Below are positions 1-64,000 of a stretch of 64,000 nt of DNA, piece after piece. The position numbers were made by a program, and so were the translations under genes. The DNA is taken from NCBI GenBank assembly GCA_946699065.1, contig CAMPDV010002020.1, positions 1-64,000 on the forward strand, given 5' to 3'. The stretch is from Loxodes magnus. Lineage: Eukaryota; Ciliophora; Karyorelictea; Loxodida; Loxodidae. Each line of letters opens with the position of its first letter. Position 1 is the first letter of the stretch. The notes below the pieces were generated by a model, which was given only the letters and a program-made list of their open reading frames with translations, was not told the DNA's origin and did no database searches.

Positions 1-2460
1 TTTCTTACTTTACTTCTTCACTTTTCTAAATACTTATTACTTCTCAAAGCATACTCCTTAAAACTGCAATTTTATCTTCTTTTCTTAGTTCACTTCTTCA
101 CTTTTCAAAATACTTATTACTTCTCAAAGCATACTCCTTAAAACTGAAATTCTATCTTCTTTGCTTACTTTACTTCTTCATTTTATAAATACTTATTACT
201 TCTCAAAGCATACTCCTTAAAACTGAAATTCTATCTTCTTTTCTTACTTTACTTCTTCACTTTTCTAAATATTTATTACTCTCAAAACATACTCCATAAA
301 CTGCAATTCTATCTTCTTTTCTTACTTTACTTCTTCACTTTTCTAAATACTTATTACTTCTCAAAGCATACTCCTTAAAACTGCAATTCTATCTTCTTTT
401 CTTATTTTACTTCTTCACTTTTCTAAATACTTATTACTTTTCAAAGCATACTTCTTAAAACTGAAATTCTATCTTCTTTTCTTACTTTACTTCTTCACTT
501 TTCTAAATACTTATTACTTCTCAAAGCATACTCCATAAACTGAAATTACATCTTCTTTTCTTACTTTACTTCTTCACTTTTCTAAATACTTATTACTCTC
601 AAAACATACTCCATAAACTGAAATTTTATCTTTTTTTCTTAGTTCACTTCCTCACTTTTCTAAATACTTAATACTTCTCAAAACATACTACTTAAAACTG
701 AAATTCTATCTTCTTTTCTTACTTTACTTCTTCACTTTTCTAAATACTTATTACTTCTCAAAACATACTCCTTAAAACTGAAATTCTATCTTCTTTTCTT
801 ACTTTACTACTTCATTTTATAAATACTTATTACTTCTCAAAGCATACTCCTTAAAACTGAAATTCTATCTTCTTTTCTTACTTTACTTCTTCATTTTTCT
901 AAATACTTATTACTTCTCAAAACATACTCCTTAAAACTGAAATTCTATCTTCTTTTCTTACTTTACATCCTCACTTTTCAAAATACTTATTACTTCTCAA
1001 AGCATACTCCATAAACTGAAATTACATCTTCTTTTCTTTCTTCACTTCTTCACTTTTCAAAATACTTATTACTTCTCAAAGCATACTCCTTAAAACTGAA
1101 ATTCTATCTTCTTTTCTTACTTTACTTCTTCACTTTTCTAAATATTTATTACTCTCAAAACATACTCCATAAACTGAAATTTTATCTTCTTTTCTTAGTT
1201 CACTTCTTCACTTTTCTAAATACTTATTACTTCTCAAAATATACTCCTTAAAACTGAAATTCTATCTTCTTTTCTTACTTTACTTCTTCACTTTTCTAAA
1301 TACTTATTACTTCTCAAAGCATACTCCTTAAAACTGCAATCTTATCTTCTTTTCTTAGTTCACTTCCTCACTTTTCTAAATACTTATTACTCTCAAAACA
1401 TACTCCATAAACTGAAATTTATCTTTTTTCTTAGTTCACTTCCTCACTTTTCTAAATACTTAATACTTCTCAAAACATACTACTTAAAACTGAAATTCTA
1501 TCTTCTTTTCTTACTTTACTTCTTCACTTTTCTAAATACTTATTACTTCTCAAAACATACTCATTAAAACTGAAATTCTATCTTCTTTTCTTACTTTACT
1601 TCTTCACTTTTCTAAATACTTATTACTTCTCAAAATATACTCCTTAAAACTGAAATTCTATCTTCTTTTCTTACTTTACTTCTTCACTTTTCTAAATACT
1701 TATTACTTCTCAAAGCATACTCCTTAAAACTGCAATCTTATCTTCTTTTCTTAGTTCACTTCCTCACTTTTCTAAATACTTATTACTCTCAAAACATACT
1801 CCATAAACTGAAATTCTATCTTCTTTTCTTAGTTCACTTCCTCACTTTTCTAAATACTTAATACTTCTCAAAACATACTACTTAAAACTGAAATTCTATC
1901 TTCTTTTCTTACTTTACTTCTTCACTTTTCTAAATATTTATTACTCTCAAAACATACTCCATAAACTGAAATTTAATCTTTTTTCTTATTTTACTTCTTC
2001 ACTTTTCTAAATACTTATTACTTCTCAAAACATACTCATTAAAACTGAAATTCTATCTTCTTTTCTTACTTTACTTCTTCACTTTTTCAAATACTTATTA
2101 CTTTTCAAAGCATACTCCATAAACTGAAATTACATCTTCTTTTCTTACTTTACTACTTCATTTTATAAATACTTATTACTTCTCAAAACATACTCCTTAA
2201 AACTGAAATTCTTTAATCTTTTCTTACTTCAATTTTCTAAATACTTAATACTTCTCAAAGCATACTCCTTAAACTGAAATTCTTTCTTCTTTTCTTACTT
2301 CACTTTTCAAAATACTTATAACTTATTTTATCTCTTTGTTTTAGAAATTCTCAAAACTGAAATTTTTTTTTATTTCTTTCTTTACTTACTTACTTTTCGA
2401 AATACTTATTACTTCTTTTATCTCAAAACATACTCCTTAAAACTGAAATTCTTTCTCTTT
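1..2460. repeat. ~80-bp minisatellite array
   Basis: Tandem units of about 80 bp, each with the modules TTTCTTACTTTACTTCTTCA, CTAAATACTTATTACTTCTC and CATACTCCTTAAAACTG, repeat from the first base. The first three units start at 1, 81 and 161. A shorter 76-78-bp variant carries CTCAAAACATACTCCATAAACTG. About 28 clear copies run to ~2215, then increasingly degenerate copies to ~2460. Pyrimidine-rich on the + strand; no coding signal. The array continues beyond the left edge of the window. Confidence 0.95.
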
Positions 2461-2710
2461 TTAACTTTACTTTTCATTTATTAAATAACTCGGATCATCT
2501 TATTTTTGCAATACTCTAGTTTTTTTTTCTTTATTTTTCTTAATTTCACTGAAATATAATCTTGTTTTTTATACTTTTTTTTAATTTTATCTTTCTTATT
2601 TTTAATTAAAATTTACTTTTAATTCTTGTTTTGCTTTTATCATTTTGCAATAAATTATATTATATACTTTTCTTATTATTTATTTTTAGCTTAATGAGTT
2701 TCGCACTGCA

Positions 2711-2975
2711 ACTTCTTGCATTTTACTATCCTAACACTGCCTTCAAGGGATATCGTGGATATCCTGTAGCTTTCGAAAAGCAGCTTCCAGGGAGCTTCAT
2801 CGCTATTGATAGCCAGGTTCAAGCCCCTACCAGGAGTGGATAATCAAGAGGAGGTCTTTCACTTGCAAAGGTTGACTTTGACCAGGTACTTTCTCATTTC
2901 AGTAAAGGAACTTATTCCTATCCATAAAATCGGAAAGTTTGATTCAGAAGGTCAATCTCAGCTTCCACCATCTTT
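2711..2975 (-). mobile_element. SINE-like family B copy (diverged)
   Basis: GC-richer ~265-bp segment in an AT-rich background that matches the copies near 16.9, 32.1 and 56.3 kb. Shared blocks include CAAGCCCCTACC, GACTTTGACCAGG and the end CTTCCACCATCTTTTTAATT. The forward strand is taken as starting at GATGGTGGGAGC, which places this copy on the minus strand. It is the most diverged copy. A 70-codon standard-code ORF across it does not match a protein family and is not a gene. Confidence 0.75.
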
Positions 2976-3189
2976 TTAATTATAATTTCTTACTTTTCTT
3001 AGCATATTTTTATTTTATTTATTTTATCATTATTTTTGAAATATCTCTTCTTAGTAGATTTTTTTTTTGTATTTCAAGATCTTTTTTCTACTTTTATTAA
3101 CTCTAAAAATCAAAAAAATTTTCATTACCCAAAAATCAAAAAAATTATCACAAACGAATTCAAAAAAAGATTAGCACAACCCAAAATCA

Positions 3190-4065
3190 AAACATTTCGA
3201 AACCAAAATCAAAAATTATATCCTTCATCTTTTTTAATCCCATTTTTTCTCAAAACCCTTTTATATTTTGAAATTTTTTTTAGAAAATTTGTTCCTTTCT
3301 GACCTTTATCTATCCCGATTCCCCCCAGGTTGTTCCGTCCGAAAAAAGTCTTGTAGTGTAAAAAGCTGAGCAAAAAAACAAAATTAAATTTTTCACGATT
3401 TAATGCTTTAAATACTCTTATTCGCCTTTCATTTAGCTCTAAAAATCAAAAAAATACCAAAACCCAATTCTTAAAATTTTTATCATGTACCAAAATCGAA
3501 AATTTTTGAATAAAAAAAAACCAAAACTTAAATCTTCAAAGCCAAAATACAAAATCGAAAGTTTTCAAATCCAATATCAAAACTTTCAAACCCAAATCCA
3601 AAATTTTCAAACCTAAATCAAAAAATTTCAAAACCAGAATCAAAAATTTTCAAAACCAAAATCAAAAATTTTCAAAATCAAAATCAAAATCAAAATCAAA
3701 AATTTTCAAACCTAAATCAAAAATTTTCAAAACCTAAATCAAAAAATTTCAAAACCAGAATCAAAAATTTTCAAAACCAAAATCAAAAATTTTCAAAATC
3801 AAAATCAAAATCAAAATCAAAATCAAAATCAAAATCAAAATCAAAATCAAAAATTTTCAAAACCTAAATCAAAAAAATTCAAAACCAAAATCAAAAAAAA
3901 TATTCTTCATTTTTTTATTCCCATTTTTTTCAAAAACCTTTTATACTTTAAAACTTTTTCACAAAAAAAATTATTCCTTTCTGACCCTCTACTTATCCCG
4001 AAATCCCCCAACTTGTTCCGTCCCAACTCAGCCCTATAGTGTAAAACGCTGAGCAAAAAAAGGCT
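3190..4065. repeat. Direct repeat of ~200 bp flanking AAAATC low-complexity DNA
   Basis: Two diverged copies of one segment (about 3220-3390 and 3895-4060) share TTCATCTTTTTTA, CCTTTTATA, TTTCTGACC, TTGTTCCGTCC and TAGTGTAAAA-GCTGAGCAAAAAAA. Between them, about 3480-3900, lies low-complexity DNA built of AAAATTTTCAAA and CAAAATCAAAATC units, including an uninterrupted run of AAAATC hexamers near 3790-3850. No coding signal. Probably an array that grew by slippage between two flanking copies. Confidence 0.85.
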
Positions 4066-4214
4066 TTGACGTTTTTCGCCATTTTCAGGGCTTCTAACTC
4101 ATTAAAATTTAATCTGCTTCACATTAAATGCAGTACGCTAAATTTTTCCTATCGTAAAATTACATTTTGCAACTTAGAAATAATAACAACGCAATTAAAT
4201 TTTATAACAAATTA

Positions 4215-4560
4215 AACAAAACTTTGCGCTGTCGTGTAACTCAAAAAAAATTCTAAGACTATAATATAAAATTAAAAATTTTTTAGCTCTAGCACATAAC
4301 TCAAAAATTTTCCTAACACTTGAAAATTAAAATAATTTAGCTGAGTATATACCTCAAAAAATTTCCTTACACTAGAAAATTTAAAATTTTTTAGTCTAGT
4401 ACGTACTTCAAAAAAATTTCTAACACTTGAAAAAATTTAAAACTTTTTGACTCTAGTACATACCTCAAAAAATTTCTAACCATAGAAAATTTAAATATTT
4501 TTAACTCTAGTACATACCTCAAAAATTTTTCTGACACTCGATAATTTATTAGCTATTTTA
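4215..4560. repeat. ~60-bp tandem repeat downstream of the WD40 gene
   Basis: Five to six diverged units follow the pattern CTCTAGTACATACCTCAAAAA, TTTCTAACACTTGAAAATT, AAAATTTTTTA. Non-coding. It starts about 200 bp past the WD40 stop on that gene's transcribed side, so it could fall in or near its 3' flank. Confidence 0.8.
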
Positions 4561-4774
4561 ACACTTGATTTTAAAATTGAATTAAAAAAAATATTAATAA
4601 AAATAACTAAGTTCAATAAAAAGACTTAGAAAAAATTAAGAACTTTAAAAAAACTTTAACTTTACTTATAATAATAATATTAAGAACAAACTTAATTAGA
4701 ATAAAAACTTAGAAAATTTTTAAATTGCTAAATGTAAAAATTAAATTAGTTTAAATAGTTTAACTCCAAATAGA

Positions 4775-6170
4775 TCACTTGATGTATCTCTATCTGTCCT
4801 CAACACTCATAATAGTATTAGCCATTACGCAATTCTTAAATTATAGACCATAGTCAGCATATACCTTGCTCCAGTCAGTCTATATAATTAATTGGTAAAT
4901 TTGAACTTACCTATTATTAGTTATTAGTATCTACTCCGTTCAATATCCTTCCTAAGTTCCATCTACGAATGTTGTAGTCTTTTGATTAAGCATTGTAAAT
5001 ACTTCCATTACTTGATACCAACCAATTGTTGTCCCTAGATAATGATAAACTACCCACAGTGTCTGTATGACCCTATAGCACACAGATACACTATCCATTA
5101 GAGATATTTCATATTCTTATTGTCTTGTCATAAGATCCAGATAAGATATACTTGTTATTAGTTGAGAATATTACCGAATAGACATAAGAAGTGTGACCCG
5201 ATAAGACCATTGTACAAGACAGAGTTCGAGAGTTCCATAAACGAATAGTTTTGTCAAACGATCCAGATATGATTAAGCTTGAATCACTGGATATAGCCAC
5301 AGATAATACATAACTAGTGTGACCACTCATGGTCTTACAGGTACCTGTCTTGATATTGTAAAGTCTAAGAGTATTATCTCCACTTCCCGATACGATGAAC
5401 TCTGAATCACTGGATATAGCCACAGCATTTACATAACTAGTGTGACCACTCATGGTCTTACAGGTACCTGTCTTGACGTCCCATAGTCTCACCGTCTAAT
5501 CTGCACTTCCCGATACGATGAACTCTGAATCACTGGATATAGCCACAGATCATACATAACCTGTGTGACCCCTCATGGTCTTACAGGTACCTGTCTTGAC
5601 GTCCCATAGTCTCACCGTATTATCTCTACTTCCCGATACGATGAACTCTTAATCACTGGATATAGCCACAGCATTTACACAATAAGTGTGACCACTCATG
5701 GTCTTACAGGTACCTGTGGCTATGTTGTAGAGTCGAAGAGTTTTGTCTCATGATCCAGATACTATTAAGTTAGCATCTGGAGAGATGGCCACGGATGTGA
5801 CTGAGTCTGAGTGTCCAGTGAATATGTGAGGGTGTTCTGATGAGATTGAGGTAAAGTTGACATTAGAGAGGTCGCAGTTGAGGAACTTAGTGTTTCTTAG
5901 GTTGGAGGAAGTGAAGTTAGAGTTGGAGAAATTACAATTGTTGAAGCTGGTGTCAGATAGATCAGAGTTATTTAAGTTGATGTTTGTGAAGTTTTGTTAC
6001 GTGAAATTATAGTTCATGTAATTCAGCATTGTTATTGCGTTGGAAGCTGCTTGCTATAATTAAGGTTGATTTTTTGCTAGATTCAATATTTGAAATAGAT
6101 TTTGTTTGTTCTTTTCTGAATTTAGTTGATTTAATTCTAAACAATTTTCAGTTTTGTCATTTATTAACAT
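4775..6170 (-). CDS. Pentapeptide-like repeats plus WD40 repeats protein, intact, one intron
   Basis: The protein is 454 aa if TAA/TAG = Gln, TGA = Trp and intron 4880-4910 is removed (1396 - 31 = 1365 nt, exactly 455 codons). The start ATG is at 6168-6170 and the terminal TGA at 4775-4777. Residues ~1-60 are Gln/Asn-rich. About 60-125 are pentapeptide-like repeats such as [19 protein letters not shown]. The remainder is WD40 repeats with [19 protein letters not shown] and [15 protein letters not shown]. Two in-frame TGA codons fall exactly on WD40 tryptophans (SGS-W-DKTLRLY and DKTIRI-W-NIS), and TAA/TAG occur at Gln positions (SADQTVRLW, SSDQEFIVSG). Four nearly identical repeats suggest recent internal amplification. 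WD40 proteins are scaffolds, and pentapeptide-WD40 fusions are common in ciliates; the partner cannot be told. Upstream DNA is very AT-rich. Confidence 0.88.
4880..4910 (-). other. 31-nt spliceosomal intron in the WD40 gene
   Basis: On the minus strand the segment begins GTAAGT and ends ATATAG. Removing it links ...GVDTNNQQQ to [11 protein letters not shown] and makes the total length divisible by three. Without splicing the frame meets a TGA 14 codons later. Splice-like ends and length support the call, but there is no transcript evidence. Confidence 0.7.
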
Positions 6171-8579
6171 AATATTTATTGGATTTTTTAATATATAAGA
6201 ACAATTTATTTAATGATTTTACATCTCATTAAATATTTTCCATAGCAATTGAATATTGATCGTCTTGCTCTGTTATAAAGAATTCATTATCTATTACTAA
6301 GATAGCTCTTATTCCTTTTATATTTTGAAATTTAATTCATCTAGTTTATCTCTCACCTGAATATGATTTTTTTAACTAGATATTAGCTAACTGTTGATTT
6401 GCGAGACCTAGTTCACTAATTGATTTATACACGCTTATTGCTATTAAATTGTCTGTTTACTTTTTAAATTTTTGTCTTTTAATTTGCTGTTTTCCTCGAA
6501 AACATTCTAATTAAAATTCATAAGATTTCTGGCCTCATTTTATGCCTTTTAGATTTCACTTTACACCTTTGTAGTTAATTAGCTAAAATTTAAGTTTTAC
6601 AAATTAACGTTTCCGTCCCCTGCTTTTAATTTGTTCTACCTCTCCTGTAAATTACTTTTTTCTTATTTAAGTGACTTCAATAAATCATGTAACTCTTATT
6701 ACATGCTGAAAATTCTTGCCATTTAATAAATTTCTAAATCTTAAATAATCTTATTCACTACATGTAGTATGGCTCTTTTTAGATTTTATATTTAAACACT
6801 TAGCTCACTCTCATGAACTTATAGCATTTCTATATTACTTGCTAGTAATTTTTATTTTATGGAATTTAATAACTTTTAATCACTTTAAAGTTAAGCAGGA
6901 AATATATTAGTAATTTTGCCACAATTTGTAATTTTACATTACATTTACTTCGAAGTCTGATATTATCTTTACACGCATTCATAACACATCAAATGACTAC
7001 AAGGAAGTATTATTGGAGTCTTAACTTAAATATCAAATTCACCTTTACAATCTTAACATTAGCTTATTTCAGACATCTAAAATTTTTTTATAATTTCCTA
7101 AAAACAACCGTAATTAATAGATTAGATTAAACTCTTAAACTTAGAAATAAAATTTTTAAACACTTAAACTTCATATAATTAAAATTTATTTTTTATTAAT
7201 AAAAAAAATAAAATATAATAAAAAAAAAAGTTTATTCAAACAATCATAATCGTAATATTAATAATTGCAAATAGATAGAAATTTTAAATAAAATATATTA
7301 TAAAAAAAAATAAAAAATTAAGACATTCTTTATAATAGAAATATAGCCACGTAAAACATTAAAAAAAATTATTTCACTATAGATTAAATTTTAAAAAGAA
7401 TTAATATATTAAAATATATAAAAAAGGATACTGAATTGACTAAATATTATTCACGAAAACATATATAATCAACAAATAATTTGGTTAAAGACTTGATAAA
7501 CAAATAAAGACTTAACAATCCCTTTAAAAAATAAAAAAAAAATAAAAAAAATAATTGTCATATTTTAATTTAATAATTAATGATTTAAAATAATAAAAAT
7601 TTAATATTTTTTGATATAAAAATTAATAATAAATTAAAACTTAGCTTGGTAAAAATTATCATATGTATAGATACTGAAAGAATTAACATGAAATTTTGAT
7701 GAACAATACAATTTTACTTTAAAAACAATAATAAAACAAAACAAAATTTTTGAAGAAATATTAATATTAAAATCGAAAAAATTTAACATTTATATGCAAA
7801 CATATCTAATTAAAGAAGATGCTCCAGAAGAAGATGTTATTAAAAATCAAATACAATTTTAAAGAATTATTTATTTATGCAAGTGAAATAATGCGAAAAC
7901 TATATTGTTGTATTTAAAAATATTTGAAATTTAAATATAATAAAAAACATTAAAAAAAATTAATTTTATTTAAAAAAAATCAAGTGAATTAAAACTTTTT
8001 AAATAAAATAGCATTTACATTTTTTAAGATAATATATCCAAAAAATGTTTGATTAAAAAATTAAAAATCATTATAATTATAAATATATACATTAATATAA
8101 AAATATAAAAGTATAAAAAACTAAAAAATTTTATAAAAATAAATAAATAAAGAACGATATCTATTATTCATGACATATTTATTAACTTGAATAACTTATT
8201 ATATAAATAAATACAAATAAAAATATAAATTAATATCCTTTATTTCCGTAATGAATTTCTTTGAATTTGTAAATTTTACGGATACGATAAAATAATTTTC
8301 GTTACTAGAATCATATTTAGCAAAGAATAATCCTCATATATTACTATACTACAATTAAATATACTTAAATTGAATATGCATAATGTAAATGCGGATGTTT
8401 GTACACTCTATTATTAATTATCAATGAAAGTTATAATTCAGCAATTCTTGACTGAAAACTAAACGAAGAAAATTTAAAGAAAAAAACCTCGGCCCTGTAA
8501 AAGAGGTAATGTAAAAGAAAATTTAGCAAAGAGATTATACAATATAAGATGTTAGGTTAGAAGTAGAAAACATTTTAAT
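6171..8579. other. AT-rich intergenic DNA, no gene recognised
   Basis: Extremely AT-rich, with many A-runs and T-runs and no motif I can tie to a protein family in any frame under the deviant code. The part next to 6171 should contain the WD40 promoter, but no element can be named. Confidence 0.6.
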
Positions 8580-9365
8580 TAAAAAAACATTAATTGAGTT
8601 AAGTTACTGATTTCAATCAGTTACTTCATTATAATTTTATTCATTAAGCTCATGCATTATTCTTTTAGCCTTCCAAATCTTCTACATTGTTTCTTGTACT
8701 TTCTTGCAGTTCTTCTTTAGGCTCCAATTATTTGATTTTACTTTGCCTTACAATTTCAATTATTTTTTTAGTAGATTCCTGTGAAAAAGATTATATGAAG
8801 ATCTTCATCCTTTTATTTTGAGAAGAGAAATGTTATTTTATTTAAAGTGATCATAAACTATTATTTTTTTCAGGTTATATCTAGGAAATTTATCTGAAAG
8901 ATTTCTAAGTGAGTTTAAATAGTATACACTTTCAAAGATATGTTTAAATGAATCTTTTCTTCCGCATGTCTTTAATGAGTCTTGTATCATAGACCTTAAT
9001 TGACTACCATTTACGCATATAATGGCTAGCTTTTCCAATTCTAATTTAAAATACAAAAATAAACTAGGATTTATCCAGAAGCCAATATAGGAAGTTTTTT
9101 GAGGCTAATTGAAACTACAAATTTTAGTACTTTTAGTAAGTAAAAAATGGCGAAACTTAAACCTATAGTTTTCAATACGATTTATATAAACGTTATTATT
9201 CTGTGGAAAACGTGCTATGTCCAGTGATAGGTGACTGTAAAACCTTCCTTACCACTATATGCATACTTTTGTTCATCTTCTCTTTTGTACTCTATAAACC
9301 TCTCATTACAGTTAAATGAATTAGCTCCAACCGTATTCAGCCTTTATTGACTTTCATAATTTTAA
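8580..9365 (-). mobile_element. 5'-truncated REP-like non-LTR retrotransposon, 3' end only
   Basis: Closely matches the 3' end of the larger element at 32.4-33.5 kb. Shared segments include TTAGCCTTCCAAATCTTC and CTTGTACTTTCTTGCAGTT. On the minus strand it encodes the C-terminal part of ORF2, with GANSFNCNERFIEYKRED, then LKTCGRKDSFKHIFESVYYL, a C...H...C-type region usual at LINE ORF2 C-termini, then KKVQETMQKIWKAKRIMHEL. The frame ends near TGA inside a perfect hairpin (GTAACTGATT/AATCAGTTAC) that is probably in the 3' UTR. The 5' end beyond ~9365 is lost, the typical outcome of incomplete target-primed reverse transcription. Confidence 0.72.
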
Positions 9366-10025
9366 TTTGCAAAAAAAATTTTATTTTATTCATTGAATTT
9401 ATCTTTAACTAAAAACTTTACATTTTTTTTAAATATTCAAAGCCAAAAAAGATTTGATTATTTTAAGATTTTTTCTAAATAGCCAGCCAAATAAAGAAAA
9501 TTTGAAACTAAATTTGTTTAATCTCTTAAATTTTAATTTTATAGTGAATTTCTTAGAGTTTGAGTTAATAGCAGTTTATTTGAAAATACTTGATAAATAA
9601 AAGTTACTTTACTTTAATAAAATTTCAAAAAATAAGCTGTAAAATCATCTGAATTATAATCTTATATTTGCTCTTATTTGCAAAATAAAAGCATAAACTA
9701 TAATAATGCTTTAAATATTCATTTTCACAAAATAATTTCTGGAATTTATTACTTTTATTTATAAGACTTAATTAGAATTTAAGCCAATTCATAAATTGAT
9801 CTATATCTAGAAATATTTTAATATAAATTAACAGAAATGAAGAATTAATAAAAATAAGCATAGATAATTGATTAAATAAATTAGTTTCTATGATTTATAA
9901 ATAAATCAAAGACAATATTTATAATATATAGATTAAGTATAAGTATAGGCTTAAAAGAAATGCATAGATCATAAAATTAGTCTAAGCTTACTTATTATAT
10001 ACTTTCTAGAGCTACAATATAAATA
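9366..10025. other. AT-rich DNA, no gene recognised
   Basis: I see no conserved motif, structured repeat or coding signal on either strand. Confidence 0.5.
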
Positions 10026-10029
10026 TATA

Positions 10030-10870
10030 AAAAATACCCCCTAAGAATAAGAATAACCAAAGGAGAGCTAACAAGATATTGACTAATAAAATTTTGCTAA
10101 TTGAAATTTACTCTCTTGAAGTAGCAGATAAAAAACTTTAGCAATAATTATAAGACTTAAATTAAACAATCAATTATCTAACCTATACTATACAACAACT
10201 ATAATGTGAAAGCCAATGATTAAAAACGGAAATTAGCATTAAGTCTTCAACGTCGCAAGTTAATTAAGAACTTGAAAAAACTGAGTAAAAAATTAAGAAA
10301 ATTAATAAGCAGAACAATTAACTTTAACTCATTCCCATCACAATCTTAATAAAGATTCTATGATATTTGAAGATTAGAATTTAAAAACTCTTTCAAATAG
10401 GAAAAAAGTTCTAAAAATTTAGAAATGCCAAAAATATCTAAAACCAGGTCATGGTTTAAAGAATTGTAAAACAATATGCTTTTACTGATATTAGATTGGG
10501 CTTATTTTTAGAAGAAACAAGAACTAAATACGTAAAAGATATGAAGTAATACGACTAAATTAAACTACCTTCCCAGAAGGAAAAATCTACAAGAAAAATA
10601 TAAAATGAAAATTAACTACTAGTAGATATAGTAAATGCTCAAAAAAAAGAAAAAAATGGATATTTGAGCCAAAATGAGATTGGAGTAAGATTCCTGTAGT
10701 AAAGAAAAGTTAAATTTGCGCAAACCGTTACACAAAAAAAGTAGTAAGCTCTTAAGAATAGTGCAATGATCCTATGACCGCATGAAACAATCCTATCGCC
10801 TCATAAAATAACTTATAAACTTATCAGTGATAAACCTAATAATGGAAGTATCACTTTAACTATTTTATCT
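10030..10870 (+). pseudogene. Gag-like ORF1-only retroelement unit, decayed
   Basis: The frame begins PPKNKNNQRRANKI; the expected ATG reads ATA. A coiled-coil-like stretch follows (VADKKLQQLQDLNQ, LEKTEQKIKKINKQNNQL). Then comes a zinc-knuckle relic, KCQKYLKPGHGLKNC, in which the second Cys of C-x2-C-x4-H-x4-C is Tyr, followed by FYW/CYQ as in the unit at 38.6 kb. The 3' end has AGTGATAAACCTAA...ATCACTTTAA, shared with 39.23 kb. No reverse transcriptase is attached. Decayed by the lost start and lost Cys. It ends just before the stop of the ADH pseudogene. Confidence 0.6.
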
Positions 10871-10895
10871 TACTTGAAGAAGTTCTTCAAGTTTA

Positions 10896-11900
10896 TCATT
10901 GGATAAAATCAATCATATATCTATATTTAGATATGCTATTGCCAAGTTTCTCCGTAAATTAGTTAACCTTTGAGAAAGGATAAAATTCACATTATAAATA
11001 AATGCTATGATATAGCTATAATATCTCTCTTGTTTCGTCTCTATTTCCTAGATCTGATCCACAAATTGATTTTTTTTCTTAACAAAGCGAAGAATTAAAC
11101 CCCCGGATCATGATTAGTTGGGGGAACTCCTCAAAACAGAGTATTCTTCCTTCTTTAAGCATGTCTATATAATTAGTTAACTTCCTTTTTATTGCAGCTA
11201 ACAAAATATAATCAAAATATCCAGTATATTCTTTTACTTTTTCTTCGTTTGTTACTAAAATTTATAAGCACCAAAACCTAATCATTCCTATTATTTTTTT
11301 GATCTTCCTGATAAAGCAGTAACTTCGATATTACTAACTAATTTATCTGCCAATTAAAGATCTAATATCCCAGTCCACCAATTCCTGCAATTCAAATTTT
11401 GAAGCCTGATCCTAAATTTTTTAATAAGGAGCTTAAACTGTAATGCCGGCACAAAAGAGAGGAGCAACTTTTGAAACATCTATTCCTTCATGAATAGCAT
11501 AAAAGTAATTTGCATCTAATTAAAAACTTTGAGTTTTTTCCTTGTCTATTAGGATAAGTCCGCTTTATTTTGGGGCAGACATTCATTAAATCTTCTTAGT
11601 AATTTCCACATACAATTCTTATAACATCTAACCAACGGTTATCTAACCTAGAATTTAGCTTTAGCATTCTCTCTTAATTGCTCAATAATTCCTATATCTT
11701 CATACCCAAAAACTATATAAACTATCAAAAGGAAGCTCCCAATCATTTTTGCCAAACAGTACATCTGAATGACACACTCCTGCCCAAGTCATTCTGGTTC
11801 TAATTTCGTTTTCAAGAACAACTAGTAATTTGATAAAACTTTTTTCAACATTAAGCTATGCCTTCGAAACAATCCAGGCTTAGCCATCTGCTTAAAAATA
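10896..11900 (-). pseudogene. Zinc-type (cinnamyl-alcohol family) alcohol dehydrogenase, frameshifted
   Basis: Pieces of a medium-chain alcohol dehydrogenase lie in the right order on the minus strand: TWAGVCHSDVLFGKNDWELP (catalytic-zinc Cys region, near 11760-11800), GYEDIGIIEQLRENAKAKF in place of GHEIVGIVE, IDVSKVAPLFCAGITVQAPY, AGIGGLGYQIFNWQ (Rossmann glycines), NYIDMLKEGRI, SICGSDLGNRDETREILQ and YPFSKVNQF...KYRYMIDFIQ, then TGA TAA at the end (10896-10898). At least three frame changes separate these blocks, and the His of the GHE zinc-ligand motif is Tyr, so it cannot make a working enzyme. TAA/TAG again sit at Gln positions. The 5' end is uncertain. It is not flanked by an obvious transposon, so it is probably a dead host gene copy. 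Confidence 0.8.
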
Positions 11901-12099
11901 TTAGTAAAAATTATAAAATTTTAGTAATTTAAATAGTAAAAATGCTATAAAAAATTTAAATATCTTGCAAGAAATAATAGAATAAGAGAAAATCATATAA
12001 ATCTAATTTAAATAAATAATTAAATTATTTTTTATTTATATTATGTGAAGTTTAGTTCTACTGTACATTTTTTTTAAACTTTCTCCCATTTCTCAAACA

Positions 12100-12720
12100 T
12101 TTAAACTAAAATATCTCCAAAAAATCAAAGAGAAAGGGAATAATGTAAGCAAGTTCATTAAGAATGGTGATTTGAGAATCTGACTAAAAGGCAAGTCCTT
12201 GGAATGGATTAGAACCAGATCTTTAAATAATTTTTCATTTATTAAGAACAGTTATGGAAAAGAAAAAAAGGAGTAAGATAATTTCATATTTGGCATCAAC
12301 TTTCACATTACAAGCGCAAATATAGCACACCACATTTTTATTCCAAGGACAAGTTTGAAACGGAGATAGATCTATAAAAAATAATAATTATGAAAAAAGC
12401 AAATAAAATTAAAAAAGATATAATTGTATTTAAATAAAAAATTAATTTATTTTTCTTCAATAGGTTCATAAGGATTTTAGCTAAATTTTATTTTATTATT
12501 ACTTAAAAAACTTCATTGCTGCTTCCGAAAAGTTGAAGCTATCTTATTATTATTTCTCTTCAGTTTAACTATATTCTTGCTTTGCTAGTCAATCTTCTTT
12601 TCATTCTTTTAAAGTTAAGTGTTCTGTTGCTCCTTTTAGCATTTTCTTCATTATTATACTATTTGCTTGCATTATTTAATTTTTTGGTTTAAATGAGGTT
12701 TAATCCATTGTTTAAAAATT
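12100..12720 (-). pseudogene. Gag-like unit copy, related to 60.8-61.9 kb
   Basis: On the minus strand the segment KMLKGATEHLTLKE-KEDWLAKQ matches KILKGATEHLILKEEEEDWL at 61.34 kb, with the Trp written TGA in both. Downstream, QTCPWNK and TCTCTTTGATTTTTTGG blocks (about 12100-12350) also match 61.61-61.85 kb in the same order. No N-terminus or zinc knuckle is left. Function unknown beyond membership of this dispersed family. Confidence 0.5.
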
Positions 12721-12740
12721 AAAATTAAGAAAACTAAGAT

Positions 12741-13060
12741 TATAGAGCGCGTAGCACTAAGATAGCTCGCAGCTCTTTAATTAAATTTCTTTAAAGTTAA
12801 AAAAACGTATTACATTACATTCTTCCCTGTGTTAGCATATCTTGGAAATTCTTGTTCTTGTCTCCTATAGGGCCAGTGTCGGAGCGCTTCCCTAAAGAGA
12901 CCTTTTTCTCAGGCATCGTTCAACATATCGTTACTAGATGCCTCGATCTTGACATCCTTGGCTTCTTGCGAGATTCTTGTTCAGGTCTTCACACTGGATA
13001 CTTCCTGGTACCAGAGTTTCTATCAATCACAGTGGAAGGATTTCACCTCCTTATTTAAAA
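12741..13060 (-). mobile_element. SINE-like family C copy
   Basis: A GC-richer 320-bp block. Read on the minus strand it starts TTAAATAAGGAGGTGAAATCC and ends with the shared hairpin AGAGCTGCGAGC...GTGCTACGCGCTCTATAAT. The body resembles the copy at 21791-22100 (CTTCCTGGTACC, GATTCTTG blocks). No clean target-site duplication is visible. A 68-codon standard-code ORF inside has no family match. Confidence 0.75.
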
Positions 13061-13064
13061 TCAA

Positions 13065-13890
13065 TTATATAATAATTTAAAATTATTAGATCTGTAATCT
13101 AATAATTTCAAGTGAAAGCGTTTCATGCTTATTATTGAGATTAAAGAGAAAAAAGAAAATTCAGTGCGACTCACGAGATAGCACCCAACAAACAGCCAGA
13201 GAAACATAGTTACAACTATGGAGAGACTGAAAAATCACAAAAAAATAAATTAGAGTTCTTCTAGGAACTTCCAACTTAAAAATATTGACAATTTGATACT
13301 AAAAAATAGATTAAAATTAAAACTGAAATTAATGAGCCTCAATAGGGACAGGAACTGATAGATCTCATTAAAGTAAACCTTATCAAGATAATAATAGATT
13401 TAACGTTGTGATTCTTAATATTGAAGCAAGAACTAAGAGAGCATATCTAAGATATTTATCCCCATAAAATTCCCATATAAAAGTTGAACAATTTTTAGAA
13501 CTTAAAAAAGACGTTGGGATCTTGGGATAATAGCATAAGAAAGAAATTGCTTAATTGGATAAGATATTATGCTTAATTGAGTATCAGAAATAAATAAGTT
13601 GAAAAAGTGAGAAAAAATCATTAAATTTCAGTGGAAAATGAAGAATTAAGCTTAAAAATTTAAATATTTATGAAATTATTAAGAATGAAGTTAAAATCTA
13701 AATGTTCATTATGGAATAAGCGAATAAATAATTTGCTTATACTTTAGAAGAAAAAAAAATTATGTTTTATTCTTGCAAATTTTATAAGGTATGAAATAAT
13801 TTAAAGTTTGAAAATATTGATATATAAGTTAAAAAAATTATGATTTAAATAAGGAATTTGTAGAGTTTTAAATAAAATCGATTTAAATAA
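13065..13890 (+). other. Outer part of left duplication arm, possible coiled-coil coding relic
   Basis: One plus frame reads through with TGA as Trp and gives ELKKDVGILGQQHKKEIAQL, ISWKSEKK and KIQMFIMEQANKQFAYTLEE. The other arm (58.47-58.98 kb, minus) gives ISWKSKKK and KIQMFIMKKVNKQF at matching places. Peptide-level conservation between arms, including a TGA-encoded Trp, hints at a former coiled-coil protein gene. Open frames mean little under this code, so I do not call a CDS. Confidence 0.35.
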
Positions 13891-13892
13891 AA

Positions 13893-14480
13893 AGAAATAA
13901 TTAAAGCTTGACCTAGCTGAAGGAATAGAGTCAAGACTTATGTCTTAAGAACGAGAACGGAGTGCTTTCTGGAATATATCGTAGGATTAAATTAAATAAT
14001 CTCAGAATTAGCATTAAAAACAGATTGAATTGGACAACAGACTTGAGAGACTAGAAGAGAAACTAAATGAGCAGAAAGGCGACCCAATGCTGATTGAAGA
14101 AATTGAAGAAGACCAAACTAGTCAAGGTTGTAAAAAGATGCTATTATTGCAACTCAGAGCAACGCTTGTGAAGAAAATGCAAGGAAATCCTGAGCTTCAA
14201 GAACCGATACTGGGAAAAATAGAGAAAGCAATAAGCACAGAAAAGCAAGACAATTGCAGCAGAGGAGAATAAAAGAAAGACTATGAATGACGGAAATTGG
14301 AACCACTTATAAGAAGAAACTTTCGCGGAACGGAAGATGGAACTAGCGATAACAAGACCAAGTGGGTATGAGAGGAGAAACTTTTAAACTTTTTGACTCA
14401 ATCTTGGAGCAATCCGGTGATTGTCGGGAAGATGTGAAATTCCTCCAAGATCGCCAAACTTAATATTAATCTATAATCTA
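13893..14480 (+). pseudogene. 5'-truncated gag-like ORF1 unit (coiled-coil part)
   Basis: Begins inside the conserved LDLAEGIESRLMS block, then QIELDNRLERLEEKLNEQKG and KAISTEKQDNCSRGEQKK, a strong acidic/basic coiled coil, to a terminal TGA near 14371 (DNKTKWV-stop). The 3' UTR contains a long hairpin with arms ATCTTGGAG and CTCCAAGAT. The matching site of the right duplication arm (~58.45 kb) lacks it, so this is an insertion. Missing 5' sequence fits truncated reverse transcription. No zinc knuckle visible in this copy. Confidence 0.7.
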
Positions 14481-15034
14481 TAAAAAAAAACAATTCTAGT
14501 AATTTTTAAAATTTAAATTAAGAATAACATAATCAATTTCAATAATTATCATTTTTTATAAGTGATATATGTATAATTATATGATGATAAATTTAAATAT
14601 TTTTGAGAATATTTAAGTAAAAAATGTAGACTCCTTTTTTTATTATTTATAAAATCAGCTAATTTTTTAAAGAAATTTTAAATAAGCCATATAAAATTAA
14701 AACTTTTTATTTATCATAATTTTATAATTTATACTTTAAATAAAATTCTATAGAAAAACTTTAAGTTAAAAAATTAAAATTTGACTGGAAATTAAAAAAA
14801 TATCTTGAAGTTAAAATCTATGAAAATAGGCAGAAAATTTTTAAATAAAATGCTTAAAATTCGAACTATACAACGAAAACTTTCAATTAAATTTTCTTTG
14901 TAGCCAAAAAAATTTTATTTTATTTTAGTTTTTTTTAATATTTTATGTTTTTCAGATAATTTTAAAAGAAGATTTTATTCTTTTGTAATAATTGAAAATA
15001 TATATCTTAAATAATTTGTATATAAAGGGCTATC

Positions 15035-15390
15035 AAGTTATTTTCAAGATTTTTATGCCACCTCCTCAGAGGAGAGAAAACCTGTAGTACTTTCTTCTAC
15101 AACGTTTTCGCTTTAATAATTCAACCTTCTTTATAACAAATGGAAACTAGACGCATAACGCTAGCGCTCAAACTACACAGAACCAAGTTCACAGCACAAA
15201 AGAACTAAAAATTAAAATACGCTCAATGGGAAAAGGATATCATGAATCTATGATTGAACTGACTTAACTAAAAGGAGGAGCATAAAATAAGAAAGGAAAT
15301 GTAGTGGGTAAAAAAGCAAATAACTTAAGCAATAATTTTAAAAAAAAATGAGCAATTTACTTAACAACTTCCCCTAAAGACTAAATGATA
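15035..15390 (+). pseudogene. Gag-like ORF1 unit, N-terminal fragment
   Basis: FKIFMPPPQRREN corresponds to the FKKGFYTTSxxxRRE start of the other units (hairpin CCTCCTCAGAGGAG in the DNA). Gln/Asn/Ser-rich sequence and a Lys-rich stretch (LKGGAQNKKGNVVGKKANN) follow. Coiled coil and zinc knuckle are absent. It lies between two stretches that match the right arm, so it is probably an insertion that later lost its 3' end. Confidence 0.5.
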
Positions 15391-15559
15391 AATTAGAATT
15401 CTCAGAATTAATCTATAAATATTCAGAATTTAAATAAGATTAAGAAAATAACTTAGAAAATAAAAATATTGCTTAATATAAATAATTGGCTTTAATTAAT
15501 ATAAGATAAAGCTTTATTAATTATAAATATTTATTATTAAGTTAAAAGTTTTAATTCCA

Positions 15560-16695
15560 ATCTAAAATGTCGCTGAATAGAAATTGTAGGATAATCTTCT
15601 AAAAATTTAAATAGAAATTTGAATTTGTATAAAGAATATTTAATAAGAGGAGTGGATATAATAGTTGTCTTGCTTAAATTTTATTGCTTTTTAAAGTATT
15701 ATTATTTATAAAATAAAAGGAATGAGGAGAACTTTTCTAATTAAAAGAAACTATAATCTAAACTCACTGTTTTCTTACTTTTGTTCCATTTTTATCTGCT
15801 TCGCTTTATTAATCCTCTTATGAGATATCTGACTAATCAAAGAAATCATATATTTCAGCTTTTAAAATATTAACTTAATCTAACAATATAGTACAGAGAG
15901 ACAGCAGGATAGAAAAATTTAGTTTCGATGGAATATCTTTAAAAGTTATTCCTGGATTTTCGTCTCTAAAGCTGAAATTAAAGAGAATATTAGAAAAAGC
16001 AACTTTCAGCTATTAGTGACCATACTAAAATTTAATGGTAGTCTTTATTGTATCAATCTCCAAAGTTACTATTTCTCCAGAAATTATAACTCTTTATCCT
16101 CATCTGCTTCATTTATTTTTATTTACTAAATTTCCATTATTTGTAAGAGCAAACCCTTGGTCATTCTAAGAAAACTTTATCATTTCATTTCTTCAGTCTA
16201 TTTTATCTTCAGTGATTCCAATTTCAATATTCCCTCTATAAACAAACTTTATTTAAAATTAGTATCTATAAAAATATCCTGCTTTGATAGGTTGATTTAA
16301 AAGAGCAGATTTATTATAATCAGTGTTACTTTTAAGAGTTTTATTGTTTAAAATTGAATATATCTGCATGATTTTTTCTTATCAAACACTGCCTCCAATG
16401 TTTCCCAAATTTAATTTTCATTTTATTAATTCTCACTAAAATTTCATTCTAATGGCTAATTAAGCTAAGATTCTTCTTACTTTTTTAAATCTTGCTCAGG
16501 ATTTGCAAAGTTATAAACATAATCATAAAATCAATTTCCTTCGTAAACAAAAACTAAAGTTCCCAAAACTAAAACTATTAGAACAACAATACTAAAAATC
16601 TTTATTTTTTGGTTGCTTTATTCTTTTTCTATTTCCTTTTTTAAGAATTCTTCTTATCCTTAATTAAAAGATGATGAATAAGTGTTCTAAAGCAT
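15560..16695 (-). pseudogene. Decayed partner of the SPRY-repeat membrane protein gene
   Basis: Minus strand from ATG at 16693-16695: the same N-terminus and transmembrane segment (FSIVVLIVLVLGTLVFVY) as 53155-55665. A one-T deletion relative to the intact copy near 16357 (IQFLNN region) shifts the frame. After TTIKFQYGHQQLKVAFSNI the sequence jumps to SFRDENPGI, so most of repeat 2 is gone; both points are equivalent positions in the repeat, which implies repeat-to-repeat recombination. Homology ends near 15560 in repeat 3. Several TGA Trp codons of the intact gene remain TGA here. Confidence 0.85.
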
Positions 16696-16924
16696 TTTAT
16701 TATGAAATTAGATTATTCAAAACTATGAATAAACTATAAAGTAATTACTTTATAATAAAAGTATTATCTTATTAATATATAGTAATAACATCATAATCAT
16801 TTATCACTCATTTCCTTATACACTCTAATAGCTTTATTTAATTCTTTATTCTTAAATTATTTTATTTTATTCTATTCTTTAATAGTTTATATAATAATAA
16901 TAATATTAATTTATTTTTTCAATA

Positions 16925-17240
16925 ATTGAAAAGCCGGTGGGAGCTGAGAATGATCTTCGTGACAACACTTTCTGTTTTTATGGCTAGGAACAAGTTCCTT
17001 TCCTATCACTGAGAAAGTCCCTGGTCAGAGTCATTTTCTGAAGGGAACGCTGTCTTTGAGATTATCCGCTCTTGGTAGGGGCTTGAAGCCTGGCTGCTCA
17101 TAGCGATGGGGCTCCCTAGCGGCTGTGCCTGGAGCACAACAGGGTATCCCCGTTATTCCATAAAAAGAGAGCGTCGGGTCGTGCAATCGGAAAGGAGTTT
17201 CCGGTCCAAAAACTTTTTTAGTTGAAATTAATTAATTAAT
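16925..17240 (+). mobile_element. SINE-like family B insertion in left arm
   Basis: GGTGGGAGCTGAGAATGA to GTTTCCGGTCCAAAAACTTTT is nearly identical to 56.28-56.58 kb. The equivalent position of the right arm (about 52.96 kb) goes directly from AACATAAATTAA into ATTATTATTATTATA, so this element is absent there. Short direct repeats of TTAATTT-type sequence flank it. The interior has several GC-rich stem-forming stretches and no ORF with a family match. Confidence 0.85.
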
Positions 17241-17244
17241 TTAT

Positions 17245-18172
17245 GTTTTCCGTTTTAGGGATTTTCAACCACGTCAGGAAGACATCAGTTCATGCTCCCT
17301 GCTGTTAAACATAAAAGCTCGGATTACCCAATTTTAACGAGATTCAACTCGAATTTTTCCAGGTTTTCCCTCCTCTAATTTGCCTTGGCATCATCTTGAT
17401 CTTGTAAATTTAACCATCCGGATTATAATACACTCTTTTCATTCTTGCTTCTTCTTTTTTCTTCTTTTTTTATTCTTTTATCCAATAGTTTCTTTATTTC
17501 TATTAGAATTTCTTACACTTCCAATAAAAATATCATACGCTTCCATAGTAGAAACATTTCTTTTTTATTTTTAATTGATTTTTCTTGATGGGTTTGCTTT
17601 TTTAGGCTTCGATTTCCATTTGTATAGCTTCACTTTCGCTTTGATCTTCCTTAATGTTTACATCTTCTCATCTATTTTTCCGAGTCTGTTATCTAGTTCA
17701 CTCTGCTACTGAAGCTAATTTTAGGATTAGACTTTCTATGTTTCAAAAGGTGCCTAGTTCTCTTTCCTAGGACATGAGCCTTACTCTATTCCTTCTGTTA
17801 GGTTAAGTTAATGTACTAGCTTCTCATTGTCCTTCCTTAGCTTTTTGTCTTCTTTCTGGAGGTTTAGTACAACTTTAATGAGCTGCTCCATGCTCATCTG
17901 GTCAGAAGGGTTAAACTCTGAGATCTCCTGATGCAAGGCAGATTTCACCTGTTTTCTAGGCTTCTTCTCCGACGTTGGAGTAAGCACATGTATGCTTTTC
18001 TGAATCTGTTTCCTTTTGTAGCTCTATTATATTCCAGGTTGTTAAGATTATTAAGTAAAAGGTTAAGATTAGGTGTAAGAAGATTGCCATATATTTACTT
18101 CTGGCTTCCTCTCCTTCTTCGAGGAGATAGTATAAAAACCCTTTTTGAAGGTTTCCATTTTTAATTTGATAT
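17245..18172 (-). pseudogene. Gag-like ORF1 unit (arm partner of 52020-52955)
   Basis: Minus strand 5' end at 18172: ATGGAAACCTTCAAAAAGG, then the hairpin CTCCTCGAAGAAGGAG, the block ALHQEISEFNPSDQMSMEQL, LNLQEEVKxLxKDNEK, RLMSxER and a Lys-rich tail. The 3' end is the GTTGAAAATCCCTAAAACGG block, then (AATT)n before the family B insertion. It is the inverted-duplication copy of the unit at 52.0 kb. Frame breaks between N-terminus and coiled coil make it non-functional as read. No reverse transcriptase. Confidence 0.75.
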
Positions 18173-21100
18173 TTATTAATTTATACTAAAATATAAATAG
18201 ATTTTGTATAAATGCTTTATATTTATCTAAAAGGTAACTAACTTACAATAGAACAACAAAGATCTAAAAATAAATAAAATTAGCTTAATCTTTTAAAAGA
18301 TAAATTATTATCTTTATTAAATATTCTAAATGTTTCTTATTTATCAAAACTTAAAAGCAATTTTCTTATTAGTTAGGTATATAATTAAAATAATTAAGAA
18401 TAACTATAAAGAATAGTTTATGCACTCTTGTACTTATAATTATTTATTTATTTTAATTTATTAGTTTTATTAATTATTTTAGGTTCATTTTACAATCTAA
18501 GAATAATTAAATTTTAGCTAGTAAAAATTTAGTAATTTTAATATATTAGATAGCTTTAAAGCAAACAGCAAATGTTTATAAATCTTAATAGTTTTACTAA
18601 TAAGCTTATTACTTTAACAAGTTAGTTTAGTATTGAAATTTATGCTTTTTCATTCTTAATTATTTTTATAACTTTAATATCTTAGATTGAGCAAAGGAAT
18701 AAATAATTTAATTGTTTGTTTTTAAGCATCTAAGCTATAAAATAAATTAAGCTTTAGCTATTATCTTTATAATAGGCATTTAATTAAAAATAATTAAATA
18801 TAAATGTAAATTATATAATTAAATGCTAGATAGTAAAGTATCAGTTAGTACTATTTTAAGAGTTATTATTTTAGTTTGTATTATTTCTTTATATAATATT
18901 TCAATCTAGTTATTAAAATCTAAATTTAAAGCAATTTAAAATTAAAATCTTATGCTAATAATCTATCTCAATACTTGCTTAAAAATTCAAAGCTTATTAT
19001 TTTTGATAAGGTAAATTAAATAAAGTTCTCTCATTTAAAAATTAAGATATTTAAATATATTTTTCTAATTGTTGCTTTTCTAGTTTTTGATATAAACTAA
19101 ATGCATTTTTCTTATTTATTTTTATCTAAATTATTTTAAATTTAAGATATAATTATTCCTTCTTTATTCATTTTATCTTCTCATACGTCTATGAAGAAAT
19201 TATTTGTTATTTTATTATTAAAAATATTTAATTAAAATAGACTTAAAAGCATAAAAGCAATTAAAATATATAAAAGCTGATTAAAGATTAAATTATAATA
19301 AATATTATAAAATAGCATATCTAGCAAAAGGATATTAAATGCATTTAATTTATTATTTCTAACATCAATACAAATTTTATTTTAACTGCAATCACCCTTT
19401 ATATAATTATTTATGCTTTATAAGTTTACTATTTTAACATAATTAAATTACTTAATTAACTATTATCATATAAATAGATAGTTTTACTTTAAATATTATT
19501 ATATTATTTAAAATATGGATGGTGAGTCTTAAGCTAGTCTCTAGCTTGAGACTCAATATCAGAAAAAGTGAATCTTATTCTGTAGTCCGCGCCTCAGAAG
19601 CTCTCCTATTCACTATGCCGTCAACTTGGATAGAAGCTTGGTGGAAAGCAAGGCATAGCTGAGGCAAAAATAAACTAAGATTTTGAACTATAGAAGATAC
19701 TCAAGAGATACATTTGTACTAAAATGAAAATTCCTTAAGAATTTCAACTCCGGCCTTAGACAGAATCACAAGAATAGAGAGAAGAAGGTTTCAAATTTGT
19801 GAATTAAAACAAGGAGAAAAAAGAGTATCAAGACTACCTTATTAAAACATTAATCACTGGATAGCCTATAATGGCAGACCCACGTTAATTAATTAATTAA
19901 TTATAACCAAATTAAGATTATATACTTCAAAGATCTTAACCTTGTATTTTATTATATTCACTTTTTTATATTAAGAAAACCTTCTTTTTATCATAAAACA
20001 GATTAATTTGCTATATCTTAGATTAAACTAATATATAAATTAATGCCTAAAATCAAAATTTAAAGAAAAATAAGGAATATATGTAAATAGAAGTGATTAA
20101 GTTAAAGCAAAGAATAAAGAATAATAGTTCTATTTAATTATAATTATATTCTATTAATATTCCCTATATTATATACAATATTTCAAATAAATCTAGTAAG
20201 AATAAACAATTTCTATACATATTTACCTTTGCTTTTTAACTATTTTTTCGATAAAATTTATTTTCTATTAAGATAAAAATAGTTTTAAAATAATAAAATG
20301 ATTATCAAGTGTTAAAAAAGTAAGAAAACAAAAATTTACCCTAAAATAGAATAATATTTTAATTATTCTTTTATAAATAAATTATGAGTCATAGAATAAC
20401 CTACATAGTAAACTCTGAAATTTATAAATAAATGTATTTCAATCATTATACAACTTAACTAGAACAAATTATTCAATTTTATAATCCTTTTAGAATTTAA
20501 GTAATAATGATAAATAAAACTATTCCTAAATTAAAATATTTGTATATTTAATAAAATAAGTTAATGTAATAATCCTTTTTTAAGGATTTATAGAAGATGA
20601 TTATTTAAAAATTTTAAATTTAGATTAATAAAATTAATAAATTAAATTTATGCCATCATTATTTTTACTACTTCTATTTTATTTTTAAATTAAAACTTTT
20701 TTATATCTTTTGTTTTCCACCATTTTCTATCATTATTAACAATAATAAACCAATAAATTAATTCAAAGTTAAGTTAATTTTATCTAAAATAGAAAATTGA
20801 AGGTAATCAAGCTTTGTATAATAATTTCAATTAGAGTTAATAGAAAAATCTTTTAAGGTAAAAATTTATAACTATCTTACTTTAGATTAACTTTATGAAT
20901 ATAATAAACTGTAAAATTTTATTTTTCCTTTCTGATGGTGCAAGTAAAATAAATTATCAGAAAAAATGATTTAAAAGTATCTTAGTTTTCTTTTGATTAG
21001 CTTTATTTAGTTAAATAAATATTTAAATTAAGATTTATCTATTATAAAATTATCATTCATTTGTCTTGCTATTTTATTTCTTAGAGTTAAAAACAAATTT

Positions 21101-21300
21101 ATAATTTAAGATTAGAAGAAATTTAAGAAGAGTATATTCAAGTAATTTGAAAGGGGAATTTTAACAACAAGCTTGATTGTGTTTTAGTGAAATTAAAAAC
21201 TTTTTTTTAACATAATTTGCATATTGCAGACAACATAATTCACAAATATGTTCCAATATTCAAAATTTTGAAACTATCATATCTATTATTATTATATAAA
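18173..21300. other. AT-rich DNA, inner left arm then unique sequence
   Basis: 18173-20002 matches the right arm but has no coding signal; only GGTGAGTCTTAAGCTAGT...CTAGCTTGAGACTC (near 19520-19555), a 13-bp-arm hairpin, stands out. 20003-21300 has no counterpart and nothing I can name. Confidence 0.55.
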
Positions 21301-21608
21301 TAAATAGGGATGAGCAATCCTCAACCTGAGATTGACATTATATATGGCAATAGGAAGTACCCACAGGCGGAAAACCTGAACAATAATCTTGGTAGGAGCC
21401 AAGAAAGAAGAAAAGACTGAAGAGCATCAAATAACGTTACTGATGAAAGATGTCAGATACAAGATCTCTTGTGAGCATTCCAATAATAGTCATATATAAG
21501 ATAAGACTCACAAAGGAATGCTAGAACAGTTGAAGAATTCAGAAAAAAAATTTAGCCTGCGTCAACGAAGTGCTACAAGCTATCTAATTTTGTTTATTTA
21601 TTTAATTA
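21301..21608 (+). mobile_element. SINE-like family C relative, plus orientation
   Basis: Starts TAAATAGGGATGAGCAATCC, like the forward 5' end of family C (AAATAGGGAGGAGCTATCC), has internal AACCTGAGATTGACATTA. It ends with a decayed version of the shared hairpin (TGCGTCAACGAAGTGCTACAA) and a TTTGTTTATTTATTTAATT tail. Hairpin plus A/T simple tail place the 3' end here. Confidence 0.65.
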
Positions 21609-21790
21609 TACAATAATATTATAAAAAACATTAGAAAGGAAATTATTAAATTAAAAATTAAAATTAAAATTAAAAAATTAATAATTAAGCTTAAACATAA
21701 AGTGAATGATTAGGAAGTATAAAGATAGGGAGATATTATAAAGCGCAATGTAAGGAAGTTTCCAAAAAATACAAATAAATAAACTCGATC

Positions 21791-22100
21791 ATAGAGCGCG
21801 TAGCACTCTCGATGATGCGTAACTCTTTAAATTAATTTTATTTAAAGTTAATAAAATCTCCCATTGGAAGCTTTCTCCAGTTCTTCAGTACTTGGAAATT
21901 CTGTCTTCTAATAGGACATGGTAGGAGTGATGCGCCAAGAGACCTAATCGTCTAGTATCTTTCAACAACTGACACTCAATGCTTCCAGTTCTATCCTCTT
22001 GGCTCCTACCAAGATTCTTGCTAAGTTTGTCGCTCCTGAAGTTCTTCCTGGTACTAATGTTAAGTTAATCTCAGTTGGAGGATAGCTCCTCCCTATTAAA
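21791..22100 (-). mobile_element. SINE-like family C copy
   Basis: Minus-strand 5' end AATAGGGAGGAGCTATCCTCC (a hairpin), body with AGGAAGAACTTCAGGAG and GAGCCAAGAGGAT, 3' hairpin AGAGTTACGCATC...GTGCTACGCGCTCTATGAT and tail TTTATTTATTTG. Matches 12741-13060 over most of its length, with different internal spacing. Confidence 0.75.
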
Positions 22101-22439
22101 AATATATAATAATATATATAAAATATAATAAATGCACGAATGGAGCTTTAAGTTAATTGTCAAAATATAAAAATGTTACATCATACAATTTTAAATAGCT
22201 CTTTCGTATCTCATTAATTCCAAAAGTAGATCATGGATCTTAATTTATTTCGTTAATAGTTCTTTGATGAATTAGAAAAGATAACTTAAACGTTAACTAA
22301 ATAAATTAGCTAGAAGTGCATTGAAAAGTTTGTCCTCAATATTAAAAAAATATAGCTTTATAGATTGAAATTGGTTATCCTTTTATTATGATCAAATTTT
22401 ATTATTTATTTATTAAAGGCTTACTTGAAGAAAGGGACA

Positions 22440-22510
22440 TATATTGAGATATGGAAAGAGTTGCGCACATCCGAGATACTACGCGCTCTATAATCAAATT
22501 TAATTATTTA
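22440..22510 (+). mobile_element. Isolated 3' hairpin and tail of an A/C-type SINE
   Basis: GAAAGAGTTGCGCAC...TACTACGCGCTCTATAATC followed by TTATTTATTT, immediately before the family A copy at 22521. The body upstream (22110-22440) does not match A or C clearly. Confidence 0.55.
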
Positions 22511-22520
22511 TTTACAAAAA

Positions 22521-22935
22521 AATATGAATGTAAGCCGCGGCCAGGAGAACCAGGTGGCAATCTGATGCTTTGTATACTGCACTGAGAGTAATCTTGCTCT
22601 AGATTCCCACGGGGAAGGATTATCAGGCTCAGAAGAGACAAGCCTATTTTGCCCGAGGGTTCTCGTTGCAGTATGAAAGTTTGACTGATGAACCTGCTAA
22701 TGACTAATTACTAATTCTTATTTGGACCTTATTCAAGAAGACTGAAGCATTTGATTCAAGATTTAAGACTAATTTTTAATAAGAAGATTCCTCATTTGGA
22801 GAATCGGAAGTAATTCAATTGTTGAGCAGAATGAATAAGAAAATGATAACATTTTTTTAATATTAAATATTAATATTGAAAGAGCTGCACTCAAACGAGG
22901 TGTTCTCTATAATCATATTATTTATTATTTATATA
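22521..22935 (+). mobile_element. SINE-like family A copy
   Basis: ATGAATGTAAGCCGCGGCC 5' end, TATACTGCACTGAGAGTAATC, CGAGGGTTCTCGTTGCAG, CTTATTTGGACCTTATTC, then AATATTGAAAGAGCTGCACTC...GGTGTTCTCTATAATC and a TTATTTATTATTTAT tail. The terminal hairpin is partly decayed. Same order of blocks as 28248-28670. Confidence 0.8.
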
Positions 22936-23806
22936 TATTAAAATGAAATACTTATCATAACATAGCATAATTTATAAATGTGAGTTCGCCTTTATTTCTA
23001 CCAATTATTTTTTTACTGAAAAATTCACCTTCAGATGTATAATAAATCTGCTTTAGACTTTTCAGAATTTTTATTGCATTTTTTTAGTCTATCTTATTTT
23101 CTACAGAATCATCACTCAACTGATCTTCGTTTTATTACTTGATTAATTATCTAATCTCTTTATGCTTGATTATTTAATCACAATCGGAGCGTGTATATCT
23201 TAATCATAACTTATTTGAAGCTTATTTAGTTAAGAATTAAAATTTCTTATATTAATTTTCTGCTCTTTTAATTATCTAATTAAATAGATATATAAACACT
23301 TTTAAGCTCAGGTCTGTATTTAAGACTTTATTATCAATTTATAATTACTTAATTCCCAAGTTAATAATATTTATTTGCAGAATTTGCTGCTACACTGCAT
23401 CCTACAAATTTTTATTCTTAGCCTAAAAAGTTAGAATTTCAATTCGGTATCTTATTGTTAGTTATAAGATTGATTTTAGGATAATTACTTCTTAGGTGTC
23501 ATTTTATTGTAAATAAAATTTGTAATTATACAAATAAATAATTGAAATCTTAAAATAATGATAGCATATTCAAAAATCTAATAGATTTTATATTCTTATA
23601 TTAAATATTTTAAATATAGTTTACTTAGAAAATTAAAAAATTAGATCACTTAGTAGCAAATATTTAAAAATAAAATATCTATAATAGCTTTAAAAGTTTA
23701 CTATTTGCTCGCTTAAAAATCTTAAATGATAGTTTTATTATATTAGTTTAATAGTTATATAATTTAATTAAATGTGCTTTTTCTATTATTTTTATATAAA
23801 TTGGAT
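22936..23806. other. AT-rich DNA, no gene recognised
   Basis: No motif or repeat match found on either strand between the family A and family C elements. Confidence 0.5.
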
Positions 23807-24271
23807 TATAGAGCGAGTAGCACTCTTGTTGGTGCGTAGCTCTTTAAATTAATTTTATTTAATGTCGAAAAAATATTTTATTGGTCTCTCTATATTGTTT
23901 TCTCTTCATGCAGTACATCCCTATAATTTTTCCTTCCAAAGTATAGGATGCAATATGCGATTACGGGTACATTTTCCCGACCTATGATGAAGAAAGTTTC
24001 CTTCTAGCATTCAGAGTAATCCAGCTTGTCGCATCTTCCTCTTCTTGTTATTGGTTTCTCTTCTTCCGATTTATCCTCCGTCCGCGCTCATTTTTTTTGT
24101 TGCCTTGCTGGCTGGAACTGTTATTACTGCATTTTTCACTCCTTTTCCTAAATATACTTCAGCTGTCTCTTTCATTTTTGTCAAAACCATCGATAATATT
24201 TCTTCTGCATGAAATTTCTTCTCTTCGCCTCCAAGTAGCATCCAAAGGAGAGGGCTTTGCACCCTATTTAA
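23807..24271 (-). mobile_element. SINE-like family C copy carrying an Hsp70 fragment
   Basis: Minus strand: AAATAGGGTGCAAAGCCC start, GGATGCTACTTGGAGGC, then a 117-bp segment absent from the sister copy at 45441-45780, then TGAGCGCGGACGGAGGATAAATC and the 3' hairpin GAGCTACGCACC...GTGCTACTCGCTCTATAAT. At 465 bp it is longer than the 340-bp sister by almost exactly the extra segment. Confidence 0.85.
24110..24226 (-). pseudogene. Hsp70 exon fragment inside a SINE
   Basis: Thirty-nine codons on the minus strand read [20 protein letters not shown], then [19 protein letters not shown]. This is the Hsp70/BiP nucleotide-binding-domain segment around residues 110-150 (family [20 protein letters not shown] and NAVVTVPA). 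The frame is open and well conserved, but nothing of Hsp70 precedes or follows. It is in the sense orientation of the SINE. Origin: capture of host mRNA sequence by a SINE, or loss of the segment from the sister copy. Confidence 0.88.
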
Positions 24272-24507
24272 ATTAAATTATATAATAACAAATAAAATAA
24301 GTTATCATAAAATTGCTTTATTTTTTTGGATAATAATTCTTATGTTCATATTTCAAAAATATATACTAGCTAAATATTATAAATCAAAGAAACTTTTAAT
24401 TTAAAAAATAAGATAAGTATTTAAAAAATTAATTGTTTAAACTATAACTATAGAAATAAGGCTTTATATTTTTAAGTTTATTATGAATAGATAAGATAAA
24501 AAATGGC

Positions 24508-25310
24508 TCCTAAGAAATAATCCTCTCTTGGCTCTTTCGCAAAAAAACAAGAATAATTATTTTACATAATTGAATAGGAACATCAATAATATTAAGAAAT
24601 ATAATCTAAGGAAGCTTTTGCATTATCTGTGTAACAACGAATTACTAATATATGATTCGAATTAAAATAACAAAGATAAACGATAGAAAAACTAGAAAAA
24701 TGTACGAAGAATTTGTTTAATCACTAGATCATTAATTTCCATCAATGGAAGAAGCAATTGATAAATTCGAATCGTAAATAGAAATTAAATTGGAATAAAT
24801 TGATAAAAAATTTAATGAAATTTCTCAAATGCTTTAATTCCAATTTTCTAAACTTGAATACGAAATAAAATAACTTTAGGAAAAATAAGAATAATAACAA
24901 GTATAATCAAGTATTCCAGTGGAATTATAAATGGAATATCAATAATAAGAGATAAATAAGATATATTCCTATCTTAGAAAGATCCGGTGCTACATATGCT
25001 AGAAGAATCACTGCTGAAGAAAATGCTGAAAGAAGGCAGAAATTGAAAGAATTAATAAGAAACAAATATTAGAAGAACTCTTCTTATTTATACAAACAAT
25101 GACAGGATAAATATACAGAAAGAAATTCTATAACTCAAGGTCCAACGAAGAGAATAACAACTGGAGAAGAAACTAGAAGGAAAATTATTTTTTGAGGGAG
25201 AGATAAGGAAGTCGGACTAGTGAAGTCCTATGACATTCTTTAGCTTAGGAGAGAGCAGGAACAAATAGAAGTTAACTGTGGAGCTCTTCTCTAAGACTAT
25301 AAACTTAACT
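24508..25310 (+). pseudogene. Gag-like ORF1-only unit (one frameshift)
   Basis: AAAATGGCTCCTAAG start gives MAPKKQSSLGSFAKKQEQLF. After a frame change comes SMEEAIDKFESQIEIKLEQI (coiled coil), KLEYEIKQLQEKQEQQQ, then the CCHC knuckle RCYICQKNHCWRKC (C-x2-C-x3-H-x4-C, Trp = TGA) and QIYRKKFYN as in the 26.2-kb unit. The 3' end has a GGAGAGAGC...GCTCTTCTCT hairpin. It is convergent with the unit at 25349-26197. No reverse transcriptase. Confidence 0.7.
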
Positions 25311-25348
25311 TTTTTTAATATAAATATTAAATAACGAAATTAAAATGT

Positions 25349-26197
25349 TCAACAGTGCCAATCTGGACACCGTTTAAAATAAGTTGTTTTATCAGCAACA
25401 CTTCTCATCATTCTTGACTTTCTAATGAAATTATCTTCACTAAGGTCTTCTCAGTTTCTTTGATTTCTTGTTCTTATTATTTCAAAAGGTACTTCACATC
25501 ATTTTCTTCTGTAAATATCTCCATGCTAGTTACAATAGAGCCTCTAGTATTTTTCTTATTCTTTACGCCAAAATTTTCTCTTGAAATTCTAAAATTTTTG
25601 GCAATTCTTATACAGATGTCACTTACTCTTACAGTAGTAGCATTTCTTCCTTACTTATCTGATTGGTTTTCGATTTATAACCTCTTTTTATTCTATCTCC
25701 ATCTAATTAGTTATGTTTGTGCTAATATTCTTTTGCTTAATAAACTCCAACTCTTGTTTTTATACGATATTTCCAAGCCTTGCTGTTTCTTATCTATGTT
25801 CAGTTTAAATGTTCCAATATGCTTGGAGTTCCCTTTCTTAATTAATAATTCTAATCTCTAAGTTATCTTACCCAAGCGATAATAAGTTTCTTAGTTCTTA
25901 ATTTTCCTACTTAAGTACTTTAATCTCTTCCTAGAGATTGGATATTTCAAATACAAACTGTTAAATACTGATTTCCTTTTTAATTATCTTTGATGGAAGT
26001 TCTTTTCCTGTTATTATATTAGATTCCTTTCTTTTTATTACTTTAGGAGGTGTTTATTATAGTTATTAGGTTCTTTATTAGTTTTGTAAGTGAGGAGAAG
26101 AAGACTCTTGATACTTTTTTTATGCCTGCTTTTTCTCTAGAGCTTTTTTCTCTTCTTTGCTCAAGAAAAAGCCGGGAACAAGATTTTAAGACTCCAT
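25349..26197 (-). CDS. Gag-like ORF1 protein with CCHC zinc knuckle, apparently intact
   Basis: ATG (26195-26197) to TGA (25349-25351) is 849 nt = 282 aa with TAA/TAG = Gln and three internal TGA = Trp. Order: basic/Ser/Gln-rich N-terminus (MESQNLVPGFFLSKEEKKAL), Lys-rich linker, coiled coil at ~95-160 (FEISNLQEEIKVLKQENQEL, INQERELQAYWNIQTEHRQE), and CCHC knuckle KKCYYCKSKWHLYKNC (C-x2-C-x4-H-x4-C) near 205-220, followed by a basic tail. This layout fits the RNA-binding ORF1/gag protein of a non-LTR retroelement. The ATG lies within 5 nt of the element start, so the 5' UTR is nearly absent. The inverted copy at 26.9 kb keeps the same frame over the C-terminal half. Which reverse transcriptase mobilises it is unknown. 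Confidence 0.7.
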
Positions 26198-26919
26198 TTT
26201 TATATATAAATATTAAATTATAATTAAAATGCTTTTATTAATAAGGAGTTTAATTAAATAAAAGTAACTTATAAAGAAACTAATCTTTATAAATCATTTA
26301 ATTAAAGTAATGCAATAAATCTATTTTTCTTTAAGAAAACAAAAATTTATAATAAACGCTATGAATTAAATAAGCATTAAACTATGAAATTATTCTTCCT
26401 TTTTACTTTTTCTAAAGAAAATAATCGAAAATATAAAGGTTTAAAAATTAATTGGCTTTTAATAAAAAATTAAGAAAGAATGAAATATAAAATATATAAA
26501 TAAAGATGCCATTCAAATAATTTAAGCTAGTTATGATATTTGCTACAATTAATTTTAAACATTTATCATACTCTTTAAGATTACAATGTTTCTATCATAA
26601 CTTGGAATTTACTAAATGTAGAATAAATATCACTATTAACTTTTATTTATTTTTTATTTTGTTTGAAAACTAAACAATTATTTAAGAAATTTACGTTTTT
26701 ATATTATGAGCTGATATAAAAGCAATAATTAATTTAATAAGTAGAAAATTTGAATTAATTTATAAAAATAAAGGCTAAAAAGTAATAAAGTAACAAAATA
26801 AAGAATCAAACCTATTGTATGGATAAAAATATAAAAGGATATATTCATAATGCACTTAAAAGCAAACTTAAATAAATACTTTTAATCTTAATCTCAAAAA
26901 ATTAAAATAATTAAAAAAA

Positions 26920-27780
26920 AGATGGAGTCTTCAAATATTGTTCATGTTTTTCTATAAGGCAAAATAGATAAAAAGTCCTAGAGAAATAACAGTCGAAGCA
27001 AAAACAATTAGAGTCTTCTTCTTCTCATTAATAAACCTAAACAAGAATCCAGCAACTTCAATAAATACCTTCTAAGTTAATGAGAAGAAAATATTTTAAT
27101 ATGTAATTAGGAAAGGATTTCCATCCAAAATTTTCAAAAAGGAAATAAATATTAAACAGCTGGCGTTTATAGTTTTTAACCTACAGGAAGAGATTACGAC
27201 AATTAATAACGGGAATCAGCAACTATGAGATTTATTAGAATGTGTCCAAGACAATATAGAGAAGAGAATGATCAACTAGGAGAGGGAGCTCCAAGCATAT
27301 TGGAATTTTTAGACTATACAGAGGTAAGAAACTGTAAAACTTGGAGATATAGCATAAAAAAAGGAAATGGATCTTAAAAAATTTTAGAGTATTTCTGTAA
27401 ACGAAAAATTTATATCGGATAAGATGTAAATTGAGTAAGCAAAGCTTGTTACTCAATAATCAAGTAGATTTTAAGGAAGAAGGGCTACTACTGCTAGAAT
27501 TAGTGACATCGATACAAGAGAAGCTAAAATTTTAAAAAATTCAAGAAGAAATATTGACAAAAAGAATAAAGAAAGTTTGAAATACTTTATTTTTATTAAT
27601 AAGGAGACATTTACAGAAGGAAATTAAGTGAAGCACATGTTGGAATTTTTCCAAGACTAAGAATAAAGTGAAGAAACTGAGTTGATTCTAGAGAAAAGAT
27701 AAATTCAAGATGAAGGAGGAGTGTAAATAAAGCATCTTATTTTAAACTGTGACTTAATTGGCACTGTTAAACATCTGAAT
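26920..27780 (+). pseudogene. Diverged inverted sister of the 25349-26197 gag-like unit
   Basis: Starts AGATGGAGTCTTCAAATATTG (MESSNIVHVFLQGK). The C-terminal half aligns with the sister: GYYCQNQWHRYKRSQNFKKF against CYYCKSKWHLYKNCQKFQNF, and QQGDIYRRK against NQHGDIYRRK. Two zinc-ligand Cys are lost (first Cys to Gly, last to Ser), so the knuckle is dead. The 3' end ATTTTAAAC-GTG...TGGCACTGTT-AACAT is shared with the sister. Convergent/divergent pairs of these units are common here. Confidence 0.65.
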
Positions 27781-27784
27781 GGCA

Positions 27785-28247
27785 ATAATTAAATTTCAAA
27801 TAATAAAATCAATTTTAGTTTTTTAAAATAGCTTTAAAATATTAATATATAGTATTGGCTGTGAAAATTAATGATTATATTGATTGATATAAGAGATATC
27901 CTTTTTAGTTAATCGATAATTTAAAATAGTAAATATTTAATATTTAATAATTTGAACGATTTTTATAGCAAAAAAAGAAATTAAAGAAAAGAACATTTTT
28001 TAATTTGACTATACTTTATAATAGATTATTAATAACTTAATTACTACAAAATTACCATAAGCATAGAAATATTTATTTACACATCAATTTAATGTCTTAA
28101 ATAATGAAAATTCTATTTTTATTAAATAAATATTATGATTATATTTTATCACAAAATTTACTTTAAAAATTGAAGTCTCAAAGTAAAATAATTAATTATA
28201 TAATTACCTTAGCCATGCATATCAAATTATAATATTATATATAATAT
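27785..28247. other. AT-rich DNA, no gene recognised
   Basis: Nothing beyond A/T-rich sequence; it ends at the AAAATGG start of a family A element. Confidence 0.5.
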
Positions 28248-28670
28248 AAAATGGATGTCGGCCGCGTCAGCCAACTAGTAGGTAATCTGGTGCAGTGTAT
28301 ACTGCATTGCGAGTAACCTCGCACTAAATGCCACCACGGGGAAGAGTGGATAAGCTCTGTTGAGGCGTACCTAACGTACCCCGAGGGTTCTCTCTAGCAG
28401 TATGAAAGTTTGACTGACGGGCCTTCTAATTACCGACTTAATAACTATCTCTTATTTGGACCTTATTCAAGAAGACTGAAGCATTTGACTCAAGATTTTA
28501 GAATAATTTTAATAAGAAGATTTCCCATTTGGAGAAGCTGACATGACTCATCGGACCTCTAGAATTTAACAAGAAACATGAGAACATTTTTTTTAATATT
28601 AAATATTAATATTGAAAGAGCTGTGCGCCAATGAGGTGCTACGCGCTCTATAATCATTTTTATTTATTTA
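28248..28670 (+). mobile_element. SINE-like family A, best-preserved copy
   Basis: AAAATGGATGTCGGCCGCGTC start; stem-loops TGCAGTgtatACTGCA and TGCGAGtaacCTCGCA; CCCCGAGGGTTCTC; TTATTTGGACCTTATTC; AAGCTGACATGACTCATCGG. The 3' hairpin is AGAGCTGTGCGCC-AATGA-GGTGCTACGCGCTCT, tail ATTTTTATTTATTTATT. GGTAATCTGGTGCAGTG and GAGGGTTCTC could be remnants of Pol III A and B boxes, but the match is weak. Copies at 22.5, 39.3, 49.4 and 57.9 kb. Confidence 0.88.
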
Positions 28671-28693
28671 TTATTTATATTATAATTTTTTTT

Positions 28694-29235
28694 GTTAATG
28701 GATCGTCGGCTCTTGTCAGCTGATTAGGTAATCCTGTGCAGTCATATCTGCATTGCAAGTACTCTTGCAATAGGTGCCACTACAAACAAGGAAGAGCTTG
28801 CCTATTGTGTAGTAAGCCTTACTTGTTTGATGGTTCTCCCTATCGGTACGAGAATCTGACTAGTAAGATGATGTCCATGTCTCAGAGTTATCCTTATCCA
28901 CTTGTCACTAATCTGACCAGGAACGGAAAAGCATCCAAGACATGGTGGAGACAATTTTATCTTTTATTTAGGAGAATTTATTTCGACTACAACATTTAAA
29001 GCAAATTTGTAATTTCCTATTATCCCTTCCAGCTCCAACATTCAGAAAGAATTGCAAGAATTAGAGATTAAAGGCAATCATTTTTATTTTAAAGAAGGAG
29101 TGAAGAAGATGATCAAAGAGACCAGATGAAACAAGATCTTTCAAGACTACTACTGATAGTAAATTTAAATTTTCTTTAATAATCGTGGTGACCCAAATAA
29201 AGGAACAGCAGTCTAATTTATTAATTTATTTGTTT
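28694..29235 (+). mobile_element. SINE-like family A variant with a different 3' part
   Basis: TTAATGGATCGTCGGCTCTTG and AGGTAATCCTGTGCAGTCAT...CTGCATTGCAAGTACTCTTGCAA match the family A head, and the same two stem-loops are kept with compensatory changes (GCAAGT/CTTGC instead of GCGAGT/CTCGC). After ~28900 the sequence is unrelated to A. It ends near TCGTGGTGACCCAAATAAAG and a TTATTAATTTATTTG tail, with no shared 3' hairpin. It sits 24 bp behind the intact family A copy. An 87-codon standard-code ORF across the head is not credible because the region is structured RNA-like sequence shared with non-coding copies. Confidence 0.6.
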
Positions 29236-29677
29236 ATATTTTGAGATATTTTCTATTTTAAAATAAATAAAATGGTTATATTTAGCAAATCTTTTTATTT
29301 CTAAACACTTTCAGATTAAAAAATTTAAAAATGTTTCTATAAAATTTTATTTTCATTTATTTGAAAAATTAAGTACTGGATTGTACTTTTATTAATAACT
29401 TAATGCTAAATAGCATTTTTATATTTAAAAATTTTAATATTTAATTTTAATTTCAATAGCTTAAGAAATATTTTATTGTTAAATGCTTTATCAAAAAATG
29501 ATTACTTAAATCTATAAAGAAAATAGCATTACTAATAACTAAAATTGAATAAAGCCTACTTGTTATAGTTAGTTATTTATTTAAATTAATGTATGCACTT
29601 TTTTATTGTTGAGTATAGAATAAAATTGAGATTGAAGAAAAGAAAATTAAATCCAAATAAAATCACAAAAAATATAA

Positions 29678-31530
29678 ATGGATTAGTCATAATCAACTTC
29701 CACTTAAGATTAAATTATTCCCTAGTAATTATTAAGAACTTAATCTCATTGCAATGTTTAAGAGTATAACTAATCATAAATCTATCTATTATAATCGAAG
29801 AATGTTCTTTGATGGCATTGAAAAAGCATAATATTGCTAAACTCATAACTAAGAACTGTGCAAAGATTGTAAATAGCAAAATCATCAAAAACGCGAAACT
29901 TCTGAAATTCAAAAAATTTTTGAGGAACTACAGAATAAATTATAAACAAAAATAAAGGAACTAGAAGATCAGAAAACTTAACAAGAACAAAATCAGCAAA
30001 AGATTTTTATAATTTATAGAAATTAGTTTGGTAATAAGAAAATCTCGCTAGAAATGATTTAAATTTACTTTAAAGAAGAATTATTAATGACATTTAAGAG
30101 TTCTTTACAGTAAAATTTTCAAATCTATCTTTAGATAAAAATAAAATTATCAAAGAAGAAAGAAAATTAATATAGCAATAAAAAATTGATTTTTAGATCA
30201 TAATAGAAAGTATTAAATAGTACAAATTTAGCAAAATTAATGATATTAAAAATCATTATGAAAATATTGAAAAAATATTAAAAAATAATAACTAAGGGCT
30301 GATTTAAAATATATAAATAAAAGAGCATTAATAGATTGCTTAAGAAACTAGCGAAGAATTAATCTAATTTATGATTGAAAATTATTTAGTTTAAGATAAT
30401 AGAAAGGAAGAAATGAAAAAATTTCATAAATAAATGGAAAAAAATTAATTAAAAAATAACTAAGAATCTAATTAATATAAGAAAAATTCTTAAGTAGAAA
30501 ACCAAGCAAAATCTATAAACAATGAATAAAAAACCAGAAATTAGAGCAAATAATAAAATTCTTTAATATTATAAGAAAATAAGCAACTCATAACTAAAGA
30601 AAGAAAAACCTTATTGGAAAAGCTCGATGATTATATAAAAGTAAATTATATTTAGAATATTCATAGATTTGGGTTTAGGTCTAATCAATTTCATACCTAT
30701 TGCTACGAAAAAATTTATATAAATGCATATAAACCGATTTATAAGCTCCAAATTATCATAGAAGTATTTAACATTAAGAGAAATTCTATTTAATCGGTGG
30801 AGAAGTTTCGAATAGTTAAAACCAAATCGAATCAAGTAATAAAGTATATGAAGTGGATTATGATGGTAGATCCAAACAGCTATCAAATCTTAACCAAGCT
30901 AGAAGCAGTTGCGGAGTAAATGTAGCAAAAGATACCATCTTCGTAGTAGGAGGAACTTTCTTTAGCTAAAGCATTCCTTAAACTAATTAGAATAAAAAAT
31001 GCATTGATAACGTAGAAAATTTGGATATCAAAGGAAACAATAGATAAAAAATTTGTTCGTCTCTACCAATAAAACTGAGAAACATGACTTTAGGAAGTGA
31101 CAAAGAGGAAGAAAATATTTATTCGTATGGAGGAGCATATGAATCGTATAAATCAGCAAACTTAATTTATAAATACAATATAGAGAAAGACAATTGATGC
31201 AAACTTGATTTATAACTTCCAGAAAAATTATGTAACGCGGCAGTTTTAGTCGAGCCATTAGTAGTTTTTGGCGGTTAAAATTGATAAACTCAGCAATAAT
31301 TGAATAAAAGTTGAATCTACAACCCCGAGAAAGCAAGTAAGAAGAAGGAGCACTCCCTAGTTTTATTTGCTTTACACCTGCGAAAATAAAAGACAATTTA
31401 TTTATGCGTGAATATGAGTAAATGGTACAAACTATTACTAAGTAATAAAAATATATTACACTAATAAAAAGGGAGAAATCATATATAAGTCTCTAAATAT
31501 TACTATGAAAAATTTTTAAAATCCTAGTAC
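29678..31530 (+). CDS. B-box zinc finger, coiled coil and Kelch repeat protein (ends uncertain, perhaps broken)
   Basis: Three in-order blocks on the plus strand: a B-box (YCQTHNQELCKDCKQQNHQK, about 29840-29900), a long Lys/Gln/Asn coiled coil to ~30600, and Kelch blades at about 30740-31350: KFYLIGGEVSNSQNQIESSN, KVYEVDYDGRSKQLSNLNQA, DTIFVVGGTF, ENIYSYGGAYESYKSANLIY, EKDNWCKLDLQLPEKLCNAA and LVVFGGQNWQTQ. Trp in DNW and QNW is TGA. This TRIM-like order is widespread in ciliates; partner unknown. The putative ATG (29678), the B-box and the Kelch part lie in three different frames, so there are either short introns or frameshifts; I could not decide which. No convincing stop after the last blade; the frame also shifts near 31350. 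Confidence 0.72.
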
Positions 31531-31534
31531 AGAT

Positions 31535-32115
31535 GAGTGCACTATTTTATGATTACAATTATACTTTTAAAATTTAGAAATATTATTAATAATCTTATTT
31601 AAATTAGTAAATAAATTATATTTGATTTATAAATCTTTCATAAGAAGAATAAAAATTAAAGATTTTAATTTAATTAAGTTATTATTATATAAGATAAGAA
31701 ACATTTACTCTTTTAGAAAAATTAGAAAATTTAATTTTTCATATAAAAAATACATTGTAAAAATTAATATTTATTGAGTATAGTATGTCTTAGGTAACTA
31801 TTAGATGACTTAATTATACTTTGAAATCAATAAAAGTATTAAAAATTTAATTATAAAATAGAAAATAATTTAAATAAATTTGTATGGAGTTAACCTTAAA
31901 ACAAAGATTTTTTAATTTAATAAATTCTAAAAATTTAATTTTAAAGCATAGATAAATATTCTAGATGATTATAATTATATTTATGCAACTAAAAGTGAAA
32001 GAAAATTCAAATTTAATCACTTAGACTGAATGAGTTCATAATTTATAAATAACTATATAAATTTAATTAGAAAATATAAAAAATTGTAATTCTTAATTAT
32101 TTAATTTTAACTAAA
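31535..32115. other. AT-rich DNA with a ~110-bp block repeated inverted near 48.7-48.87 kb
   Basis: TTTTAAAGCATAGATAAATA to AAAGTGAAAGA...TCAC-TAGAC (about 31935-32025) reappears as reverse complement at about 48760-48870, right at the inner edge of the right duplication arm. No coding signal. Confidence 0.55.
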
Positions 32116-32117
32116 AG

Positions 32118-32415
32118 AGTTTTGGGGATCGGAAACTCCCTTCCATTTATACAATCTGACGTTCTCTTTTTAAGAAATAACGGGGATATCCTGTTGTGCT
32201 ATATACACAGCTGCCAGGGAGATCCATTGTTATGAGCAGCCAGACTTCAAGCCCCTACAAAAAAGGTAGATATTCTCGAAGATAGTGTTCCCTTCAGAAA
32301 ATGACTCTGACCAGGGGTTTTCTCATGAAAGGAAAGGAACTTGATTCTAGCCATAAAACCAGAAAGTTAAGTTCAGAAGATCAATCTCAGTTTCCACAAT
32401 CTTTTTAATTATTAT
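32118..32415 (-). mobile_element. SINE-like family B copy
   Basis: Minus-strand reading from AAAAAGATTGTGGAAACTGAG to GGGAGTTTCCGATCCCCAAAAC matches 16.9 and 56.3 kb with moderate divergence (shared GACTCTGACCAGGGG, CAAGCCCCTAC, GATATCCTGTTGTGC). It lies directly against the 3' end of the non-LTR retrotransposon at ~32430. Confidence 0.8.
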
Positions 32416-32429
32416 TGATAGAAAAGGAA

Positions 32430-35400
32430 ATCACTATAATTAAAATGTTAATGAAATAAAGTTACTTATTTCAATCTGTTACTTAATTTTAATTTTGTTC
32501 ATTAAGCTCATACATTATTCTTTTAGCCTTCCAAATCTTCTACATTGTTTCTTGTACTTTCTTGCAGTTTTTCTTTAGGCTCCAATTATTTATTTTTACT
32601 TTCTCCTACAATTTCAATTCTTTTTAGTAGATTCTAGTGAAAAATTTTATTTGGAGATTTGAATCCTTTTATTTTGGCAAGAGGAATGTTATTTTATGTA
32701 GAGTTGATTATAAGTTATTAGTTTTTCCAAGTTTTTTACAGAAAATTTATCAGAAAGATTTCTAAGTAGTCCAAATAGTAGACACATTCAAGATATGTTT
32801 AAATGAAACTTTTCTTCCGCATGAGAATAACACGTTTTCCATAGGATAATGACGTTTATATAAATTATATTTAAAATTATAAGTTTAAGTGCGCAACTTA
32901 AAGATTAAAGTTATTTCTTTCCTGTAATCCTTCTTAAGTTTAGTATAATTTATTGCTGGAAATTTCTGAAGTCCTTCAAGTTGTTCTCTGAAAATCTTAC
33001 AGCGAGCATGTCTCTATAGCGTTGAGTTGCTTCTTAATAAAATTTGTTTTTTATTATATCTTTGAAAAATTTTCAATAGAAAGTTAGTTAGAAAACATAA
33101 ATTGATCGTCATTATTAATTCCATAAAGCTAAAATATATTTTTTACTTACTAAAAATACTATAATTTTTTGTTTCAAATACATTAAAAGAGTCTTCCTAT
33201 ATCGGTTTCTGGATAAGTCCTTGCTTCTTTTCGTATTTTAAAGTAGAATCAGAAAAAGCGTTTAGCCATTGTGTGTTCAAATGGTAGTCAGTTAAGGTCC
33301 ATGTAACAAGCCTCATTAAAGACAGTGATAGGTTACTATAAAGCCTTCTTCGCCATTATGCGTATACTTTTGTTTATCTTCTCTTTCATATTCTATTAGC
33401 CTCTCATTACAGTTCAAGGAACCAGCTCCCCATCGAATTCAACCTTAGGCAGTGCAACATGCGACAGAGCATTTTGAAATGTCAGAGAGCAACATTCTTG
33501 TATCTACTGAGAATATAAATGCCTTTCTTTACCAGTTCCAAATAATTTTAAACTATTTATTACAATGGTTGATCAAATTACCATTTTCTTGTACTATAAC
33601 TCTAAGGTAAGTTACTTGGCTCTTCTATTTGACGCGCCAATCTTCCAGCTATAAATTCAAGTCAATTTTTTTAGCGCTTCTTTTTAAACAAATTGGAATG
33701 CTTCACATTTACTAGTGCTTATTTACAGAAAAATTTACTGAAAACTCTGTTATATTGATCTATAAGTTATTACAACCTCTAAGCAGAACAAGAAAGGAGT
33801 ATCTGCTCATCTGCCCATGCTCTGCATATGAAGTTCATATTGTGCTGATTAATGCCTAGTTGTGTGTTTTTTTCATGCAAATATCTAATTACTATATCAT
33901 AATATAAGAGTGAGAGTACAGGACCATGTGAACTCCCTTGCGTAATTCTATTGTTGTAATGAAGTCTGCGAGTAGTTTACCCATCGATAAGAAAAGAGGA
34001 ATTCAGACTATTATAGAAAGACTCTAGAGCCAGTATCAATCCTAGCGGCAGTTTAATCTCCTAATATTGTTGAAAAAATGTCTTTCTTTCAATGTTGTCG
34101 AACATCTTCTCAACATCAATAAGAGTGGCAACCATCTTTGTTTAGCCTTTTCCTTCACTTTAATAGATGCCAATAATCTGCTAAAATGATTATATTTAGT
34201 GAGCTGTTTGTCTCTTCTTGAGGAATCCCATTTAAACTGGATGTATGAGGTTACGTTCTTAAAGAATTTTATAAGTCCTTTCTGTAAAACATTGTCGTAG
34301 ATTTTTAGTATAGTATTAATAAGCCAAATTGGTTTTTAGTTTTTTCAATCGCTCTTACTAACTTTCTTAAAAATAAGGATGCTAATGGAAGTATTCAACT
34401 TAGATGGAATTCTTTAGAGTCTTAACATATTATTGATAAAACAGTACATTATTTACTGTATCTCTTCTTCAGCATACTTGATAGTTCACCCTTTATTCCA
34501 TCAATCCAGCTGCCTTGCCATTTGAAATATGCTCAATGAATTCTTAAATTTCTTAAAATATGAAAAGTTCAAAATTTTTTAAGTGAGAAGATGGAAAATT
34601 GATAAATTAAGGATCTCTATAAATGAGATCTATTTTCCGTTTACTGAACTAAAGTTGTTTCTGTGTAATATTTTTATGATTGCTAAGTACAAAAGTTTCT
34701 CAAATATTAATAAAAGAGTCCTAGAGTTCTTTGCTAAAATTATTTTAGTTCCTCATTTTAGAGTTTATTATCTTTTTTGCTTAACAAAATATCTTTCCCT
34801 GGTTCCCATTGAGTTTGAGAAAATAGCCTTTAATCTAAAACTGTTTACAATTCCAATAAAATTTCATTTTTTTAAATAATTTTCTAACTGTATAATCAGC
34901 TTCTATTATCATTTAATTGATTATTTCTTGCATAAATAGCAGTTTTATACTCTTAATTTGATCTTTTCGTAGCTATATATTTCATAGTGATATCCGAAGG
35001 GATTTTTTGTAATTATTATTTTATTTGACTACTCCTAAAGTGATCATTAACCTATTCTAAAGTAAGTTCATGATGAAATTATATTATAAATCAAAGTTAT
35101 CTTAATCAACAGTCAAAAAACAAGAAATACTTCCTTAAACTGATTTTAGTAATTTTATATGTCCATTGGATCAAGTAGCATATCTATTTTATAGAGTAAT
35201 CGCTGTTATTTTGGACGTTTGTGGTTGCATTATAAGTTAGAGTCACTAATATAGGAATATGATCAGGGATTAGTTGGTCATAGTGGGCCTAGAAATTATT
35301 AAATAAACAATATCCAATTGTTGTGTTGCCAATATGTGTTTATTGCAGTAATATTTATGGTTAACTTTATGAATATATGTATTATCTATAAGTAAATCTA

Positions 35401-36560
35401 TAATATGAACTGTTTTAGTTGCTTAGTATTATCGTAGTTGTTAAGAGGATTGCTACCGAAATCTTTTAGTAGTGCATTGAAGTCACCAAGGAGGATTGAG
35501 TGATATAGAAAAACTCATTGGTTAATCATGAGAATGTTATATGCTTCGTCTTTCATATATATTGCCTTTTTTTGTCTGGCATGTAGCAGGAAGTGAAGAG
35601 TATATCTTCAAGCTTTATTGTGCAAAATCTGAACGAGGTCTCTCCATCTGCCTCTTAAATTATTTGAGTATGGCTTTGCTTCCTTTAACTAATATACAGA
35701 AACCTCTCTTCCATTAGCATTTTTAACATAGGTCCGAAATCCATGTACATTAACAGGTTTAAATTATTCTTTAGCATGTGTTTCATTAATTGAAAATGTC
35801 TAATCCTTTTAAATGATGAAATCCTGAATAGATAAAGTTTTAATTGCAATTCCATCTATATTGGCATGACCTAAATTTATTTATTTGATTAACGGATTTT
35901 TTAAGAGTCTTCTTTCAGTCCAGATTCATAAATTAGAATTTCATTTTTTTATCCATTAATTTCAGAATTTAGATATTTTTAAAATGCAATTTGTGCTAAT
36001 CAAAAAATTATATTATTATGTAGAAGTATCTTCGGTTGTAGTTTTCAAAAGTCTTTAATTAATGATATTTTAACTGGACGATTATCAATCTTTCCTTTTT
36101 CAAGTTCTTAATCAATTACAACGTATCTATTACAGACTACTGTCTATTAATTATTTCTTCTTCAGAGGTTAGATAATATAAATTTGTAGCTATTTTAAGT
36201 TAACGTTAATGTTTTTTATGATAATATGATTTTCTTCATTTTTGCTAAGACGTTATTTTGAAACGGAAGGTATAGGTCTGGACATTATCTTTTCAGTTCT
36301 TTTATGTATTCTTCTTTCTAAATATTTTATTACGAGTACTAAGCTATGGTTTGAGGATGTGAATCAACAAAAATCTAAAAAGATTATTTGCAATATTGAC
36401 TGATAGTTCCATTAAAATAGAAGAGGATTACTACATTGAAATTTAAATTTGCTTCAGGTTTTCCTCTAGACCAACGTTTTTTGAACTAAAATATCATAAT
36501 TTTTGACTTAATTGATTAATTATTTGCTTAGCTGATCATAAATATTCTTCAACTTTGTAT
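32430..36560 (-). pseudogene. REP-like non-LTR retrotransposon ORF2: APE endonuclease and reverse transcriptase
   Basis: Minus strand. Endonuclease domain (about 35950-35250): FSINETHAKEQFKPVNVHGF (catalytic Glu), ILLGDFNALLKDFG at 35473-35490, and PDHIPILVTLTYN at its end. Reverse transcriptase (about 34560-33700): QMGFLKKRQTAHQIQSF, TLIDVEKMFDNIERKTFF (motif A Asp), NNRITQGSSHGPVLSLLYYD (motif B), then RAWADEQILLSCSAQRLQQL, where YADD reads WADE (33803-33814). A C-terminal CGRK...FKHIL zinc-finger-like region and KKVQETMQKIWKAKRIM are shared with 8580-9365. Several frame changes, at least in the endonuclease region, and the altered catalytic motif show it is dead. Layout and motifs fit REP elements known from Tetrahymena. 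An ORF1 directly upstream is not obvious. Its 5' end lies against a broken Kelch gene. Confidence 0.85.
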
Positions 36561-36699
36561 ACTTAAAATCCATGAAGTCGAATTAGGAAGATTTATCCAA
36601 GAATAATAAATATGAGTCTCTAAACGAATCTAAAGTCTAATCAATTGTCTGATTATTTAATAGTTTTACTTAATTTCAATTTATATTCCTTTATTCTAA

Positions 36700-37165
36700 A
36701 CTGAAGCATATTTATTCAAGTGAAGATGTCTTTTTCCGATTGATTGTAAAAAGAAAAATTAAGAATACTGCAGAATGTTTATATTTAAACTCGTTCTAAG
36801 AATGGAAACTTTTATGTCAATTAACTAATAAACTCTATAGCTAACTTTAATAAACGATATGTAAGAGGAAAATGTATTTTCTTTTGGAGGGTTTAATTCA
36901 TATAAATAATTTAAAGATACAGTTCTAAAGTATAAAATTCTATAAGATAAATACATGAGATTAGATACATTTACCCTTAATCCACCTTACTTAATCTGTA
37001 AATAATTGGCCTTTTATAATTTTTGTAGGTTAAAATTGATAAATTAAGCAAAAGCCTACCAAATTTAAGTATATAGTAAAAAGAAAATTGCTGAAATGAG
37101 ATTAAAGCTCACTAACTAAAACTATAAAATATAAATTCAGTGAAATAGTAAGGAAATTGGCTTTT
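36700..37165 (+). pseudogene. Kelch repeat gene fragment, paralogue of 29.7-31.5 kb
   Basis: TLINDMQEENVFSFGGFNSY, KQFKDTVLKYKILQDK and FVGQNWQIKQK (Trp = TGA) parallel TLGSDKEEENIYSYGGAYES, ANLIYKYNIEKDN and FGGQNWQTQQQ of the larger gene, about 55-60% similar by eye. Only about two blades remain; the upstream part is missing where the retrotransposon begins. Confidence 0.65.
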
Positions 37166-37431
37166 TCATGAAGGCTAATAAACGGTTCTAATAGTTGCTA
37201 AGTTATAAAAGTTGAAATTGAAACAAAAAATAAAGGAATTTAAAGAATAAAAAGGTTTTATTATAAAAGGTTAATATTTATTAATAAAGTACTAAATAAA
37301 TGTATAACTTAGAAGAGTTTTCTTGTTGAAATAACTGTATCATATTTAGAAATTAATTAACCAATTTTTATAAATAACCTTCATTATAAAATTAATATTA
37401 ATTTTAATATCTTAAGCTTAATGAAAAACAA

Positions 37432-38260
37432 AAAAATGTCGAACCTCCGAAAGGAATTCTTTCCAGCTCCAAAGAACTAGGAGGCTGGCGCCTAACAATA
37501 GTATTAGGAAGCAAATAAACCTTCAAAAACTACCCATACTGCGACAACTCCCGCCTCGGAAGAGAAACCGAGGAAGTAGGCCAAGTCTATCCTACATCAG
37601 GAGGTCTCCGAATTTAACCCTACTGGTCAGATGAGCATGGATTAGCTCGTCAAGGTGGTGTTAAAACTCCAGGAAGAGGTTAGAAAATTACGAAAGGAAA
37701 ATGAAAAGCTGACTGAGCAGATTTAACAAGGGCTTTAGGATACTCTAGACCATAGAATGGCCAATTAGGAAAGAAAGTTCACTACTCTCTGAAATTATTA
37801 AAAAGATCAACAAAGTCAGACTAACTCCTAAGTAAAGAAGATTTAGGACTAAAATTAATTCCTTGAAAACATAATATAGAGCCAATAAAGCCAATGGAGT
37901 CAGCTGATTCCCTAGCATAATAGAATGGACATTGAAAATGAAAAGATTTACTTAAGGACGATAGTAACATAATAATAGAACTGAAAACCTAAAAAGCGAT
38001 GTTACTTTTGTAAAAGTAGTTATCATCTGCAAAAAAATGTAGATAATTTCAATAATTTAAAAAATAATACTGACTTAGAGATACAAAGAGCTCAGAGGCT
38101 ATGATGTGATCGAGAAGGGAGAATTTTCAAGCGTAGAATTACTGTAATGTAATCAGCTATAGAGCAGGAAATGCAAGGAAGAGAAACTCAAGACCATTGG
38201 TAGAGAAGGACTAAACTTTTACACCATTATTTGAACAGCGGATATGATTCTGCTGTTAAA
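37432..38260 (+). pseudogene. Gag-like ORF1-only unit
   Basis: AAAAATGTCGAACCTCC start; SYIRRSPNLTLLVRWAW in one frame, or the conserved block PSYIRRSPxLNPTGQMSMDQL in the shifted frame; then coiled coil VLKLQEEVRKLRKENEKLTE and a decayed knuckle KKRCYFCKSSYHLQKN. The 3' part has a TTGAACAGCGGATATGATTC stretch and TTAAATAAATTAAAT tail. Frame is broken around the knuckle. Same family as 40.6, 44.8, 46.8 and 52.0 kb. Confidence 0.65.
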
Positions 38261-38613
38261 CAATATTAAATAAATTAAATATCTTAAGCTTAAGCTAATA
38301 AATTTTAATCTTTTGATATTTGATAAAACTAAATATTAAATTTTACTATTCATAAATCTACTATCTTTACACTAGGAGAGAAGTATAATTTTAAAATAAA
38401 ATAATTAAATGATAAATTATAAATACTTTAAGAATGTACATATTGGTTAATTAATCTGACAGCATAATGAAATATAGCGTAATAATTTAAATAATTTAAA
38501 ATTTAATTATAAGATTAATAACACTTCAAAGTATTCCATATAGTTATAAAAAATATTTATTTTTTAAGATCATTAATTTTGTATATTTTTTATCTAAGTA
38601 TTAAAAAAAAGAG

Positions 38614-39265
38614 ATGGCTTTAAAGAAGCAAAACTCTTAAAATAAAATAACAAGCAACAATAAGATCAATTCATTGAAATGTATTCTTTGATAGTTGATA
38701 ATAAAAAACTTTAAGATTTAACTTAAAGAATTAGTTCATCAGCTAGTACTATTACCCAGCTTTAAAATGAAAATACTTAGCTAAAAACGGAAATCTCTCT
38801 CTAACCTTCAGGGCTCTAACTTATCCAAGAAATTGAAAAAATGGAGCATAAAATCAAGCAAATTGAAAAATTCAGTCATAGTAATCATCTCCTTTCGAAT
38901 TCTCAATATGATCCTATGGAAGTAGAAAATGAAATTAAGGCAATTTCCGCGAAGAAAATTGAAAAATTATAACGCTGTTGAAGATGCTACAAGATAGGGC
39001 ACATTTCAAGAAACTGTCCAATTAATTGCTTTTATTGCTAAAAATTGGACATATCTTCAGAGATTGTTATTACTTCAAGAGAAAACAATAATAAGAAAGG
39101 CGAAATACTTGGATCAAATTAAATAAATTATACTGCTCCCAAGAAGGACTAATTCTGAGAAAGTTGGTATGAATAGAAGAGAAAGATTCTGGAGAATTCA
39201 TGAATTTTTGACTCAAATTATAAACTTACTTGTGATAAACCTAACGAGGGTGATGTCACATTAAT
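38614..39265 (+). pseudogene. Gag-like ORF1-only unit with near-complete zinc knuckle
   Basis: GAGATGGCTTTAAAGAAGC start (MALKKQNSQNK). One base out of frame follows the main body: EMYSLIVDNKKLQDLTQRIS, ITQLQNENTQLKTEIS, KMEHKIKQIEKFSHS (coiled coil), then KLQRCWRCYKIGHISRNC, a canonical C-x2-C-x4-H-x4-C knuckle with Trp as TGA, and CFYCQK. Ends near KKDQF-TGA; 3' end GTGATAAACCTAACGAGGG as in the 10-kb unit. Only one indel near the start separates it from an intact frame. Confidence 0.7.
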
Positions 39266-39287
39266 ACATTATTATTATAAATTATAT

Positions 39288-39690
39288 AAAATGGATGTCA
39301 GCTGTGGTCAGAAGACCTAGTAGGCAATCTGGTGCAGTGAATACTGCCCTGTGAGTAATCTCGCACTAGATGATCCACAGGGAAGGGTGGACAAGCTTGG
39401 AACAGACAAGCAAAATTTCCTGAGGGTTCTCACTAGTAGTATGAAAGTTTTGATTGACGGGCCTTCTAATTAGTGACTTAATAATTAATTCTTATTTGGG
39501 CTTTATTCAAGAAGATTGGAGTATTTGATTCAAGATTCGAGAATAATCTTTAATAAATAGATTCTCCATTTGGAGAAGCTGACATTACTCATTGGACTTC
39601 TAGAATTTTAACAAGAAACATGAGAACATTTTTATTATATTAAATATTAATTTGAAAGATCTACGCGCTCTATAATCACTTTCATTATTT
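39288..39690 (+). mobile_element. SINE-like family A copy
   Basis: AAAATGGATGTCAGCTGTGG start, GTGCAGTGAATACTGCCCTG, CTGAGGGTTCTCACTAG. The 3' hairpin is shortened to GAAAGATCTACGCGCTCTATAAT. Flanked by TTATATAAAA on both sides, a possible 10-bp target-site duplication in AT-rich DNA. It follows the gag-like unit by ~20 bp. Confidence 0.8.
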
Positions 39691-39935
39691 ATTTTATATA
39701 AAAATTCGAAATTTTAATGGAAGAAATTTTAAAGAAATAAACTTAAAATTAGTATAAAAAATTAAGTTATTAATTAATATAACTTGAAATTAAATATAAG
39801 AAATTAATTAAAATTAAATTTAATTAAAAGTATTTTTCAAAAATTACTTTTCTTTATAAAATATATATAAAAAATAATGATAAATTAAACTAACTATAAT
39901 AGTACAAAATATTTAATACTATTATATATAGATAA

Positions 39936-40565
39936 AATGGCACATAAGAAACAATTCAAATAAAATCAATCTTCTAATTATCAATCGATATTTTAATTGA
40001 GATTTATTCGCTATAGATAGAAAATAAAAAGCTATAAGAAGCAGTGCAATAATTAATTTTGTAAATAAGCGGGTAGACTTAAAAATTAACTAGTTTTAAA
40101 ATTATAATGAAATTCTTAATGTAGAAATGAGAATAAAAGCTTCGACACATCTATTTAATCAAGAAATTAAAAGAGCAGAAGAAAAAATTTATAAAATTGA
40201 AATCTCAATTAAATAAATTATGAACAAGTTACAAGTAAAGCCATGCTTAATCAAATGAAGATTGAGCAATCTAATAAAAATATTAATTAAACATGAAAAA
40301 AATAAAAAAATAATTAAGTAATAAAAATAAATCAATTATACGTTGATTCTTGTAGAAGGCTAAGGCACACAAATAAAACTGTTGGAGTTCCGAAAAATTT
40401 CAAAGTCACGAAAAAAAAATTCTGATAAAACCTAATCAAGATTTATTGGACATTTTAAGGTGATCTATATAGAAAAAATGATTGGAGGAAACTAGTTACT
40501 TCAAAAAATAGTATAATCAAAAAAGAAGCACGAAACAAATGTTTGAAAAAAACTTAGAATAATAA
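39936..40565 (+). pseudogene. Gag-like ORF1-only unit, heavily decayed
   Basis: AAAATGGCACATAAGAAAC gives MAHKKQFKQNQSSNYQSIFQ, related to the MALKKQ and MASKKQ starts. Later coiled-coil pieces are in shifted frames. A knuckle relic IIRWFLQKAKAHKQNCW keeps the His and last Cys only. No clear 3' end. Confidence 0.5.
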
Positions 40566-40599
40566 TAATAGGATAAATTAAGTTTATCAATTTTCGAGC

Positions 40600-41500
40600 A
40601 TTTTCTCCTCTTCATGCTGGAAACCAGATTACTTCCGGTATTAAAAATAAAGTTTTAAAAGTCTCTCTTCCTCTCTCCTCCTATTGCTCATGACATTTCA
40701 AATTCTATCTTAATTTCTAATCAGATTTTCTCTTGTAGATAAAACCTAAATAATTTAAGTATAATCTCTCTGATTTGTTCCTACTTCATTTTTTTATCTT
40801 CCTCTACTGTGCTAGTATTCTTCTTTATTTATTCCAATAATACGTCTTGAAATTTTGGAATTTATTGCTGCGTCTTCACAAGTGATTTGTCGAATTGCAG
40901 TAGTTGCATTTCTTCAATACTTTTTTGATGTTTAATCTTAGTCTTCCTGTTGGTCGATCATCATTGGATCTCTTCTTAGTTCGTCGAGCTTCTTTTCTAA
41001 TTTATCCAATCTATTACTCAGATCAGTTTGTTTCCAAACTAATTTTAGGATTAGTTATTCTCGCCTTAAGATATCTTTCAGAAACCTCTTTGTTCTATTT
41101 CTTAGGACATAAATCTGGATTCTATTCCTTCCACTAGGCTGTTCCATAAGTTTCTCATTATTCTCAGTTTCCTAATCTCTTCCTAGAGCATCACTTTGGA
41201 GAGCTACTCCATGCTCATCTGGCCAGAAGAATTAAATTCTGACACCTACTGGTGAGAGTAGACTTCATATTTTTTGGTTTTTCCCCGATGTACTTATTAC
41301 GTGCGTCGCTTTCAAGGATTTCTTCTGTTTGTCACATCCTGCTTGAATTCGAGGTTATTAAGAAGAAGGTTAAGAAAAAGAGGACTGACCAAGATTGGAC
41401 TGAGGTTTGCTCTCTAACTTTTTGGAGGTGGTGTTTTGTTTTTGAATCCTTCCATTTTTTTAATTTATTTGGAAAAAAATTAGAATACATAAAATATAAA
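40600..41500 (-). pseudogene. Gag-like ORF1 unit, inverted twin of 44.8-46.0 kb
   Basis: Minus strand: QGVRIQFFWPDEHGVALQS-type frame or the alternative SDxxELNSSGQMSMEQLSKV, then EEIRKLRIMRNLWNSLAEG-ESRFMS and coiled coil QTDLSNRLDKLEKKLDEL. 3' end TACCGGAAGTAATCTGG...GAAAATGCTCGAAAATTG. Over about 900 bp it is almost identical to the plus-strand twin, differing chiefly by the 340-bp SINE insertion in the twin. A long antisense standard-code ORF here is a shadow. Confidence 0.75.
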
Positions 41501-42153
41501 CATTTAGATAAGTAGCCATAGTTTTGTTAAATAAGAATACGAATCTGGAGAAGAAATGGACAATTCCAAAGATTTTTAACATGATTCTTGAGACTTATTA
41601 TAAGCTAATACGTGAAAAGTAAAATAAAAGTGACGTTGCATTAATAAATTATTATTAATAAACAAGCAATCAGAAAATAAAATTCAATTTTCTTATTTTA
41701 AAACTCATATTGAATCTTTTGAAAAACATTATATTTTTTATTCATTAAAATATCACAATAATAAAATAAAAGAAAAATTAAAAAATATACAAAAAATTTA
41801 AATTTAAAATGTAAAAATTCATATACAAAATAAATAAATGTAAATAATAAAGAAAAAATTTGAAAAAGAAAAACTTTTTAAAAAATAATAAATAGAAAAA
41901 TCTTTAAATTAATGAGATAAAAAACAAAAAAAAATACAAAAAATAAGTTAAAATTAAGTTAAAAGTTTTATATTTTTTATACAAAAATTTAAAGAAGCTA
42001 AAATAAACAGAATAACTTATACCTCAAATAAAATTCACAAAATGGTTATATGAAAACCAACTAGTCATTTTTCAAATTTAAAGTAAAAAATTTTTACAAA
42101 TTTAGAGTTACAAAACCAAATTTTAAAACATAAAAAAGTTTGAATCTAACTTT

Positions 42154-43990
42154 TTATTGAATCCTGTCTATCTTTTCGATACACCACTTCTTTGATTCTA
42201 TGTCTTAAATATCTCTGTTGATAACATGTCGTTTCTATTATTCTTTCTATCTACATTCGAACTTATATTCTATCCAAAACTACTTACTTTCTCTTCGTAC
42301 TATGCTGTCTATAACAAATTGTTCATATTGTTCGTCTGTATTTCCATATTCCTTGTTTATATCGCTTATTCTGGTTTAAAAGACCTGTCTTTCATCTAAC
42401 TCTGTCATATCAATTACTTTGCTTATGCTTCTCTGTATTCTCCCTTTTAAGCTTATTAAGCAGCTTTTATTCTCGCATTATCCGCTATCACTTCCATATT
42501 AATATTTTACTCTGTTTTGAGTATACGTTTTGTTACTACCTATTACTAAGTTAAAAGTCTTATACATTTCATTCCTTCAAGGGTGTGACATTCTATGGCT
42601 AACTAGAAAGGTACTTTCTCAAGCTCTTTCTTCCTTTTTTTGCTTTTGACTGTATACTCGAATGTGATTAGAGTATCCTGATTAGCATTTCCTATATAAC
42701 CACTCTCGATCCTTCCAATTATAAATATTCTTCGTTTCTGAACTTTAAAAGTTATGTAGAGTTAAAGAAGCTTTCACATTAGTAGCAATAACAGGAGTAA
42801 ATAAAATATTTGAGAAATTATTATGAATTTAAGTAGGATCAACTTTGTTTATTTCTCCTTTCGTTTACTCGACTAAAGGAATTAAGCTTTCCAATTTGCA
42901 TTCTTATCCTTAAACGCTGATAATAGAAATTTCGATTCCTTTACTATTGGTCTCTTCAGCACAACTCACATAAAAGTCTTCTTTAATTTCTTCTAAATTT
43001 CCTAGACCGACATTTTCAATTCCATCAGTACAAATTATAACTTTTCACCATCATTCAGTCGATCACCTATAATTATTTAAGGAACTTAAGTTCAATCTCC
43101 AATTATTTAAACTTCTCCAGAAAAGGAAATAAGTCCTACATGTCTATTAGAGTTATTTGTGACATATTTTTTAGTTATTTATCTAGAGCAGCTTAAACGC
43201 ACTAAAGTCTACTGATATCAATTACGTTATCCTAGTAAAAACTAAGGTCCGTCTTAAGCATTTTATAGCTTCCTTAATTCAGCTAAAGGATCAACTCGTA
43301 ATTATATTTATTCCTTCACTGCTTAAGTTACACCCATTGATCCTGATACATCTATAACAAACAAAATACTTATATCATCTTAGCTTTTATCAATTACTTA
43401 CTAAGGACTTTCCAAAATATAAGTTAATTACTCTGATTTAGGAATTTCTTCTTACTCAAGCTGAATAATATTTAGACTTTCACAAAACCCGCAATTTCAT
43501 TCATAAACATCTTGATTATAAGTACCTTTTATTTAACTGCATACATTTAGAAAAGATTGGCAGGATTTACATTTCACAGGATCACCAGTAGCTATTGTAG
43601 CTTCTCGAGACAGAATGTTCAATTTAATACTTACTACATTAGTATCTACTACTTATTTATGTGTTTTTCCGATTTCTGCTATTTGAGGTACAGGTTAATA
43701 AAATTTTACATACTACTTGTTAAAAGATTGTTCTTCTTATCTGTTCTTTTCTGAAAAGTTTTATTGCATTTAATTCTCAGTTTTAGGATATTACATTTAT
43801 TTTGATTACTTAAAGTAAGCAGTTTATTTCATTTAGTGATTTGAGGCAAATTATTAATCTTTATTTAGAGAGAATTTACTTAGATTGAATCTAGACTGAT
43901 TCAAGTTAGCGAATTTCTGAGCTTCATTTTCAATAAAGTTACTTTTATTTTCTTCCAATGAATTTTTCCTAAATTGGATTATATTTGAGA
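42154..43990 (-). pseudogene. Sec23-type zinc finger plus von Willebrand A domain protein, internal deletion
   Basis: Minus strand: Gln/Asn-rich N-terminus, VVSIKLNILSREATIATG, then zinc finger DPVKCKSCQSFLNVC...YEWNCGFC (C-x2-C...C-x2-C, Trp = TGA, about 43585-43455), linker EQEEIPKSEQLTYILESPQQ, vWA MIDAS strand DDISILFVIDVSGSMGVTQA (about 43375-43320), VGLISFSGEVQIIGDWTQVP, IICTDGIENVGLGNLEEIKE, GIEISIISVQGQECKLESL and VIATNVKASLTLHNF. Compared with the ciliate vWA family, about 60-70 residues between QIIIGDRLND and the CTDG strand are missing, together with a one-base frame change, so the domain is probably dead. The start is uncertain (ATG at 43832 is one option). The first plausible end is TAA at 42154-42156, not TGA. 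Confidence 0.75.
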
Positions 43991-44785
43991 CTAACTATCT
44001 TATAGGTTAACTTCAAGAAGTTTGTTTTAGTTAGAAAATTCTTAAAATTATTAGGAATGGTACAATTCTTGGCTTTATAAACTCAAATTTTTATCAATTT
44101 CTTGATCTGCAATTTCAATAACGTTGTCTTGCTATTCTCATATGAAAGCAAAATTGGAAGCAAAATTCATACTATATAGATTTCATAAGGTTTATAAATG
44201 CCTGATCATAAAAGAAATGATAAGAAAGTATAATTTATATAATAATAAAATAGTAATAAGTAAAAGATTAAGCTATTTTCATAATAAACAAATGCTTATT
44301 ATTTAATTTAGCTCACTAGTCTTATCTTTTCTATTTCTATTATGATATTTACAATTAGTTAGTTCTTCTGTGGTTTTATATATTAGTTATAGAGTATATT
44401 CAATTATTAAGTACAAAAGTTATATATTTAATTAGATATAATATATATAATAGATTCATTAAATATCTCTTATGACTATCAATTTATTTATAAAGCTTAT
44501 GCTTATCTTATTTATTTTAAGCAAATTAGCAAAGAAAATTATAGTGATCTTTAACTAAAATTAAAAGCTAGTTTATTATATAATTTTTAGGATTTAAAGC
44601 TTTTATTTCTCTAAAAGTTTCTTTAGAACTAGAATGATAGAATGATTCAATCTATATTTAATATATGAAACTTAATTTGTTTAAACTGAAATATAATTAT
44701 ATATAGATTTTGAGAATATTATAACTAGCTTTAATTAAAATAAATTTTATGTATTCTAGTCTAATTATTTCCTTATCAAATCAAT
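43991..44785. other. AT-rich DNA, no gene recognised
   Basis: No family match on either strand under the deviant code. It may hold the 5' flank of the vWA pseudogene. Confidence 0.5.
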
Positions 44786-44789
44786 TCAA

Positions 44790-46035
44790 ATATGGAAGGA
44801 TTCAAAAACAAAACACCACCTCCAAAAAGTTAGAGAGCAAACCTCAGTCCAATCTTGGTCAGTCCTCTTTTTCTTAACCTTCTTCTTAATAACCTCGAAT
44901 TCAAGCAGGATGTGACAAACAGAAGAAATCCTTGAAAGCGACGCACGTAATAAGTACATCGGGGAAAAACCAAAAAATATGAAGTCTACTCTCACCAGTA
45001 GGTGTCAGAATTTAATTCTTCTGGCCAGATGAGCATGGAGTAGCTCTCCAAAGTGATGCTCTAGGAAGAGATTAGGAAACTGAGAATAATGAGAAATTTA
45101 TGGAACAGTCTAGCGGAAGGAATAGAATCCAGATTTATGTCCTAAGAAATAGAACAAAGAGGTTTCTGAAAGATATCTTAAGGCGAGAATAACTAATCCT
45201 AAAATTAGTTTGGAAACAAACTGATCTGAGTAATAGATTGGATAAATTAGAAAAGAAGCTCGACGAACTAAGAAGAGATCCAATGATGATCGACCAACAG
45301 GAAGACTAAGATTAAACATCAAAAAAGTATTGAAGAAATGCAACTACTGCAATTCGACAAATCACTTGTGAAGACGCAGCAATAAATTCCAAAATTTCAA
45401 GACGTATTATTGGAATAAATAAAGAAGAATACTAGCACAGTAGCACTCTCGTTGGTGCGCAGCTCTTTAAATTAATTTTATTTAATGTGAAAAAATTTTA
45501 TGGATCTCTCTATCCTTGCTTTCTCTTCCGGCAGTAAGTCCCTTTAATTTTTCCTTCCAAAGCATAGGATGCAATATGCGATTAAGGGTACATTTCCCCG
45601 ACCCATGATTAAGAAAGTTTCCTCCTGGCATTCTGAGTTCTCCAGTTTGTCACATTTTTACTCTCTTTTTACTTAATTCTTTTCCTCCGATTTATCCTCT
45701 GTCCGCGCTCATTTATAGTTGCCTTACTAGGCCTCCAAGCAGCATCCGAAGGAAAGGGTTTTCCACCCTATTTAAAAATTAAATAAAGAAGAATACTAGC
45801 ACAGCAGAGGAAGAAAAAACAAATGCAGTAGAGACAAATCAGAAAGATTATACTTAAATGATTTAAGTTTCATCTACAAGAGAATATTTGATTAGAAATG
45901 AAGATAGAATTGGAAATTACAGGAGCATAGGGAGGAGAGAGGAAGAGAAACTTTTAAAACTTTATTTTAATACCGGATCAATCTGGTGTCCAGCATGAAG
46001 AGGAGAAAATCCTCGATAATTGTTAAACTTAATTT
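44790..46035 (+). pseudogene. Gag-like ORF1 unit interrupted by a SINE
   Basis: Plus-strand twin of 40600-41500: block ELNSSGQMSMEQLSK (about 45005-45050), LAEGIESRFMS, QTDLSNRLDKLEKKLDEL, RRDPMMIDQQED, then the SINE at 45441-45780, then the C-terminus and the 3' block TACCGGATCAATCTGGTGTCC...GAAAATCCTCGATAATTG with a CTATTATTATTATT tail. Without the insertion the unit is about 900 bp, normal for this family. No zinc knuckle recognised. Confidence 0.75.
45441..45780 (-). mobile_element. SINE-like family C insertion with 24-bp target-site duplication
   Basis: The 340-bp insert is bounded by AAATAAAGAAGAATACTAGC-ACAG at 45417-45440 and again at 45781-45804. The inverted twin at ~40810-40840 has a single copy of that sequence and no insert. 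Read on the minus strand the insert begins AATTTTTAAATAGGGTGG and ends at GTGCTA of the 3' hairpin; the last bases of the hairpin are missing, probably because of microhomology with the target (GTGCTA). Confidence 0.93.
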
Positions 46036-46784
46036 TTCCTATTATTATTATTTGCTTATGGAATTATTATAAGAGTACATATAAAAGTATATAATATTTT
46101 TAATCATGATAAATAATTGCATACTTAATAAGCAATTTGCGATTATGTCTTAATAAAACTTATTTTTTCAAACTCTCCTTTGAACTCATGTTCTAATTTA
46201 TCTTGCAAAAGAAATGAAAAATTATTCTTAAAATTCTTTTATCCATTCGAGGAATTTCAATCTTTTGATTTTAGCCAAAACATTTCTAATACTCTCTTAT
46301 ATAATTCAGTATGAAAATTTTTAACTAATTTATCTACTTTAAGAGGGTAAGTTTTTTTATTTCTATTTGATATTAGTCTAATCAAATAAAATTACCTTCG
46401 TATAATTTTTTCCTAAAATAACTAATTATTAGTAAACTCCTAAAGTAAATCTCTATAGAAAAGACTTTTAAAATTGTGTTCTAATTCATCAAAATCTTAA
46501 TCACATAAGCAAATAGCATTTGTTTAAGGTTTCAATAATATGTTAACTAAGTTCATAATAGAAATACAAAGAAAGCTCTTTGCGTATAATTGAAATAAAA
46601 CTACTGATCAAGGTTTTCTTTCTATTTTGATATATTATATTTAAGAAAACACTCTTTTATTAATTTATATTTGATTTTATATTTTTTTTGCAGTAAGTAA
46701 AATTACGTTCGTTAGTAAAATCTTCGATATATTAAATCGTATTAAGAACTTTTCGACAATAATAATAATAATATTAATTTTAAG

Positions 46785-47735
46785 TTTTCCATTTTAGGGA
46801 TTTCCAACCCCGTCAGAAGGATAACATTTCATGCTCCCTGCTGTTAAATATAAATGTTTGGGACGTCCAATTTTAGCGAGATTGGGAACTCTGGTTTCTC
46901 CAGGTTTTTATTCCTTTTACTTGATATGGTTCCATCTTGATCTTGTATATTGAACCATCCGGGTTGCAATACATTCTTTTCATTTTTGCTTCTTCTTTTT
47001 TCTTCTTTTGTTATTCTTTTATCCAATAGTTTCTTTATTTCTATTAAAATTTCCAACACTTCCGATAAAAATGTCATACGCTTCCACAGCAGAAACATTT
47101 CTTCTTTATTTTTAATTATTTTCCTTGATTTGTTTGCTCTTTCTAGGCTTCGATTTCCATTTGTATAGCTCCAGTTTCGCTTTGATCTTTCTTAATGTTT
47201 ACATCTTCTCATCTATTTTTCCGAGTTTGTTATCTAGTTCACTCTGCTACTGAAGCTAATTTTAGGATTCGTTAGTCTGACTTTGTGAGATATTCCAAAA
47301 GGCGTTAAGATCTCTTTCCTAGGACATAAGTCTTGACTCAATTCCTTCTGCTAGGTCTAGCTTTGCCATCAGAATATCATTGTCCTTCTTCAATCTCTTG
47401 ACCTCTTCCTGGAGGTTCAGTACCACTTTGATGAGCTACTCCATGCTCATCTGGCCAGAAGGGTTGAACTCTGATACCTCCTGGTGGAGAACAGAATTCA
47501 TCTTTTTTCTCGATTTCTTGCTTGAATTTCGAGTTTCTGTGTGTATATTCTTCAAGGTTGGCTTTCGTTCGTTTTCTTAGATTCTAAGTTGTTAGTTCAG
47601 TGTTGGTTAAGGTTGTGATAGAGAAGATTGTTAAGATTATTAAGACTTGGTTTCTGTTTCCTCCCTTCCTTTTTGGCTTAGGAAGAGGTATAGAAGCCTG
47701 ACTTGAAACCTTCAACCATTTTTTAATTAACTTTT
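46785..47735 (-). pseudogene. Gag-like ORF1 unit
   Basis: Minus strand: AAAAAATGGTTGAAGGTTTC start (MVEGFKSGFYTSS-type), hairpin-containing 5' part, SELNPSGQMSMEQLIKVVLN, LQEEVKRLKKDNDILMAKLD, LAEGIESRLMS, then a Lys-rich tail and the 3' block GACGGGGTTGGAAATCCCTA ending in (ATT)n near 46770. Very close to the 52.0-kb unit over the coiled coil. Antisense ORFs of 66-84 codons here are shadows. Confidence 0.75.
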
Positions 47736-47739
47736 TGAC

Positions 47740-48880
47740 AATAAAGACTAAATTTCAGAGTCAGAATTTTTTAATAGATTTAGTTTGATTTAAAGTAAAA
47801 GTTCACTAATTATTTGCTTCCTAACACACAAAGGGGGGGTTAGTTTAAACTTATGAGCCTAACAAAAATTAAGTTTATCAATAAAAATATATCTCTAGAA
47901 TAAAGATATCTAATAAATATATTAGAAATGCTTTTATTTAAATTAAGAATATAATTTAGAAAATAAATAAATTTAATAAAGAGAAGTAATCACTATTGCT
48001 CTATTTAACTTGGAATTAAAATTACTTATTATTTAAATTATTAATAGACTTTTATATATCATTATTCATTTAATTTTAAGAAAATAGCTTTTAGAGATAA
48101 AGATAGAAAATAATAAAATTAACTATATTATATAAATAAAAAGTTATATGATTATCATAAAACAAAAATAATTTGCTTAAAATAAAAGAAGAAACAGATA
48201 TACAATAAGTTAAGCTTTTAGACTTAAAATAAACATTTTCATGATAATTATATTTATAATATGAATCTCTTGCATTTAAAAAACTTGGATATATTTAAAT
48301 TATCACTACATAACTAAACTAAATAATTTTAGAATAGATCTAAAGTTATTAAATTAGAATGCTCTTTTTTTAATTATTTATAAATTTAAAAAATATAATA
48401 TAATAAAAGTTATTCTTTAGGTATAACTAATTATATAAAAGATGCTTTAGCTAATAACATTTATTTTAAACTAGCAAAAATTTAAATTTAAATTCCATAT
48501 AACTAAAATTAAACCTAGTAAGTTAATATTTTTAAATCAATTAAAGTAATTTTTATTTTTTTCATTTATAAGCTAACAAAATAAAAGAGAAATCTAGTAA
48601 TCTAATGAAATTATCAATCTTCTTAATATTATCATTCTTTACTATTTATTTATTCGATTAATGTCCTTTGAAATAGATCAAATCTAGATAACTAAGCCTG
48701 GTTATAAATCTCAATAAGCATAAACAATATTTACACTTTAAGATTTTAATTAGATTAAGAATTATGAATTATTTATATTGGTCTATGTGATTAAATAATT
48801 GTCTTTTACTTTTAGTTGCATAAATATAATTATTTTTCATCTAGAATATTTATCTATGCTTTAAAATTAAGTAAAACCAA
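47740..48880. other. AT-rich DNA, no gene recognised
   Basis: A run of seven G near 47832 is exceptional in this composition. The last ~110 bp are repeated inverted at 31.9-32.0 kb. Nothing else to report. Confidence 0.5.
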
Positions 48881-49380
48881 TTGGTTTTATGATAAAAAGA
48901 AGGTTTTCCTAATATAAAAAAGTGAATATAATAAAATACAAGGTTAAGATCTTTGAAGTATATAATCTTAATTTGGTTATAATTAATTAATTAATTAACG
49001 TAGGTCTGCCATTATAGGCAATCCAGTTATTAATGTTTTAATAAGGTAGTCTTGATACTCTTTTCTCCTTGTTTTAATTCACAAATGTGAAACCTTCTTC
49101 TCTCTATTCTTGTGATTCTGTTTAAGGCCGGAGTTGAAATTCTTAAGGAATTTTCATTTTAGTACAAATGTTACTCTTGAGTATCTTTTATAGTTCAAAA
49201 TCTTAGTTTATTTTTGCCTCAGCTATGCCTTGCTTTCCACCAAGCTCCTATCCAAGTTGACGGCATAGTGAATAGGAGAGCTTCTGAGGCGCGGACTACA
49301 GAATAAGATTCGCTTTTTCTGATATTGAGTCTCAAGCTAGAGATTAGCTTAAGACTCACCATCCATATTTTAAATAATAT

Positions 49381-49806
49381 AATAAATAAATAAAAATGAT
49401 TATAGAGCGCGTAGCACCTCATTGGCGCGCAGTTCTTTCAATATTAATATTTAATATTAAAAAATGTTCTCATGTTTCTTGTTAAATTCTAGAGGTCCGA
49501 TGAGTCATGTCAGCTTCTCCAAATGGGGAATCTTCTTATTAAAAAATTATTCTAAAATCTTGAGTCAAATGCTTCATTCTTCTTGAATAAGGTCCAAATA
49601 AGAGACAGTTATTAAGTCGGTAATTAGAAGGCCCATCAGTCAAATTTTCATATTGCTAGAGAGAACCCTCGGGGTAAGTTAGGTACGTCTCAACAGAGCT
49701 TATCCACTCTTCCCCGTGGTGGCATCTAGTGCGAGATTACTCACAATGCAGTATACACTGCACCAGATTACCTACTAGTTTGCTGACGCGGCAGACATCC
49801 ATTTTA
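49381..49806 (-). mobile_element. SINE-like family A insertion in right arm
   Basis: Full family A element in minus orientation: 3' tail AATAAATAAAAATGATTATAG and hairpin at the left, ...GACATCCATTTT 5' end at the right. The left arm at ~19480-19500 has the empty site (TATTATATTATTTAAAATATGG), giving a short target duplication of about 8 bp (ATATAATA). Confidence 0.88.
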
Positions 49807-50444
49807 TATAATAATATTTAAAGTAAAACTATCTATTTATATGATAATAGTTAATTAAGTAATTTAATTATGTTAAAATAGTAAACTTATAAAGCATAAA
49901 TAATTATATAAAGGGTGATTGCAGTTAAAATAAAATCTGTATTGATGTTAGAAATAATAAATTAAATGCATTTAATATCCTTTTGCTAGATATGCTATTT
50001 TATAATATTTATAATTATTTAATCTTTAATCAGCTTTTATATATTTTAATTGCTTTTAAGTCTATTTTAATTAAATATTTTTAATAATAAAATAACAAAT
50101 AATTTCTTCATAGACGTATGAGAAGATAAAATGAATAAAGAAGAAATAATTATATCTTAAATTTAAAATAATTTAGATAGAAATAAATAAGAAAAATGCA
50201 TTTAGTTTATAGCAAAAACTAGAAAAGCAACAATTAGAAAAATATATTTAAATATCTTAATTTTTAAATGAGAGAACTCTATTTAATTTACCTTATCAAA
50301 AATAATAAGCTTTGAATTTTTAAGCAAGTATTGAGGTAGATTATTTGCATAAGTTTTTTAATTTTAAATTGCTTTAAATTTAGATTTTAATAACTAGATT
50401 GAAATATTTTATAAAGAAATAATACAAACTAAAATTAAAAAAAA

Positions 50445-51305
50445 AAGTTGAAAAGCTTTGTTAAAGCCTTAGTAGTCAGCCATCTGACCTATTCTATCAG
50501 CTTGTCTCCATTAGTTCGTCTTGAATTTCTACTAGGCTTAGTTAGGCGGTGTAGCACTTCATTAGCGCACCATCCTTTAATACTCTGAATAGTCTTCATC
50601 TTGAATGTAGCGTTCCTAATTATTTCTCCAAGGATTAAGATTTGAATTAAAGAATTTTTTTCTATAAATTTTTCCGCTTTATGTTGGATATATCCTAAAT
50701 AGTTTTCTAAAAATATCTTATTTATTCTTTCTTTAAATTTCGCTTAGTTAGTAGCAGTATTTTCATTGGTGTTATTTATTGCACACGTAGCATTTTATTC
50801 TTCTTTTAACCTATTATTCCTGTAACACTTATTTAATTTAAATTTACTACTTATTTTAAATAAACGTTTACTGTTTATTTTAATTTGAGGCTTCATTTTC
50901 TATTTCCATAAAATCTGATTAATTCTGTTAAATCGAAAATGGCGTAACCTGAATTTGTTATTAAATTTAAAGAATTCTTTGTTCCAGTTTGTCTTCTATT
51001 TCTTATGATTATTAATATTGTTTCTCAAGTAAAGACGTTATTAGTTTTTCTAATTTTTCTACTTTATCAGTGAGGTATCTATTTTTAAATATAAACTCTT
51101 TTAATGACTTAGATAATATTTCTATTTAAGTTTGTGTCGGAAGTTTTTTTAATTCTGGATTTCCAAGTGGTTAATGTTCGTCATATCAATCATATTTCTC
51201 ACTTTCACTCATTGTAATTATTTCGCTTTTTTATTTTTTAGAGAATTTTCCTGTTTAAATGTTTTGTTCAAAGTTCTGTTATTTCTTAGAAGCCATTTTA
51301 TATAT
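50445..51305 (-). pseudogene. Gag-like ORF1-only unit carrying the SINE-type 3' hairpin
   Basis: Minus strand: TATAAAATGGCTTCTAAG start (MASKKQQNFEQNIQTGKFSK), coiled coil, knuckle IKCYVCNKQHQWKYC (C-x2-C-x3-H-x4-C, Trp = TGA, near 50790), then towards the 3' end GGTGCGCT-AATGA-AGTGCTACACC, the same hairpin plan as SINE families A and C. Absent from the left arm at ~18870, where the flanks join directly (GAGTTATTATTTTAGTTTG). Ends with a run of T/A. Some frame breaks. Confidence 0.72.
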
Positions 51306-52019
51306 AATATAATAACTCTTAAAATAATACTAGCTGATACTTTACTATCTAGCATTTAATTATATATTTTACATTTATATTTAATTATTTTTAATTAAAT
51401 GCCTATTATAAAGATAATAGCTAAAGCTTAATTTATTTTATAGCTTAGATGCTTAAAAACAAACAATTAAATTATTTATTCCTTTGCTCAATCTAAGATA
51501 TTAAAGTTATAAAAATAATTAAGAATGAAAAAGCATAAATTTCAATACTAAACTAACTTGTTAAAGTAATAAGCTTATTAGTAAAACTATTAAGATTTAT
51601 AAACATTTGCTGTTTGCTTTAAAGCTATCTAATATATTAAAATTACTAAATTTTTACTAGCTAAAATTTAATTATTCTTAGATTGTAAAATGAACCTAAA
51701 ATAATTAATAAAACTAATAAATTAAAATAAATAATAATTATAAGTACAAGAGTGCATAAACTATTCTTTATAGTTATTCTTAATTATTTTAATTATATAC
51801 CTAACTAATAAGAAAATTGCTTTTAAGTTTTGATAAAATAAGAAACATTTAGAATATTTAATAAAGATAATAATTTATCTTTTAAAAGATTAAGCTAATT
51901 TTATTTATACTTAGATCTTTGTTGTTCTATTGTAAGTTAGTTACCTTTTAGATAAATATAAAGCATTTATACAAAATCTATTTATATTTTAGTATAAATT
52001 AATAAATATCAAATTAAAA
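51306..52019. other. AT-rich part of right arm, no gene
   Basis: Matches 18173-18880 inverted. No coding or structural signal beyond that. Confidence 0.6.
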
Positions 52020-52955
52020 ATGGAAACCTTCAAAAAGGGTTTTTATACATCTCCTCGAAGAAGGAGAGAAAACCAGAAGTAAATATAGGGCAATCTTCTT
52101 ACACTTAATCTTAACCTTTTACTTAATAATCTTAACAAACTGGAATATAATAGAGCTACGAAAGGAAACAGACTCAGAAAAGCATTCATGTGCTTACTCC
52201 AACGTCAGAGAAGAAGCCTAGAAAACAGGCGAAATCTGCCTTGCATCAGGAGATCTCAGAGTTAAACCCTTCTGACCAGATAAGCATGGAACAGCTCATT
52301 AAAGTTGTACTAAACCTCCAGGAAGAGGTCAAGAGATTGAAGAAGGACAATGATATGCTGATGGCAAAGCTAGACCTAGCAGAAGGAATTGAGTCAAGAC
52401 TTATGTCCTAGGAAAGAGAACTAAGCACCTTTTGAAACATAGAAAGTCTAATCCTAAAATTAGCTTCAGTAGCAGACTGAACTAGATAACAAACTCGGAA
52501 AAATAGATGAGAAGATGTAAACATTAAGAAAGATCAAAGCGAAACTGGAGCTATACAAATGGAAATCGAAGCCTAGAAAGAGCAAACAAATCAAGGAAAA
52601 TAATTAAAAATAAAGAAGAAATGTTTCTACTATGGAAGCGTATGACATTTTTATCGGAAGTGTTGGAAATTTTAATAGAAATAAAGAAACTATTGGATAA
52701 AAGAGCAAAAAAAGAAGAAAAAAAAGAAGCAAGAATGAAAAGAGTGTATTATAATCCGGATGGTTAAATTTACAAGATCAAGATGATGCCAAGGCAAGTT
52801 AGAGGAGGAAAAACCTGGAAAAATCCGAGTTTCCAATTTTTTAAAATTGGATGTTCCGAATTTTTATATTTAACAGCAGGGAGCATGAACTGCTGTCTTC
52901 CTGACGGGGTTGAAAATCCCTAAAACGGAAAACATAAATTAACATTATTATTATT
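52020..52955 (+). pseudogene. Gag-like ORF1 unit, arm partner of 17245-18172
   Basis: ATG at 52020 gives METFKKGFYTSPRRRRENQK. After a frame change: VLTPTSEKKPRKQAKSALHQ, EISELNPSDQISMEQLIKVV, LNLQEEVKRLKKDNDMLMAK and LDLAEGIESRLMS, a heptad coiled coil. A Lys-rich tail follows, then the 3' block GACGGGGTTGAAAATCCCTA and (ATT)n. The N-terminal segment and the coiled coil are in different frames; an intron between them (GT near 52079, AG near 52150) is possible but unproven. No zinc knuckle or reverse transcriptase. Confidence 0.75.
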
Positions 52956-53154
52956 ATATAAACTATTAAAGAATAGAATAAAATAAAATAATTTAAGAAT
53001 AAAGAATTAAATAAAGCTATTAAAGTGCATAAAGAAATGAGTGATAAATGATTATGATGTTATTACTATATATTATTAAGATAATACTTTTATTTTATAA
53101 AGTAATTACGTTATAGTTTATTCATAGTTTTGAATAATCTAATTTCATAATAAA

Positions 53155-55665
53155 ATGCTTTAGAACACTTATTCATCATCTTTTAACTAAGGATAAGAAG
53201 AATTCTTAAAAAAGGAAATAGAAAAAGAATAAAGCAACCAAAAAATAAAGATTTTTAGTATTGTTGTTCTAATAGTTTTAGTTTTGGGAACTTTAGTTTT
53301 TGTTTACGAAGCAAATTGATTTTATGATTATGTTTATAACTTTGCAAATCCTGAGCAAGATTTAAAAAAGTAAGAAGAATCTTAGCTTAATTAGCCATTA
53401 GAATAAAATTTTAGTGAGAATTAATAAAATGAAAATTAAATTTGGGAAACATTGGAGGCAGTGTTTGATAAGAAAAAATCATGCAGATATATTCAATTTT
53501 TAAACAATAAAACTCTTAAAAGTAACACTGATTAAAATAAATCTGCTCTTTTAAATCAACCTATCAAAGCAGGATATTCGTATAGATACTAATTTTAAAT
53601 AAAGTTTGTTTATAAAGGGAATATTGAAATTGGAATCACTGAAGATAAAATGGACTGAAGAAATGAAATGATAAAGTTTTCTTAGAATGACCAAGGGTTT
53701 GCTCTTACAAATAATGGAGATTTAGTAAATAAAAATAAATGAAGCAGATGAGGATAAAGAGCTATAATTTCTGGAGAAATAGTAACTTTGGAGATTGATA
53801 CAATAAAGACTACCATTAAATTTTAGTATGGTCACTAATAGCTGAAAGTTGTTTTTTCTAATATTCCCTTCAATAATATTACATTTTATCCAGTTATAGC
53901 AATAAATGATGTGGGTGATTAAGTAAAATTAGTGAAAGCCGAAGTAGCAAAAAGTGCCATGTCAGTTAAAAGTAAAGCATATGAAGAATAAAGCAATCAG
54001 AACTAAAAGCCACATCTAACAAAATAATGAAAACCTTTTGAGTCAATTTTTAGTAAAAAATACAGTAGCAAATATCTTAAATTTGTAAATAATTAGATTA
54101 TTAACAGCACAGTTTAAGAATTCTAAACTGCCATCATAGACACTCCAATTATCACAGGACTTAAATATAAATTTCATTTTAAGATAAAGTATCAATACTA
54201 TCAACAATTATATTTAGGAATTACTAATAATATTAATAATTGAAAGTATAATTTATCTTTTGCTTGATATGAAGGAGGATTCGCTTTATAGTCGAGTGGA
54301 TAAATAGTAAATAATGCCTAAAACTTAAAATATTCAAAAAAATAGGCTTAAAGTGATGAAGTTGTAGTAATGGAAGTGGACACAATAGAAGGAACTATCA
54401 AATTCAGCTTTAGAGATGAAAATCCAGGAATAGCTTTTAAAGATATTCCATTTGAAACTAAGTTTTTCTATCCTGCTGTCTCTCTGTACTTTATTGGAGA
54501 TTAAGTTAATATTTTAAAAGCTGAAATATATGATTTCTTTGATTAATCAGATATAGAATAAGAGGAATAAAACGAAATAGATTAAAATGGAACAAAAGTA
54601 AGAGAACAGTGGGTTTAGATTAAAGCTTCTTTCAATTAGACAATTTCTCACCATTTCTTTGAGTTTATAAATAATAATACTTTAAAAAGCAATCAAGACT
54701 TAAGCAAGACTGCTATTATATCCACTCCTCTTCTTAAAGGTTTTTTGTACAAATTTAAATTTCTAGTTAAATTTTTAGAAGAGGCATGAATTTAAATTGG
54801 CATTACAGAAAATAACTAAAATTGGAACTAAGAAAACTTAAGATTTAGTCATTATAAATCTGGATTCTCTTTAGACGATGATGGATGGCTATAAAACAAT
54901 AAAATCTCCTTGAAGTACTCTTAAAAAAGTTTAGCTTAAAGAGAAGAAGTAATTATGCTTATTGACACATCTAAAAATTAATTAGAATTTTAATATGGAA
55001 GCATATCTCCAGGAATTGCGTTTATAGATATTCCATTTAACTCAAATACTTTTTATCCTGCAATTTCTATGCATTATCAGGAAGAAGAAATTTAAATTTT
55101 AAGTGCAGAAAAGTAAAAATAAAAAGAGATAAACAGTTCTATGAATGAGTGGAATGAATATAAGCTAGAGTTTGATAAAAACTTAGCTAACAATGATTAT
55201 GAGATAATTAATAAGAATACTGTTAAAAGTACTATTAATAGCTTTAAAACTGCAATTGCTAACTAATCTTTTTAATAGGGATTCAAATATAGAATTTAAT
55301 TCTAAGAAGTTACAGCAAATTTGGCGATATTTTAGATTGGAATAACTGGAAACAATAAGGATTGAAAAAATGAAAATATTAGCTTTACATGGTATTCTAG
55401 AGGATATTCATTAGAATAAAATGGAAACATTAAAAATTTTGGAGAAGAGTACAAATATTCTTCAAGAAGCATACCATCTAACTAAATTGTAACAATGGAA
55501 GTCGATACAGTAGACAAATATATCAGATTTATTTTTGGAAACTGAAGTCCAGGAATTGCTTTCAGAAATATTCCTTTTGATCAATTTATTTTTTATCCAG
55601 CTGTCTCTGTTTACTACTACCCAGACAAGATAAAAATACTAAAAGCGGAATCTATGAAGCTGTGA
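53155..55665 (+). CDS. Single-pass membrane protein with four SPRY-like repeats, intact
   Basis: ATG 53155 to TGA 55663-55665 is 2511 nt = 836 aa, in one frame when TAA/TAG = Gln and TGA = Trp. N-terminus MLQNTYSSSFNQGQEEFLKK, transmembrane helix at ~40-58 (FSIVVLIVLVLGTLVFVY), acidic Gln/Asn linker, then four ~180-residue repeats. Each has FxYKFKF...IGIT.NN.NW..E...FS.Y..GFAL, then VTMEVDTxxxxIKF...PGIAFKDIPF, then FYPAVSxY...VxILKAE, which resembles SPRY/B30.2 (GDxVxxExD...FYPAVSLY). Ten Trp codons are TGA, for example NNWKY, FAWYEG, KDWKNE and GNWSPG, while sister repeats have TGG at equivalent sites (QNWNQE). Single-membrane topology would put the repeats on one side; ligand unknown. The left arm has a decayed partner. 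The terminal TGA is followed at once by TAA. Confidence 0.9.
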
Positions 55666-55669
55666 TAAA

Positions 55670-56259
55670 CTTATTAACTCTTAGTCCCTTCATACATATA
55701 TTAAGATATAAGCTTTAATAATCATTCAATCTTATTTCATAATAATTAAATATAAAATTTCTCTTAAATTATAATATTTTAATTATAAGATAGAATCATC
55801 TAATACTTTCTTATTTAGCTATTTTAGCATAACTCAGAATTAAAACTATTAGCTTAATAATAAATATTAATTAGTAAAGCTTTATCTATATTAATTAAAG
55901 CTAATTATTTATATTAAGTACTATTTTTATTTTCTAAGTTAAATTCTTAATATTTATAGATTAATTCTAAGAATTTTAATTTCATTCAAAATAGTCCCAT
56001 TAGCTAAATATTAATTAGAATCTAATAGCTAAATTTATTAAAAAATTATATTATATGCAACAAAAGAGAAGATAATCCTAGTAAATTTGATAGAAGATGT
56101 GTCTCTTTTAAAGATTATACCAAAAGTAATAAGTTTCATAGTTATAAGAAAGATTTATAAAAGAAATTGATAAACTTAAATTAATAAAATATTAAATTCA
56201 AATTTAGCTGAAAAAAGAAATAAAAAAGATATTTAATTTATAAAAAATGATAATTATCT
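55670..56259. other. 3' flank of the SPRY gene, AT-rich
   Basis: The first ~340 bp match the left arm (15.4-15.55 kb) in part; after ~56000 there is no match and no gene. Confidence 0.5.
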
Positions 56260-56277
56260 TTAATACTAAATGCATTT

Positions 56278-56595
56278 AAATTGAAAAGATGGTGGGAGCT
56301 GAGAATGACCTTCGTGACAACACTTTCTGGTTTTATGGCTAGGAACAAATTCCTTTCCTGTCGCTGAGAAAGTCCCTGGTCAGAGTAATTTTCTGAAGGG
56401 AACGCTGTCTTTGAGATTATCCGCTCTTGGTAGGGGCTTGAAGCCTGGCTGCTCATAGCGATGGAGCTCCCTAGCGGCTGTGCCTGGAGCACAACAGGAT
56501 ATCCCCGTTATTCCATAAAAAGAGAGTGTCGGGTCATGCAATCGGAAAGGAGTTTCCGGTCCAAAAAACTTTTTTAGTATAAATAAATAAATTAA
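56278..56595 (+). mobile_element. SINE-like family B insertion with 18-bp target-site duplication
   Basis: TTAATACTAAATGCATTT occurs at 56260-56277 and at 56596-56613, enclosing AAATTGAAAAGATGGTGGGAGC ... GTTTCCGGTCCAAAAAACTT and a TATAAATAAATAAATTAA tail. About 95% identical by eye to the 16.9-kb copy. An 18-bp duplication plus A/T-rich simple tail is the signature of LINE-driven retroposition. The antisense 84-codon ORF across it is not a gene. Confidence 0.93.
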
Positions 56596-56613
56596 TTAAT
56601 ACTAAATGCATTT

Positions 56614-57090
56614 TTAAGCAAATGAGAATTTAAAATTTATTTAAATAAATACATTTATTTTAGTTAAATCTTTATAAACAAATTTTATGAGCTAAAAATA
56701 AAAAATATTAAAATTATTTAGTATTTATAAAATTTATGGTACTGGAAGATAAGTAAATAAATAGAGTCTTTAAATAAGGTCTTTCAAATTTTTAAAAAGA
56801 AAATAAATTGTTAGTCTATTCTATAACAAAAATTTATAATACAAAGAAATTTTGTAATAAATTAAATTATAATAATTAATCATTATTAATATACATAAGA
56901 GACTACCTAATAGAAAGTTAAATATATTAAATAAAATATGTTGAAATTAAAAATCTTAAAAATGTAAAAAATAATAACAAAAAATTAACTTAAGTTTTAA
57001 TTTTAAATTTGTATAAATTTAAAGTTTTTTGGATGTCCTTTAAAGATCAAAATTTTTCGAGATATATATAATTTATTATTATAAAATTAA
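56614..57090. other. AT-rich DNA, no gene recognised
   Basis: No motif seen. Confidence 0.5.
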
Positions 57091-57560
57091 ATATAGGCGA
57101 CGACCACCGCCGGTAGGGCTTTCAATCTTGATGATGCCACGGATAAATTTGGACGGGCCCTTATGGGAGGTGCCGCACTTATTCGGGGTACCGTTAGAGA
57201 GAAGAATCGACTGACGGTGAACTCTTAGTCAAAATCTCCTGGCTTTAGATTTTATCTCTGCCTTTCCATGTTAACTAACAAGGTGGTAGATTTAAGAAGC
57301 AGAAGAAATGACATGGAGGAGCTCCAATATTTTTGATTTACTATTCTGGTATCTAATTTCAAAGAATATGATTATTTAATCAAGATTCAAGAATTTAGAA
57401 TTTACAAGATGTTTCCATTTGGAAATCACAGTGTTTCGAGATTGCGTCGCAAGAAATAATAGTCGTTAAGAGAACACTTTTAGTTTTTTCTTGAAAATAA
57501 ATTCGTGATAATTTGTGGTCAACCTATCAATGGTGAAAACACGTAAATTAATTAATTAAT
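57091..57560 (+). mobile_element. GC-rich SINE-like element related to the family A variant
   Basis: ATATAGGCGACGACCACCGCC start, GGTACCGTTAGAGAGAAGAA, CGACTGACGG (compare family A TTTGACTGACGGGCC), CTTTCCATTTGGAAA stretch, and an end TTGTGGTCAACCTATCAATGG with TTAATTAATTAATTC tail. The tail part resembles the end of 28694-29235 (CGTGGTGACCCAAATAAAGG). Absent from the left arm near 15.0 kb. Confidence 0.65.
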
Positions 57561-57900
57561 TCATTCATAAAAGAATAAAGCTTTTAGTCAAAATTATCTG
57601 AAAAACCATAAAATATAAGCAAAATTAATCTATAAAGTTTTTTGCTTTCAAGGAAAATAAAATTAAAATAATTCGTTATGTAATTCAAATTTTAAGCATT
57701 TTACTTAAAATATTTCTGCCTTTTTTAATAGATTTTAACTTCAATATATTTTTTTAATTCTAGTCAAACTTTAATTTCTTTTACTGAAAGTTTTTCTAAA
57801 AAATTTTATTAAAAGTATAAATTATAAAATTATGATAAATAAAAAGTTTTAATTTTATATGGTTTATTTAAAATATCTTTAAAAAGATAGCAGAACTTAT

Positions 57901-58319
57901 AAATAAATAAAAATGATTATAGAGCGTGTAGCACCTCGATGGCGCGCAGCTCTTTCAATATTAATATTTAATATTTAAAAATGTTCAATGATTCTTGTTA
58001 AATTCTAGAGGTCCGATGAGTCATGTCAGCTTCTCCAAATGGGGAATCTTCTTATTAAAAATTATTCTAAAATCTTGAGTCAAATGCTTCAGTCTTCTTG
58101 AATAAGGTCCAAATAAGAGATAGTTATTAAGTCGGTAATTAGAAGGCCCGTCAGTCAAACTTTCATACTGCTAGAGAGAACCCTCGGGGTAAGTTAGGTA
58201 CGCCTCAATAGAGCTTATCCACCCTTCCCGTGGTGGCATCTAGTGCGAGATTACTCGCAATGCAGTATACACTGCACCAGATTACCTACTAGTTGGCTGA
58301 AGCGGCTTACATCCATTTT
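57901..58319 (-). mobile_element. SINE-like family A insertion in right arm
   Basis: Minus orientation: ATGATTATAGAGCGTGTAG (hairpin) at the left, GGCTTACATCCATTTTAT (5' end) at the right. Nearly identical to 49381-49806 and 28248-28670. Left arm (14635-14665, TTTTTTATTATTTATAAAATC) has the empty site. Confidence 0.88.
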
Positions 58320-59060
58320 ATATAATAAATCAGATGAGTCTAAATTTTTTATTTAAATATTCATAAAAATATTTAAATTTATCATATATAACTATTTAAT
58401 ATATTACTCATAAAAAATGATAATTATTAAAATTTATTTACTTATTCTTAATTTAAATTTTTTAAATTACAAGAATAATTTCTCTTTTATCTAACTAAAC
58501 TTTATTTTGAACTCTACAATTCCTAAATTAAGTCACAAATTTTTTACCTTTTGCTTATGTATAAATATTAGCAAAATTTAAATTATTAATACTTTATAAA
58601 ATTTAAAAGAATAAAGAAAATTAAATATTTTATTTATCTTAAGTAAAAGTAAATTATTTATTCACTTTTTTCATAATAAACATTTAAATTTTATCTTCAT
58701 TCTATCTAATTTCAATATCTTTTAATTTTTCAATTAATTCTTTACTATTTCACTGAAATTCAAATTTTTTCTTACTTTTTCAACTTATTCATTTCAGAAA
58801 CTCATTCAAATAATTTAAACAAAATTTTAATTAGATTTTTGTTTCATTCAATAAGCTTAAGATTTTTTTAATTTAGATGGATTTCTTTTGTTAATCTTTA
58901 TACAGTTTATTTAGAGTTTATTTAGTTGCTTTAACTTCCTACTAATTACAAATTTTTACAAATCTCTTTAAAGAAGAAAATTATTTTAGAATAAATAAAT
59001 ACCCTCAAAATTGAAGCAAATCATTAAAATAATTCCTGCTTTTAATTTGTTCAATAAAAA
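58320..59060 (-). other. Outer right arm; possible coiled-coil coding relic
   Basis: The minus-strand frame with ISWKSKKKFEFQWNSKELIE and KDIEIRQNEDKIQMFIMKKV aligns with the plus frame at 13.55-13.75 kb. Parent gene not recognised. The last ~70 bp lead into the gag-like unit. Confidence 0.35.
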
Positions 59061-59065
59061 ATGGT

Positions 59066-59960
59066 AGAAGGGTTCAAGAAAGGCTTTTATACCACCTCCT
59101 AAAAAGGAGAGAGAAAGTAAGAACCCTCATCTCTAACTAACACGTCTTCTTCCTAGAAATAATCTTCTTCTCAAAACCTTCAAGAATAATAGACTCAACT
59201 AGGAACTTCCAGATCAACTTAAAAGATGGGACAAAAGCGTCAAAAGGCTACCTCGATGACACCAACTGAAGAGGAAGGACCTAGAAAGGTGCTGGAGATG
59301 CAAGAAGCAGCAGCCATGCGAGAGTTTGCGATGCCACAGTTCCAGGAAGAACAGGCATAAATTTTAGATCATTCTCTGACCTGAAGGAGGAAGTAAAGAA
59401 GCTACGATTAGAGAATAGAGCTCTAAAAAATCAAGTTACTGAGTTCAAGGAATGGAAAGAAAGCTTCTGGGAAGTCTACGATCAGAGCAAAACACTTTCT
59501 TCAGGGAAATGGGATTGCTAAAGCAGAGAACAACTGTGCTTGAAGAGAACAGCAAGTAGCAATAGTAGACAATTCAAGATCCAATGGACATAGAAGGAGC
59601 TATTAATTTACCGAGGAGTCCAGACAAGAAATGAATTAGGAATAAACCAAGATGTTTTGTATGCAAACAAACTGGACATAAATATAGACAATGTTAGAAA
59701 TTGAAATTAATTAAATAATAGTACTGGAATAGAAAATAATAAGAAAAATAATAGTACTAATATTAGGATAAGATTAGACGAGAATTCTGTAACTAATTTT
59801 ATCCGTCAGGAGGTCAAATCTATAAACCGAAGTGGTATACAATCTAAGGCGACTGAAGAAAGAGCCTGAAGGGAGCTGGTTCCAGCCAGGTTATCAAACT
59901 GGTCCTGTGAACACGAGGCTGAAAGTCCTCCAAGTTCACTAAACTCCAATTTAAACTTTT
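59066..59960 (+). pseudogene. Gag-like ORF1-only unit with canonical zinc knuckle
   Basis: AAAAAATGGTAGAAGGGTTC start: MVEGFKKGFYTTSQKGERKQ. Then SDLKEEVKKLRLENRALKNQ and VTEFKEWKESFWEVYDQSK (coiled coil), and the CCHC knuckle RNKPRCFVCKQTGHKYRQC (near 59640-59700). The 3' UTR has GGAGCTGGTTCCAGCC and GTCCTCCAAGTTCAC, then poly-T. At least two frame changes separate N-terminus, coil and knuckle. It is the clearest knuckle (C-x2-C-x3-GH-x4-C) in the set. Confidence 0.75.
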
Positions 59961-60822
59961 TTTTTTAATTTGTTCATAATCAATTAGCTTTCTACTGAAA
60001 AGTCTGGATTATTTATCTTTAAATAAAAATGATAAAATAAGGTATTCAGGATTCTTATAAGACTTCTTAAACTAAGTACAAATTCTAAGCAGATGCTTCA
60101 GAGAGTTACATTATCTGCAAAATACTAGGTTTCTTGATCTCTTCTCTGCATGCTTTTTATAGTGACTCTGGTTGTTCAACTAACATAATAGCTAAAGTTA
60201 ACTCTTTAATACTTTTTTTATCAATTTTTTGATTGATAAGTATCAATTTTTTATACAATTATACAGCTAATTTTTCAGCTATCCGCCCAAGACTCTAATG
60301 TCGCTTTTAAGTTCTAAAAATTGTTCACTTTTTGCTAGGGAGGTTTAATGAGGATAAATATTTTCGATAAATTCTTAACTTCTTGTTTCAATTTAGCAAT
60401 TTATCATTTTTGGAGATCCAATTGCATCGTTAGATTTTTTATTTTCTTGAACATGTTTTCTTAAATGAGATCTATCAGTTTCCATTCCTATGTAGGCTTA
60501 GCTATTTCTTTCTTAATTTTTCCAATTGTATAGTATCAAATATCATGATTTTATGTTGGAAGTTCTTAGAAAAAATATATTTTTTATTTTCTAGTAGTTT
60601 CTTAGCTCTCCAGAGTTCCGGTTATATTTTTCTGATTGGTTATGGATTGTTATCTCGTAAGTCGTTGGACTATTCTTTTTACTCTCTAATCTCCATGGGC
60701 TTTGAATAATTTAATTTGAAATTATTAGACTACAGGTCTAAAATTTAAAATTATAATTTGATATAATTTTTGTAAAAATAGATTAAACCTCTTTTGAACC
60801 AAAAAATTAAATAACCTTAAAG
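59961..60822 (+). other. AT-rich DNA with an aspartic-protease-like motif
   Basis: At 60150-60209 the plus strand reads HAFYSDSGCSTNIIAKVNSL. DSGCS is the active-site context of copia-type retropepsins (DSGCSxHM). The surrounding frame gives FLISSL before it and only weak similarity after it. No integrase or LTR seen. Low-confidence relic. Confidence 0.3.
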
Positions 60823-61605
60823 ATGAATATCAAAAAGAAATATAGTAACTACTCTCAGAGAATTAGATCTTAAAAATCTTAAATATTAGATCTAAAAGGA
60901 AGTATTAATAATTTATTATAAATCATGGTGAAGATTCAACAAGAAAATAACTAATTAAAAAAGGAAATTAGCAGCTAATCAGAAATGTGAGAAATAAACT
61001 TGCGATTGGAATGAATAGAAGAAAGACTTAACTCATTTACTTTATAATTACAATCAATAATTAAAAAAAACTACAAAATTGGAAATTCTAAAGATATTGA
61101 GAAGAACTAGTGCATGATTACACCTATAATAAGAGAAAAATAGCAAATGTTGATAGTGTAAGAGGAAAGAACATCTTATAAAACATTGCTATTAGTTTAA
61201 AAAAAGCAAAAATAGATGAAAAATATTTTGAATCAAACTGAATCAGTCATATTTCTCTTTATATGTAAAATTTATATGAGAAAATTGTATTAAGGAATGG
61301 AATTACAAAAGTCAATAACGCAAGTGAATATTACAATAATAAATAAAATACTAAAAGGAGCTACAGAACACTTAATTTTAAAAGAGGAAGAAGAGGACTG
61401 ATTATCAGAACAAGATGAAGACTGTGCTGAAGAGAAACAAATAGTAAAATAGCTTCAACTATTTTAAAAGCAGAAAGGAAGGTTTTTAAGCAATATTAAA
61501 ATTTAACTTTACTAAAACTGTTATGAGTCTATTGAAGGAGAAATTAATTAAATTTTTTAATTACAATTTTATTTTTATTTTTTTTACTTTATTCACAATT
61601 CTTGA
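60823..61605 (+). pseudogene. Gag-like ORF1 unit, related to 12.1-12.7 kb
   Basis: MNIKKKYSNYSQRIRSQ then coiled coil LQIMVKIQQENNQLKKEIS and EINLRLEWIEERLN (Trp = TGA). A CCHC knuckle KCWQCKRKEHLIKHC lies at 61145-61190 but one frame over, so at least one indel separates it from the coil. A second conserved block, ILKGATEHLILKEEEEDWL, matches 12.65 kb. The frame from 60823 stays open to TGA 61603-61605, but under this code that is not proof. Confidence 0.55.
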
Positions 61606-63229
61606 TTTAACTTAGTTTCAAACTTGTCCTTGGAATAAATGATGTGGTATATCAACTCAATAATGTGAAAATTTATGTCAATTATGATTTTATTCTCTCC
61701 TTTTTCTTCTTCATACAAGTACTTAAAAACGAAAAATTATTTGAGATTATTTTCTAATTTATTTCAGGATTTTTCTTTAGTTAGAATGCTCAAGTTTCCA
61801 TTCGTAGTAGATTTTTTTACATTTATCCATTTCTCTTTGATTTTTGGGTAGTATCCCAATTAAAATTTTTAAGAGATCTTAATACTTACTTATTTGTCAA
61901 TGGATGGAAGAAAGAAAGGTTTAGCAAATTTTTTTCCTAGTTTTACATAATAAAGTTGAAATATTTAAATTATATTTATTTTTTCTCTCCTGCTTTGAGA
62001 AGGATAAGGAGAATTCATTCATTAAGCCTTCTATCTTTTTATTATTACAAAATCCTTGAAAAAGAATGTAATATGTGTAAAAGAACAAAAAATTGGTTAT
62101 AAGAAAGAAATAAAAAATAAATTAAAAAAATAAATCTTTTAGGCCTGCAAAATAATTGGTAGCATTCTTCAAATTTAGAAAAATCTGAAACTTTACAAAT
62201 TTATTTTAAAATTTAATTTTTTTTCTTTCATAAATAAATAGTAAAATAATTAATAGAGTTATATCATTTATTTAATTAATAGAAAATAATAATCTAAACT
62301 TTAACTTTATGAGCAAATTTTGATTCAGTTTTAATGTCTACTTAAGATAAACATAAATATATATATCAAAGTAATTTTAAGTGCTAGTAATTAAATACTA
62401 TTTATTTTATAGTGCTTCTGTATATACTTATTTAAAATATTTCTCTGTCCATAATGCTAAATACCAGATAGTTTTATCCAGCTTGCAAAGAAAAGAAAAT
62501 TGTAATATAGTTTTTTGACTTGTGGAAACAATTAATATTTAATAGCGTTCATAAGGACAAGGTATTAAATAATATTCGAATGAATTTGTACTACGAAATT
62601 GAAGAATCAGAAGATATTTTTATTTAATTAACAAGTTAAATATATCTTATAAACTCTAACTCTTAAAAAACTAAAATTAAAATTATCATCTTCAGATAAG
62701 ACAAAACGGTTGATAAATTTATATCTTATAAGATACTTAAATCAAATGATGGATTTCCAAAATTTCTCAAATTTTTGAAGATTTTTAAAAACGATTATTT
62801 TCAAGTGCTTTAATCAATGAAAACCATAAGCACCAAATGCCTTAAATTAAACGAAGTAATTAATAAAAAAATCTTAGGATTTATTTATTGTTTAGGCAAG
62901 AAAAATTACAACAAAAGTATATTTTCTAGTACCAATTTTTATATGTTCTTTTATAAATAATTTTTTATGAAAAAAACTTGCTATTGTAGACAAATTCTTA
63001 ACTAAGTTCATATAAAAGGAGTTTTTCATTAAACTCTAAACAGATAAACTTAATTTAATGCAATATATTAAAGATGTGATTAGAGAAGTAGAAGGAAAAG
63101 AACAAATAAAGTAATAGAAGATTTATTATAGAAATTTATAACATAACTTATATAATAATATAATAGATTTATGTAGCATAGTCTTTATCTGGTTTATCCC
63201 AAATCAAAGAGTTTTATGTTATAAATAAA
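61606..63229. other. AT-rich DNA; first ~330 bp repeated at 12.1-12.35 kb
   Basis: About 61614-61950 is homologous to 12100-12350 in inverse orientation and probably the 3' part of the same element. 61950-63229 holds nothing I can name. Confidence 0.5.
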
Positions 63230-63901
63230 ATTTTTACCTAAAATTTGCTTGGATCTTCAATGTCATGATTGATGATGACTTTAAGATTATTTTTCTTGGT
63301 TTTTTCCTATAAGAAAAATCTCAATCATTTTCTATTTAATTCATTGAGTGTTTATTATATATAGAGCTTCTTTGTTAAGTTGGAATATTTTTTTATCTTA
63401 TAAAATAAACCTTAAATTGTACAGTATAATTTAAATACATCTTAGCTTAATCTTCCTATTATTCTTTTTTATTTTTATTAAATTTGAAAATAATTCCGTA
63501 CTTTATGTCCTGGAAATTTGCAATAGCAACAAAAAATATTTTCCGATAGGGAATCTTTAATATTGGATGCTATTATTCAATATCCATTGGGTTGTTGAAT
63601 AATGAGGATTGTTCAGGTTTAGAGTATCTTAAATTTTAAATTTCCTTTACGATCTGATCTGTTTATGAAATTCTTCTTTAGATTTGCTACAGGGACTGGT
63701 TTAGGACTAGATCTGTCGTAGTATAGAATTTTTTGATTAAAAACTTCCTTAGAATTTATTAAATTGATGTTTAGTTAATAAAGTTCACTAATAACTTTTG
63801 CTATTTTTAACTCTCCGTCTAAAGGAAGTAAAAATCGTTTGTCCCATCCTACTAAGATCTATTAGATTTTTTGGAAAGAAATGTTATTTCTACGATTCCA
63901 T
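63230..63901 (-). pseudogene. Gag-like ORF1-only unit, decayed
   Basis: Minus-strand ATG at 63899-63901: MESQKQHFFPKNLIDLSRMG. Later frame: SPKPVPVANLKKNFINRSD and knuckle CCYCKFPGHKVRNY, in which the last ligand Cys is Tyr (TGT to TAT). Same order as the 25.3-26.2-kb unit, whose start is also MESQ. Frame changes present; 3' end not defined. Confidence 0.55.
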
Positions 63902-64000
63902 ATATAATAATAAAACAAAAGGATTAAAATAGAGAAGCAAAACTACAGCAACAAGATATGATTGAAAAACATATGAAGAGTAAAATTTGTTAATTAAAAT

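Follow-up and report, generated by a model that had tools for sequence, protein, structure and literature searches.

The SPRY-repeat gene

The window, by which we mean the whole stretch of 64,000 nucleotides that was analysed, is macronuclear DNA from a karyorelict ciliate of the genus Loxodes, most likely L. magnus. Its SPRY-repeat gene, the codons under study and a decayed relative of the gene are placed as follows.

53155..55665, + strand: SPRY-repeat gene, four SPRY stretches, 836 codons plus stop
53317..53319, + strand: first internal TGA of the gene, codon 55
53656, 53740, 53749, 54028, 54241, 54265, 54787, 55363 and 55543, + strand: start positions of the other internal TGAs
55663..55665, + strand: terminal TGA of the gene, placed by eye, with AT-rich sequence downstream
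15595..16920, − strand: decayed partial copy of the gene together with its upstream flank; an internal part and the 3′ part are missing and there are small frame-breaking gaps

When the codons of the SPRY frame were counted, we found 44 TAA, 13 TAG (57 together), 11 TGA and 6 TGG, with ten of the TGAs inside the gene and one as its last codon. These counts agree with the original prediction of 836 codons, ten internal TGAs and a terminal TGA. The gene probably ends at 55663..55665, judging by eye from the AT-rich sequence that follows, and 40 codons separate the last internal TGA from this terminal one. The Pfam SPRY profile matched four stretches with a score of 108.3 bits, and because all four share a single frame they were taken as one gene. 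By eye, a candidate membrane segment was likely at about codons 33–51. It had been argued that the frame stays open only if TGA is read as tryptophan. The frame is indeed continuous under NCBI table 27, but its openness proves nothing, since that table contains no codon that is always a stop and every frame is open. Nor was TGA depleted in the SPRY frame, which had 11 compared with 6 to 33 across the other five frames.

Of the internal TGAs, all of which had been said to sit where Trp is plausible and several to have TGG at the same place in a sister repeat, half had such a TGG counterpart. By eye, five of the ten (codons 168, 292, 363, 371 and 737) share a repeat column with a TGG of a sister repeat: codons 168, 363 and 737 pair with codon 557, codon 292 pairs with codons 97, 486 and 666, and codon 371 pairs with codon 746. 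The SPRY profile, on the other hand, did not favour Trp. When ten residues were tried at the TGA positions, W gave the lowest score (108.3) and Q the best (125.2). The same happened with the six true TGG codons, where replacement by Q, R or S raised the score to 115.3, 115.9 and 114.2, respectively, so the profile is uninformative on the residue encoded by TGA because it also prefers other residues at real Trp codons. In the decayed copy, a TGA lies opposite the TGG of the gene at codon 486 and another lies opposite the TAA at codon 84.

Other TGA-containing families in the window

The original prediction also pointed to TGAs at Trp sites in other gene families, for which the following features were examined.

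4799..6248, − strand: WD40-repeat gene with seven WD40 stretches and three TGAs inside repeats (Pfam and structure alignment)
30721..31356, + strand: Kelch-repeat coding stretch with three TGAs (Pfam and structure alignment)
42712..43796, − strand: coding stretches that include a zinc finger resembling that of Sec23/Sec24 and a VWA-like start, with a TGA in EWNCGFC
37471-37806, 41079-41309, 44938-45165, 47269-47730, 52111-52473 and others: ORF fragments of the W-PDEHG or zinc-knuckle type

The WD40 and Kelch residues were checked by alignment to solved structures with the stop codons masked as X, and the results refer to the chains displayed. One of the three WD40 TGAs, in RIW, was opposite Trp throughout the displayed alignments and occupies a canonical Trp position. 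The TGA in SGSWDKT, named along with RIW as an invariant Trp site, was mostly opposite Asp, and that in GYVWSV was opposite Trp, Arg or Thr. A similar division was found for Kelch. The TGA in DNW was opposite Trp in each of the displayed chains extending over this site, of which there were four, but the one in QNW, also proposed as Trp, was not, and the third TGA was likewise not opposite Trp in the displayed structures. The zinc knuckles had been predicted to carry TGA in CWRC-type motifs; CW.C was present at 38976 and 61148, but position 50790 reads CYVC.

Two family assignments were not supported by Pfam. The Sec23 zinc finger scored 21.6 bits, below the Pfam cut-off of 25, and no Sec23 structure was matched; these coding stretches continue in another frame, for which a short intron may account. 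The proposed ADH product had no Pfam match for the two pieces tried. Taken alone, the window gave mixed and altogether moderate residue evidence that TGA means Trp.

Related ORF fragments with W-PDEHG or a similar motif and the zinc-knuckle ORFs are probably pieces of retroelements, and Pfam gave no match for the two that were tried.

TGA aligns with tryptophan across the genome

The meaning of TGA was further examined genome-wide using protein kinase domains. The 40 best of 136 scored domains were used, and TAA, TAG and TGA were translated as X before aligning. Each codon with at least five sites was then assigned from the other residues in its columns, with no codon permitted to vote for itself. 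The results revealed that TGA was assigned to W with a score of +59.0 from 21 scored sites, compared with −2.7 for the runner-up, Y, and −55.8 for Cys. TAA (169 sites) and TAG (93 sites) were both assigned to Q, a residue whose own codons the same method missed. Overall the method inferred 53 of 59 sense codons correctly. The six failures were AGA, ATG, GAT, TGG, CAA (assigned to E) and CAG (assigned to K, with Q second), and they arise in part because self-voting was barred.

The distribution among columns was consistent with this assignment. In the three kinase columns with a Trp majority we found 20 of 29 TGAs and 56 of 76 TGGs, compared with one of 175 TAAs and none of 96 TAGs (Fisher p = 2e-47, a value that ignores the relatedness of the sequences); the other nine of the 29 TGAs lay outside these columns. 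The best Trp column of the 40 kinases (for example in CDVWSAG), which we take to be the kinase-fold DxW motif, contained 27 TGG, 10 TGA, 3 Tyr codons and neither TAA nor TAG. At least one TGA was present in 20 of the 40 best domains.

Similar results were obtained with actin. Across six TGA-holding loci, seven of 12 TGAs were opposite a Trp of a conventional actin from the same genome, although Trp occupies just four of the 377 positions of this reference; the remaining five were opposite Q, G, F, V and E. Gln was the residue most commonly opposite TAA (17 times) and TAG (nine times), and several TAA and TAG codons were also opposite Gln when eRF1 was aligned with the human protein. The expectation that Trp would be enriched among the residues facing TGA was thereby borne out in both the kinase and the actin columns. 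About 40 full-length actin matches had near-equal scores and no TGA, and diverged actins have TGA at Trp sites.

TGA at conserved gene ends

To see which codon ends genes, we looked at proteins with conserved C termini. In histone H4, TGA followed directly after the conserved GFGG in nine of nine genes found. Five of the seven actin loci fetched could be aligned to the last residue, and all five then had TGA after KCF or KCY; at one other locus, L082, the alignment stopped short of the end. Both eRF1 genes had TGA after DEDFL, with a second in-frame TGA three codons further on, and they contained no internal TGA but 20 and 21 TAA/TAG codons. Altogether, 16 of the 17 conserved ends examined (nine H4, five actin and two eRF1 genes among them) were TGA.

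The one exception was L083 on C193, a diverged actin-like gene. It could be aligned to residue 375 of 377 and then read ACT TGT TAA, so that KTC and TAA stand where actins end in KCF. No in-frame TGA was found within the 31 codons fetched past this TAA. It is possible that the TAA is a stop, or else that the protein has a C-terminal extension.

Tandem arrays of tRNA-Trp genes with a shortened anticodon stem

The original prediction expected a tRNA-Trp(UCA) that would read TGA. We searched the whole assembly of 705,730,643 bases with a pattern made of the D arm and the anticodon loop in which either CCA or UCA was permitted. There were 130 matches, and all 100 that were listed had CCA; the reversed control gave none. 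Two further patterns specific for UCA had no match in 706 Mb. These patterns presuppose a standard D arm like that of tRNA-Trp, which a divergent or mitochondrial gene could escape.

From four fetched stretches 79 tRNA-Trp genes were extracted. The anticodon stem had 4 bp instead of 5 bp in 76 of the 79 tRNA-Trp(CCA) genes, the top pair (positions 26 and 42 along the gene) being mismatched as A.C in 47 genes on C67 and as T.C in 29 on C148. Two single genes on C110 had a full 5-bp stem and one further gene lacked its 3′ part. The 4-bp genes formed two tandem arrays.

C67:482300-491368: tandem tRNA-Trp(CCA) array, A26.C42, unit about 187 bp
C148:155441-168962: tandem tRNA-Trp(CCA) array, U26.C42, unit about 241 bp

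In the C67 array 48 units, each defined from an anticodon-arm anchor, were compared. Substitutions were absent from the tRNA itself, where the sole difference was a 1-base gap in a single copy. Of the 142 spacer columns, by contrast, 70 were variable, including 39 with substitutions. The C148 array is hardly informative about selection because its spacers barely vary (two of 170 columns). By eye, T runs of the kind expected for Pol III terminators lay downstream of the array genes, and the tRNA-Lys and tRNA-Ala genes that were seen had 5-bp stems.

In a whole-genome search for the tRNA family there were 63 matches; tRNA-Lys was present at each of the 11 loci that were scanned, accompanied by tRNA-Ala at two of these. 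Family-search matches on C103, C158 and C78 were regularly spaced (about 527 and 1752 bp), and the scanned C103 and C78 loci were tRNA-Lys, indicating that tandem arrays of tRNA genes are not unique to Trp. The 4-bp tRNA-Trp of Loxodes has already been reported (PMC13092985, PMC12005148). Our literature search found no account of tandem 4-bp tRNA-Trp arrays or of the Loxodes eRF1 residues within the library searched, and papers beyond it may exist.

Two eRF1 genes with altered stop-recognition residues

The suggested search for changes in eRF1 found several. Two diverged eRF1 genes, L002 and L003, are located 35 kb apart on C196. The best match in a protein search was the eRF1 of Loxodes striatus, to which L003 was identical at 431 and L002 at 415 of 436 residues. 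As Loxodes is placed in Karyorelictea, this identity marks the host as a karyorelict. Compared with human eRF1, L002 carries S70A, E55A, T58R, S60Q and Y125F and retains GTS, NIKS, Cys127 and Phe131; L003 is identical at these sites, so that S70A, E55A and Y125F occur in both copies. A protein search gave 7,982 homologues; in the 120 with the highest scores, Ser70 was replaced by Ala in four, including L. striatus and Blepharisma stoltei, and Glu55 by Ala only in L. striatus. In Blastocrithidia, a Ser70Gly change in eRF1 has been linked to UGA readthrough (PMC12153298), and Swart 2016 states that single eRF1 changes show no simple mapping to genetic codes (PMC4967479). Because UGA is the main stop codon in Loxodes, any weakening caused by S70A must be overcome at gene ends.

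The genetic code, its possible mechanism and the alternatives

Collectively, the alignments confirmed, at the level of sequence, that TAA and TAG are read as Gln and that TGA is read as Trp inside genes and as stop at their ends. The karyorelictean code put forward in the original prediction is therefore supported, with TGA aligning with Trp, TAA and TAG with Gln, and TGA ending 16 of 17 genes. This dual meaning is already in print and is not new here. NCBI table 27, with UAA and UAG as Gln and UGA as Trp or stop, is stated as the code of Loxodes and other karyorelicts (PMC11441545), and the same assignments, with UGA as Trp inside genes and stop at their ends, are given for Parduczia (PMC4967479). 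In L. magnus, UGA is described as Trp when sufficiently distant from the poly(A) tail, coding UGAs as depleted in the roughly 20 codons upstream of the stop, and 3′-UTRs as short, with a median of 41 bp (PMC11441545). We found no difference between the host and the table 27 code, save for the one possible TAA end of the actin-like gene.

We observed directly what TGA means in alignments, that it stands at conserved gene ends, which tRNA genes are present and which residues eRF1 carries. The explanation we prefer, with very high confidence, is the Loxodes table 27 code; in its most likely working, a 4-bp tRNA-Trp(CCA) would read UGA in competition with an altered eRF1, and the end of the mRNA would decide the outcome. 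Internal UGA would be decoded by tRNA-Trp(CCA) that lacks the top pair of the anticodon stem, leaving 4 bp rather than 5, and that is encoded by genes amplified in tandem. The eRF1, altered at the stop-recognition residues (S70A, E55A and Y125F), would by default release weakly, and close to the mRNA end, where the 3′-UTR is short and poly(A) is near, it would prevail. By analogy with published work on relatives, the 4-bp tRNA may be what reads UGA, the eRF1 changes may weaken termination, and poly(A) proximity may decide between stop and sense. Swart 2016 proposed that the transcript end and poly(A) proximity permit termination (PMC4967479).

One alternative to this explanation is the code of Tetrahymena and Paramecium (table 6), under which TGA is a stop only and the genes with internal TGAs are pseudogenes or sequencing errors. 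It draws some support from the decayed copies in the window and from the repeat-rich nature of the L. magnus genome (PMC11441545), but decay would have no preference for Trp sites, whereas the TGAs in half of the best kinase domains cluster at Trp columns as TGG does and TAA and TAG do not. We regard it as extremely improbable. Even less credence can be given to recoding of UGA to selenocysteine or cysteine; UGA has the former meaning elsewhere, but the kinase test set Cys far below W, and a TGA in 20 of 40 domains also speaks against it. The Condylostoma code (table 28) would make TAA and TAG regular gene ends as well. Its sense meanings are identical to those of table 27, heterotrichs are the sister group of karyorelicts (PMC11441545), and L083 may end in TAA. 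Against it, TAA or TAG accounts for at most one of the 17 conserved ends, a small sample, and we consider this code very unlikely. In its favour, a few karyorelict transcripts may reportedly stop at UAA (Seah 2022).

Another alternative concerns the tRNA rather than the code. Instead of the 4-bp CCA tRNA, a tRNA-Trp with the cognate anticodon UCA might decode internal UGA, whether it is encoded in the nucleus or comes from mitochondria by import. Such a tRNA is the ordinary solution for reading UGA, and it is encoded in sequenced ciliate mitochondria (PMC4967479). The absence of matches to both UCA patterns in 706 Mb, each of which needs a D arm resembling that of tRNA-Trp, argues against it, as does Condylostoma magnum, for which Swart 2016 reports that a nuclear UCA gene was not found and that there was no significant anticodon editing (PMC4967479). 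We judge this explanation unlikely, although less so than the table 28 code.

The machinery of the preferred explanation, table 27 with a 4-bp tRNA-Trp(CCA), resembles that reported for other organisms. In Condylostoma magnum, as in Loxodes, all 64 codons can be sense, position decides the ends (PMC4967479) and the top of the anticodon stem of tRNA-Trp(CCA) is described as unpaired; unlike in Loxodes, where 16 of 17 ends examined were TGA, all three stop codons are said to terminate genes. The T.C mismatch seen in the C148 array has been reported from both C. magnum and Amoebophrya (PMC12005148). In Amoebophrya ex Karlodinium veneficum the U26.C42 mismatch is given for one of seven tRNA-Trp(CCA) genes, compared with mismatches in 76 of the 79 genes extracted from Loxodes, where they lie in tandem arrays and include a second type, A26.C42 (PMC12005148). 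Blastocrithidia is reported to share with Loxodes a 4-bp tRNA-Trp(CCA) with the same pair unpinned and a changed eRF1 position 70 (PMC13092985, PMC12153298). The change there is Ser70Gly, whereas Loxodes has Ala at 70 together with E55A and Y125F (PMC12153298). The codes are also described as different: in Blastocrithidia UAR is Glu and UAA is stop, while in Loxodes UGA is still the stop.

That one codon is both sense and stop in the same cell contradicts the textbook rule of one meaning per codon, and the dual use of TGA shows that position in the mRNA can decide what a codon means, as already published for Loxodes. Our analysis adds a view of the machinery from the side of the genome, with amplified arrays of 4-bp tRNA-Trp genes beside 5-bp genes and an altered eRF1. 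The changes in this eRF1 affect Ser70 and Glu55 even though it mainly has to act at UGA. The combined picture makes the competition model testable. More tentatively, and with somewhat less than even confidence, we speculate that the balance between reading and stopping is set by gene dosage, with the 4-bp arrays (A.C and U.C at a single shared pair, one array free of substitutions while its spacers drift) on one side and the few 5-bp genes together with a duplicated eRF1 weakened at Ser70 and at Glu55, a residue conserved elsewhere, on the other. If so, eRF1 would be weak at its main stop codon and every termination would depend on the mRNA end.

Other observations in the window

The window was segmented with a hidden Markov model of codon frequencies that strayed off-frame, and Pfam results for its 30 proteins were mostly empty, which is not evidence of missing genes; a log-odds scan gave the correct frames for known genes. 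An Rfam scan and ARAGORN gave no matches across the window.

A large inverted duplication relates 15390-19999 to 48884-55982 on opposite strands. Identity over its principal segments is about 82 to 97%, and the decayed copy of the SPRY gene lies within it, along with ORF fragments that recur. A fragment of HSP70 of about 39 residues was found at 23981-24259 (− strand) within another ORF. The first part of the window (1-2487) is a satellite of 80-bp units in about 31 copies with an extreme skew of C over G.
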